Assembly (NCBI RefSeq): GCF_963675165.1
Contig: NC_087391.1
Location: forward strand, 5,674,126 to 5,738,125
Source of the DNA: Halichondria panicea
Taxonomy: Eukaryota > Porifera > Demospongiae > Suberitida > Halichondriidae
Reading direction: 5' to 3'
DNA length: 64,000 bases
The notes under the pieces are model-generated. The model saw nothing but the letters and a program-made list of their open reading frames with translations, made no database searches and was not told the origin of the DNA. Shown here one piece after another: positions 1 through 64,000 of the stretch. The translations under genes were made by a program, and so were the position numbers. Each line of letters opens with the position of its first letter. Position 1 is the first letter of the stretch.

Positions 1-1133
1 GCTAAGTTTATGTCATAATTAATTAAAGCTTTGGCGCCTCCACCGAGGCATCATGTGCTTTCTTTAAACAAGTTAACATAACAATCTACACGCACACATA
101 CAGCGTCCCTTGGTGTCATCTGTCCATCCGATGTTTCCACCCTCATCAGCCGTCTGGCCACGCCTCTTGGAAGCCCCTCCTCCCTCTACTGGGACTGTCC
201 CCAACCACATCTCCTGAGAATGCTCTATCAGAGTTAGTAGCCTGCCTGAGAAGAGGTAAGCTTGCCTCAGCACAGCATAGCTAGGGGGTGTTTGATCACT
301 GGCCATGCTGTCTCCTCATTGTTCCATGGCACTTCCTGTTGTACTTAACGGAGTCTCCCTACTCTAAAAATTCATATTTTATCTGCAAATTTTTCCAAGT
401 ATTTTAACACTTCCTGCCTTTATTGCCTTTATTTCTGAGCCACATTGCCTCTGAGCCTAATTGAGGGATCATACTTGCTTCCAATGTTGTCTGAGGAATC
501 GTTGCCAGACTCCCGTGCACCTGCGTGGGGAGTTTCCTGAAGCTTCTGTTTACTTCCACTTATATTATTGTTTCTCCCCTCCACCCAAACATAATCTCGG
601 CGGCTGGGTCTGTACAGTGGCGCTACTAGCCAGTGAGACAGACCAACTGAGAGGGGTCGTGTTTGGAATGAAGGCTGTCAAGGAAAGCACCACCCAAGGT
701 GTATATAATATACTCTGCACTTCATTAAGCATGCACTTCATAAGCATGCTGCTGTGGACTTTTTATTATCCTGTTGACCTATTCAATTCAATGTGGATGT
801 CCTGGGTTCAGGGGTCGTACAGTTTCTTATCCCCAACACTTGTCTGTTATGAATACATCACCTGTAATGATTAACCAGGTGCTATATTTCTATAATGATT
901 AACCAGGTGCTATATTTCTATAATGATTAACCAGGTGCTATATTTCTATAATGATTAACCAGGTGCTATATTTATTCCATACTATAATGATTAACCAGGT
1001 GCTATATTTATTCCATACTATAATGGTTAACCAGGTGTTGTATATTCCATGAGAGGGTCTTAGGCTCTCAAAGTAGCCACCAAAATATGAGCCTTATTAA
1101 TTTGCATTTTGTTAAAATTGCTGGATTTCCTAG
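1..1133 (+). other. Upstream part of an unidentified plus-strand gene, mostly intron-like
   Basis: This stretch lies 5' of two well-supported terminal exons (1134-1290, 1515-1647). A possible coding segment ends at a good donor (AG|GTAAG) near position 255, reading ...ALSELVACLRR. Another open segment around 598-690 reads ...WVCTVALLASETDQL. Splice phases between these pieces could not be fixed, so they are not called as exons. The region 862-1048 is a short tandem repeat. Apparent ORFs on either strand that run through the repeat are not convincing. Confidence 0.3.
862..1048. repeat. Minisatellite, about 28-bp unit growing to about 37 bp
   Basis: At least four copies of a 28-bp unit containing ATGATTAACCAGGTGCTATA are followed by copies of a longer variant with an added TTCCATACTATA segment. 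The last copy is degenerate (ATGGTTAACCAGGTG). It lies in the presumed intron before the exon at 1134. No coding role is visible. Confidence 0.85.
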
Positions 1134-1647
1134 GATGCTATTATTCAGTGTGTGTAGGTGTGCTGGAGTCATGTGAGCGTTATGACGAGCAGTTACGTGG
1201 CGAGGGGTTGTGTGCAGTGAGGCAGTGCTTGTCTCATGCCTCCCACGGCCTCTCCCGATGCTCTCATGTGGAACAGACCATGAAGGAATGGTGAGTGGTT
1301 GTATACTTATATATAGTTATATAGTTACCTTCAAATACCAATTCTTGACTGCATATATAATTATGTCTATTATGTAGCTCTTGGGGAGCTTTATTAAATG
1401 GTGTCATAGCTTACAGACTTTTGATGTACCCAAAATTAATATTTTAGCGAGTCCTTTGTTGGCTCTACTGGTAATGAGGTTCACGCTTATGTGTTTGTTT
1501 ATCCATGACTCCAGGTGGGAGCAGCCTGCCCAGTATTGTGTTCCCTGGGTTACCTGTGACGGAATGTCATGTGATAAGTGGATTGACCAATGGAGGGTCC
1601 TCACAACCAAACTAAGACAACTGACATCATCGCAAACTATGTCCTAA
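1134..1647 (+). CDS. Last two exons of an unidentified gene (possibly HEAT-repeat, TTI2-like)
   Basis: Two exons join in frame: 1134-1290 (acceptor TTCCTAG, donor ATG|GTGAGT) and 1515-1647 (acceptor CTCCAG), ending in TAA at 1645-1647. The junction splits a Trp codon, giving ...TMKEWWEQPAQ. The peptide includes SCERYDEQLRGEGLCAVRQC, a helical, HEAT-like look, and ends with WIDQWRVLTTKLRQLTSS. The pattern recalls the C-terminal half of TELO2-interacting protein 2, but that is a guess from shape and no signature was recognised. Matching splice phase and an open frame across the intron are the main evidence that the gene is real. Upstream exons probably lie in 1-1133 and beyond the window. Confidence 0.5.
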
Positions 1648-2153
1648 TAATAATAATATTACTAATCTTGTGATCTTAGAAACTTCCTCATCCTGTGTGT
1701 AAATATTTTATTATTGTCAGAGTACAGTTTATTGGCAATTATTACCACAGCTTGCATCATTTAATTTTAATCTTTAAAATTTCACTATAATCAACATGTT
1801 ATTGTCAGCCTATGATTATGCTGTACGTACGTACCAATAGCTGCACCGGTATTTGTCATGGTGATATACATGTATGCCTCTGGAATTTTCCAGCTGATAT
1901 GTTTATCACTGATCTCTGACAAAGTTGTCCTAGTAACTGGCAATGAATGGTTGCATACGTGTTATGACGTTTAGGTCCGATTGCGTAGGCATTACAACCA
2001 TTCTAGTTGTATCCAGATAGAGATTGTGTGGGCGGTGCGCTAGATTACAGGATGGGTTTTTAGATAAAAAGCCACGAATGATCTCAGTTGGTAGCTCAAT
2101 TGAATGAGATCAGTGACATATAAAAAGGATAATTCCACTCTCAAACTTCACAA
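1648..2153 (+). promoter_or_regulatory. Intergenic region and promoter of the bZIP gene, with TATA box
   Basis: No coding potential was found. A TATAAAA motif lies at 2119-2125, 29 bp before the bZIP start codon at 2154, so the 5' leader must be very short if this TATA is used. The remainder is AT-rich and includes a short palindromic GTACGTACGTAC run near 1825-1836. Confidence 0.5.
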
Positions 2154-3053
2154 ATGGATCACTTGGATCGTAGCCTAGATAGTATATATTTGGATTTGTT
2201 GCAAACACAAATGAGCGAATCTCAAGACATGTCTTCAGTATGGGGATCACAAACTCAACTCTACAAGCCCAACTCTCAGCCGGTAAGTATCTGGCTAGCT
2301 ATAGCTAGCTAGCTATAAACTGCAGCCTTGCTGTATGCGATATGCAAGATGAAAGATAGCTGCATGTATGAAGCCTTGTTTAGCTACAAGCTATCTTGTA
2401 GTACTACAACTAAACTTGTAATTTGTCCCCCCAGGCTAGTACCTGCTCCACTCCCTCCACTCCTCCATACTCCATGAGCCTGGACCTAGAGAGGAAGATG
2501 CTTGAACCAATAGGGCCTGCAAGCTGCAAAATGATGGCTCCTGGCATGCTCATCACAGACATTGGCAACCGGCACCAACCGATGGCCATGCCCCCCCCTC
2601 TCATCACCGCTAATACAGGCTCACCCGTTTCCATGGGCTCTAAGAGGCGAACTGAATACATTGACCCCTGTCAGCTTGCACCCCTCAAGAAAAGAAAGAT
2701 ACAGGTGAGAATCCACAAGAACTAATAGTTATCATTGTGTCAGGCAATTACTACAATAGACATTGAAAGTTGGCTCAGTTGGTTATATTGATTGTTTTGC
2801 TATTCTGTAGGTTGAACTGCTTGCACCTGATGAGAAAGAGAAGGTATTACAAAAGAGAGAGAAGAACAAGGCAGCTGCCGAGAGGTGCAGAGTTAAGAGA
2901 CGTGAGAACATTCAGAAAACGAGAGCTGAATATGACGAGCACTTAGAACTGAACGAAGCGCTACAATCCGATATTCATCAGTTGAGAGATGAATTTACGA
3001 TGCTTCAGGAACTGTTACGCAGCCATCAGTGCATGCTCAAGTCTCATGCCTAA
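2154..3053 (+). CDS. ATF3/JDP2-like bZIP transcription factor
   Basis: Three exons, 2154-2282, 2435-2704 and 2811-3053, all phase 0 and all with GT-AG introns, encode 213 residues. The last exon carries the bZIP domain: basic region REKNKAAAERCRVKRRENIQ, with the Asn and Cys-Arg DNA contacts of the N-x-A-A-x-x-C-R consensus, followed by a heptad zipper. The tail LLRSHQCMLKSHA resembles the ATF3/JDP2/Fos C-terminal end of the zipper (LNLHRPTC-type). The N-terminal half is Ser/Pro/Met-rich and probably regulatory; a basic cluster KKRKIQ precedes the bZIP. Expected role: nuclear dimeric factor binding AP-1/CRE-like sites. The start was chosen as the first ATG after the TATA box, with an open reading frame to the donor. 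The exact bZIP subfamily is inferred. Confidence 0.85.
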
Positions 3054-3819
3054 ACCATTTACTAACTATTCCTCTTTCTTTTTGTTCAGGGCAGGTCCCA
3101 TAATTATAATAACCCAGCAAATTGCAATTTTGTCAATGTAATTATGTCTGACACTTTATAAAATGATTTTGTCTAAGTAAAAATGCTGTGTGTACATGTA
3201 CTTTGCATGCACAGCCTTCAAGTCTAGTATGTGTGCATGCATGCCAACACAGAGTTGTGGTTTACAGTGAGCAGTATGACAAAAGCCACAGCACTTAATT
3301 AGTGTATTAGTCTAACCGCAACACATCCTCACTGAGCTACATCCTGGATTCCCTTCCCACAGGTATGTATGGCCTCTGACCTTTCAGGAAACGTCACAGG
3401 ATATATGAGACACTGCATGAGTGTGTAATTCCCAGTCATCAATGCAACATTTATAAATACACTGATGCACAGCAAGCTTCTATAGCCACCACAAAAGTGT
3501 GTGTATGTGTATGCGTATATAGCTTATATAGACCTTCCTTAGCTTTGAAATAGCACACTACTATAATTATAGCATGCAACTATAATTATGAGAATTAGCA
3601 TTCAATGAGCGTGGTCAGGAAGTGGAACGCTGAATCTTATTAATTAGTGTCCAATTGAGTCACATGCCTTATAGCTGATTCATCAGTGTCATATGTTTTA
3701 AACGAGTCATTTTAAGCAATTAACAAACAACGTGCACAATTAGAACAAAAGTGAGAATGGTAGAATTAATTAATAATTAATGAATGATAGTTAAGTGCCT
3801 AAACACACGCACACAGTTT
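3054..3819. other. Intergenic region between the 3' ends of bZIP and HECTD1
   Basis: The bZIP gene (+) and HECTD1 (-) converge here. It is AT-rich with TTAATTAAT-type stretches. No exon, RNA gene or clear repeat was recognised. It presumably holds both 3' UTRs. Confidence 0.5.
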
Positions 3820-5923
3820 CTAGTTCAAATGGAAGCCTTTCTCTTGAGTAGCATCGAGCAGTCTCTGCTTGAGGACCTCCTCCGAGGGATACTCTGGTAA
3901 CTTGAGGTAGTGCACACACGTGTTGACTGAGGGGTACACATGATCAGTAGAGGCCTCTTTACGAACCACGGTGAGATGAGGATGGAGATTAGCGAGCCCA
4001 CCCGGGGGGAGGGAGCCACACCCAGTCACAAACTGAACAAAAGCCTGCAGGGAGAGAGAGGGGAAGAGTATAATAACAGACTGTACAAAAAGTTCCCCAA
4101 AAACAAAAAAAAAGGTTTTCCACATGGAAAATGTATCAGAAATATACAAGTTTCACAACCCTATGAGTTAAGACAGCTGATAAGACCAGGCATACGGGAC
4201 ACAGCTGATAAGACCAGGCATACAGGACACAGCTGATAAGACCAGGCATACGGGACACAGCTGATAAGACCAGGCATACGGGACTATGCTCGTACTTATT
4301 GGGACGATGTGTGTTTATCATAACAAGCCATAGGCACTTTATGCACTACACAGACGATTAATAAACACAGCACGTTTTCATAACTAAAGCAAATATTTAC
4401 TATTCTCCATATGGTCAAAACAGCATGCTTTAATAGTGTGGGGAGCATAACTTAAGCATTACATCAACTGTCGGTTATAGCGTGTAGTACAGCATACACA
4501 CACACACACATACACACATACACACACTTAGTGTAATTATAGCACACACAAACAACCGATGCCGTATTGTCAACAGAACCTAACAAAGGGATTGGTATAA
4601 TATACTGCACATAGCACAAACAGGGACTAACAGCATGGCACCATAGTGGTAAAAATAGAACTAAATTATCTAAAACAGTAATGGAAGGCTTTACATCATT
4701 GGACCAATCGTTGGCCTAATCAATCCTCTGAGCCGTAATAGGTTGAGTGCCCCAAACCGTGAATACAGAGTTATGAGGGCTCGGCTTACAGTTGGGGCTA
4801 AACATGGCCTCTTGAGCAGCAAAGCATGTAATCGATACCAACCACAATTCAGACGCTCAACATTAATCGCTAATATAGTCAAAACCATATGCTATAGACA
4901 GTGAAAATATGGCATTCATTATTTTATGGGCCTTGGATGAATATTTTCACAATGACAGCTAATCTATGAATTAGATTGAAAACTGTTAGGTCACGTCATT
5001 ATTGTTGCCACAGCTAAAGAGAGCAACAAACAACATGTTCTGAGTCAGGTACAAATTATTATGGTTTTAACACTAACTGTACACCTCATGAAACAATGGC
5101 CATGCTGTTGAAGGGGACACTATTAGGCACACACACTAATTGACGAGTACACACAGAAGCCATACATACACGTTACACACCTTTCTCTCGTCAGCTGTCA
5201 TGTCCATGAGCACGTTGACGAGGCGCAGGTAGCCAGGGCTGCAGTGAGTGAGTGTGATTCAGTGTGATTCAGTAGCCCTACAACCTCACGCCAGAATCTC
5301 TACACCACAGGAACTATCCTTACATAGCATAGACGTATGTATTCTATCAAAAGCACCACCTGACTTAAACATGCAAGTATCTGAATGCACTTCTTTAACC
5401 TTTATTTGGTGAAGAACTTTTGCCTGGAAATTGTGCAATTTCCATCCATAATATTAACATAGTAATAATTATTTGGTCGATTATTAAAGTTGATATCCAA
5501 TTAGCCATGCATATCTTCATCAGCCTAGCTCACCTCTCCTTGGTGAAACCATACTTCGGCTCAGTGTAGTTGATGAGATCGTCCCTTGTCCAGGAGGGGG
5601 CCTGTTCTCCACACAGGAGCAGCTGGAGCTCATATGGAGAGAAGGTTTGGAGCCGCTCCATGGAAAATACTCGATCAAAACCAGCTGCAAAATAAATAAG
5701 GGGTTGCTTGCTATGCTATAGTATACTAGTGGGGCGGGGGCTATAATCATACAGTACAGTACCTTTGAATGCTTCCATTTGTCTGGTGATGCCAGTCTCC
5801 AAGCAAAACTTCTCCACCAGTGAAACGTACTCCTCTACATTGGCCACGGTAAGATCCTGTGTGTGTGTGTGTGTGTGTGTATGCTGTGTGGTGTGTGTGT
5901 GTGTGTGTGTGTGTATGCTGTGT

Positions 5924-5988
<65 letters not shown>

Positions 5989-8900
5989 TGTGTGGTGTGT
6001 GTGTGTGTATGTTGTGTGGTGTGGTCTAGAGGGATAGCTGTCACCCACACAAATGCAACCATAATTCAACTTCCATTTCACATGAAACACGGTTGACTTC
6101 CTACCTGCAATATATTGTAACACTATTGAATAAACATGAAGAAATGGAACACATTCTTCAACTAGGAACCAAGTGATGATTGTGTTTTGATGTTGTGTGT
6201 TTGTGTGTCAAAAAACACTCTCTTGTTCATGATAATATATACAGAGGCTGAATCAATAACAAAAGTAATGACGTGACTAACTCAACTTGTACACAAGTAC
6301 TTATGTGTACACAACCGTATTGACGTCATGCACACACACAGGTACAAGTGGCTGCCATAGTTACTATCCTAAAACTAACAAAGAGGTCAACAAGTTACAA
6401 AAAACCCACAAACATCATAAAAAAAAAACCAGTGGGGATAATTGTTGAATATGAATATAATCAAGAGTGCATGAATATTCTTCACTCCTGATATAAAACG
6501 TCAGCACTATATTGGATGCAGGGACATGTCCTAATATGGTAACCACGCACACAATCAACGGGAAATCTGACAATTGTTTTACCAGTAGCCATTATACAGC
6601 GTACAATGGGTGCAACATAATATAATGACACCATGCGTATATCATCAGACCACCGTGCACTCACTATGGTGACACCTCCTGACTTCAGAGGGTGGGACGA
6701 GAAGGAAAACACTTCCGATGAGGGGTCAAACACAAAGGTCAAACTGTGTGTGCGTGCGGGGGAGAAGAGCTATAAACGAGTATAGGGCAAATTACACTAA
6801 CTACCTAACATACAGAATTGGAATTATAACAACAATAGCTACAGACACACAGGGGCAGCCAGCCAAGTGAGTTACATAATCTCCAGGAATCGCAACTATA
6901 ATCAGACTAGAACTCTAACTCCCTTCCTATAGAACAAGCTAATGGAAGCCTAATACTGGTCTTTGCAACACACCAATTAAAGTGCTGTAGAGTTGTGCTT
7001 CCTTATATGGAAAATTCACCTACACTTATACAATTATAAGTAGTACCATTATTCCATATAAGGAATGCGACGCTCAACGCTCAAACTACACTTACCACAA
7101 GTCTTCAAAAAGAGCTCCCGGGATATTCTCGCCACCTCCCACTCTCACTTGACTCAGTAGCTGCTCCCGTTCCCTTGGAGACAGCTCCTCCCGTCCCTCA
7201 ATCCTCCCTCTCTCAGCCAGCGCCTCGTCAAGCTGACTCAGAAACTTGCCACGGAATGGATTAATCTCACCCAAATCACCACGATCCAATATCCCGGTTA
7301 GCCATGAGGTATCGGAACCAGCAGACTGCCATTGCGTATCAGAACCGGACCCATCAGTTTCTCCATGCAGCTCCAGTGTGAGCACGTCACTCTTGCAGCT
7401 GTCTTTGGGTATCTCGTCACAGAACAGAAATTCCGCCACTTTCCCACCTTCCATGTCTGAATTGAGTGGGTGTGGGGTCAGAGGTCGATTTGATCGTCCT
7501 GTAGGGCCGGCCTGTCCTTCTGAGATATTGCTAGTCTGGTTGTCACTCTCGTTGCAAGGGGAGGTGGTCTCTTCCTCGTGATCTTGAGGGGTGTGGTCAG
7601 TATGGGTGTGATGCGGACCAGGCGTACAGAGAAGCTTGTAGAAGGGCCGGGACAAGGGAAGGTCTATGCGGCGGCCATCTTGAATACATTTGGCAATGAA
7701 CATTCCGAGTAGTTCAAAGTGACGACACACATTGGTCAGCTGTGGACTGTCTTGCGGCCATGGTCCCGGGAACAGCCCGTACGAATGCTGCACATAGTAG
7801 CCTGGGGGCTTATAGCCGTGCCCTATATCCACCTGAGAGGCAAATAAAGCATTGAAAAGGTCAACACATGAAATATTAGACATCCTGATCTCAGAAATCA
7901 GACCGGAGCGATTACTTAATAATATTAAGTTCCCAAACTGAACATGATATGCACAAACAAGGAATTATGTGTTCCCTTGCTTAACGAGGTGCTTAATTAG
8001 CATAATACATAAATATTGAGGGAATATCCATCATAAAAATTGAATTTATGTCTTTGTTTTAGAATGTTACCAAGAAATCCCTGCGCATGTAACAATCACC
8101 ACTTCCTGGATATCTATAATACCCCAGGAAAACAGCAACCACATAATTATATGCAAGTCACTAGCCAGGGCATGACAGAGTTCACCACTGGAATATCCCC
8201 AAGGTACCTACCACATAGTTACTGTTCAGCTACATTGCTTTTCCTTTATGCAACAAAGAGAGGTATAAAATGAATGGCTTTAGAGATACAGGCTTGACTT
8301 CCATACAGGACGCACACATACACACAGCTGGCAGTGAAACAGTGCAGGGCATACATCTATGCTAGGAGGAGACATTATGGCTCCTTTCTCTTATTTATAT
8401 TACTACACAGCTAATGACTGCATATACCATTGTTTCAATTCGTTTAGACTTGCAACCCAACTGCTGGGCCTGAATGACCACACCATGCTACACAACCCAA
8501 CTGCTGGGCCTGAATGACCACACCATGCTACACAACCCAACTGCTGGGCCTGAATGACCACACCATGCTACACAACCCAACTGCTGGGCCTGAATGATCA
8601 CACCATGCTACACAACCCAACTGCTGGGCCTGAATGACCACACCATGCTACACAACCCACCTCTCGGGCCTGATTGTCGGGAGTCTGATCGTCACAGAGC
8701 CACATACCCAGAGAGCGTTGCTGCAACTCAGCCGCCACTAGAGCATAGAACTCGAGAGACGGCCCCAAACCTGTGCCTTCCTCATCCACAAACTCAATCT
8801 ACATGTACATAAGAGGAGACATATTAAATATTGCCGACAATCCTCAAAGATTCTACAATAAGTTAGTAGCCAACTACATGTAGTGAGAATAGTCTTTACC

Positions 8901-11900
8901 TCGAGGATAGACTTTCTCTCACAGTGAGCCATGAACACGACGTGTGCCCAGGGCAGCATCTGCACAATGATAGCAATCAATCAACACTACCTAATAGACA
9001 CAACGCAGTCACAAAGTTGGCTAGAGTTCTGATGGTCCAAACTCAACCATTTTATGAAAGCTTAGAAGGAGCCCAAAAAAAAACTTTTGATCATCTGAAA
9101 GGCCTCTCTCTAGGTTTTCAGAAAATCATAAAATTAACGTTATTGGACCAACAGAACTAAAGTTATGGGCGTTCAAAGTAACGCTATCATGTAATATTAT
9201 ACATGTACAGTAGTGTAGGGTTACAATAGATGTAACTAATGAGGCGTGACAAGACAAACAAACCACGCACGCATTGTACACACGCACGTAGGAGGCACGA
9301 CAGGTGCAGTTAGCCTCTAATTGAACTCAGCAATAACGTTGTATGTGGGCGGATCATTAGATCAAAACCTTCTCTGCACAGCTAGTCTATATACAGGGCA
9401 CAGCACATGGACTATTGTATGCAGCCAAACTCACCTCTCCACCTCGTGGAATACGAACTCTGTCCTGTCTCAGTCGACCAATCATGAGCTCGTGGTGATC
9501 CTCGTTACGAGAGTGGGAGGAGCCTCGCAGACGCTCCATAATCTCATCACGCCTCTTCTGAAGCCATATGATTGACCTGTGCGTGTGTGTGTGTGTGTGT
9601 GGCTATTTTTAGTGTGACCTCTTATTGTCTTATGGGTCAGTGTACATTCCAGACTCCATGTGATCTCATGGAAAGGCTTCCTGTGGCAACAGCTCATGAA
9701 TATCATTATAACCATACCATGAATATAGTTAACGTGTTCAGTTCGTGGGTGGCCTCACAGTGATGGTGCTAGTTCTAAAAATATATTCTGGCTATTATTT
9801 TAAACACTAGACTTTTCTCTGAGGGAGCATCGGTATTATTAATAGCACCTGTTAATGTTGTGAGCAGGTATAGTGTAGTGTCTGTTGTGCAATCTACGAT
9901 TACTAACTAAAATGTTACTTTATTTGGGGTCAAAAATCCTGTGATAATCATATCATTTAAGAGCTACATTACAAAACAATAGTATAGAATATCCTAGGTT
10001 ATGACTTCAGACTGCTTACCTTGAAGACCCAAAGGCAGTGCAGTTGAAAAAGACCTCCCTGACCTCAAAGGGGAAGAGAAGCGGGTAGTTGACAGTGAGG
10101 GTATTGCACCACTCCGGGAGAGAGCAGCTGGCCAGCACCAGGGGCTCGTGGATCTGCTGGACCAACTTGTTCAATAGCTTCTTACTGTGAAACTCGTCCG
10201 GCGGGCACTCAAAGGCTGCCTCTTCTACAATGAGCGAGACACAGTCAAGTGTGTGGAGCGGCTTGGTAATCAATAAACTTGTATCTAAGCACACCATTGG
10301 AAAGGTAATTCTGAGAGCTATTGATTAGTTTTGAAATTGGACAATCTGAACGCAAGTTACGGGCTTACAAAGAGTAGTGTGTACATGCAGTAAAGGCCCA
10401 GGCGCCCTGAGGGGGGAGGTTGGAAGTGAAGGACTAACAGGTAAACTAACTCTTCCCTGCAATTTCCTCTTGACAGTCACTCAATAGTGGCTAAACAAAG
10501 TGGCAGAATATAGAGACAGTGAATAAAACAAACGGTCACTTCCCATAGTTCAAAACATGTAATGGGATTAGACTAACTCCCATGCTCCCTCCCACGCACG
10601 TCAGCCATTAGGATGTATGTAGTGAAAGGTTAGAGAAGATAAGCCGATAGAACAGACCCGTTGTTGGTCTAACACATCACTTGATTATAGAAACACAAGT
10701 AACAGTAGTTATGGTTCATTATGTCAACAAAGCTCTATAAAGGCTAAAGGTTGCTGAAAGTGCTCATTAGCTCTGATATGATAATTATAGTACACTCATA
10801 TGATGTCATATGATGTCATAAGGTCAATAGCTGAACCAATAACGATCTCAGTTCCCACAAGACAAAGGTTGAGGTCACATTAGAGTAAGGTCATGAGCTT
10901 TTGACCTCTCCACTGCACCCTACTACACCCTCAACACCCACACACTGGCCTCAGGACATAACATACAAGTACATGTAGGAAACAAGCAAACTACTCTACA
11001 TTACTGTATAGGAGGAAACAATTCCAACTGCCCATTCAACCAAACTATTAGTATATGAAGGGAATGTAGGAAGGAGTATTAACGTCTCAGTACACACACA
11101 CCCGCCCACACAATACCTGTGAGAGTTGTGAAGGTGTGTAGTGTGTGTAGCAGAGACAGGACGTCCCGGACAGCTGTCAGCTCGTCCACCTCCCCCACAA
11201 CCGTCACATCCCCACTCACACAGTTACCATCACTGCTGCAAAAATCCTGTACAGAGTTGGGGGAAAATGTGGGCAAAATCTAAACAAAAAAGACAATAAA
11301 ATGACATCGGAACGATCTAAATCAGCTGACTTTGCGTTCTGGCCAAGGATTGTGATGTCATACAAGTGCTGATATAAGGTATTGCGATTTTATTTTTGTG
11401 AAACACTCAAAAATTGCAAAATAGAAAAATGTTTGATGCTTGCAAAACACGTTCTAGTAATACGGTGTGTTGTGGTTTGTGCATACAGCCATGGGCAGAT
11501 AGCGGACACAGAAACATGGCTCCACTCATCAATGGTTGGTGGGGTTGGTGGGGTTGTTAGCGGAAGACTGAGGCTGATGTATACATGAGATAGTTTAAAG
11601 AGGTCACTGCGGTTACCGTGACTACTCGTAGGTAAAGCCATGCCTGGAAATGTTGTTACTGTCATATTACAGAACCACCACATGAGTTGTATACTATACC
11701 TAGTCATGATGACACTGAATGACACAGTGTGATGCAGCCTGGTGTTGTATTACCAGACATGAAGCCATTTTATATCCGCTCAGATATTTGACACTAATGT
11801 GGCTTCTAACCAGAGAATAAAGCCACTGTTAGTGTACACAACACACCGTAGGCACTGGTACACCATACACACCCACACCCACGCACACGCCCACACCCCC

Positions 11901-14247
11901 CACATACACCCACACTGGTCACCTTGTAAGCAACGATGAGTTGCTGGCAGTTCTTGTTCTTTTTGATATTTCGTGCGTTGCCAACCAGCTTCCACTTCTT
12001 CAACCAACCAGCCTGAGGGCAGGAGCAACAAACACACTGTCATGGATAATACCTAGCCATGCATGCCTCAACACCAAGAGATATAGAGTTACTAAAAAAG
12101 TTTAGCAAGCTTCTCAGCAGTACATTAGGATCATATCCCCTCCCCCTCACCTTAGCCTTCTTCTGGAGGTATTGAATGAGCTGGCTCTTGGGGAGACGAT
12201 CACTACCGATGTGTCTAGCCACATAGGACTGAGACCACCCTTGCCCTGTGAAGGAGCAGCTGTCCTGGTAGACGAGGGTGAAGGTCGGGTCCCAGAGCCG
12301 CTTGATTCGCTCTGGTTTAGGCAGCTGTGAGTTGAGCAACTGCACGTAATAGAACATGCTCTTTGTTCCGTCCTCCAACAGCACTTCAGTGTTCCCGTGC
12401 TGTGTGTGTGTGTGTGGGTGTATGTGTGTGTGTGTGTGTGAGGGGGGCACAAGAGCGACTAACCAAAGAGTGCAGTTAACAAGACCTACATGACCAACAG
12501 ACCACTGAACACACACAAAAATTGCTACAGTTATTCCAGTTATGCATGAGCAACCAACGGACAAATATCTGAAATCACTCATGCAACTCAATATCCTACA
12601 AAGCCATGGATACCCCTGCGATATCTAGGAACTAAGGATGCAGGAAGAGCCCAATAATACCATCCTGCATCCGTAGGTAACAAGTAACAGGAATTACAAA
12701 ACAACTTTCGCAAAATGTTATTAATGTTATTAGGAAATAGGTACAAGACAGGGTCATAACACACACACCCACACTACTAGCTAGGGTCAAAGTACACCCC
12801 CACAATGTCAGTGTGTACAGTAGCTACGTGTATAACCGAGGGGGCGAGTGGTTACCATGGAGAATCATACAATACTAAATTAAAAGCTTTCATTAAAAAC
12901 AGAAACTTTATAAATACAATTTGAAACCACAATATTTAATTATTATTTGCTTAAACACAATTATATCCAACACTGCAATCAACTCAGTAATCCACCGACT
13001 ATTGATATAGCTTAGCAACATTAGAGCTGTACACACACACACACACACACTACCTTGAGTGTGAGTGAGAGCCTGACTCCTCGTGGGCTGATTGGAGGGG
13101 CGTGGTCAGGAGGCAAGGGGGTGTGGCCTTCAGTGCCAGGGGGAGGTACCTCAAAGTCCTGTATCTGAGGTACGTTGGTACGCCCAGGTCTGGGGTCAAA
13201 GGCCGGTACGAGTGCATTGAAGGCTTGCTTGAGAACATAGTCCTCCTCCAGGCCGTGGCGCACCACCTCCTCTTCCTGAGAGGGGGGCAAAGGTCAGTCA
13301 TGTACAGTACATTACTATAATATTGATCAAAGCAACAGCAGTGGGACTTCTTTACTCTTAAAGAAAGGCGAGCTGCGATATACAATCCAGGTTGTACGTA
13401 TGTGTACAAAACAACCCTCAACAAGCCTCTGTATAAGAGCCAGCTTTATAGGGGTCACCACACACACACACATCACACACACCCCACCCCCTCACCAGTG
13501 TGTCCCAGCGCTCCATCATCATCTCATCATCTTCTTCCTCCGTATACTCGAGCACTTCCGCCTCCTCCAACTTCTCCAGCTCTGCCCTCAACCGCTCAGC
13601 CTCTCCGCCTACCCCCAGGTCTCTTAGCAACGAGGCGGCCAGACTGACCCCCCTACTGGACGAGGGACGGCTACTAGTATTGGGGGTCTCACTCTCACTG
13701 CCCTCCCCCGATGTGTTGGGGGGCGGGGTTGGCTGAGGTTCATCATTAGATAGCTGCAGATCAAACTTTCCCTCTGCTCCCATTCGGTACGAGTTAGCTC
13801 CACCGTGATCCCATTGGACCTCTATCCAGCCGTTACGTAGCTCCCCAGTGATCGTACCCACGCCTGAGGGGGACCCGTCCTGGTCCCTCCACTTCCAGTC
13901 CACCCCACGGACCACGCGAGCGCCCAGCATCAGGTTCTTCATGACAGTGCGACGAATGTGCTTGCGTTGTTTCTTGACAGCTGCCTCCACTTCCTGAGCC
14001 GCCTTGCCTGAGGGAATATATGGAAAACTAAATTTCAGAGCTGCTCAAGAATTTGCTAATTTCGGCCCACCAAAGACAAAAAAATGACAAATTATGGTCC
14101 CAACTAAATTAGGGATTTCAGTACTAAGCTTTTAGAAATCATAAAATTGTTGAAATTGGATCAATGATACTAAAGTTATGGCTGTTGAACGTCTATTTTT
14201 GTTGCTAAATATCCACACCTACGCACACACACACACACACACACCCG

Positions 14248-14278
<31 letters not shown>

Positions 14279-17200
14279 CCGCACGCACACACACACACAC
14301 CCACCCACCCGCACGCACGCACACACACACACACACACCCGCACGCACACACACACACACCCACCCACCCACCCGAACGCACGCACACACACACACATAC
14401 AGACCTAAATCCTCATCAGCGAGTCCTCTGATCTCCCCGTACAGTTCAAGCCCTGACACAGACAGGTAGTGTGTCTGCCCTGAGGCATTAGGTCCACTGA
14501 TCTTGAGTCGTAGGTGGCGCCAACCAATGGGATCGTCAGGTGGGGTCAAAGTCCAAGTACCCACAGAGCTAGAGAGAGAGGGGAGGATATTACACACAAC
14601 ACAACTTTAATTAACACAATATTGGCACAGGCTTTCATTCTAACAACGGATAGAATTCTGAAACATTGATTAATTGTGCTATATAGATAGTCTAGCCCAC
14701 CCCCTCCACTCACCCAGGCCCACCCCCTCCACTTACCCGGGCTCCCCTAGGGTGGTGTCGTCGCTGTGAGAGTGCAGAGTCAGCCAATCATGACCGTCCT
14801 TGGATACCTGGAATACCCAGTTTCTGAGAGCAGCACGACTTCCGTACCCTCGTGAGTGGCGTAAGGTGTACGCTGTAGGCCACACCCACAAGCCGAGGTC
14901 AAGAGCAAACCAACTGTTTCGATCGTCTTTAGTGTGACAGTTACGTGGGTTGTCGTCACGTGATACGATATCGTGGAGATTACCATAAGGTAGTATGCGC
15001 CCCTCGGAGGAACTGACCACCACTAGGCCTTTAGCTGCCACGTTCACCCACTCTGTGGTCCTGTGTGTGTGAGGTGTGAGGGGTGGGTGTGTGTGTATGT
15101 GGTGTGGGGATCATAAAGTTACCATGGTAATATGGAAGTCTAGCAACTCTATTATTACGTGCATAGGTATAAAATCATCACCTTGCATCAGTGCCAATCC
15201 AGTACAGAATGCCATTCTCGTCAAAATCAGACACTCGTCTAAAGTTCAAAGGAGACTTGAGCTCTCGTGCAACCTTCACAAAGTGAAAGGACTTTCTCTC
15301 GAAGTCGTACCATTGCTTAGCAACCTGAGCGTGAGGGAAGAAGGCTTTCTGAACAACGTAAATTTAGCTAAAATCGTGTTCTCTGTGTAACAGACTATAA
15401 GTTATTACCAAGCTCTATTCTCGGTAATCCTATCAGGGAAAACAAAATTAAATCGACAAATCTCCCACCACCCCCCACTATTCACACACCACCCACTCAC
15501 TATTCACACACCACCCACTCACTATTCCATTAAGGAAGCTCTCCAAGCCATCGATGCTGACCAACGGCTCAATCTTGAGTGCCTTCCCTGAGCAGTCTAC
15601 AAGAGACCCTGCCCCCGCACCCCTCTCCAAGGAGAGCTTGAAGCGACGATGCAGCATCTGCAGATTGAGCACTTGTCCAGGCGGCTCATACGTGTGGACT
15701 GAGAGCTTCTCCACTGCCTCCAGCACTGAGATGAGCTTACGTATCAGACCAACTGAGGGGAGGGCCACACTGTTGCTGGCCGTGCTGTGGGGGTGTGGAA
15801 TAAGTGAGTGTGTGTGTGTGGGGGTGGGTGGGGATGTGGAATAAGTGAGTGTGTGGGTGGTAGACCTCACTGTTTGTGTGGCATTGTATACAACATACCT
15901 TGCGTCCAGGTCAGCAGGCATTTGCTGTGCTGATTCAGCAAAAGCTCTCTTGAATAACTCGACTCTTGTCGCCACTTTGCTATCGTCACTGGCCACGCCC
16001 CCTTTCAAACAGTGTGATAAGACAGGTACTAAGCCACTAAGATGGACCTCATAAGCAGAGATGGTTTTCTCGTCTCTTAGTAACAGAGCCAGTGCTGTGA
16101 GTGCTGTCTCCAGTCCCTCACGCCAGCCACTACCAATGGACGGTAAACCCTGAGCGGGACAACCATTGAGAGGAGTCATACCATCAGTTGTAACCACATT
16201 ACAGTACATTACAATACAATGTAATCTGGACCATTCAAATCTCAAGGCAAAACTTTTTATATTGAAAAATCCCACAAGCATAAAATGCCTCGAGGGATGT
16301 TTTGCTACCCTAACCACACCCCCTTATTACCGTGTCATGAGCTGAACAGGCCTCCTCCACCTGCCCCAAAATGCCCCTCAACTCGGCAGCTATCTTCCTC
16401 GTACTCTCCTGGGTCACAGAGAAGTAGCGTCCCTGCAGCTCCAGCGCCATCTTGCCCACTCTCTCTACCGCTTGCTCTGCTTTGGTTTTTATCTTTTTCG
16501 TCTTCTGGCCCATCCAGCTGAACTTGAACTGTGACCCCAGGGGGTGCTCTGGTATCACGCTTGCACGTACACCACGATTAGACTCAAACACAAATCCCGA
16601 CGTCCCCTCACTCAGAACAGTGGCTTGCTGTGAGCAAGAGAAAGAAAGTAATGATATATAAATTGTAAACTTACTCCACAATTTTGCAGCTGATAAGGTT
16701 GGTACTAACCACCACTAGACAATATCTTAGGCCTAGTTTACTACATAAAAGATAAAAATAATCAACACTCTAATCGATAAAACAATTTTACCATCACCAA
16801 TCAATCTAATATTAGTTTGCACATGACATGACCCTTTACCATACACACATACACACACGCTCACTCTAGTTCCGTCAGAGTTGTGTATTGTCATCTCCCC
16901 CTCATTCTGACAGACCAGAGACCAGTTCCCCACAACCATCTTGAGAGGGGAGGGGCTGGAGAGGATTGGCAGGACCACGCCCCCCACTGGGGTCACCTGA
17001 CCACACACTCGCTGCATCTTCTCAAGAAATTCAACTCGATTTTCTGCAAATAGACGAGGTGGTTAGAAAGGCTTTTCAGAGGGCTACAAAAAATACACAA
17101 TTAAAAGTAACAGACCCAGTTTGGATAATCACTAAGGTTGGATAACAACTCTTTGAACGACAATAACTCGTGTACCGTTCGTCCAATCTTAATAATTTTT

Positions 17201-20200
17201 TGATTTTCCGAAAGCTTAGAAAAAGTTCTTTCATGATATGTTTAGCTCAATTTTTTGAAACGGACCTCATTTTGCACTTTTCCCCCACCTATATATAGCC
17301 CACGCTTTTTTGTCAAAAACAGCCTCGAAAATGATCTTTGATTTTAATATGCCATCTGAAAGAGGTCACTTTGAGCTACCAGAAAATGATTTAACAGTTG
17401 AAATTGGACCATCCAAACCCAAATTATGGCAGTCCAAAGATACCACATACAGGCAATCCAATCACAATAATTATTGTAAAACAGAAGTGGTCCCTACCCC
17501 CACTCACCGAATGCATCAGGGCCCCCCTCGATGGTTCCTACCCCCCACTCACCGAATGCATCAGGGCCCCCCTCGGTGGTTCCTACCCCCCACTCACCGA
17601 ATGCATCAGGGCCCCCCTCGGTGGTCCCTACCCCCCACTCACCGAATGCATCAGGGCCCCCCTCGATGGTTCCTACCCCCCACTCACCGAATGCATCAGG
17701 GCCCCCCTCGGTGGTTCCTACCCCCCACTCACCGAATGCATCAGGGCCCCCCTCGGTGGTCCCTACCCCCCACTCACCGAATGCATCAGGGTCCCCCTCG
17801 ATGGTCCCTACCCCCCACTCACCGAATGCATCAGGGCCCCCCTCGATGGTTCCTACCCCCCACTCACCGAATGCATCAGGGCCCCCCTTGGTGGTCCCTA
17901 CCCCCCACTCACCGAATGCATCAGGGCCCCCCTCGATGGTTCCTACCCCCCACTCACCAAATGCATCAGGGCCCCCCTCGGTGGTCCCACTGGAGTACAT
18001 GGTGGCCAGTTTGTCGTCCACCAAGAACCGGAACCATCCATTACTGACTTTGCTCAACTCAATGGCCGTGTACTCATTCCACAGATAGAGACAATCGCGA
18101 GACTTGATCACGAACCACTCCCTCCAGTGGTAGGCCGTGTGAGTGGTGAGATCGGGGGCGTCATCACAGTCCTCTGTAGTGTGAGTAGTGAGGTCGGGGG
18201 CGTCATCACAGTCCACCTGGTCATCTGGCAGGGGAGGGGCACAGAACTGACGTTACATGTACACAAGAATAACTATGTTTATAGTACATACAAGCCTACA
18301 TTGCAGACCATTGCAGTCTCTTTAGACTCGTAGCAAGTGCATAGCAAAATCTGTTTGACTACTTAGTAGTTGGCTTCGTACAAGACTAGAGCACACCCAA
18401 CTTGCCCTTTTTGGTAGATTAGGTTCTGTCTTTATTTTTGTGTAGAAGTAGCCGAAATTATTCAACTACGCTAAATCCTTGGCCCTAATAAGAGTGCAAT
18501 CTTAGGCTAGAATTGAAGTATTATTGTATTAATATCTAACAATCCGTTGCAATCCACTGCATTATACAGTGTGTACCTTCTCTGTCCACACTGCTTCCCT
18601 CCAGGGGGACCACCAAAACCTCACTCTCGTCCTTTACAGCCTTGTTCACCTCTATTTCATTCTTTGCAGCTTCTCCAATATCAATCTCGTTCTTTGCAGC
18701 CTCCCCAATATCAAACTCGCTCTTTACTGCCTCCACTGGGGAGGCGTCAGTGTCATCGTCACTGCTGGCGTCTTTAGCCAGGTGCAGTATCTTGGTGGGT
18801 ATACCAAGTCGTACAAACTGCTCATCAAAAGCTGGCCCACTCTTAGCCAGTAAATCATTCACAATATGCAGAGCTGTCAGTTGAGAGTCTACATCATCTT
18901 CACTGTCTAGTGCTACGGATAACACTTCGCTAATCTGAGCAGGGAACGGTGGTTGGGGGGTGGGGCCTGTTTCCTTGGAGACAGCCTCTACACACAGCTC
19001 ACACAGACACTCGGCACTGATGTAGCGGCACATCTTACGCAACATACGCAAAGCCTCCTTCCTGCAAGTATAGAAAGAGGAGGGGCTAACAATTAACTGT
19101 TGCAATCACTTAAAAAAGAATATAAAAAAATAACTAATCTGAGGGGTGTGGCTAAACTGACCTGAGGGGTGTGGCTGGCTAAACTGACCTGAGGGGTGGG
19201 GCTAGACTAGAGTGGAATAGCTCAGCAAACACTGGTAGGAGTCTCTTGAGGTAGAGGGGGGCCATCTCAGGATCACCCTTATCATCCTCGGCCACCTCAG
19301 ACTCCTCACTCTCAACCTTTACTGCCTCCTTGGTCTCCGTGGAGATGGTACCAGTTGCGGGTGGGGCAATGAGTGAATGCGATTGGTCGCCTGGTTCGAT
19401 GGTGGGCGTTCTAGCGGAGGCTGTAGTGTCTTCTTCATCCCCAGAGAATGAGTCATCAGTGTCTGACACATCACGCAACATGTATTCACCTGGGAGGTGA
19501 TACCGTATAGCGCGAAATTTTCGAGGCACTTATATTTCGTGGATTAGCCTCTAAAAGCTATTTCGTTGCACAATGTTCGCGGAATGACTGCTTACCGGAA
19601 GCCACGCCTTTAAATCTATGCATGCTATAGCAGGTAATTCAATTTTCGTGGACTTAATTTTCGTGTAGGATTCTAACCCACGAAATCCGCGAAAATTAAG
19701 CCCCTCGAAAATTTCGCGCTATACGGTACATGATGATGATTTCTATACAGCAATGGAGACTACGCTACCTACTATTGTCGAGGATATACATGTGATAAAA
19801 ATTAGAAATTGTATTGTAAAATGTCAAGTTACAATAGTTACTAACTACGAGTACATTATAGCAACGCCCACTCATTCAGGTACCCCCCACCCACTCACTT
19901 GGGCTCTCCAGTATCTCGATGACTTGTCTGTGCCACTCATCCTCCCTCTCCTGAGCCTTCTCTAGAGGGGTGTGGCAATCCTCATCTCGGAGGTCAGGAT
20001 CCGCTCCATACTGCAGCAACAGCTTCACAATATTCGGACGTCCAAAGCAAGCAGCGTAATGGAGTGATGATGACTTGAGGCCTCTGTTCACGTCGGCACC
20101 ATGCTCTAACAGATACTCAACCATCTCGTATGTGCCAAACGCAGAGGCCCAGTTTAAAATGGTCTGTCCAACATCGTCGATGAAGTTTACATCAAATCCG

Positions 20201-20793
20201 GACTCCATAGCTTCGAAGAATTCCTCGTTATTGCCATTACGTACTGCCTCGATTATGTGTCTGTGTGAGCGGTCTCCAGGGAAACTGTCCATCCTCTTGG
20301 CAGCACTCAGCACGGACTGGAAGCTCTTGGGTAGCGTCTTACGTCCGTCCATTATGAGAACTAGTAGCAGCTCTGTGAGTCTCATCATCTCCAGGGCAGA
20401 CCTGTGTCAGGTGATGGATCACAGCTACTGCTAACAATGCACTCTGTCTATATGTATGCAATAGCCAATGCTGCTAACTAAGATACTATGAAAAAGTGCT
20501 AATAAGTTATAAAAGTGATGCCAGTCCTTTTAATTTAAAAGCCTATTAATAATACAGTAGGAATGCTAATTTTTAACAGAACATAATATAATGCTAACCA
20601 CGGCAGCTCTATAGTTACTAGCTCACCTTTCATCTCCCCTCAAGGCACTCTCCAGGGCATCAGGGAGGTTGGAGCGAAGCAGGAACTGAAGTAGGGGAGG
20701 GAGTGTGTTAGGCACAGTGCTAATATTGACTGCAATAATCCAACATTACACATTGTTATCTTGCAACCGTTCAAGCACACCCACACTCACACA

Positions 20794-20824
<31 letters not shown>

Positions 20825-22895
20825 CACACCACACACACACCACACACACACACACCTTGGTGATGGTGGCAGACCCCCTGCATAGCGTAGAGAGGAGATT
20901 CACAATGGTGGACACAGAATGGCCAGAGGGTTTCTCAGGAGATGCTGCGCCCTGATTGGCCGACACTGACTGACCAACCAGCTTCAAGCGCTGAATGAGC
21001 TCATCGATCAAACCCTTGCTAGCTATTGGAGCAGGATCCTGACAAGAGAAAGGACACAGAACAACCTAATACAGTGCTGCACATCATCTTTAGTGTGACC
21101 ATCAAATGGTTGTGTGGGCTAAGCCAAACACAGTTTAGGCTGATATCATTATCTCTATGACAATATATTATTGTATGGTATACAATATACCATTCAGTGT
21201 TCACAGTCAATTCGATGGTGTTAATAACTCGATACTTAACTACATACATATACTCCTGATACTAGGTGTTAGAATTGTCACTACAATAGTGATCTCACCT
21301 TCCCCTTCCTGATGAATCTGTCAGCCAGAGCCACGAAGCACTTCATGGCTGGGTCTGATATCTGGGGGTCTGTGTTCTGGAGGAGCGTGGAGAGAGAAGT
21401 CACGCAAGAATCGAGGGCCGGGTCCTTGGGTTCCATACGAGGCACCAGACGAGTAACCACATTCATGCATGAGCGCATCGTGTCTCTGTGGAGGTACTGA
21501 GTGTTTTGAATGAGTAGAGTCATGATAGCAGGCAGTCCCCCAGCATCAAACACTTTGTCTGATTCTCGAGAGCAGGCCAACTCCAGTACCTGCAAACAAA
21601 AGAGAGGTGGTGGTTCATCTTTATTCCATTAACACAAAGAGTGAAAACTAATATTAGTTAACACATATCCATTCAGAGCCAACAGATGAACGCAGCTCCT
21701 GGCAACAGCTGTACACCACCAGATGTGCCTAGCGTGTAACGTACACTAGACTTAACTGGATAACAATAATTGAACATCTTTCAACAGCCATAACTTTAGT
21801 TCTGATGATCCAATTTCAATAATTTTATAATTTTCTGAAAGCTTAGAAAGAGACCTTTCAAACGATGTGTTAAAATCTCTAATTTGATTCGGACCATAAT
21901 TTGACATTTTTCGCCTTTGGACCATGGGCTATAATCCATGGTATTGGGCTGAAATTGGCAAATTCTGTCATCTCTCAAAAATGAATATTGATGGTACCAT
22001 TTGAAAGGTCTCTTTCTAAGCTTTCAGAAAATCAGAAAATCGTTGAAATTGGATCCACGGAAATCTAGTTACAGCAGCTGAAAGAGTTCCCGAACTATTG
22101 ATTACATGGGAGACAGTTGGCAGTTGAACATCATTCAACATAATTGTGTAACCCCTATAAGTCTACAATGCTGAATTCTTGTGAATCTAATGCTCTGACT
22201 GTTAGGCCATACAATACTACATACTTGCACTAATTCCCCATACCTTCACACACTGCTCAGCCAAGTCTTTACTGGATCTATTAGCCATATCTGACACCTG
22301 CATTCTTGTGATGATAGCCTTGAGGGCACCGTCTACAGCTGTGATACGACGAGTACAGTCAGCAGACACATCAAGGTAATAAGTGAGAGCTCGAGCAGTC
22401 ACTTCCAGTATACTGTCAGGGGCTTCGTCGTCCATGAAGATCTTGCATAGGCCGGGAATAAAGGCTCGTGGTGGGCACCTGTGTGTGTGTGTGTGTGTGT
22501 GTGATTCCAATGGTATGACGTCATGAATGTTATTGAAAGGGAAACGTATTGTGAAATCAATTAAATTTACCGTCTAGACAATTACAGTATCCACTGATAT
22601 ACCCACTGATAACCACATGTATACGATGCCAAACGTGTCAACAGCACCAATTCCTTTATGGACCTCAAGACCTCATTACTGTCTACATAATCTACATGAT
22701 GCTACGGCTAGGAGGCCAGGGGGGGTAGTGTATGAAGGTGTACTCTTATACGTACGCTTCAAAGCACTTGTCAACATTGTCAGACATGAGTAGTAACATG
22801 CAGAGCTGCTCCAATGCCAGTAGTTGAATGTCTCTATCATCACCAGAGCCCAAGGCCAACCACTCCAGTAGAGTGTCAGGGTCCACCTCCGCCAT
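3820..22895 (-). CDS. HECTD1: HECTD1, HECT-type E3 ubiquitin ligase, 31 exons
   Basis: Start ATG 22895-22893 ([16 protein letters not shown], the conserved HECTD1 N-terminus), stop at 3820. Exons: 22895-22756, 22478-22244, 21589-21299, 21038-20856, 20685-20627, 20401-19899, 19489-19189, 19061-18577, 18224-17958, 17043-16865, 16627-16331, 16149-15899, 15784-15523, 15324-15182, 15060-14737, 14568-14405, 14007-13496, 13275-13054, 12399-12151, 12012-11923, 11246-11117, 10224-10020, 9576-9435, 8959-8900, 8798-8661, 7832-7096, 6743-6665, 5856-5763, 5684-5534, 5238-5181, 4044-3820. They total 7176 nt in frame, 2391 aa (human about 2610). Domains: ARM-like N-terminus; ankyrin repeats in exon 6 ([20 protein letters not shown]); SUN-like domain in exons 15-16 ([11 protein letters not shown]); MIB/HERC2 domain in exon 17 ([20 protein letters not shown]); HECT domain from exon 23 to the end, with catalytic Cys in [15 protein letters not shown] (about residue 2360). 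Role: ubiquitin transfer from E2 via the HECT thioester. Exon 9 has an alternative-donor array (see repeat at 17487). Confidence 0.95.
4175..4286. repeat. HECTD1: 28-bp tandem repeat, four copies, HECTD1 intron 30
   Basis: Four nearly perfect head-to-tail copies of a 28-bp unit (contains GATAAGACCAGGCATAC); the copies differ at one or two bases. They lie about 130 bp upstream (in transcript sense) of the last HECTD1 exon. Confidence 0.9.
5859..6022. repeat. HECTD1: (TG)n/(CA)n microsatellite abutting HECTD1 exon 28
   Basis: A long dinucleotide tract, interrupted by a few ATGCTGTGTGG-type variants, runs to within two bases of the exon 28 acceptor. On the transcribed strand the intron therefore ends in (CA)n followed directly by CAG, replacing a normal pyrimidine tract. 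Confidence 0.9.
8451..8660. repeat. HECTD1: 40-bp minisatellite at the 5' splice site of HECTD1 exon 25
   Basis: About five copies with an exact 40-bp period (CACAACCCAA recurs at 8491, 8531, 8571, 8611 and, slightly changed, 8651). The exon 25/intron 25 junction at 8661 resembles the same unit (CTCTCGGGCCTGATTG versus CTGCTGGGCCTGAATG). This suggests the array grew from the splice junction. The distal copies no longer have GT at the donor position. Confidence 0.9.
9038..9180. mobile_element. Half copy of foldback element family 1, in HECTD1 intron 23
   Basis: It contains the family hallmarks: GAAAGCTTAGAA, a Thr/Lys-rich middle, TTCAGAAAATCATAAAAT, then ACTAAAGTTATGGGCGTT. It matches parts of the full elements at 21771-22090 and 35471-35780 but is diverged and shorter. 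It has no coding capacity. Confidence 0.6.
14044..14195. mobile_element. Half copy of foldback element family 1, in HECTD1 intron 16
   Basis: It carries GACAAATTATGGTCCCAA, a degenerate AAGCTTTTAGAAATC, TTGAAATTGGATCA and the terminal ACTAAAGTTATGGCTGTTG. These correspond to one arm plus part of the centre of the element at 21771-22090. Confidence 0.6.
14221..14400. repeat. HECTD1: Compound (CA)n / CACCCGCACG microsatellite beside HECTD1 exon 16
   Basis: Blocks of (CA)n alternate with ACCCGCACGCAC and CCCACCCACC blocks in a higher-order pattern. The tract ends four bases from the donor of exon 16 (14405). ORFs of Cys/Val or His/Thr here are artefacts of the dinucleotide repeat. Confidence 0.9.
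17140..17440. mobile_element. Diverged foldback element, family 1, in HECTD1 intron 9
   Basis: The left arm has GAAAGCTTAGAAAAAG preceded by CCAATCTTAATAATTTT. The right arm carries ATGCCATCTGAAAGAGGTC and TTGAAATTGGACCATCCA. The arms are inverted relative to each other, as in the better preserved copies. It has no coding capacity. Confidence 0.5.
17487..17988 (-). repeat. HECTD1: 45-bp coding-compatible minisatellite with 11 serial splice donors (HECTD1 exon 9)
   Basis: Eleven units of exactly 45 bp (15 codons). On the minus strand each unit reads [15 protein letters not shown] or [15 protein letters not shown] and contains TTCG|GTGAGT. Candidate exon ends fall at 17958, 17913, 17868, 17823, 17778, 17733, 17688, 17643, 17598, 17553 and 17508. 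All leave phase 1, so every one joins in frame to exon 10 at 17043 (codons read E-N-R-V-E-F-L-E-K). The whole array is open in the HECTD1 frame. Use of the first donor gives the form closest to human HECTD1 (SSG-x-x-EGG then RxEFLEK); the last would add 150 residues. Confidence 0.9.
19501..19728. mobile_element. MITE-like element with TACCGTATAGCGCG terminal inverted repeats
   Basis: The left end TACCGTATAGCGCGAAATTT is the inverse complement of the right end (AAATTTCGCGCTATACGGTA), giving terminal inverted repeats of about 25 bp around a 228-bp body without coding capacity. Inner sub-repeats TTTCGTGGA and CGCGAAAATT are present. It lies in HECTD1 intron 6, and its end is only 10 bp from the AG of the exon 7 acceptor (19490-19491). 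Confidence 0.8.
21771..22090. mobile_element. Foldback MITE, family 1, near-complete copy in HECTD1 intron 2
   Basis: Two arms of about 85 bp are inverted copies of each other. The left arm runs from ACAGCCATAACTTTAGTTCT to AAAGCTTAGAAAGAGACCTT; the right arm runs from AAGGTCTCTTTCTAAGCTTT to TAGTTACAGCAGCTG. The middle of about 140 bp includes CATGGGCTATAATCCATGG, itself palindromic. No ORF. A second full copy lies at 35471-35780. Confidence 0.8.
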
Positions 22896-23181
22896 TCTCT
22901 CAGTCTGGGAACACTCCAAATTCCCGCGGACACGACGGATACAGATATATCTAGTAGTCCAGAGTCTTATCCGATGGAATACAGTACTTAAAACTTCACT
23001 AAATGACTGTAAACCAGAGATAGCTGCAGGTTTATCGATCCAGCTAGAAGATGGGCGTGACAATCGAACAGCCACGCCCATCTTTATTACTTCAATATTG
23101 CTATAATTCAAGTCTAATTATACGTGTGAATGACCTTGGGTGCATCACCATGGTAACTCTCAGTCGAAATAAAAAAAAATC
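22896..23181. promoter_or_regulatory. Bidirectional promoter region HECTD1 / DRC1
   Basis: 286 bp separate the two divergent start codons. No TATA box at a sensible distance and no CpG-rich block was seen. Since there is no room for separate promoters plus leaders, shared control is likely by inference. Confidence 0.6.
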
Positions 23182-25677
23182 ATGGACACATCTTCAAGTG
23201 TAGCTATGGAGAATGAGGCGCCTCCCGAGCCCAGTACAAGCTCTGATGTGAAGGAGGAGCGAATACTAGCACGTAGGAAGCGAATCCAAGCCAAAATAGA
23301 GGCTGATCGGAGAGCTGCACTGGGAGAAGAGCCTCAAAAAGTAACTATATCTACCATCTTTGATGCATATCCACACAGTCCTGTGCATGTCTAATAACAT
23401 GATCATTGATATTCCTACAGGAGGTGGAGGATGTGGTGGATCCTGAGAGGGAGAGGGTCAGCTCTAAGCAAACACTCATGAGCAATGTACGACTGGAGAA
23501 GCTCTCTACTGATGGCACTCAACTGGTGACTAACATCACAGTGGCCGGGGACTCAAAGGAAGTTAGCCGGAGGATGGAGGAAGATGAAGCTCGGAGGGCT
23601 AGGTAAAGAGATGTGTGGTCTAATAATTAACAAAGTAGCGCAGTGTTCTCCCTGCAATGGTAGACTTTAATGCTCTTATAGTGCTTGAATTAAGCGCATG
23701 TAGTATAATTAGTGCCTAGCTGGTGATTATATCACTTACGTATGTTTGCTATGGCTGCAGGTATGACACGCTGGAAGCAGAGGTGACTGCTGGGGCCGAA
23801 CGATTCGAAGAGATCTCCAAGAAGTGGCTCAAAACGAAAAACATGAAGATACCTCAAGACCTTCAGAGTTTGCTCCAAGCTCAGAAAGCAACTTGCTCTG
23901 CCATGATTGACGAAAAAGATAAACTGATCCAAGAACTGCAACAAGAACTCAAATCAAAGGATGACCAATACGTTAAGCACCTCAAGAAACAAGCTGAAGA
24001 TGTTGACCTCATTATAGAGAGGATGGAAGATCAGGCCAAAACATTGTCAAAGGCTTATCGTAAAGAACTGAATGCCATCGAGGTCTCCTTTGCAACTGAG
24101 CGGCAAAACTTGCTAGACACACACCAAGCCGAGTGGGAGAAAGCAGTCAGTGAGCGTAGTGGCAAGGAAAAAGATTTTCTGGAGGCACGAGAGAAACGAA
24201 TTGAAGAAAATGAGCGGCAGATCCAACACTTGAGAGTACGAAATGCAGAGGAATTTAATCGTGTCAAGATCAAGCTTGAAACTGATATTCAAATCTTACA
24301 GCAACAGATCCAGCAAATGAAAGCAACCTTTCAACTAAACTCTGAGAAACTTGAATACAACTTCCAAGTATTGAAAAAGAGAGATGAGGAAAACTCTATC
24401 ACTATCAGTCAACAGAAGAGGCGGATCACACGCCTGCAAGACACACTCAACAACTTGCGAGGGAAACTAAGCAAACAGGAAAAATCGTGCAAAGTTGAGC
24501 TTCAAGCGCTAATGGAGGAGTACCGTAAGAACACTGAGCAATATCGAGAACTGCAAAAGAAGGTGAAGCATTTCCAGGTGACTGATCGCCGCCAGTTTCG
24601 CGATATCTGGCTCATGAACGAATACAAAGTACAAGGTCTAGCAAAGGAGGTTGAGAATGCAGACAAAATCATCCACGAGCAACAGTTGGGTTTAGACTGG
24701 GAGCCACAGCCGCCAGTCGAGAGCCCCATTCACACACACAGTGTCAAAGCTGACGTACAAATCAGTGGAGCCACTCTCTATGCATCACAGATACTCTCAG
24801 ACACTGAATCATCGGACATTGTGTTACCACCGACTTCTGCTGGGCCGGGAATTGTTTGCCACTCCCCACGAGTTATTAAACTAGTGCTAGAGCTACTCTG
24901 TGCAGAGTCTGGCTTCCTCATTGAGTCAAAACTTACTCGATTGCTAGCCCCACTGGAAAAAGAAGAGCAAATGTTGATGAAACTTGATTCGATTTTTGAT
25001 GCTATCGGTATTGACACAGAAAAAGACATTCATCATCTGGCCAGCTATTTCATTCAAGAGACGGATAATGCAAACCAAGAGGGAGCCCCTTTGTTAATCC
25101 ATCCTAACGAGGTTCCTACTGCCATTCGGACATATGTTGAGCAAAGACAAGGTGCTGACAAAGGGTCCTCTATGCTGAGGTCCAAGGCCTTGATGCTGGG
25201 GCAGACACAGGACCACAGTGAGCTGCTAAATGGAGGGTTCTGGGAGAAGATGACTCAAGTGCTCCCTGAGAGTCATGAGAGGGTCTGGACTGCACTACTG
25301 GAGGTGAGCATATGTAGTGTAATTACTCTACGGTGTACATTGTATTATCACTAGTGTGTTGTTCCTGTGTTTACATTTCAACTTCTCATAATGTGTGTAT
25401 TTTGTACCTATAATACCACTGTAATGTTGTGTAATTATAGACTTTGTATGCAAACCACCCCATAGCCTCTGTACTGCATCAATAAGTGTTACCACCTTCC
25501 CCCCTGTAGGGCCTGGACCGCTACCACAGTGTTCTCCAGGCACGCTCCAGTCTCATAGGAGAGACTGACACTCTGAGACTACAGAATGGAGAGCTGAGGA
25601 TGCTACTCCATCAGTACATGAGTGCTCGCATCAACCAAGAGCTGGAAATACCTCCCACACTAACTATGCCCATGTAG
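23182..25677 (+). CDS. DRC1: DRC1, dynein regulatory complex subunit 1 (nexin link)
   Basis: Four exons, 23182-23340, 23421-23602, 23761-25303 and 25510-25677, give 2052 nt and 683 aa (human about 740). The N-terminal EERILARRKRIQAKIEADRR and the LIIERMEDQAKTLSKAYRKE segment are typical of DRC1/CCDC164. Residues from about 100 to 430 are almost continuous coiled coil. The C-terminal part contains the conserved FWEKMTQVLPESHERVW and the terminal GLDRYHSVLQARSSLI helix. Known role: core scaffold of the nexin-dynein regulatory complex that links outer doublets and controls ciliary beating. In a sponge it would serve flagellated choanocytes and larval or sperm cilia (inference). The start follows an A-rich leader, and the frame is open from there. 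Confidence 0.93.
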
Positions 25678-26175
25678 TTCGTAGTACGTAATACTCAGTT
25701 TTTGTTTATTGTATATTTCATATTTGAATTGTTCTAAGTGTGTTATTGACTCCATATAATTATATCCAAGCTTATGTTTGCTATTTGGGGCTTCAATTAA
25801 AAGTCGGTAAATTTCAGGCCTTGTAATAAATTATGAAGACGCTATAATTATATTATTATTATAACCAGAAGTAATAAGGGCTGGTCATAATTATTGTCTA
25901 GTGGTAATCATGCACCCTGACCCCGCGAGATCCAGAATTTTAATAATTATACCATGTAAACGGATTGAATTTTAAACAACATTTTATTTATTTTTATTTA
26001 TATGAGCAGATCACATGAGGTCGATGAACACACAGGGGGACAGTAATCATAGAGACTGATTGACGCACAATAACATGTACACATGGATACTACATTCTAA
26101 CAAGGTAACAATGCATACAAAAATTATGGTCTAAATAGATTAATATTTATAAATCAGTTATCCTAATTCTTTGGC
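25678..26175. other. Convergent intergenic region (3' UTRs of DRC1 and kinectin-like gene)
   Basis: AT-rich, no ORF of interest. TTCAATTAAAAGTC near 25793 could serve as a non-canonical polyadenylation signal for DRC1. No RNA gene or element was recognised. Confidence 0.4.
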
Positions 26176-27149
26176 TTAAACTTCAGTATGAACTTGAGGA
26201 GGAGCCAACACCTGCATGTGTGGGTGGGTGTGTGTGTGTGGGTGTGTGTGGGGGGGGAGTGAGTGTGTGTGTGTGTGTGTGTGTGTACAGGTAGCCAGCT
26301 AGTCAACCAACCATCCAACAGAGAGAGAATACACATACACACCTTGACTGGGGAAGAAGGAATGTCTTTAGCCACCTGCAGTCCACCCCTCAGCTGCTCA
26401 ACCTCTGTCTGAAGCTGCAGAACAAATGCATACAGTTGAATTATACAGCACATAATTGTTGGTACAATGTACATAGCTTGTAATAGGATCACCCCACTAA
26501 CCTGTTTGACCTGCTGAAAAGCATTGTCCTTCTCCTCCTCCAGGGCAGCCAGTCTGGTTTCTACGACAGCCTGTGTCTCTTGTAGCTGCTCGAGGTCGGC
26601 CTGCACCTTGTCTTTCATCTCTAGCTCATGTGTGAGCGAGTGACGGAGACTCTCTGCCTCCTACAAGTTGAGAGAGGGGCAGGTAACTTAGTGTTATCCA
26701 TTGACACGGTACATACAGTTCAGTATTTAAAATTAAATTACAAAATACATTATAGTTGCTAAAATTAATATCTAATTATAAGAACATTGAGTTATTTTAT
26801 AATTATTAACCACTTTACTATGCATACCTGTTTAGAGAGCTCGTACTGGTGCTCCACCTCCTTGAGTCGAGACTCCGCCTCCTCTAGTCTCTCCTCCACA
26901 CCCTTCATTGATGAGCTGGTTTCTCGTTCTTTCCTGAGTTCCTCCTGGAGACCACGATTAGTTCCACGCTCCTGCAGACACAACCAACATGATAATACAC
27001 AAACAAACAAAACAATCATATAAATGTACAGTAGTATGTACATGTATGTACTCACTCTCTCCAACATCTCCTCTGTATCTTGCAGAGTTCGTTGGTGTAC
27101 AGCGTTGTCACTCTCCACCTCGGACTGGAGTCTCTCAAGGATGCCCATC

Positions 27150-27198
<49 letters not shown>

Positions 27199-28070
27199 TG
27201 TGGGGCTGCTACCAAGCCCTTGGTACTTCTGCCAATGGTCTACAAAATGTGGTAAGGCACGCAGCTACAGAAAACTTAAAATGATTGAAAATGAAACCTA
27301 ACCATTCAGCATCATCACTATACACACACACACTAGTGTATGGAGTACAGTCCACCACTCACAGTGTTCTGCATGGTGAGACGTAGACTCTCTGCCTCCT
27401 GGATACTCTTGTGTTCGTTCTCTTGAAGCTCTGCAACCTTGGCCTTGAGCGACACCAACTGGAGGGGGTGGGTAATGACTGCCACTGTACGTACATGTCT
27501 CATATTTAAGATCTAAAGTTTTGTAAAATGATATAAACGAAACTAGTAATAGTATGGCCACTCTATTTATTTTCCTGTACAAACCTGTTGGTCTGTGTCA
27601 GCGATGATGGCTTGCACTTTGACCTCAAAAGCATCAATCCAGCGGGCAGAGTCAGTCTCATCTACCGTTACCGTGGGAAACATTCGGACGAGGAACAACT
27701 TCTGGCTTTCCCAGGCCTCAGCCAACGCTTCCTTCTTTGCTGCCCTACACTGGACCTGCAGAAACAGTGTTAGAGCATTAATTGCACATGTACACTACAT
27801 ACAGAATGTATTGTCTTTATTCAACTACACATGTTTTATAATTATATGAAGGCCTGTGACGTACAGCAGTTACAGGCACACACTAGTGGGTTCAGTGAAG
27901 CTGTGTGTGCAGTCAACACTGTTGGCAATGGGCCAGTTAGAACCACCTCTGTGTTGTGGTGTGCTTCCTTGAGTTGTGTCTGCCACACCTTGGCTCCCTC
28001 AGCTGCCTCATCCTTGGCCTTCCATAGACTGTCTCTCAGGCTCTGCAGGGAAGGAAGGAGGGGGCGTGAT

Positions 28071-28120
<50 letters not shown>

Positions 28121-30987
28121 GTACTGTACTGTAGTACATGATAATCAATGCTAGTAAGCACAAGTTAGCAGCATGCATTGATTATGTCCCTGCCACACAC
28201 ATAGGCTCTAAGAGTATGCATTGATTATGTCCCTGCCACACACATAGGCTCTAAAGTACAAGCGCCCCTTAAATAAATGTAAAATGTTCAATTAATTATT
28301 CGCCCACCACAGGAAGCGCCTAATTACACACACGCACGCACGCACACGCACGCACACACTTACATTGTTCTTGTCCTTTATGTCGCCGAGTTTATTCTCC
28401 AACTGTTTGATGCTCTCCGCAAGCTCCGCCTTCTCCTCACGTAGACGAGTAAGTTCCTGATCATTAGCAGAGTCAGGTTGGTCAGTGGGTGGACCATTGG
28501 TAGATGCTTGCTTCAGGGACTCTAGTTCATCCTCAAGCTCCTACAGTGTACATGTGGATCACATGATGTGAGATAGTCCAATCAATGATTAAATTCTAGT
28601 ACATGTAACACACTGCACATGACATACCACCTCCCCCACACACTACCCCCAGACACACCGCCTACCCCCAGATAGACGTACCTTCTTAGCAGTCTGCTCC
28701 CCTGTCAGCTGAGCACTGAGTGCCTTGAGCTCGTCTTGTAGGGTGGAACACTTCTCAATCTGTGACGTTAACTCTGCCACTTTCTCCTCACGAGCACTAG
28801 CCACGGCCGAGGCTAGCTGCTCATCATACTTGCTCTCATCAGTATTGACCTCAATGATGGGGTTGGCTGCTGCTTCAAGACCAGCCTTCTCCTCTCTTAA
28901 AGCCAATCCTTCAGCCGTTAGTGATTCGTTCTCGGCAATAAGATGCTCTTTATCAGAACGTAGTTGCTCTGTATCTCTTAGGAGGGACGCCTTGTCCTGG
29001 GTGAGAGAGCTGTTGGATTTTTCTAGAGCAGCCATTTCTGTTTTGAGTGTATCATTGGTAGTTGTCATGGCAGCAGCCTCTGTCTTTAGTCGAGAGTTGT
29101 CATCATTTAGAGTTTGCATTGTCAACTGTGGGGTCAAGGGTCAAAGGTGTGAGGTCAAATCATCATTACACGCACTCAGTGACACACAGCATACAGTACA
29201 TGTGCATACTCCAGATCCTATGCAGTACATCCTACTCTCTCAGCTACATGACTTGAACACACGCGACATTAGAGACAAAACCTCAAGAATGTAACACGTT
29301 GCTAAGTACCTGCAGCTGTTTCTTTTCGTGCTCCATGTCTCTAACCAGGCCTTCCAGCTCTGCCACCCGGGCCCCCTCCTGAGCCAACCCCCTACCCCCC
29401 ACATTGGCCTCTTGTACCCTCGCCAGCTCTGTCTTGAGACCAGCGTTCTCATCAGCCATATCCTTAGCTTGAGTGGAGAGACCCTTCACATTAGCCGTCA
29501 ACTGGAGGCTGTGTGCGTGTGGATGTGTGTGTGGTGTGTGTGCGTGTGGGGGTGGGGGTGGGGTGTGTATAAGAGGTGGTCTTAGAGTGAATTAATTGTT
29601 CATACATTTGCCCCTTGAGTTGCTGGTTTTCCTTCTCTATGGTCTCCAGAGTGACGGCTGTGGATCGTGCCTTGAGGGTCTTATTCTCCTCCTCCAGCCC
29701 ATTCAGTCGACTCTTGACAGCAAGCATTTCATTAGACTATGTGGGGGGGATACATCACATGACAACAGTACTATGTGGGGGATACACATCACAAACACAT
29801 GACAACAGTACTATGTGGGGGGGATACATCACACACACACATGACAACAGTACTATGTGGGGGGGGATACATCACACACATGACAACAGTACACCACAAG
29901 GAATTGTAAATGTAATTAATGCTGACAAAATAGAGACATGAATGTGCATTACATGTGACACACACAAGCAGTAGTAAAGCAGAGGCCATCAACACATTGT
30001 TAAGGTATGCCCTGGCTCACATGTGTGCTGATCTTGGCCTGTAGCTTTGTGTCAGTGGCTTGCTGCTTCACTCTTTCCCTCTGTACTTCTGATCTCAACT
30101 CCTTGATCTTTGAGTTATGAGAATGGACAGTTTTCTCAGCTGAAGGGGTAGTGTAATAGTTGCTATGGGGACATTGTACCACAAGTGTTGACATGTGTAA
30201 GTGTGTACTCACTAGAGAGTGACTATATAAGGTCTAATGGAGTGTTGGTCTGTGCCAATGAGAACACACCATTAACTAAAGGGTGTGCAAACAAGACCCT
30301 GCCAAAAGCAGCAGCCATTAACTAGGACATAGACAAGGACACACTGACAGTACACAAGTGAAGAGTGTGTGTGTGTGTGTGTGTGCTGAGGGTGGTTGGG
30401 GTAGACACAGTGGCTTAGGGTCAACCTGATTAACAGTCTACACAAGGTCTAGTTAGACAAACTAGTAGGCAATTAAGTCTACACTGTAATAAAGAAATGC
30501 TTTCCTAAGAGAGAGAGAGACACACACACACCCAGGGCCACTACACACCTGAGTGCAACCACAGCACAGCCACCAACACATACTTGCCTAACCTCTGAAG
30601 CCATGCATGGCCTAGGGCTGGAAAAAGGTCACTTGGACAACCAGCTACACAAACACACACAACACAGCTTCAGCTAGCCGCTTCTAACCCACTGCCAATC
30701 CTATGTAAAACCTACTGGTTTTACTGATAGACTCAAATATTTCACCTTCTTCGCAGCGTTTCTGCAGCTCTTGGTTATGTTTCTTGAGGCTCTTGATGCT
30801 CTCAGTTTTCATATTAGCCTGAGGGACAGACATGAATGTATCATAAATTAACACGTGAGGTGGTAAGTGGGTGTTTGAAAACAAGTGAGTGATATAAAGT
30901 TTCAATTGAGAATCAACACTTGTGGTGGAAATTAGTGTTGTCAATATATAGACATACTACATGGCCTCACACACGCACATGCACACG

Positions 30988-31033
<46 letters not shown>

Positions 31034-31072
31034 CACACACACACGCACACACACACGCACACACACACACAC

Positions 31073-31113
<41 letters not shown>

Positions 31114-32736
31114 CACACACACACACACTCTCACCGCCTCCCACTCTGAGTTAGTGTTCATCTTCTCTAGTAGGGCGGAGACCAGCTGCTGGATATCATC
31201 ATCTGACAGAGGACTGGCACTCACTATATCAGCAATGCGAGAGGCAGGCAAGCCATCGTCAGGGGAAGCCACTGGAGGTGGATAGAACACATTATGAGCA
31301 TAATCCATCATTAGCCTGAGGCTATAGAGACTTAGCTAGCTAGCCAAAACCACCCCCTGGGCTAGGCTCATTTCAGAAGAAACACCAAGGCCTATATACA
31401 ACCCTCTCATGCTTTTTCTTCCACTGGTCTAAACACACCACTACAAAAGCCTTTCCAAGGCTACAATGGGCAATACTTGGCAAGGTATATGAACAGCATC
31501 TGGCTGGACAATATTATTAAACAATGATGTTGCTATGTATTCTGTTGTACTGAGGAAGTGTGGTGGACATAACATACAACACATAACATACAACCCCTGG
31601 TCAACACACACTGCACATTGCTATGCTATGCTGTGATACACACACACAAAGGAACTGTTACCTCACAACACACACCAGGGATAATCATTCATTCCAGGAG
31701 AAGACTGGCAATTACTTTACACTACTGCTAATGCAAATATTGACAGCTACTCAATCCCTCCCACAGCTACACCAGAGTGAGACCCCCCACAGTCACCCAC
31801 CTACGACCTCCCCCTCTTTCTTAGCCTTGAGCTTCTTCTTCCCTCCTGCTGCAGCCTTGGGGGACTCTTTACTACCACTGCTCTTGACTGGCTTGAGCGG
31901 CTCTGTAGAAACCTTCTTGGCCTCCACGGCAACAACCGGTGGACTGCTGATTGGCTCTGTCTCTTCCTCTGGTTCTTCAAACAATGGCTGAGGTGTACGG
32001 ACAACCTGTGTGTGTATGTGTGTGTGTGTGTGTATGTGTGTGTGTGTGTGTATGTGTGTGTGTGTGTGTATGTGTGTGTGTGTGTGTGTGTGGGGGGTGG
32101 GTGTGGGGGGTTGTAAAACTGTCAACAATACTTTATTATATCTTCCAACATTATTATCTTGTAACAGCTGACACACAAACGACATCACACACCACACTAT
32201 AGAAGTAAGCTTCCAGTTTCCAATAATATTATTAGGTAAATAAAGTCAACATTCATGACAATATGTTAGGTAACAGTAGAGGCAATACTCACATCCTTGG
32301 TGAAAATGGGAGACACCTTGTGAGGGTGCGGAGTGGGTGGGTTGGAGCGTGTGGTGACAGTCTCCTCCTCCCCCTCCACATCGATATTGAACCCCACTCG
32401 ATTACGCGGTGCCTTCTCTGGCGTCGCCTCTTTGGCAGATTTGAGTATTCCCTTCCGTGCTTGAGCATCAGCCAAGCTCTCTTCCTGCTGAGGATCCTCC
32501 CAGTGCTCTGCCTTCTTTTTGCGGGGGAACTGTCTTTTCCCTTTCTTTGCCCGAGGGCTGTTCTTGTACTCCTCTTGCAGTACCAGGTCAGCTTGCCTCG
32601 ATGCTAGAGCCTTGGCCTCTTCGAATGTCCGCTGCTTGCCGAGGCCAATCCAGAAAATGAAGAACACGGTGAGTGCGACACAGCCCACCCCCACTGCCGC
32701 TGGGATTATCATGTACATGTCGGGGAATGCTTCCAT
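26176..32736 (-). CDS. Kinectin/RRBP1-like ER membrane coiled-coil protein, 17 exons
   Basis: Exons 32736-32293, 32005-31801, 31271-31135, 30818-30725, 30139-30021, 29736-29606, 29508-29310, 29125-28682, 28540-28364, 28042-27947, 27755-27585, 27458-27363, 27148-27056, 26971-26828, 26660-26502, 26414-26343 and 26211-26176 join in frame (2817 nt, 938 aa). The N-terminus [19 protein letters not shown] is followed by one hydrophobic helix (about residues 8-32), then a basic Lys-rich cytosolic segment, an [16 protein letters not shown] motif and roughly 700 residues of coiled coil. Within it, [20 protein letters not shown] matches the conserved LFPKVSV...W segment of kinectin. Known role of the family: ER sheet shaping, ribosome or kinesin binding. 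It has no RRBP1-type decapeptide array, so it probably represents the ancestor of KTN1 and RRBP1 (inference). Upstream in-frame codons to 32850 exist, but the ATG at 32736 best fits the family. Confidence 0.82.
27150..27200. repeat. (GT)n microsatellite at acceptor of kinectin-like exon 13
   Basis: The tract abuts the exon 13 acceptor (27148); on the transcript the intron ends ACACACGCAG. ORFs rich in Cys/Val in this tract are artefacts. Confidence 0.85.
28073..28254. repeat. (CA)n tract plus a 39-bp direct duplication, kinectin-like intron 9
   Basis: (CA)n at 28073-28117 is followed by two copies of a 39-bp unit at about 28173-28211 and 28216-28254, each containing GCATTGATTATGTCCCTGCC. Confidence 0.85.
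29735..29893. repeat. Tandem repeat of a 3' splice site, kinectin-like intron 5
   Basis: Four units of about 36-42 bp. On the minus strand each reads a C-rich tract followed by CCCCACATAG, the acceptor sequence used by exon 6 (29736). Upstream copies have TACTGTTGTCATG after the AG in place of the exon. The real exon boundary is therefore the last member of an acceptor array. Confidence 0.85.
30968..31128. repeat. (CA)n microsatellite, kinectin-like intron 3
   Basis: About 160 bp of (CA)n with regular CGCA interruptions, ending close to the exon 3 donor (31135). Confidence 0.9.
32008..32092. repeat. (TG)n microsatellite at acceptor of kinectin-like exon 2
   Basis: The (TG)n tract with TATG interruptions stands directly before the exon 2 acceptor (32005), so the intron ends in (CA)n then CAG in transcript sense. 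Confidence 0.9.
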
Positions 32737-33224
32737 TGCCCCTCTAGTGTGGTCAGGTCTGCAGTGTCTACAGTGTGGGGGGAGACTGTTGTCAACACAA
32801 TATATGTCTAGTAAGCTACTATAATATTGCCTGACAGAGGTCTCCCTCAATTCATCTTTAACACTTTACCTGGCTAGCTTGGCTAAAATATTCTTATTAT
32901 GTGTGCATGCAATTACCTTCAGATGCGATGTGTCTGCACAGTCCGTGTGTCTGCAGCTACAGGACTCTCCGACCGTGTCAATGGAGGCTTTTGTTACCTT
33001 TGTCCCTGTACTCACAACATAACCCTTGTGTACTACACACGAGTTGACCCAATTACCATGTGTTGATCTCGTGAATATATGCGCATGTGCAGAGCCTTGA
33101 GGGGGAGGGGCTGGCAAATTGTCATCAAACACAAGGAAGATAATTGCAGCTCAGTGCAGCAACATTATGTGGGGAATATTACACAATTCAAAGATCTATG
33201 CACTTAAAACATGAAAGAGAATTT
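32737..33224 (-). promoter_or_regulatory. Upstream region of the kinectin-like gene, downstream of Artemis
   Basis: 488 bp between the Artemis stop and the kinectin-like start, both on the minus strand. A Cys/His-containing ORF at 32866-33132 has no recognisable family and no splice fit. The region probably holds the promoter and 5' leader of the kinectin-like gene and the Artemis 3' UTR. Confidence 0.4.
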
Positions 33225-36200
33225 TCAATTAATGATTAATGGATTAAAAGCTATACTATTTCGTTCTAATATAGATTTCACTCCTTCTCGTCCTGGAGTT
33301 GGAGGAAGACAAAAAGGAGACAATGATCTGCTATGGCGACTACTGCATGGACTATAACCCTCACGGGACACACTTCTCTGTCTTGGCTTTGCCTCCTCTA
33401 TACTGCTATTACCAGATGATGATTGATCTTGTGTTAAGTCGATAAAGTCCACCAGTCTGTGTTCAACAATCTCGACTGATAATGATCTACTTCTGTGTCG
33501 ATGGATTGTGGGCACATTGTATCTATCGCTGAGTTTGCGTCTCTTTGCCTCAGGGGTGAATACCTCATCATCATTTGTTCTGTTGGAATCATCAGTGGAA
33601 ACTGATGTGATGTTATCTTCTATACTGCTTTCTAACGTCAAGTGCCAATCATTATCAGAGGGGTCAGAGTTCGGTTCAACATCCTGTTTTAATGATGGTT
33701 GATTTTCAATATCACAAAATTGTTTGTTCTCAACTTTTTCAGGTACAATATATTCAGGGTCTTTCCTGTCATCATACTGCACTGGTGAGTTGCATCGAAT
33801 ACAATGATACATGTTCGCCACATCTTCTCCATCTTTGCTGCCATTGTCTTTATTCACAAAAGAAATATTGAAATCACTTAGCGGCGAGTTTTCTGGTGAC
33901 AAATCAATTGGTGTCTGCTCTAAACTGCCGAGTGTGGCACTTCCTGATGAGCCCAGCGATTGTGGCATACACTCCTGCTTGTCCCCCTCTAGTTCATTGT
34001 CCTCTGTACCAGGGCAGCCAGTCAGCATTGAGGGGAGGGTGAACTTGACAGGGCTAGTGCTAGTTGAGAAAGTCTGCTCGAGTATTGGTGTGTCTGTTTC
34101 CTCGCTGCTTGCAAAGTCATCAATAGTATCGTTGCTGCACTCATCGTCCCTGTGTGTGAATGCCTGAGGCTGCTCTCGTATAGAGGCTGTGGTAGTGGAC
34201 TGAGTGGAGGGTGGGGGGTCAGTGATTACCTCCACTTGAGGCAGGAGAACCTTCAATCTGTAGCCAGAAAAATGGAAAAATTAGTTGGAATGTTTGCAAT
34301 ATTATTATCAGAATGTCAAACATATGTAATTACGCAACACCAGGCAACACACATACTGTACATGTGTACGTGTACATTTTTGCTCCACAAATTAAGAGTG
34401 ACAGTACAATAGTCCCTATATAATCAGTCACCTGACATGTACGTCCTTGAGACACTTATCTCCCAGTGGCACGACACATGGTACAATCCTCCTGGGCTGG
34501 AGGTACCTGATGAACTCACACAGCTCAGAATAGCTGGCATGCATGGAATGAAGTACACGGTACACACGGCTCTCAGGGAGGTACCTACAACCAGAGGAAG
34601 GAACGATCAATAATAAACGTGATTTAAATAACCACAAGTTTATATTTTAAGAAGTCCAATCACTAAATGCATTCTGTAGTTGATACGCAGCTCTGCAAGT
34701 ATTCTCAGTAACCTATATGGGCCAAATTCACTGAGGCAAACGCTTGTTATCTACTCTTGGTACAGTAAATACTCTACACACTATAATACTCGTACACACA
34801 TACTTGTAGGGTTGAGTGAGGTTGCCGGAGTTAGAGAGGAACCAAATAGTGGAGGGCTTGAGTCCGAGCATAGGGGGCGCTTTCCCGTTGCTATAGCGAC
34901 AACCACAGGGGGGACCCATACTACGATGAACTCCTTTCTGTAAGCAAACAAAGTATCCAATTTGACAGGAATGAAAACATTAAGTGGTGGTGAAGGGATT
35001 GATCTAAACACAGCTCTTAGTAACATTTTAGTTGTGAAGTCGGCTAACTTCAGAGAAAACTAGGCCAGTAGCTAGTGAATGTGTTTGATTCTGGCCTGGT
35101 GAGTGGGCCTGGACATGTAGTAAAAAAAAATGTTTGTTTCTGGCCTAGTGAGTGGGCCTGTAGTGAATGTATAATAACTCACTCTAAAGTTGCAAGCGTG
35201 TATCCTGGTGCTCTCACCATCCGTAGTAAGACAGTCAACCATAGCTGGTAGGTTGTGGTAGGCCCTCATCCTCCAATGAGCTATGTGGATCTTGGTGCTG
35301 AACTTCTTGGCTAGTGCCAGGTAGATATGCTCATAGCCAAACATGCCCAGCTGGAGGTGCAGCACATTTCTCTGATCAGCTGACAACCACCTGCAGAGGA
35401 ATTAGAACCTTACGCACGCACTTACGCACGCACGCACGCACGCATGCACACTGCCATTTAATCAATGGCTTGGACACTCTTTCAGTTGCCATAACTTGAG
35501 TTTCGTTGCAACAATTTTATGATTTTCTGAAAGCTTAGAAAGAGATCTTTCAAATGGTACCATGAATGTTCGTATTTGGGAAATGACAGCATTTGCTTGT
35601 TTCAGCCCAATACCATGGATTCCCATGGTTCAAAGGCAAAAATGCCAAATTATGTCCCGAACCAAATTTTGGATTTTAACACATCATTTGAAAGGTATCT
35701 TTCTAAGCTTTCAGAAGATAATAATATTTTGAAATTGGATCATCAGAACTAAAGTTATGGCTGTTGGAAGATGTTCAACTACACCCTCCTTTTTCTTACT
35801 AAAATAGATGATCATAATTATTACCTTTCTGCTATCTTCAAGATATGGGCTCGAGACACTTCCTGTATTATATAGTGAAGCAGTTATTTGTTGGTAGTCA
35901 TGGATACTCACCCGTGAAGGTATGGTGGTTGCTATGGGATGACAGAAAGTGGTATCCAAGTACAGGGACTTAATCTCCATCAATCTGCACAGCACACACA
36001 CACACACACGTACCAAGTATTATAGGAGACACAAGGGGGGAGTACAGTATTATAGGAGACATAAGGGGGGAGTACAGTATTATAGGAGACACAAGGGGGG
36101 AGTACAGTATTATAGGAGACACAAGGGGGAGTACAGTATTATAGGAGACACAAGGGGGGAGTACAGTTTATAGTATTGGAATCAGTTGATTAGAATCAGA

Positions 36201-37054
36201 CATGATTATGAGTGTGAGCAAATATACCTTCCGCTGCAATGGATGGACTTTAACCTCTTGGTCTCCTCTAGGGTCAGTCTAAAGTCCCCCGTGTACAGGA
36301 CACACCCACTACACCCCTGGTAGAAGAACCTGTACACAATGTAACATGCAATGAATTACACAAACCACTAGCCTTGATTCTAGGATCTTCCTTGTGACCT
36401 GGAATCAAGGGCTATAAATAGATCCATACACTGTACAACACAAGGGGGGGGGGCTGATACAGTGCAGCCAGTCTACACATGCTCACATTGTTGACCCAGG
36501 GCAGTGGCCAGCTGGTAACAGAGTAACTGTGAAGCTGAGGGCAGGAGAGTCAGGGCAGGCCTCTAGACTCATGGGCACCGGTTCATCCATGGGTAGTCCT
36601 CGGAGGTAAGGAGCCAGCTGTGTGAACCCTGGGTCTTGCAGGAGGAGGGAGCGGGTCACCTCTGAACAGTACAGGCTGGATTTCCTGAGGAAGGGAGGTA
36701 CATGTGCTAGTACTTGTTGGTGTGCGGACATTAATATTGCAGACCACATAATTATATATTTTAACCTCCTCTGCAGTGCGTCTACAATCTGAGGAGAATT
36801 CAGGCCAGTCATGTGATCTGCAGGGAATGAAGATATGACTTAGTTTATAGATGACTCTATGATATTGAATCTCGTTCTTTAATGCACATGTACGTAATTG
36901 CATATCATGGTGTCTGTCCATCAGGTACTAGGTTGAGCTTGCCTTTGTGACAGTGGGACAGGAAGAAAGCCCTCCCCCTAGTACAGTTGAAGGAGGTGAA
37001 GTGGTCCACTATTACACCCGGGTACTCTGTGATGCTGCCCTTGAACACACTCAT
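33225..37054 (-). CDS. DCLRE1C: Artemis (DCLRE1C) nuclease of DNA repair, 10 exons
   Basis: Exons 37054-36943, 36817-36766, 36684-36487, 36329-36228, 35984-35912, 35862-35825, 35390-35183, 34937-34804, 34584-34432 and 34257-33225 join in frame (2103 nt, 700 aa; human 692). Metallo-beta-lactamase/beta-CASP motifs are visible: LSHCHKDHMTG (HxHxDH), LLPAGHCPGSTM, LYTGDFRLT, LYLDTTFCHP and CLTTDGESTRIHAC. The GLKPSTIWF segment is Artemis-type. The last exon is a 344-residue disordered Ser/Asp-rich tail, in the position of the DNA-PKcs/ligase IV-binding tail of vertebrate Artemis. Known role: opening hairpin ends and trimming overhangs in non-homologous end joining. Intron 1 has a GC donor (AAAG|GCAAG), needed to restore the HxHxDH motif. 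No V(D)J recombination would be expected here, so repair is the likely role. Confidence 0.92.
35471..35780. mobile_element. Foldback MITE, family 1, near-complete copy in Artemis intron 6
   Basis: Inverted arms run from CAGTTGCCATAACTTGAGTT / GAAAGCTTAGAAAGAGATCT on the left to AAGGTATCTTTCTAAGCTTT / ACTAAAGTTATGGCTGTTGG on the right. The centre carries CCATGGATTCCCATGG. It is the same family as 21771-22090, in the opposite orientation as judged by the centre. Confidence 0.8.
36018..36168. repeat. 30-bp tandem repeat, five copies, Artemis intron 4
   Basis: Five copies with a 30-bp period (one of 29) containing TATTATAGGAGACACAAGGG. It starts about 30 bp upstream, in transcript sense, of the exon 5 acceptor. 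The apparent YYRRHKGGVQ-repeat ORF is not a gene. Confidence 0.9.
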
Positions 37055-37271
37055 AGCTAGCTCACCACAACAAAGGTAGTGCCTCGGAATATAGACGCGG
37101 ATGTGCCCTCGATAATAATGCTGAAGACGACCTTTACCTTAATTTTGATAATTCTTGAAGGGGCGTGGTTGTTAGTTTGAGGCACCGCCCTCTTCTATTA
37201 GTCTGCTGACTGAGCAGAAAAAGATGGGCGTGTCTCCATCCCCCCTGCGCTGATACTGTACTGGTTGGTAC
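37055..37271. promoter_or_regulatory. Bidirectional promoter region Artemis / trehalase
   Basis: 217 bp lie between divergent start codons. No TATA box at a fitting distance was seen. Shared regulation is inferred from geometry only. Confidence 0.55.
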
Positions 37272-39754
37272 ATGGTGATGATGAAGGAGCTATTGCTACT
37301 AGCTGCTGTACTGTGTGTCTGCCTGCACACCACACGAGCTGGCCCAGCATGCAACAAGTAACCTCTCCACACACACACACACACACACACACTAGCTAGG
37401 ATACTTTAAATTAATAGAGTCAGAGACGATTCTGTTCCAATTTAAAGTAATAATTTATGATGAGTCTGCTTTTCTACAGCCCAGTGTACTGTTATGGAGA
37501 CCTTCTAGATGCGGTTCAAAGGTCGAATATATTCCCTGATTCCAAGACGTTTGTTGATCGTCCTCTCAAAGCCAGTCCGGAGGTCATCCTTTCATCTTTT
37601 ACAGCCTCCCCGCCCACACAGCTGCATCAGTTTGTGCTCAACTGGACACTCGAGAGCAACTCCGACTTGTTGCCATGGGAACCAGACGACTGGACGGAGG
37701 GGTGAGTACATATTGTTTGATATTACATTTTGTATAATTGGATTCTCAGGCCATCTTTTATTGCTGACCTTGCGGATCCTTTGGTACGAGAATGGGCGAA
37801 TGGGCTGAATAAGGAATGGAGGTTGTTGGGTCGCCAGGTATCACCCTCAGTGAGACAACAGCCAGATCAGCACTCTCTCCTACCATTGCCACACCCCTTC
37901 ATAGTACCAGGGGGACGCTTTGGAGAGATCTACTACTGGTAGGCACTTGCTAATAATGTGTGCAGCAGCTGAGATTACGTTGAGTTAGGATTGTGCTTTT
38001 AATACTTCTTGAGAAGAAAAAGTAATGGGCTATTGTAAGAGGATTTTTTAGAAATGGGCCTGTTTTTATTACTTTGAGTGCACGTAACTTGAGTTAGGAT
38101 TGTGCATTTTCACAGTTACAAGATGCATTTTGTAGCCCTTTGAAGTACCTATCTATAGATCCCAACCCCACCCACCCCCTCCCAGGGACACCTACTGGAT
38201 AGTGAAGGGACTGCTACTGTGTGAGATGCAACAGACAGCCCAGAACATGGTGCTCAATCTACTCTCTCTAGTGGACAAGTAAGCCACTGTCCTACAGCTA
38301 ACAGTACACACACAATACTGATATAGATATGGTATGGTCCCTAATGGTGGGCGTGTGTACTACACCCGTCGCAGTCAACCCCCACTCCTCACACAAATGG
38401 TGGACCTAGTGTATGGTGCCACAGAGAACGTGACGTTCCTGACAGAGGCCTTACCACGACTGAGTAAGGAATGGGAGTTCTGGATGAATGAGAGGGTGGT
38501 CTCAGTACAGGGATACAGCCTCAACAGATATGCTGTGGACATTGACAGCCCCAGACCAGAGGCGTACACTGAGGACCTGGCCACTGCAAGCACACTGCCT
38601 CTAGGTGAGTGAGCTATTGTATCAGTCTATGGATTGGTGGTACACCCGCCTTCCAGTTGATCGTCCCTTGCTGTACACCCAGCTGACCTCCGCCGCAGAG
38701 TCTGGGATGGACTTCTCCTCACGCTGGCTACGAGATGGTCATACTCTCTCCACCATACACACACAGAGCATTGTACCAGTCGACCTCAACGCTATATTAT
38801 GCAGCAATGAAGCAACTCTAGCTAGACTGTACACAATCATTGGTGAGTGGGTCATGCTATTATAATAATTATTTTGTCAAAGAATTTTAAGTGCTCTTTC
38901 ATGCGTAGTGTTGTTTGCTGTGCAGGGAACACTTCTGCTGCTGCCATGTTTGAAGCAGCCAAGGCCTCACGTGAGCAATACTTTGATGCCTTGTTCTGGA
39001 ATGAGACTGAGGGGCTGTGGTTGGACTGGAACCGAGACACTGGCAATCACTCCACTGGTTTCTACAGCTCATCACTAGTACCACTGTTATGGGGTTGTTC
39101 TGTCAACACAAGCCAGCACAGACGTGTGCTTACCTCTCTGAGGGAACGAGGACTACTCAACTATCCCGGTGGACTACCAACCTCTCTGTATGAGTCAGGA
39201 CAGCAGTGGGACTACCCTAATGTATGGGCACCTCATCAGTGGTTCCCTGTGGTAGCATGGCAGCAATCACAGGATCAAGAGCTACAAGCTGCTGCTCAGC
39301 ACATGGCAGAGGCGTGGATAGTGTCTACCTATACTGGATGGAAGCAATACAACCGCACCATGTTTGAGAAAGTAAGTCAATTCTCTGTTCACTATTATTT
39401 CACGTTCATTCATGTACACAGTATAACTGCACTGTGTCTGGAGTACCTGGAGGGGGGGGGGAGTATGTCATCCAAGCCGGGTTCGGTTGGACTAACGGAG
39501 TCACTCTACACTTCCTCTCGCTTTTTCCAGCCTCCACTGTGGACCACCCCCCCTCTCTTGGTTGGGTCGCTCCTGTGGTGGTGCTATTGATACTGCTAAT
39601 TGCAGGGACACTCCCCTGTGTGTTGTGGTTGCAATGGATCTATAAGACAGGGGAGAGGAGATACAGGAACAGAGTGCAACAAGGTCCCACCATGGATGAA
39701 GAAACTAAGAGCGATGACACTCTAGACACTAACGAGCATAGAGAACTGTTATGA
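37272..39754 (+). CDS. TREH: Trehalase (GH37), membrane-anchored, 8 exons
   Basis: Exons 37272-37357, 37480-37701, 37750-37938, 38186-38278, 38327-38604, 38657-38842, 38926-39371 and 39422-39754 join in frame (1833 nt, 610 aa). A signal peptide is visible ([20 protein letters not shown]). Both trehalase signatures are present: [15 protein letters not shown] (split over exons 3-4) and [14 protein letters not shown], as well as GGGGEY and GFGWTNGV near the C-terminus. It hydrolyses extracellular alpha,alpha-trehalose to two glucose. The C-terminus carries a clear hydrophobic helix ([17 protein letters not shown]) followed by a charged cytosolic tail of about 45 residues, so this is a type I membrane form rather than the GPI-anchored form of mammals. 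Exon 8 has a run of ten G (39452-39461) in the coding GGGG motif. The first ATG was taken as start; two more in-frame Met codons follow immediately. Confidence 0.94.
37985..38145. mobile_element. Dispersed repeat family 2, copy in trehalase intron 3
   Basis: It contains two GAGTTAGGATTGTGC segments, then TTTTCACAGTTACAAGATGC and TGTAGCCCTTTGAA. A related copy lies at 46660-46925. No coding capacity or clear terminal structure is visible. Confidence 0.5.
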
Positions 39755-40040
39755 TCCATTAAGTTATTACGTGTTTTTTGTCAACTTTGTGATAAATTGT
39801 CTTTGATATGAATGACGTTACGCCATGTACTTAAAAGGGGTGAACTTGCCTGTATAATTATACTCAGGAGCAGATTAATTTATGTCATATTTTCCAATTA
39901 ATTTATAAGCATGCATGGCAGCCATTACCAGAAATGTAAAAGTCATGTGGCATACATTTAATGTAGTGATTTTGTCTATAATTATATAGATGGCATACAA
40001 AACAATTAGATCATGAGCACTGTGATAATAGTGAGTTAGT

Positions 40041-40712
40041 TCAAGTGAAAGCATCTTGTGCGCCAGTGTCTGTAGGTCTCATTCCCCTAGCCCGCAATAC
40101 AGCCTCTCGTTGCTTCTTCTCGTTGTCTCTTGCCTCCTGTTGTTTTCTCTGAGCCTCGAGCACATCATCAATGGAGACCTGCACTAGGCTCTGTGTTGAC
40201 TCCTTGAGGGCATCCTAGTGCATGGGGTATCATTGTAGATGAGGATTAGACACGAGTACTCAACTTACTATCTCTCCACATAGAGCGACATTCTCCCCTC
40301 GTACCAGATATATACCTCGAGGGATGTCTCCATATTGCTGCCCTACATAGATGCGCTCCACTGTGTCTTGCAGCAGGAGGTTAGCTAGTGTCAGGGAGAG
40401 GGGGTGGGGTAAGTATGGGGGCGTGCGTATGTATGAGGGGGTGGGGTAAGTATGGGGGCGTGCGTATGTATGGTACGAGTCTCACCAAACTGATCCACAC
40501 TCCTCAGATAACCGATGAGTGTCTTGCCGTCCCTCAGGACAACCAGTATTCGCTCTGTATATACATAAACAGAGAGGGGAGTGTGTACTACTGTATGCAT
40601 TTAGCTGCCACTCACTATCTATCTCCTGCACGAGACTTGCTGTGCCGGGTAAGTATGTCCCCAGACCTTCAGCGCTGCTATTGGTTGGTCCTGTAGTTGA
40701 GTCCTCTGCCAT
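40041..40712 (-). CDS. LSM1: LSM1, Sm-like subunit of the cytoplasmic LSm1-7 mRNA decay ring
   Basis: Exons 40712-40616, 40554-40486, 40384-40269 and 40214-40041 join in frame (456 nt, 151 aa; human 133). After a short extra N-terminal extension come LPGTASLVQEIDKRILVVLR (joined across intron 1), DGKTLIGYLRSVDQFANLLL (Sm1 motif), YGDIPRGIYLVRGENVALCG (Sm2 motif) and the LSM1-specific C-terminal helix region rich in Glu/Lys/Arg. Known role: the LSm1-7/Pat1 complex binds oligoadenylated 3' ends and promotes decapping in P-bodies. The match to LSM1 is clear through both Sm motifs. The N-terminal 22 residues are extra relative to vertebrates; an internal start is not available before LPGTASL, since no Met occurs there. 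Confidence 0.94.
40413..40480. repeat. Tandem duplication of about 38 bp, LSM1 intron 2
   Basis: Two direct copies containing GGGGTAAGTATGGGGGCGTG. The second copy ends just before the exon 2 donor. Confidence 0.85.
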
Positions 40713-40923
40713 TTCCTAGAAAATGTTTCTGATACAAACAGGTAAGGGTCGGCTCGGAAAAATCAGGATTTCACTGGAACTTAATTTTTATTGCAAAATC
40801 GTATAGCGGGGGCTGATGTTTAAATTTAATTATGCGGGTCCAAATTATTTTTAGACCCCCTGTTTGACCTTTGTACTTTAATATACTTCCAAATCAAGCA
40901 CACCAACACAACCCCTACAAAGA
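40713..40923. promoter_or_regulatory. Bidirectional promoter region LSM1 / DNAJC17
   Basis: 211 bp between divergent start codons of two RNA-metabolism genes. No TATA box was identified. Shared regulation is inferred. Confidence 0.55.
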
Positions 40924-42242
40924 ATGGCGAGTGCTAGCAGCCTCCCTCGAGATCTGGCCACAGAGATTGGAGTGGAAGATCTGTACGAGTACCTAGGTAT
41001 CAGTTCTGCAAGCACAGACAAAGAGGTGAATCACTGAGTCTGTTAGCCTGGTCTTTATAACTATATCTGTGTCTAGATCACAAGAGGCTATCGTAAGAAG
41101 GCACTCAGATACCATCCTGACAAGAATCCGGATGATCCAAAAGCTGCTGACTTATTTGAGAAGCTCTCCAAAGCTTACAGTATCCTCACTGACCCCGCTG
41201 CCAAAGTACGTACCGTTATTATAGTGTTACCATAGCAATAGCAATAGCTAGTGTTACTATAGCGATCCCTGTCCTTAGGGTGCGTATGACAAGTGGCTGA
41301 AAGCAAAGCAGGCGGCTAAAGTGAGGCATGAAGAACTGAATGCCAAGAGAAGAAAACTCAAAGAATGTAATCTATCCTTCCCATTATCACACCCACATAT
41401 CTCTCCATTGTTCTTGTGTGTAGCGCTGGAGAGTAGAGAGAGTCAATTATCCACTAGGGGGTGGAGCGACGAGAGAGAGGCAGCAAAGAAAATGCAAAAA
41501 GAGGTTAAACACCATACACCCCTGGCTTAAATTACACTCCTTTTCTGCAATTACCTCCTCTGCAGATTGAGCGTCTTCGAGATGAGGGCTTCCGTAAGAT
41601 ACATGAGCAGGAGGAGATATTGAGACGTCAGCTCCAGGCTCCACCCCCTGAAGACAACGAAGACCTCCTTCCCACGCTGAAGGTCACCTGGAGGGCCAAA
41701 ACCAGCGACCCAACTAATGGTGGCTACTCAAAAGAATCCCTCACTTATTTATTCTCAAAAGTAAGGCAGTGTATCCAGCTAGTGTACGTTACTCTATCCC
41801 CCTCCTCTAGTTTGGGCCTATACATCATGTGCTGGTCTCCAGTAAGAAGAGTGGTAAAGCTTTGGTCTCCTTCCAACACACCACTAATACTGTGAGTCAT
41901 ATATACACACAATAATTATTATGTATAACCCTCTGACTGGCTGGTTGCTTGCAGCTGAGTACTCTGGAATCTGGGATTGGAGTATCCACCAATCCATTGA
42001 CAATCTCCTGGGTGAGTGGGGCCCCTTCTACCACTGATGGGAGTGTACCTGGTGGAGATGTGGGGACGAGTGTGCCTGTGCAGAGTGTGAAGAGTGTGCC
42101 AGCGAGTGTGCCTGTGAGGAGTGTGAGGGGTGTGGAGAGTGTGGATGACTATGAGAGCCTAACCCTAATGCGATTGAGACAAGCAGAGGAGAGAAAGAGA
42201 CTCAACCAACAGCTCCTCCAAGAGCAACAAGAACCTTCTTGA
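40924..42242 (+). CDS. DNAJC17: DNAJC17, J-domain/RRM splicing-associated cochaperone
   Basis: Exons 40924-41025, 41077-41205, 41279-41366, 41424-41503, 41566-41760, 41811-41891 and 41955-42242 join in frame (963 nt, 320 aa; human 304). The N-terminal J domain has [32 protein letters not shown] with the HPD motif, and [21 protein letters not shown] charged coiled-coil linker follows. The LKVTWRAK segment begins an RRM that continues through [20 protein letters not shown] and [11 protein letters not shown]. The C-terminus is Ser/Val-rich and ends in a basic helix ([19 protein letters not shown]). Known role: nuclear Hsp70 cochaperone with links to the spliceosome and transcription. Confidence 0.94.
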
Positions 42243-42447
42243 ACTATATCATTAGCTAGGTATTAATTATTGCATCTCATGTGTTGTTAGTCAAACCATT
42301 CATTTGTAGCACTATAATTCTTATACATGTAACATTATTGTCGAGTAAAAAAATTCTTGTTTAAAAAATTATGTGAAAAATTAAGGCAGTCTGTATAAAA
42401 ACACATTAGAATCTAATATAATTATTGATGATGTATAAAGAACATGC

Positions 42448-44425
42448 TTAGAATGAACTGTCACTATCTCCCTCATCCTCTATGATGTCACTGATAATGC
42501 TATCTGTCTCGTCTGCTGACTCAGCACCGTCCTCGTCCAGATAGCGGAGGGTGGTGGGGTCATAGTACGTCCTCCTATCACCAATAATCCCCAGTCTCTC
42601 GGGAGGGCTGCATGCATGCATGCATGGTGGATCATGATAGTACGAGCATAATAGGGTACACCTTACCTCCAGTTGGTGGGTAGAAAGTTCCCCTCTTGCC
42701 TGTGCATGGGAAATGTTGGGCTATAGCTGTTAACGGCATATTCACTTACTTTGGTGGTTTGCAGGCTGTCTCAAATACCCATGGATACTTGTCCTTAGGC
42801 TGTGGGAAGTAACTCGTGTGTGCTTCTGAGTGCAGGCTATAATTATGGACAATATGCAATAAGGCACAAGGCACAATGATGGATAACTTACTCTTTCATC
42901 ATTCCTACAAACGGTCTCTCATAGACAATCTTGTAAGTTAGACTGAGAAGAAATTAATTATTATCGATATATTAAAATGTGTCAGTACTTACTATTGTTC
43001 ACTGGATTTCTTGATATCTCCTAAACCCTCCACCCTCACAGCAGCTGCACCATCTGCATGCAACCATTAGTACGTGTACAGGACAGTGTACATGCAGTGA
43101 CTGTATACCATTTCCACTATTGAAGTCTCTGTTGAACTGTGGAGTTCTGAAGAAACTGCACCCACACACACACACACAGTGATGTCATGAGATACTCAAT
43201 GCCTACTACACACCCACCTTCCCAGCTGTTGATGGACCACCTCCCAGTCCTTGTAACCAAAGGTGACCCACACCACATACAATATGAACTCATACAGCAC
43301 CTGCAGGAACATCATTCCCACCATAACTCCAGTGTATAGGGGAGTACGGTGAATTGCATTCAGTACAAAATACCTCAAAAAATTCCTTGTCAGTCTGTGT
43401 TCTGGACACCCTCAACCTGCACACACACACACCATTAGGACCCCCTGCATTGTACATCATTACTATACCCCCTGCATTGCCTACCTCCCGGCCTGACAGT
43501 GGTGACTCTCAGAGTGCCCAAGGCCGAGTATGATTCTGGAATATGCTTCACCAAGGTTGATCCTACTCTGTGCCAGCTCGTCCCTCCAGTGTCGTAGCGT
43601 CTCTCGGCAACCATCACCAAGGGAACTGCAGGGACTGTTTATCAATCACACACAGATATGAGCTCACGGCTTACCCTGGTATGGCTACGTTATCATCATT
43701 GAGTGCTTTATTGTGCTCCCTCCAACAGTTGTAGTAGATGAGTGTTGACCAGAGGAGGTGGTCCATCTCAGGTGTACTGTGTGTGTGGGGGAGGGGGTGG
43801 TCTGACTCAGAGACACAAGGTACTAATAGCTGCTTACTGTGAACAACTGTCAAACAGATGACAAGTGTTTCGTCGTGTCTTCTTGAGAGTGTCGTCACCA
43901 ATCAGCTTAACAGCAACAACTGCATGTGTACATAATTATGACCGATCAAAAATAACGCTAGGTCCCCAGCATTTTTAGAGTACTAGAGTCGGCTCTGTAA
44001 GTGTAACTAGAGTTCTGATGAGGTCACAACTTGTAGAGGGTGAGACTAAAAGATGTACTAGAGGAACACTAATTGATAACTAACCTTTGATGTCTTGCAG
44101 TGATATTACTCCATCATCATCGCTGCCTGTCATTTCAGTTGTTTGTGTATATGCTGGCAGCCATGGTCTTGGCTTTGAGTGTGAGACTCTGCCCTTCAAG
44201 CTACACAGTGGTTCAATTCATCATACATACAGCTAAGGAGGATATAAATTACCAGTACTGTATAGCTACCTTTGAAATTCCAGTTCTCCAGTAGCCTCCT
44301 TCCACACCCACGCACCTGTTCCCATGGCCGCTGAGCTCTGAGCCTGATGAGGGAGACAAGCTAGGTTAACACAGACACACTTTAGCTATTCTACTGACCT
44401 CAGGTATAACATCTTTAGCAGCCAT
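42448..44425 (-). CDS. Conserved-looking protein of unknown identity, 13 small exons (possibly PPP1R36-like)
   Basis: Exons 44425-44399, 44343-44316, 43919-43838, 43776-43675, 43625-43485, 43416-43374, 43300-43218, 43155-43109, 43053-42993, 42942-42892, 42836-42750, 42699-42667 and 42607-42448 join in frame (945 nt, 314 aa). Recognisable segments are VAVKLIGDDTLKKTRRNTCH, MDHLLWSTLIYYNCWREHNK, FFEVLYEFILYVVWVTFGYK, VVHQQLGRFFRTPQFNRDF and an acidic C-terminus (SADETDSIISDIIEDEGDSD). No signal peptide; the aromatic stretch is too polar at its ends to be a sure membrane helix. The look of the central part recalls protein phosphatase 1 regulatory subunit 36, but no decisive motif is visible and the identity is a guess. 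Consistent splice phases over 12 introns make the gene itself credible; exon 2 (28 nt) and exon 1 (27 nt) are the least certain. Confidence 0.7.
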
Positions 44426-44610
44426 AGCTCTGCAGAAAAGGGGGAGGGGCTGCCTTAATAAAAAATTTTCTCTGGGTTTTCCCCTTTCAAGCACACGCAC
44501 ACCTTCAACACACCCCAGTAAAAAAACAAAAGTTAATTAAAAGTTAGCTAACAACAGCTACAGAGCTAGAGAAGTACTGTATCATATATCCAGATCTAGC
44601 TCTTATAATT
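44426..44610. promoter_or_regulatory. Bidirectional promoter region of the unidentified gene and ASPG
   Basis: 185 bp between divergent start codons, the shortest of the four head-to-head pairs in the window. No core promoter motif was recognised. Confidence 0.5.
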
Positions 44611-48232
<3,622 letters not shown>

Positions 48233-48462
48233 CAGAAACTCTTTAGCTTATAAAGCTAGCTGACTAACACTGACTCACTTTAGTCACCCTGTACCACCAC
48301 ATGCATATGCTCTTTTATTCAATAATATTTATATTTGTTGACAATGCTGTAATCGTGTATTAAATAATTATGTGATTAAAAAAATTGTTGCTGCAATAAT
48401 TAATTAAAAATCTTTGAACTATAATTATACGGGGAACATGAATGAAATTAGTGTTCAGTTAA

Positions 48463-51400
48463 TTAGAGAGTTGTCAATTGTTCTGAGCGTTTGATAATTC
48501 CTCCGCCCATCAGCTGTTGCTCTGGCGGCCGTCTCTGCTGCTGATCGTACGTAGTCCCCCTAGGCTGATATTGCCCTCCGCGGCCTGAAGGCGTTCGATG
48601 AAACAAGTCAGAACCAGCTTCTCTTGTTCGAGTAGCACCATAGTCGGATGATGACAGCACTTGTACTCGGGGATCTTGGAGGGATCTCCTCCTGCGTTCG
48701 TCGTCTATGAGTCTCTGTCTCTGCAGCTCCCTCTGTTTGCTTAGCTCCCTCCCTTTGGCTTGCTCTCTTGCGTGCTGTCGAATGAACTTATCATCAGAGG
48801 AGGGAGAAACAGAGCCGTGTCTGTCTATCCTCACCGGCATGTCTACGTCCTCATCAATGTCTCTGTTCTGGAACACCAACTCTCTATTTAAGTTATCAAT
48901 GCTTCCATTGAGATGATCTGAACTGCGGCGTACTCCAGACTTCCCTCTTCTGCCTCCCTGACGAGTTAGACTGAGATTATCAGCTGATGGGAAAATGAGA
49001 TTGTCTCTGTCGCTAGCCTCGAATGAATCGCTACTAGTGCTACCAGCGTTGCCGTTAGTGATAATGCCGATATACCTCTCGTTGAAGTTATCCACGTCCA
49101 GTGATCCACTTTGCTCAGGAACAGTTTCCAATGTCATAGCGTATCCTTGAGACAGGGGGTTGATATCCTGTTTCCCTTTCCTGCCCACTCCTAATCGTCT
49201 GGAGGTAACCCCCGCGTCCATGGGGAGGGCGTCAGGCATCACCATTCCCCCTGAGGTGATATTGAATGGGCTGTCGACGGGAATGCCAGAGCTGCTGCCA
49301 TGGCTAGAGTTGAGACTGAACATGGAGGACATGGGTGTCACCGGTGGAGGCATACTAGGGAAGAACCCAATGCCCTCACTGCCATTGCCCAGCATATCGT
49401 TGGACGCTGGGTAGTTGTCAATTTGAGAGAGTGGGGTTAGTCCGAGTGAGAGGTAGGCTTGGGTTGGATCCTCGCTGAACTGTAGGTCAATCAGTTCATC
49501 TTCTTCGTACTCAGCATAGGGACTGGTTCGACTGCTGGCCCCGGTATGGTAGGAGGAGGCAGGCATGTCCGTCCCAGTGGACTCATAGAACGAGTGCTGC
49601 ACAGAGGAGAGAGAGGGGGATAAGGGTATTACATGCTACTGTTAGGTGATTTACAAGAAGCGTACATGATTATTACATGATTATTATTTTACTACATGAT
49701 TATTACAAGTATATGTATGGAAATTGGCCAAATAATAGTAGTTGAACTCACCTTTACAGCTTGCTTTGCCATGTGAGGGGGTGGTCTGCCATACTGTGAG
49801 TGGTCCTTGATGAGTGGTCGTCCTGAGTGCCCACTCATGATACCATCATCTCCAGTGCCAGAGTGATAGATGTGGTGGTTAGGGATGAGGTCTATACTTG
49901 ACTCAATCTGACTATAGTGGTTGGCATGGTGAAGGGGAACAATGTCGATGGGGCTCATCTCCTGTACAGAGGGGAGGAGGGTAATTAAGCTAGGTATACA
50001 ATCAGCCATGCATACACAGGTATAGTAAATACAACCATGCAGTATGCATGCACGGAGGTAGTTGTTGCGAATCTACTAATGACTTACCACATTCTCTTCT
50101 TCACCAAACCAGAAGTCAGAGGCCCTGGACGATGGCCTGTGGCCAGTGTTGGGAGCGTAGCGTCTTTTCTTGTTCCTCTTTAGGACGTACCGAATGACGA
50201 ATACAAGGACTACTGCTAGGAGTAAGAGGATGACAACACCCATGCCACCACCAATAGCGGCAACAGGCACAGGCACATCAGCACTTGGGGTATCTTCTAC
50301 ATCTGAGGGCGTTGTTGTGTCTTGAGTGGTTGGCGGTGTTGTGTCTTGAGTGGTTGGCGGTGTTGTGCCTTGAGTGGGCGATGGTGTTGTGCCTTGAGTG
50401 GGCGATGGTGTTGTGTCTTGAGTGGTTGGCGGTGTTGTGTCTTGCGTGGGCGATGGTGTTGTGTCTTGCGTGGGCGATGGTGTTGTGTCTTGCGTGGGCG
50501 ATGGTGTTGTGTCTTGCGTGGGCGATGGTGTTGTGCCTTGCGTGGGCGGTTGTATTGTGCCTTGAGTAGTCCCAGTGGGTGTCTCCGTGTGTGAGACTAT
50601 CGGGGTTTCAGTAAGTCCAGGAGTAGTTGTCTGTATTACTGCTTGTGTCGAGCTGCTGGTTGCAGAAGATGTCTCAACTGCAGTAGAGATGACACTGGTT
50701 GTTGAAGATTCTGTGGTGGGAGTTGGTACAATATTACTGGTAGTAGTCGCTATTATAACCGTGTCTGTTGAGGTTACTTGTAGCATTTGTGTAGCAGCAG
50801 ATTCACTTGAAATCATCGTTGAGATTGGGTTAACACTCATCGTAGATGTTGTGCCTGGGTCTGAGATTGTGGAAACAATTGACGACAGAGTTGCACTAGT
50901 GGATTGTACACTGGAGGATGATGACATGCTAGACAATATAGTTGTACTTGGGGATGGAGTTACGCTTGAGGATGGAGCTGCGCTTGAGGATGGAGCTGCG
51001 CTTGAGGGTGGAGCTGCGCTTGAGGATGGAGCTGCGCTTGAGGATGGAGCTGCGCTTGAGGATGGAGCTGCGCTTGAGGATGGAGCTGCGCTTGAGGGTG
51101 GAGCTGCGATTGAGGATGGCGACATGCTTGATGATACAGTTGCACTGGTCAATGCTGGCACACTAAGGGATGGCGACATGCTTGACGAAACAGTTGCACT
51201 GGTCAATGCTGGCACACTAGGAGATGGCGACATGCTTGAAGATACTGTTACACTGGTCGATGCTGGCACACTAGGAGATGGCGACATGCTTGACGATACA
51301 GTTGCACTGGTCGATGCTGGCACACTAAGGGATGGCGACATGCTTGACGATACAGTTGCACTGGTCGATGCTGGTACACTAGGAGATGGCGACATGCTTG

Positions 51401-54400
51401 AAGATACAGTTGCACTGGTCGATGCTGGCACACTAAGGGATGGCGACATGCTTGACGATACAGTTGCACTGGTCGATGCTGGTACACTAGGAGATGGCGA
51501 CATGCTTGAAGATACAGTTGCACTGGTCGATGCTGGCACACTAAGGGATGGCGACATGCTTGAAGATACAGTTGCACTGGTCGATGCTGGCACACTAAGG
51601 GATGGCGACATGCTTGAAGATACAGTTGCACTGGTCGATGCTGGCACACTAAGGGATGGCGACATGCTTGAAGATACAGTTGCACTGGTCGATGCTGGCA
51701 CACTAAGGGATGGCGACATGCTTGAAGATACAGTTGCACTGGTCGATGCTGGTACACTAGGAGATGGCGACATGCTTGAAGATACAGCTGCACTGGTCGA
51801 TGCTGGTACACTAGGAGATGGCGACATGCTTGAAGATACTGTTGCACTGGTCGATGCTGGTACACTAGGAGATGGCGACATGCTTGAAGATACAGTTGCA
51901 CTGGTCGATGCTGGTACACTAGGAGATGGCGACATGCTTGACGATACAGTTGCACTGGTCGATGCTGGCACGCTAAGGGATGGCAACATGCTTGAAGATA
52001 CAGTTGCACTGGTCGATGCTGGTACACTAGGAGATGGCGACATGCTTGACGATACAGTTGCACTGGTCGATGCTGGCACACTAAGGGATGGCGACATGCT
52101 TGACGATATTGTTGCACTTGGTGATGGAGTTACGCTTGGTGATGGAGTCACGCTTGGGGATGGAGTCACGCTTGGGGATGGAGTTATGCTTGGTGATGGA
52201 GTCACGCTTGGTGATGGTGTAGTCATTGGAGCAGAACAAGACTCATTGACATCAGTGAATGGTATTGTAACAACCACCTCAGCATTAATGCTAGCAACAG
52301 TTGACAGTGTGAAGCTACCAATCTCTACCCCGATCTCCACCACCAAAATGAGGGACAAGTTGAAGCTTGTGGTGAAATTCCCTGGAATATATTTGCTGAA
52401 TGCAGCAGTACCGCTCTCACCACTTGGTTCCAGAACATCAATCACCTCTAATCCACCGTAGTCCTCAGTCTCAGAACTTCCAATGAAGTCATCAAACTCA
52501 GACTGGAATCTGCTGTCAGTTGACTTGAACACGAGAGCCAGTCTCACTGTACCATCCAGCGGCACCTCTCCACTTCCCACACGAGTCACACTACCCTCAA
52601 TCACAAGCTCACACAGATGACTCGTATTCACTGAAGGTGGACGAAAGAAGGGTATGATTGTTAAGTTTGCATTGAAGCTGAAGTCCAGAGCTGTTTTCTC
52701 GATAGTATTGAAATCTGAAACATCAACATCTCCCAAGTCCCCAGTGGTGTTCCTGATCATTTGTCCAAGTGGCGTTGAGAATTTGTACACTTCTGCAGCG
52801 AGGTACTCGAGCAGCAAGTACTGATCCCTCAGGTCAACACATCCATCGTCGTTTAGATCAAACTTTGAACCTGCTCCGACTGATCGTCTATCTCTTGTAG
52901 ATAGGGCGGAGCTGACCTTTGCACTACGTCTACGTCTGTTCCCACCTCCTGTTATCCTGAACTGCACTTGACTGGCTGCAAACGATTGGCTGAGTGAAAT
53001 ATCCGTCAGGGACACATTTGCCTCAGACAAGTAGGAGACGTTCACAGACAGATTAACCATTCCTGGCACATCCATCACCTCAAATGTTAGTACTGCTAGC
53101 TCTGTTAGACCTTGGGCTCCACTGTTCAGCACTCCTCCAAACTGCACCGTCTTATCGCCCTGGGGCACAAATGACAAGGAACCATTTCGCCAGTTGCTTC
53201 CTTGTTCACCACCCATCAATTTCAGAGGGGAGTTGTTAGAAGTAGTACACTCATAATGCAGCTCAAGTCCGTACACCCCCAATCGATTATTAGGAGCATT
53301 GAATCGCAGTGGTAGTTTAAGTATAACCCCAGGTTCTAGTGTTGGTATGGGGGGTCCAGTAGTGCTGCCCACATCAAAGCCATTCACCTCTGGCTTCAGA
53401 TTACTAGCGAATGTTGTGGAATTGCTTACAGTTCCAGCATTTGCAGTCACAGTGAAGTAGGAGTTTCTTAACAGTCTAATGGTTCCCGGGCGTGTTAGCT
53501 CAACCGTAGAGTCATCATCAATGGAGAATTGGATAAGATTGTCATAGAGAGGCCTACCATTCTCGAAGGTGTGTGGTAGCAGCGTGCCGTCATCAAGCAC
53601 AACAGAGCAGTCGAGATAATAGTCATTGTCTTGCAGTCCAGCTGACATGAATATATCATCAATTTCTTGCACCTCGAGAGGCATTGAACCAATTTGCAGT
53701 GTTAAATTGTCAGATATAATTGAATCGTTAATAGCATAGCCGTTCAAGCTCACAGCTGAGACCTCATTGGTCAAATTACTCAGAACATTATCCACCAGTT
53801 GACCAGCTGTTGCTGTGACTCGTACATGGTCAGTGATCACATGATCAGTGTTGTTATTAAGAAAGCGAAGATATGCACGCACTATCACACTCTGATATAC
53901 ATCACTGTCTCCTATACTGCGAATCTCCGTTACGCTTATGTCGGATGGACCGTATCTCGGATAGGCCCTCAGGAAAAAGTTTGTAGACACAATTTTGATA
54001 ATCAACGTTTTATTCAGCACTTCACTACCAAGGGTATAGTATACAATTACAGCTGCTGTATCACCAAAGCCACTGCCGTTCACCAGTATTATGTTGTTAT
54101 CCTGCTTCATCAGCTGTGGCCCTACAGATGTGGTAGCCTCACTAGTGACATCAACACTGACATTATCAGCGTAGATCAGACGGGCTGTAATAGTAGCGGA
54201 CGTGGGCACACCGAGGACAATAGAGATATCGTCCAATGAGGTTAAAGATGATGAGGAGATAGTGACAACCAGAGAAGGCATTTCGCTGAACGGGGAGAAC
54301 GTTTTGTTATCATTGAGTGTCAGACTATAACTAGTACAGTTGGTTCCTCCACTAGCCCACACTGAGAGTATATCAAAGCTGTCAACTGGTTGTGGGAATG

Positions 54401-57400
54401 TATAATTACTAGCGCTGACATTTTCTTGCGGGAGCATGATCCACCAATCAACACCGTCCTCTTCAGTGAGCAGGAGGGTGTGGTTATCACTGAACTGTAC
54501 CACAGCAGAGAGATACAGTCTCGAGTTCACATACTGGAAATTTTGCTCTAATATCACGGACAATTCATCGTTGGTTCTTGTAACTGCTATACCACTAAAG
54601 GCGAACACGTCCAGAAAGGTTGGTACAACCGAAACATTGGACACAAAGATAGTAACAGATCCTGACAATGATGGAACAGAGATGTTGGCATTACCCGGTT
54701 GTAATCCTTGCACTAAACCAGTAGTTGAGATAGTAGCTATTACCGTGTCTTCTGGATCTACTTCAAGCCGGGAGGCCAATAAAGACGTTACGCTGATGGA
54801 GGTAGTCTCAACAACCCCTGCACTAATGTTTGTCCTTATTGCCAGCTGTGTCCGTTGGTAACTGGTTCCACTGCACACTGAACAAGTTTCTATTACATTC
54901 AGCACCTCATCTTGAGCGGTGATAGTGATCTCACGAGACGCTTGCCATACTTTGAGTGGCAGACTCACATTTGCATTGTCAGCATTCAGGATGATGTCTG
55001 TCTGTGGAGCACCCCCTGTCTCAGAGCCATTAAAGAAAAAGTGCGAACAATTTGTCACATGAACAATTTCCGAGTTGCTTGAACAGCTATCAATTGAGAT
55101 GCTATTAAATTCACCGTTTTCAGTGAATTTCAGCATTGTTATTGGGAAGTAGTGAGTGTCTGAAGTGAGGGTGGCAATATTGACTACCTCATTCTCGGTG
55201 GTGTATGCAAACAGCTGCATCATTGCAGGTCTTGTACGCAGAGTCAGCTGTCCAACCTTATCGACAATATTGCTTCCATTGACGGCATTAATGAATCGGA
55301 ACTGTGGAGCAAGGTCCGTTTGATTGGTTAGTTCCAACCGTAGTACCTCACAGCTGACTTGTACATCACTAGTAGGATTCATTATCCTGAGAGAGAACAA
55401 CTCTTCCTGTGCAAAGTTTGTTGAGCTAGCATTCCCATTGTCGTAGATTCTTAAGCCGGTAATGGACAGTCTTGTTTGGTTGTTCTCATCAAAGAAACTG
55501 GCCACCCTACTCCAAATGAATGGTGAGATAGTATCTTTAAACAGAGCACCTTTAACAGTGCAGTCCACGCTGAAGGTTAAGACTCGAGTGTTGAATGTAG
55601 CGTAGACTGGAATACTGACTTGTTCCACTGTTCTGATTGGTCGCTGAGGGAGTACCATAAACACATTACTAGTCAACACTTGCTCCAGCCAAGGCATTAG
55701 CTGTAAAGTGACAGAACAGCTAGGTACACTCTGTCCACTAACATATACATTAAGAGTGGCTGTTTGCATCTCTTCTGTAAATATGCTGTATAAATCAATC
55801 CTAGTCTTGCAGACACCAGATTCATCAGACGAGGAACAGCTGTAGTTAGAATCAGCTGATTCCACACTAAACAGTATCTCCACACCAGTGAAGGTATTGA
55901 ACACGGAGTCCCTAGCTTGAGCAGCAACCTGTATAACAGGTTCATCAGGCCAAATCAAGTTATTGCTGACGGCACAATCACTGACGGTCATGGGTAGTAT
56001 TGGTTGCCTCTCACTGAGACTAGCCACACCCACCACACCCCCTAACGAGGCTCTCACTTCCCTCACACCCTCCAGCGAGGACACTAGATTATTGTACGAT
56101 ACAGAATAATTGAGTCCATCCTTGCTCTCAGGTTGTAGGGGATCAACAATAAATCCCGCCACTCCCACGTCCACAGTGATGGGGGCAACTGGGTCCAGTC
56201 TCGAGTAGTTCATAGGAGGATAGGGACAGGGGGAGGGGCTTGGAGTGGGTGTTGCAACGACACTGGTGGATGGTTGGATGGTTGAAGTTGGAATTATATT
56301 GCTCGTCACATTCATTTGAATGGAGGTTGCATTGCCTGTCAAAGAAGGTGTCATGGAGATGATTACTGATGATGCATTGAGTTGTGTGGAGGTCAGTAAC
56401 ATAGTGGTATTGATAAGTGTAATGCTCCTCACTACTGTTGCATTGGGTGTGGGCGTGGGCGTGGGTGTCAGAGCAGTAGTATTAGTGGCTGCTGCTGTTG
56501 AACTGGCGAAAGCAGAGGGGGACGGAGTCACTGATAAGGAAACAGAGCTAGCGACTGAACTTATGACTGGAGTCTCACTGAGGACAGGACTCATCCCAGA
56601 ACCAGAACCAAACATATCATCTGGCGTAGGGGTTGGAGTTGCCGATAAAATGGTTGAAGTTAAACTTGTAGCAGAGGGGGTGATTATACTCTCAATAGAT
56701 GATGTCAATAGCATTGTGGATGATGTATTTCCAGCGACCATTGTCCCTGAGATAGCAACTTGTGTTGAGGATACATTTTCTAGCAGTACAGAGCTAGTAG
56801 CAGTTGGAGTTGCCGATAAAATTGCAGAAGTTAAACTTGTAGCAGAGGGGGTGATTAGTATACTCTCAATAGATGACGTCAACAGCATTGTGGATGATGT
56901 ATTTCCAGCTACCACTGTCCTTGAGATAGCAGCTTGTGTTGAGGATACATTTACTAGCAGTACAGAGCTAGTAGCAATTGGAGTTGCCGATAAAATTGCA
57001 GAAGTTAAACTTGTAGCAGAGGGGGTGATTAGTATACTCTCAGTAGATGACGTCAACAGCATTGTGGATGATGTATTTCCAGCAACCATTGTCGTTGAGA
57101 TAGCAGCTTGTGTTGAGGATACATTTTCTAGCAGTACAGAGCTAGTAGCAGTTGGAGTGATCCGTACGGTGGAAGTTGAAACTGATGGTGTAATAATCAA
57201 GCTTTCAATGGAGGATGTTGCAACTGGAGTCTCGCTGAAGATAGGACTAATTCCAGAACCAGAACCTTCATCTGGCGTAGGGGTTGGAGTTGCCGATAAA
57301 AATGTTGCAGTTAAACTTGTAGCAGAGGGAGTGATTAATATATTCTCAATAGATGACGTCAACAGCATTGTGGATGATGTATTTCCAGCGACCATTGTCC

Positions 57401-60400
57401 TTGAGATAGCAGCTTGTGTTGAGGATACATTTTCTAGCAGTACAGAGCTAGTAGCAATTGGAGTTGCCGATAAAATTGCAGAAGTTAAACTTGTAGCAGA
57501 GGGGGTGATTAATATACTCTCAATAGATGACGTCAACAGCATTGTGGATGATGTATTTCCAGCTACCACTGTCCTTGAGATAGCAGCTTGTGTTGAGGAT
57601 ACATTTACTAGCAGTACAGAGCTAGTAGCAATTGGAGTTGCCGATAAAATTGCAGAAGTTAAACTTGTAGCAGAGGGGGTGATTAATATACTCTCAATAG
57701 ATGACGTCAACAGCATTGTGGATGATGTATTTCCAGCTACCACTGTCCTTGAGATAGCAGCTTGTGTTGAGGATACATTTACTAGCAGTACAGAGCTAGT
57801 AGCAATTGGAGTTGCCGATAAAATTGCAGAAGTTAAACTTGTAGCAGAGGGGGTGATTAATATACTCTCAATAGATGACGTCAACAGCATTGTGGATGAT
57901 GTATTTCCAGCTACCACTGTCCTTGAGATAGCATCTTGTGTTGAGGATACATTTACTATCAGTACAGAGCTAGTAGCAATTGGAGTGATCCGTACGGTGG
58001 AAGTTGAAACCATTGATGGTGTGATAATCAAGCTTTCAATGGAAGATGTTGCAACGGGAGTCTCACTAAAAATAGGACTAATCTCAAAACCAGAACCTTC
58101 ATCTGGCGTAGGGGTTGGAGTTGCCGATAAAAATGTAGAAGTTAAACTTGTAGCAGAGGGGGTGATTAATATACTCTCAATAGATGACGTCAACAGCATT
58201 GTGGATGAATTTCCAGCGACCATTGTCCTTGAGATAGCTGCTTGTGTTGAGGATACATTTTTTAGCAGTACAGAGCTAGTAGCAATTGGAGTTGCCGATA
58301 AAAATGTGGAAGTTAAACTTGTAGCAGAGGGGGTGATTAAAATACTCTCAATAGATGACGTCAACAGCATTGTGGATGAATTTCCAGCGACCATTGTCCT
58401 TGAAATAGCTGCTTGTGTTGAGGATACATTTTCTAGCAGTACAGAGCTAGTAGCAATTGGAGTTGCCGATAAAAATGTGGAAGTTAAACTTGTAGCAGAG
58501 GGGATGATTAAAATACTCTCAATAGATGACGTCAACAGCATTGTGGATGAATTTCCAGCGACCATTGTCCTTGAGATAGCTGCTTGTGTTGAGGATACAT
58601 TTTCTAGCAGTACAGAGCTAGTAGCAATTGGAGTTGCCGATAAAAATGTGGAAGTTAAACTTGTAGCAGAGGGGATGATTAAAATACTCTCAATAGATGA
58701 CGTCAACAGCATTGTGGATGAATTTCCAGCGACCATTGTCCTTGAGATAGCTGCTTGTGTTGAGGATACATTTTCTAGCAGTACAGAGCTAGTAGCAATT
58801 GGAGTTACCGATAAAAATGTGGAAGTTAAACTTGTAGCAGAGGGGGTGATTAAAATACTCTCAATAGATGACGTCAACAGCATTGTGGATGAATTTCCAG
58901 CTACCATTGTCGTTGAGATAGCAGCTTGTGTTGAGGATACATTTACTATCAGTACAGAGCTAGTAGCAATTGGAGTTGCCGATAAAAATGTGGAAGTTAA
59001 ACTTGTAGCAGAGGGGGTGATTAAAATACTCTCAGTAGATGATGTCAACAGCATTGTGGATGATGTATTTCCAGCTACCATTGTCCTTGAAATAGCTGCT
59101 TGTGTTGAGGATAAATTTTCTAGCAGTACAGAGCTAGTAGCAATTGGAGTTGCCGATAAAAATGTGGAAGTTAAACTTATAGCAGAGGGGGTGATTAATA
59201 TACTCTCAATAGATGACGTCAACAGCATTGTGGATGAATTTCCAGCGACCATTGTCCTTGAGATAGCAGCTTGTGTTGAGGATACATTTTCTAGCAGTAC
59301 AGAGCTAGTAGCAGTTGGAGTTACTGATAAAATGTTAGAAGTTAAACTTGTAGCAGAGGGAGTGATTAATATACTCTCAATAGATGACGTCAACAGCATT
59401 GTGGATGAATTTTCAGCGACCATTGTCCTTGAGATGGCTGCTTGAGTTGAGGATACATTTTCTAGCAGTACAGAGCTAGTAGCAGTTGGAGTTGCCAATA
59501 ATAATGTAGAAGTTAAACTTGTAGCAGAGGGAGTGATTAATATACTCTCAATAGATGACGTCAACAGCATTGTGGATGAATTTCCAGCTACCATTGTCGT
59601 TGAGATAGCAGCTTGTGTTGAGGATACATTTTCTAGTAGTACAGAGCTAGTAGCAATTGGAGTTACCGATAAAATGTTAGAAGTTAAACTTGTAGCAGAG
59701 GGGGTGATTAAAATACTCTCAATAGATGACGTCAACAGCATTGTTGATGATGTATTTCCAGCGACCATTGTCCTTGAGATAGCAGCTTGTGTTGAGGATA
59801 CATTTTCCAGCAGTACAGAGCTAGTAGCAATTGGAGTTGGCGATAAAATGTTAGAAGTTAAACTTGTAGCAGAGGGGGTGATTAATATACTCTCAATAGA
59901 TGACGTCAACAGCATTGTGGATGATGTATTTCCAGCTACCATTGTCGTTGAGATAGCAGCTTGTGTTGAGGATACATTTTCTAGCAGTACAGAGCTAGTA
60001 GCAGTTGGAGTTGCCGATAAAATGTTAGAAGTTAAACTTGTAGCAGAGGGGGTGATTAAAATACTCTCAATAGATGACGTCAACAGCATTGTGGATGATG
60101 TATTTCCAGCTACCATTGTCGTTGAGATAGCAGCTTGTGTTGAGGATACATTTTCTAGCAGTACAGAGCTAGTAGCAGTTGGAGTTGCCGATAAAATGTT
60201 AGAAGTTAAACTTGTAGCAGAGGAGGTGATTAAAATACTCTCAATAGATGACGTCAACAGCATTGTGGATGATGTATTTCCAGCTACCATTGTCGTTGAG
60301 ATAGCTGCTTGTGTTGAGGATACATTTTCTAGCAGTACAGAGCTAGTACCAGTTGGAGTTGCCAATAAAATGCTAGAAGTTAAACTTGTAGCGGAGGGGG

Positions 60401-63400
60401 TGATTAAAATACTCTCAATAGATGACGTCAACAGCATTGTGGATGATGTATTTCCAGCTACCATTGTCGTTGAGATAGCAGCTTGTGTTGAGGATACATT
60501 TTCTAGCAGTACAGAGCTAGTACCAGTTGGAGTTGCCGATAAAAATGTAGAAGTTAAACTTGTAGCAGAGGGGGTGATTAGTATACTCTCAATAGATGAC
60601 GTCAACAGCATTGTGGATGATGTATTTCCAGCTACCATTGTCGTTGAGATAGCTGCTTGTGTTGAGGATACATTTTCTAGTAGTACAGAGCTAGTAGCAA
60701 TTGGAGTTACCGATAAAAATGTAGAAGTTAAACTTGTAGCAGAGGGGGTGATTAAAATACTCTCAATAGATGACGTCAACAGCATTGTTGATGATATATT
60801 TCCAGTGACCATTGTCCTTGAGATAGCTGCTTGTGTTGAGGATACATTTTCTAGCAGTACAGAGCTAGTAGCAATTGGAGTTGCCGCTAAAAATGTAGAA
60901 GTTAAACTTGTAGCAGAGGAGGTGATTAAAATACTCTCAGTAGATGACGTCAACAGCATTGTGGATGAATTTCCAGCGACCATTGTCCTTGAGATGGCTG
61001 CTTGTGTTGAGGATACATTTTCTAGCAGTACAGAGCTAGTAGCAGTTGGAGTTGCCAATAAAAATGTAGAAGTTAAACTTGTAGCAGAGGGGGTGATTAA
61101 AATACTCTCAATAGATGACGTCAACAGCATTGTGGATGATGTATTTCCAGCTACCATTGTCGTTGAGATAGCAGCTTGTGTTGAGGATACATTTTCTAGC
61201 AGTACAGAGCTAGTAGCAGTTGGAGTTGCCGATAAAATGTTAGAAGTTAAACTTGTAGCAGAGGGGGTGATTAAAATACTCTCAATAGATGACGTCAACA
61301 GCATTGTGGATGATGTATTTCCAGCTACCATTGTCGTTGAGATAGCAGCTTGTGTTGAGGATACATTTTCTAGCAGTACAGAGCTAGTACCAGTTGGAGT
61401 TGCCGATAAAAATGTAGAAGTTAAACTTGTAGCAGAGGGGGTGATTAAAATACTCTCAGTAGATGATGTCAACAGCATTGTGGATGATGTATTTCCAGCT
61501 ACCATTGTCGTTGAGATAGCAGCTTGTGTTGAGGATACATTTTCTAGCAGTACGGAGCTAGTAGCAGTAGGAGTGATCCGTACGGTGGAAGTTGAAACTG
61601 ATGATGTAATAATCAAGCTTTCAATGGAGGACGTTGCAACTTGAATCTCACTGAAGAGGGGAGTAATCCCAAAACCAGAACCATCATCTGGCGTATGTCT
61701 TGCCGACCGGGCTGTGGTTATTGGCTCAGTACAAGGTTCATCACAGTCAGCTCTTAAGTCAAGACAAAACTGTTCACACACTCGAAAATCTTGGATACTA
61801 AACATAATAGCTCTCTCTTGGAAATCGGTCATTGTCAGTCGTACTTGACTTGCACGATAGTATGTCTCTAAGGGAATATCGGAATCACCCGGTAGAGGCC
61901 GAGAATTGTCATCAGTGCCAGTAAGCTGTGCATGGGATAATAGAGTAATCAAAATAACAACTAATGGTATCTACTGCAATAATAATTATGGAAAATACAC
62001 ACTTACATAGAACTCCAGTTGCTGTGCCCCTGGGCTGTACTGTAAGCAGGTGATGTCATAAGGTGTTGAGAGTCTGGGGGAGAAAGGAAACAATGTCATC
62101 ATGTGATTATCTCGAGGTGAAATTTGATGCTATACACAGTGCGAACATTTCTAGCATGCCTATATAGGCACTAGGGAATATCCAGCTGTATTATTGACAG
62201 TGTAATGCACAGTATCAGTTTGGCCTTTGATAATTAGGAGAATCACAAAACAGATGTGTGCTGGCTACGGACGAGTGCATTAGTCCACTTACGGTTGATT
62301 GGGTGATATCCCAAAGGCACTCGAGCAGTTGAGAGCAAAGTGCTGCAATGATATCCACGCATTACTGCTAGTCTGAAAGAACTCCAGTGTGGCACGAGTG
62401 GGGAGTTCTGAGGTGAAGGAAATGAACATTTTGGAGAGGGGGGTGGGGTTGGTAAAACCAAGTGTTGTCATGACAGGGGTAGCTCCCGGGTCGGACGACC
62501 AAATTGTATCATCGGAATCGTCAGCCAGGAAATCCGACACTGCAGCTGAGAGTTGGAACCTGTGTGCATGCATGGCCATGGGAATTAAACGATAAATGTT
62601 TTCCAGGTGTGATATTCATGGTCTATCGTCACAGATAATTGGGCAGCAAATATGTATGTAGCCACTGCAACATTCCTTGCAACACACACTTTAGTACTAT
62701 GTGGTCAAATACACCAGACCTTGAACTAATGAGCCGTAAAGGGTTGAACACAAATACTTGTACATATATGTAGTTTTCCGTTGGTGTGGTAATAACATTG
62801 AGGTATCGACCAACCAGCTAGTACATTCATGACTATACAGCAGGCACCACGGTTATGGTGCCAATGACTCGTGAATAAACTTATATGTACATTAAATAAG
62901 GCTTGATATGAACAACACCTAATAGTCCATGAACCTGATATTGCCACTAGAAGCATCTCATGCACTAGGTCGATCAGCTGAAGTGCCTAACATCTTAATT
63001 AAGCTGCTCATTTATTGAATGCAATAGACACAGCAACTGAACACTGTATAAGGCTACCCTACACGAGTGTGTGACTTCCCTCTCCCACTATTATTGTAAT
63101 TTGATCACTAATTATTTACACAAGGATGTGTATTAAATTAATCACCTGTCAATTGTGTCAGTTGTGTTAGTCTCGTTTACACAAGTGTCCATCAATGAGA
63201 TCTCTGAGCCAGAGGGGCAAAGGCATTGCGGTAAAAATGGTTCATCTCTTGGTACAATGATTTGGTCTCCATCCATGGCCAGTGGCGGAGTATATATACG
63301 GAAATCTTGAATCAAACCAGTGAAGTTGTTTCCAACTGTAACAGAGTCCACAGACGTGCTGCTCGGGAAACCAACAGAGGTTAGTATAGTTGCTTCAGTG

Positions 63401-63792
63401 TCTATATGAACTGTAGCATTGGTAGCTGGCTTGAATGTGATGTGAACGGCCTTCCACACATCACTTGATTCTCCATTCATCAAAACTATCATACCATTGA
63501 AAAGTAGATCCCCACTGTTATCATAGCCAAGGATAATTGAGCTTTCTCCAAGTACAACTTCAAACAACGTCCTATAGAGCAATTATTAATCAAATTTCAC
63601 TGTGTATATATACAACCATGCATGCACTTACCCTGATTGGGACAATTCTTTATAGAACAGAGTTATAGTGTAGCCGTCACCGAGCTCTTGGGATGAGGGG
63701 TAAGAATCACTGGGGACGGAGTAGCTCTGACCACGGAATGAGATGGAGGGAGTTTCTCTGTTGGGGTGAGATTCACTGGAAAACATTAGCAT
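48463..63792 (-). CDS. Giant membrane protein: usherin-like N-terminus, mucin repeats, TMEM132-like ectodomain (5' partial)
   Basis: Exons 63792-63632, 63571-63146, 62559-62293, 62073-62007, 61925-50088 (11,838 nt, no intron), 49961-49752 and 49596-48463 join in frame: about 4700 codons in the window. No signal peptide exon was found, so the 5' end probably lies beyond 64000. Order: LamG-like domain (ends GLIQDFRIYTPPL); Cys-rich link PQCLCPSGS; laminin-N-like domain as in usherin (SNAWISLQHFALNCSSAFG, DITCLQYSPG); Ser/Thr repeats (residues about 386-2211); TMEM132-like region (about 2214-3149; HVTNCSHFFFNGSETGG, VSLPLKVWQASREITI, STTGLVQGLQPGNANISV); cohesin-like (about 3150-3288); dockerin-like (about 3320-3400; DLNDDGCVDLRD); second stalk; one TM helix (IGGGMGVVILLLLAVVLVFV, near 4195); basic stop-transfer KRNKKRR; tail of about 480 residues. 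Likely a long adhesion receptor; function unknown. Confidence 0.85.
50088..50275 (-). other. Transmembrane helix and juxtamembrane segment of the giant protein
   Basis: The 3' end of the giant exon encodes a single hydrophobic helix of about 25 residues followed by RYVLKRNKKRRYAPNTG. This marks the switch from ectodomain to cytosol and sets a type I topology. Confidence 0.9.
50320..50560 (-). repeat. Short Thr/Pro repeat array next to the membrane
   Basis: About ten copies of a 24-bp unit encode QDTTPSPT or QGTTPSPT variants. It is the membrane-proximal part of the mucin-like stalk and is probably O-glycosylated. Confidence 0.9.
50955..51117 (-). repeat. 18-bp Ala/Pro/Ser repeat array
   Basis: About nine copies of an 18-bp unit encode SAAPSS, almost identical at the DNA level. 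Confidence 0.9.
51118..52110 (-). repeat. 54-bp repeat array encoding an 18-residue Ser/Thr stalk unit
   Basis: Roughly 18 tandem copies of a 54-bp unit encode SVPASTSATVSSSMSPSP with small changes (SP/SL alternation, Ala to Leu or Val). High identity between copies implies recent expansion or homogenisation. Both complementary frames are also open, which creates long shadow ORFs on the plus strand. Confidence 0.92.
52650..52890 (-). other. Dockerin-like module of the giant protein
   Basis: Residues about 3320-3400 contain KFDLNDDGCVDLRDQYLLLE, a good calcium-loop-plus-helix (DxNxDGxVxxxD), and a second degenerate loop GDLGDVDVSDFNTIE about 40 residues later. Two F-hand-like repeats at this spacing are the dockerin pattern. 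It follows directly after a cohesin-like beta domain. Confidence 0.65.
52985..56205 (-). other. TMEM132-like ectodomain plus cohesin-like domain
   Basis: From RLDPVAPITVDVG onward the sequence follows the TMEM132 order: a Cys-containing beta domain (VLTFSVDCTVKGALF), then HVTNCSHFFFNGSETGG, VSLPLKVWQASREIT, SYQRTQLAIRT and Ig-like (BIG2) repeats with TTGLVQGLQPGNANIS and LYLSAVVQFSDNHTLLL. At 53395-52985, PGVILKLPLRFNAPNNRLG to VLTFEVMDVPGMVNLSV looks like an additional cohesin-type jelly roll. There are many N-x-S/T sites. Motif order rather than a search supports the call. Confidence 0.7.
56600..61650 (-). repeat. 27-copy 171/174-bp repeat encoding 57-58-residue Ser/Thr units
   Basis: Each unit reads like SSVLLENVSSTQAAIS-TT-MVAGNTSSTMLLTSSIESIL-ITPSATSLTSTFLSATPTAT. 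I counted 27 units by the SSTQ motif. Units come in a 58-residue (NTSSTM) and a 57-residue (NSSTM) form, arranged in blocks. A linker with PDEGSG..SPIFSETPVATS recurs at the start, after units 20 and 24, and in changed form at the end, giving a higher-order structure. Each unit has several N-x-S/T sequons and many potential O-glycosylation sites. Confidence 0.93.
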
Positions 63793-64000
63793 CTGTGGGA
63801 AGGTAATAATAATATCTGCAGTGATTTAATTATCCCTAATATCTTACAGATGTGATAGAAATACCTTAAAGGTACTCCTACCTTAGTCTACACAAACAAA
63901 CCGCTTAAGTATGTTATGTCAGCTATAAGCATTGCACATGCAGCCCCTGGACACACTGATACAACGATGACTATGTGTGTTTGTGTGCTACAGAGTTTTG
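63793..64000 (-). other. Probable intron upstream of the first visible exon of the giant gene
   Basis: On the minus strand the sequence ends in a fair acceptor (TTACCTTCCCACAG) before 63792. No signal-peptide exon or promoter was recognised in these 208 bases, so the gene very likely continues beyond the window. Confidence 0.5.

Follow-up and report, generated by a model that had tools for sequence, protein, structure and literature searches.

A cadherin-less sponge relative of the lefftyrins with mucin-like arrays and a predicted furin-type cut between cohesin and dockerin domains

Laminin EGF repeats and a cytoplasmic tyrosine phosphatase are among the features of lefftyrins. In the lefftyrin cadherins of choanoflagellates and sponges, a laminin-N front is followed by TMEM132-type modules. 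Published work places TMEM132 domains in three cadherin groups (lefftyrins, coherins, and hedglings), lefftyrins are reported to be older than animals, and a cohesin is described as a standard component of the TMEM132 architecture (the part of PMC6030884 available to us). The same part of that paper leaves the binding partner of the animal cohesin open and notes that vertebrate proteins show no detectable dockerin (PMC6030884). Usherin, another protein with a laminin-N front, is expressed by the choanocytes of Ephydatia (PMC4942974). The present study concerns a gene of the sponge Halichondria panicea (GCF_963675165.1, NC_087391.1, positions 5,674,126-5,738,125 of the forward strand); all coordinates below are positions in this 64,000-nt stretch, hereafter the window. 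The reading that we favor, and to which we would give about an even chance, is that the gene encodes a single-pass lefftyrin relative with mucin-like arrays, with a furin-type cut predicted between a cohesin and a dockerin and the resulting halves likely held together as a clasp.

Gene structure and domain order

Read from genome DNA, the gene lies on the minus strand and comprises eight exons encoding 4,783 residues. Exons 2-8 occupy window positions 48463-63792, and exon 1 falls just past the end of the window, at window-equivalent 64491-64243, where the genome supplies a start codon, a signal-like hydrophobic segment, and a Cys-rich start. Starting from the N terminus, the protein has a LamG-like domain, a Cys linker, and laminin-N, then a Ser/Thr array of 27 units, the TMEM132-type module, another stalk, a single membrane helix, and finally the tail (Table 1). 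The original prediction had described one continuous gene with these modules in this order, and both points are borne out: all seven introns are GT-AG with consistent phases, exon 6 is a single frame, and Pfam, Foldseek, and profile matches fall along the protein as described. Moreover, because the single 11.8-kb exon holds the end of laminin-N, the array, the module, the stalk, and the membrane helix, the join is not an artefact of the gene model.

Table 1. Features of the gene, by window position
Feature	Position	Strand	Basis
Exon 2	63632..63792	-	GT-AG, phases agree
LamG-like domain, exons 2-3	63280..63681	-	Laminin_G_3 E 0.0095, below curated cut-off
Exon 3: end of LamG-like domain and C-x-CP linker	63146..63571	-	Exon reading; linker aligned to lefftyrin-like CRCP linker
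Exon 4	62559-62293	-	Carries part of laminin-N
Exon 5	62073-62007	-	Carries part of laminin-N
Laminin-N domain, exons 4-6	61761..62546	-	Pfam Laminin_N E 8.6e-8, over cut-off; alignment to lefftyrin-like gene
Exon 6, one open frame, 3,946 residues (11.8 kb)	50088..61925	-	Exon reading
27-unit Ser/Thr-rich (mucin-like) array, unit 174 bp / 58 aa	56632..61574	-	TRF
TMEM132-type conserved region upstream of first cohesin, located by order alone	55680..56183	-	Alignment with 10 other modules
First cohesin-like domain, TMEM132 position	55320..55667	-	Profile match to second cohesin: probability 94.6, E 6.9e-8, 104 columns
TMEM132 Ig/BIG domain	54942..55208	-	PF16070 (Ig_TMEM132_4th) E 4.2e-10, over cut-off; genome search
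Second cohesin domain	52944..53402	-	AlphaFold pLDDT of 10-residue blocks 56-88 over first 130 residues; Foldseek
Linker with two furin-type sites (52926-52937, 52884-52895)	52860..52943	-	Motif scan and alignment
Dockerin-like domain; first calcium loop (52824-52859) intact, second degenerate	52680..52859	-	Profile and alignment
Conserved domain C-terminal to dockerin	52236..52679	-	Aligned in 5 sequences
Second mucin-like stalk, 18-bp and 54-bp repeats, Ser 34%, Thr 17%	50265..52235	-	TRF and composition
Membrane helix	50181..50264	-	Read from sequence
Juxtamembrane motif RY-PN ... SRASDFW, common to P0002	50109..50162	-	Read by eye
Exon 7, cytoplasmic tail	49752..49961	-	Exon reading
Exon 8, cytoplasmic tail ending TTL	48463..49596	-	Exon reading

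The array has 27 unit starts, spaced by 57-58 residues in 24 of 26 cases and by 102 in the other two; over aa 470-2289, Ser and Thr make up 43% of residues, Cys is absent, and there are 60 N-glycosylation sequons. Among the 16 units of 58 residues, the remaining units being dropped, pN/pS is 0.71, a value that is compatible with coding and does not prove it. The open frames antisense to the array are apparently a side effect of repeats that lack stop codons.

Kinship with a lefftyrin-like giant

Another contig of the same genome carries a giant lefftyrin-like gene that shares this front and continues with three TMEM132-type modules among cadherins and then a phosphatase. Its order of Cys-rich start, LamG-like domain, C-x-CP linker, laminin-N, and TMEM132 module is that of the window gene, and its contents include laminin-N, four laminin EGF stretches, cadherins, three TMEM132 domains, and a tyrosine phosphatase. 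Pfam finds its laminin-N at E 2.7e-20 in one scan and 5e-22 with the stretch scanned alone, the domain not being listed when Pfam was run over the exon including the EGF repeats; its dockerin match is weak (0.028). The window module matches this gene at tblastn E 2e-46 over 1,274 columns, with two more modules at 9e-35 and 4e-30. The fronts match at tblastn E 1.9e-10 in the fetched genome regions and, in a two-sequence blastp comparison, at E 3e-13 for aa 251-445, which span the joins of exons 3/4/5/6. A homology search with the window front returned no homologue at E 1e-3 among 3,295 candidates.

The original prediction read the front as usherin and the whole as a lineage-specific fusion of an usherin N terminus to a TMEM132 receptor, a combination without known precedent. 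Usherin, of which the same genome holds a separate gene, indeed has the order LamG-like domain (below cut-off in the window protein), C-x-CP linker, and laminin-N, and the lefftyrin-like and usherin fronts are closer to each other (39% over 144 residues) than either is to the window front. However, with the fronts cut to equal length, the window front is nearer the lefftyrin-like one (blastp E 2.9e-9) than that of same-genome usherin (E 1.2e-4); the usherin front had first been assembled by eye and was shorter than the lefftyrin-like front, and these values come from the comparison redone at equal end points. The lefftyrin-like gene, in which front and module occur in the same order, supplies the precedent and speaks against the fusion reading. 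The window protein also differs from usherin in that Pfam scans of exons 1-6 found no laminin EGF, FN3, or C-terminal LamG repeats. In addition, a second source contains a relative that matches module, stalk, and helix, with 42% identity in the module; lineage specificity is therefore not supported for the C-terminal part, the part that this comparison covers. An origin of this gene in which an usherin front was fused to a TMEM132 receptor is accordingly highly improbable.

Judged by these alignments, the window gene is a cadherin-less relative of the lefftyrin-like giant, matching it in front and module in the same order. What is unusual, on the Pfam scans, is that mucin-like arrays stand in place of other lefftyrin domains: no cadherin repeat appears at E up to 1 in exons 1-6 and none in exons 7-8, and laminin EGF and the cytoplasmic tyrosine phosphatase, both present in the lefftyrin-like gene, were not found in the window protein. 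The window gene also has one module rather than three. The front and module can thus exist without cadherins, on a mucin-like rod. In the module tree, the window module pairs with P0002 (100/100), and LEF1 with P0001a, LEF2 with P0001b, and LEF3 with P0001c (each 100/100); since the window module nests within no single lefftyrin-like module, cadherin loss is not demonstrated. Outside the source genome, two proteins were the only relatives found, and scans of genome_contigs and viral_contigs gave no relative of the cohesin-dockerin stretch.

Cohesins, dockerin, and the furin-type linker

With the TMEM132 family (architecture from the available part of PMC6030884) the window protein shares a BIG/Ig domain and one membrane helix, and probably also the conserved region and a cohesin. 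It differs in adding the laminin-N front, the mucin-like arrays, and a second cohesin plus dockerin, and a pattern scan of its tail found neither a WIRS nor an RVxF motif. Of the three BIG domains that follow the conserved region and cohesin in the TMEM132 order, one is over the Pfam cut-off and a second under it (Big_2 E 2.8e-4 and Ig_TMEM132_5th E 0.017 are both below cut-off), and the first cohesin comes from a profile match. Compared with solved structures, the module profile matched no TMEM132 structure, and the first cohesin by itself gave one weak, unrelated match only. Pfam by itself identified no cohesin and no dockerin in this protein. The cohesin- and dockerin-like modules originally proposed are nevertheless upheld by other comparisons: the best Foldseek match to the second cohesin is 2xdh (E 1.4e-7), cohesins being 34 of 50 among the matches listed, and a five-sequence dockerin profile matches the solved dockerins 9gvb_B (E 2.6e-4) and 4dh2_B (E 3.5e-4). 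One of the two dockerin calcium loops is intact in the window protein; the second is lost there and in P0002, and is retained in six of six lefftyrin-type modules. An AlphaFold model of 1,093 module residues was set aside (mean pLDDT 38), and one of the cohesin-dockerin stretch (mean pLDDT 50) did not resolve the dockerin and shows no readable clasp.

What is new here, as read from the sequences, is the order at each module end: cohesin, a basic linker with furin-type sites, and dockerin. Every module of the lefftyrin-like gene ends in this way, as does that of the window protein, and a furin-type site lies in the linker of all eight lefftyrin-type modules, the window module included. Among 18,142 ectodomain residues examined, 12 of 12 R-x-[K/R]-R sites fall in the linkers (272 residues), the 12 not being independent because the eight modules are related. 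P0002 entered this count with residues 1-1,890 of 1,958 and the shuffle scan only to residue 1,330; shuffled P0001, the 6,172-residue frame, and window aa 2290-4275 gave an expectation of 0.05-0.25 sites per sequence. Cohesin and dockerin are 29-42 residues apart in all eight modules, and the full motif is kept in each while the remainder of the linker varies. The genome has at least 20 matches to the proprotein-convertase P domain.

Coherin cadherins likewise combine TMEM132 domains with cohesin and dockerin. In contrast to the window gene, the coherin-like gene has cadherins, and its linkers carry a furin-type site in none of three module-like stretches, the third being a weak match; the motif is absent from the 7,948-residue coherin-like frame and from a 6,027-residue cadherin frame. 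Clasp and cut can therefore be uncoupled, as this gene keeps both domains in the absence of the site. The same observation would suit a protein of the TMEM132/lefftyrin type that is an uncut adhesion receptor, its basic linker a flexible exposed loop and its cohesin and dockerin an internal fold or a means of binding neighbors. That reading sits poorly with the retention of a full R-x-[K/R]-R in each of the eight modules despite a variable linker, and we consider it quite unlikely.

A predicted cut and a possible clasp

The conserved linker motifs suggest that the protein is likely cut in two, and a cohesin-dockerin clasp might join the halves. In the proposed mechanism, the laminin-N head would bind matrix or a neighboring cell, and the long glycosylated array would keep it far from the membrane. 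A proprotein convertase is predicted to cut the linker, after which cohesin and dockerin would hold the two halves, with calcium keeping the clasp shut. Pulling or calcium loss would then free the outer part, and what stays behind would be the stalk together with the membrane helix and the tail. On the same view, the three modules of the lefftyrin-like protein would make it a chain of four pieces and three clasps. In the window protein the clasp is perhaps weak or gone, since there, as in P0002, the dockerin has lost its second calcium loop.

That loss, which would weaken a clasp, also bears on a different outcome for the same gene and kinship, in which the furin-type cut sheds the outer part for good as a mucin-like ligand or matrix component and the dockerin meets cohesins in trans. 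Sites conserved in all eight linkers and a mucin-like array befitting a released gel former are consistent with such shedding. On the other hand, release does not need a cohesin and a dockerin, yet both are retained at the spacing given above in all eight modules, and a clasp-less cut at module 1 of the lefftyrin-like protein would release everything N-terminal to it. Permanent shedding appears rather unlikely.

For a cut receptor whose halves stay clasped there are analogies. Notch is one chain cut in two, with the halves held by folds. Dystroglycan similarly has two non-covalently joined parts (the available part of PMC4582122). The clasp proposed here differs from both in being a cohesin-dockerin pair, a bacterial-type module, and the parallel is offered as an analogy in the proposed way of working. 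Conserved protease-site motifs placed precisely in the linker that separates cohesin from dockerin would give the pair a concrete role, that of a clasp able to break within a receptor cut in two, and the proposal is testable with one expression construct. More tentatively, it is possible that the lefftyrin-type proteins and their mucin cousin constitute a new class of cut-and-clasped receptors, in which a cohesin-dockerin pair acting in cis and shut by calcium would be a joint that bears force and can break, lying at the base of cell adhesion in animals. The cytoplasmic tail comprises 478 residues, with no Pfam family in exons 7-8 at E up to 1, and its end, TTL, resembles a PDZ ligand by eye.

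A laminin-N front joined to a TMEM132-type module

The minus-strand window gene is real, and the original prediction of one continuous in-frame gene has stood. Read from genomic DNA with canonical splice sites and agreeing phases, the predicted gene has eight exons and encodes 4,783 residues. Exon 6 by itself contains the end of the laminin-N domain, the Ser/Thr array, the TMEM132-type module (conserved region, first cohesin, Ig/BIG, second cohesin, linker, and dockerin), the stalk, and the membrane helix, and the join is therefore independent of gene prediction; moreover, the exon 3/4/5/6 joins are covered by alignment to a relative. Laminin_N (E 8.6e-8) and Ig_TMEM132_4th (E 4.2e-10) lie above their curated cut-offs in the protein, the latter bearing out the predicted TMEM132 segments, while the LamG-like (E 0.0095), Big_2 (2.8e-4), and Ig_TMEM132_5th (0.017) matches are below cut-off. 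The array has the 27 unit starts anticipated from the sequence, with 43% Ser+Thr and no Cys. Two antisense frames lie over it (table below), which are likely by-products of repeats without stops.

The cohesin- and dockerin-like modules of the original prediction were both recovered. The window module contains two cohesins, the first at the TMEM132 position and the second close to the module end, which match each other in profile comparison (probability 94.6, E 6.9e-8); four other segments compared with the first cohesin in the same manner gave no match. In a partial structure model (pLDDT 50 as a whole, with blocks of 56-88 across the first 130 residues of the second cohesin), the second cohesin has as its best Foldseek match an archaeal noncellulosomal cohesin (E 1.4e-7), and cohesins account for 34 of the best 50 rows. 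A dockerin comes next: searched with a five-sequence profile, the solved structures gave two dockerins (E 2.6e-4 and 3.5e-4), with solved cohesins no better than 0.26-0.27. Pfam names Dockerin_1 in four of the five profile members (best 0.003) and Cohesin in three (best 7.8e-5), and neither in the window member; genome-wide it gives three cohesin matches and one dockerin match, none of them in the window gene. In vertebrate proteins dockerin is described as undetectable by PMC6030884.

Coordinates of features in the window and of two related genes (C15, contig of the window; C16, contig of the lefftyrin-like and coherin-like genes)
Feature	Location	Strand	Description
Window gene, exon 1		-	beyond the window, taken from genome sequence
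Window gene, exons 2-8	48463-63792	-	
Open frame of window gene	61970-50079	-	3,964 residues, stop-to-stop reading
Antisense frame	56320-59445	+	1,041 residues, over 58-residue array
Antisense frame	59533-61644	+	703 residues, over 58-residue array
NYD-SP28 frame	23723-25354	+	543 residues, sperm-tail domain E 2.7e-23
Trehalase match	38847-39590	+	E 2.5e-32
HECT match	7092-7883	-	partial ubiquitin-ligase domain, E 5.5e-6
Tandem repeat	17487-17985		45 bp x 11 copies, 95% match, several frames open
Lefftyrin-like gene	C16:480001-510000		three cohesin-dockerin modules, furin-type linker site in each
Usherin gene	C15:5006001-5026000		same contig as window gene, ~0.7 Mb off; laminin-N E 1.3e-7

Relatives of the front and of the module

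A search of the genome with the TMEM132 fourth domain at E up to 1, in which counts are lower bounds, gave at least seven matches, at least six above cut-off, spread over the window gene and two genes on C16 (three in the first, two in the second). Read frame by frame, the first C16 gene begins with a signal-like segment, a LamG-like domain (E 0.008, under cut-off), a CRCP linker, and laminin-N, followed by laminin EGF in four stretches. After these come a frame of 6,027 residues reading as cadherins, one of 6,172 residues in which further cadherins accompany three TMEM132 domains, and a tyrosine phosphatase (E 1.2e-32), the make-up of lefftyrins. The laminin-N of this gene (E 2.7e-20 in the genome search, 5e-22 when the stretch is scanned alone) is missing from the Pfam listing when scanned jointly with the EGF repeats. 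The second C16 gene is coherin-like, with 32 cadherin stretches in the three pieces scanned, two TMEM132 domains, a cohesin (E 6.6e-6), and a dockerin (E 2.6e-5). All five TMEM132 domains are reported in order in lefftyrins, coherins, and hedglings by PMC6030884.

Laminin-N itself gave six genome matches, five above cut-off and the two best on contig C10. The usherin gene of this genome has the same front order as the window gene (LamG-like, C-x-CP, laminin-N), and downstream of it the scanned exons contain seven stretches of laminin EGF (4.3e-64), FN3 domains (7.2e-25), and laminin G domains (2.8e-27); PMC4942974 describes usherin as expressed by choanocytes of the sponge Ephydatia. The presence of lefftyrin- and coherin-like genes alongside an usherin suggests that the genome is that of a sponge. 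Compared with the lefftyrin-like front, the window front scores E 3e-13, and compared with the usherin front, 1e-4; with both trimmed to a common conserved point, the values are 2.9e-9 and 1.2e-4. The usherin and lefftyrin-like fronts are 39% identical over 144 residues, which argues that the common front is ancient and that the window gene's copy has diverged.

For the window module, the three modules of the lefftyrin-like gene gave E values of 2e-46, 9e-35, and 4e-30; those for the coherin-like gene were 4e-18, 3e-13, and 0.001. The public-protein search gave two relatives: P0001, of 5,805 residues with three modules plus cadherins, and P0002, of 1,958 residues, which is 42% identical across 99% of the window module and has, beyond its module, a Ser/Thr stalk, then a membrane helix and the juxtamembrane motif of the window protein. 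In the module tree the window module groups with P0002, and the three lefftyrin-like modules each group with one of P0001 (100/100 in every case); the tree does not fix the branching order among pairs, with four of eight inner branches starred and long branches for the coherin-like rows. This suggests that the window gene is an old sister of lefftyrin rather than a recent offshoot of one module.

Furin-type sites and the fate of the outer part

The linker between second cohesin and dockerin is 29-42 residues long, and in all eight lefftyrin-type modules (window, P0002, three lefftyrin-like, and three P0001) it contains at least one R-x-[K/R]-R. Across the ectodomains (window aa 1-4275, P0002 aa 1-1890, the 6,172-residue frame, and P0001; 18,142 residues), all 12 such sites fall within the linkers, which make up 1.5% of the length, and none falls outside them. 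The naive chance of this clustering is ~1e-22, which is not a true probability given that the modules are related, and the pattern points to strong conservation of the linker sites. The motif is absent from the 6,027-residue cadherin frame and from a 7,948-residue coherin-like frame with three dockerin loops, and its sole further occurrence in the window protein, at aa 4707, is cytoplasmic. The genome has at least 20 matches to the proprotein-convertase P domain. Among the literature matches listed (titles and abstract starts, most subscription journals lying outside the coverage), no paper dealt with protease sites that lie between a cohesin and a dockerin.

The favored model, built on these features, is one in which the chain would be cleaved at the linker within the secretory pathway, the cohesin and dockerin having docked in cis before the cut, such that the two parts would stay joined through a calcium-dependent joint. 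The outer part, with its laminin-N head, long array, and TMEM132 domains, could then reach a neighbor or matrix ligand, and the inner part would comprise the second stalk, the helix, and the tail. In the structure model the linker is a low-confidence stretch, as expected of an exposed loop; the dockerin is also low. Two observations speak against the model: by a pattern test on loops taken from the alignment, both the window protein and P0002 have a degenerate second calcium loop in the dockerin, a loop that the six other modules retain, and the structure model does not resolve the dockerin. Release of the outer part, instead of its retention by a clasp, is therefore a serious rival for the window gene product, and for the product of the lefftyrin-like gene the putative cohesin-dockerin clasp is the likelier of the two.
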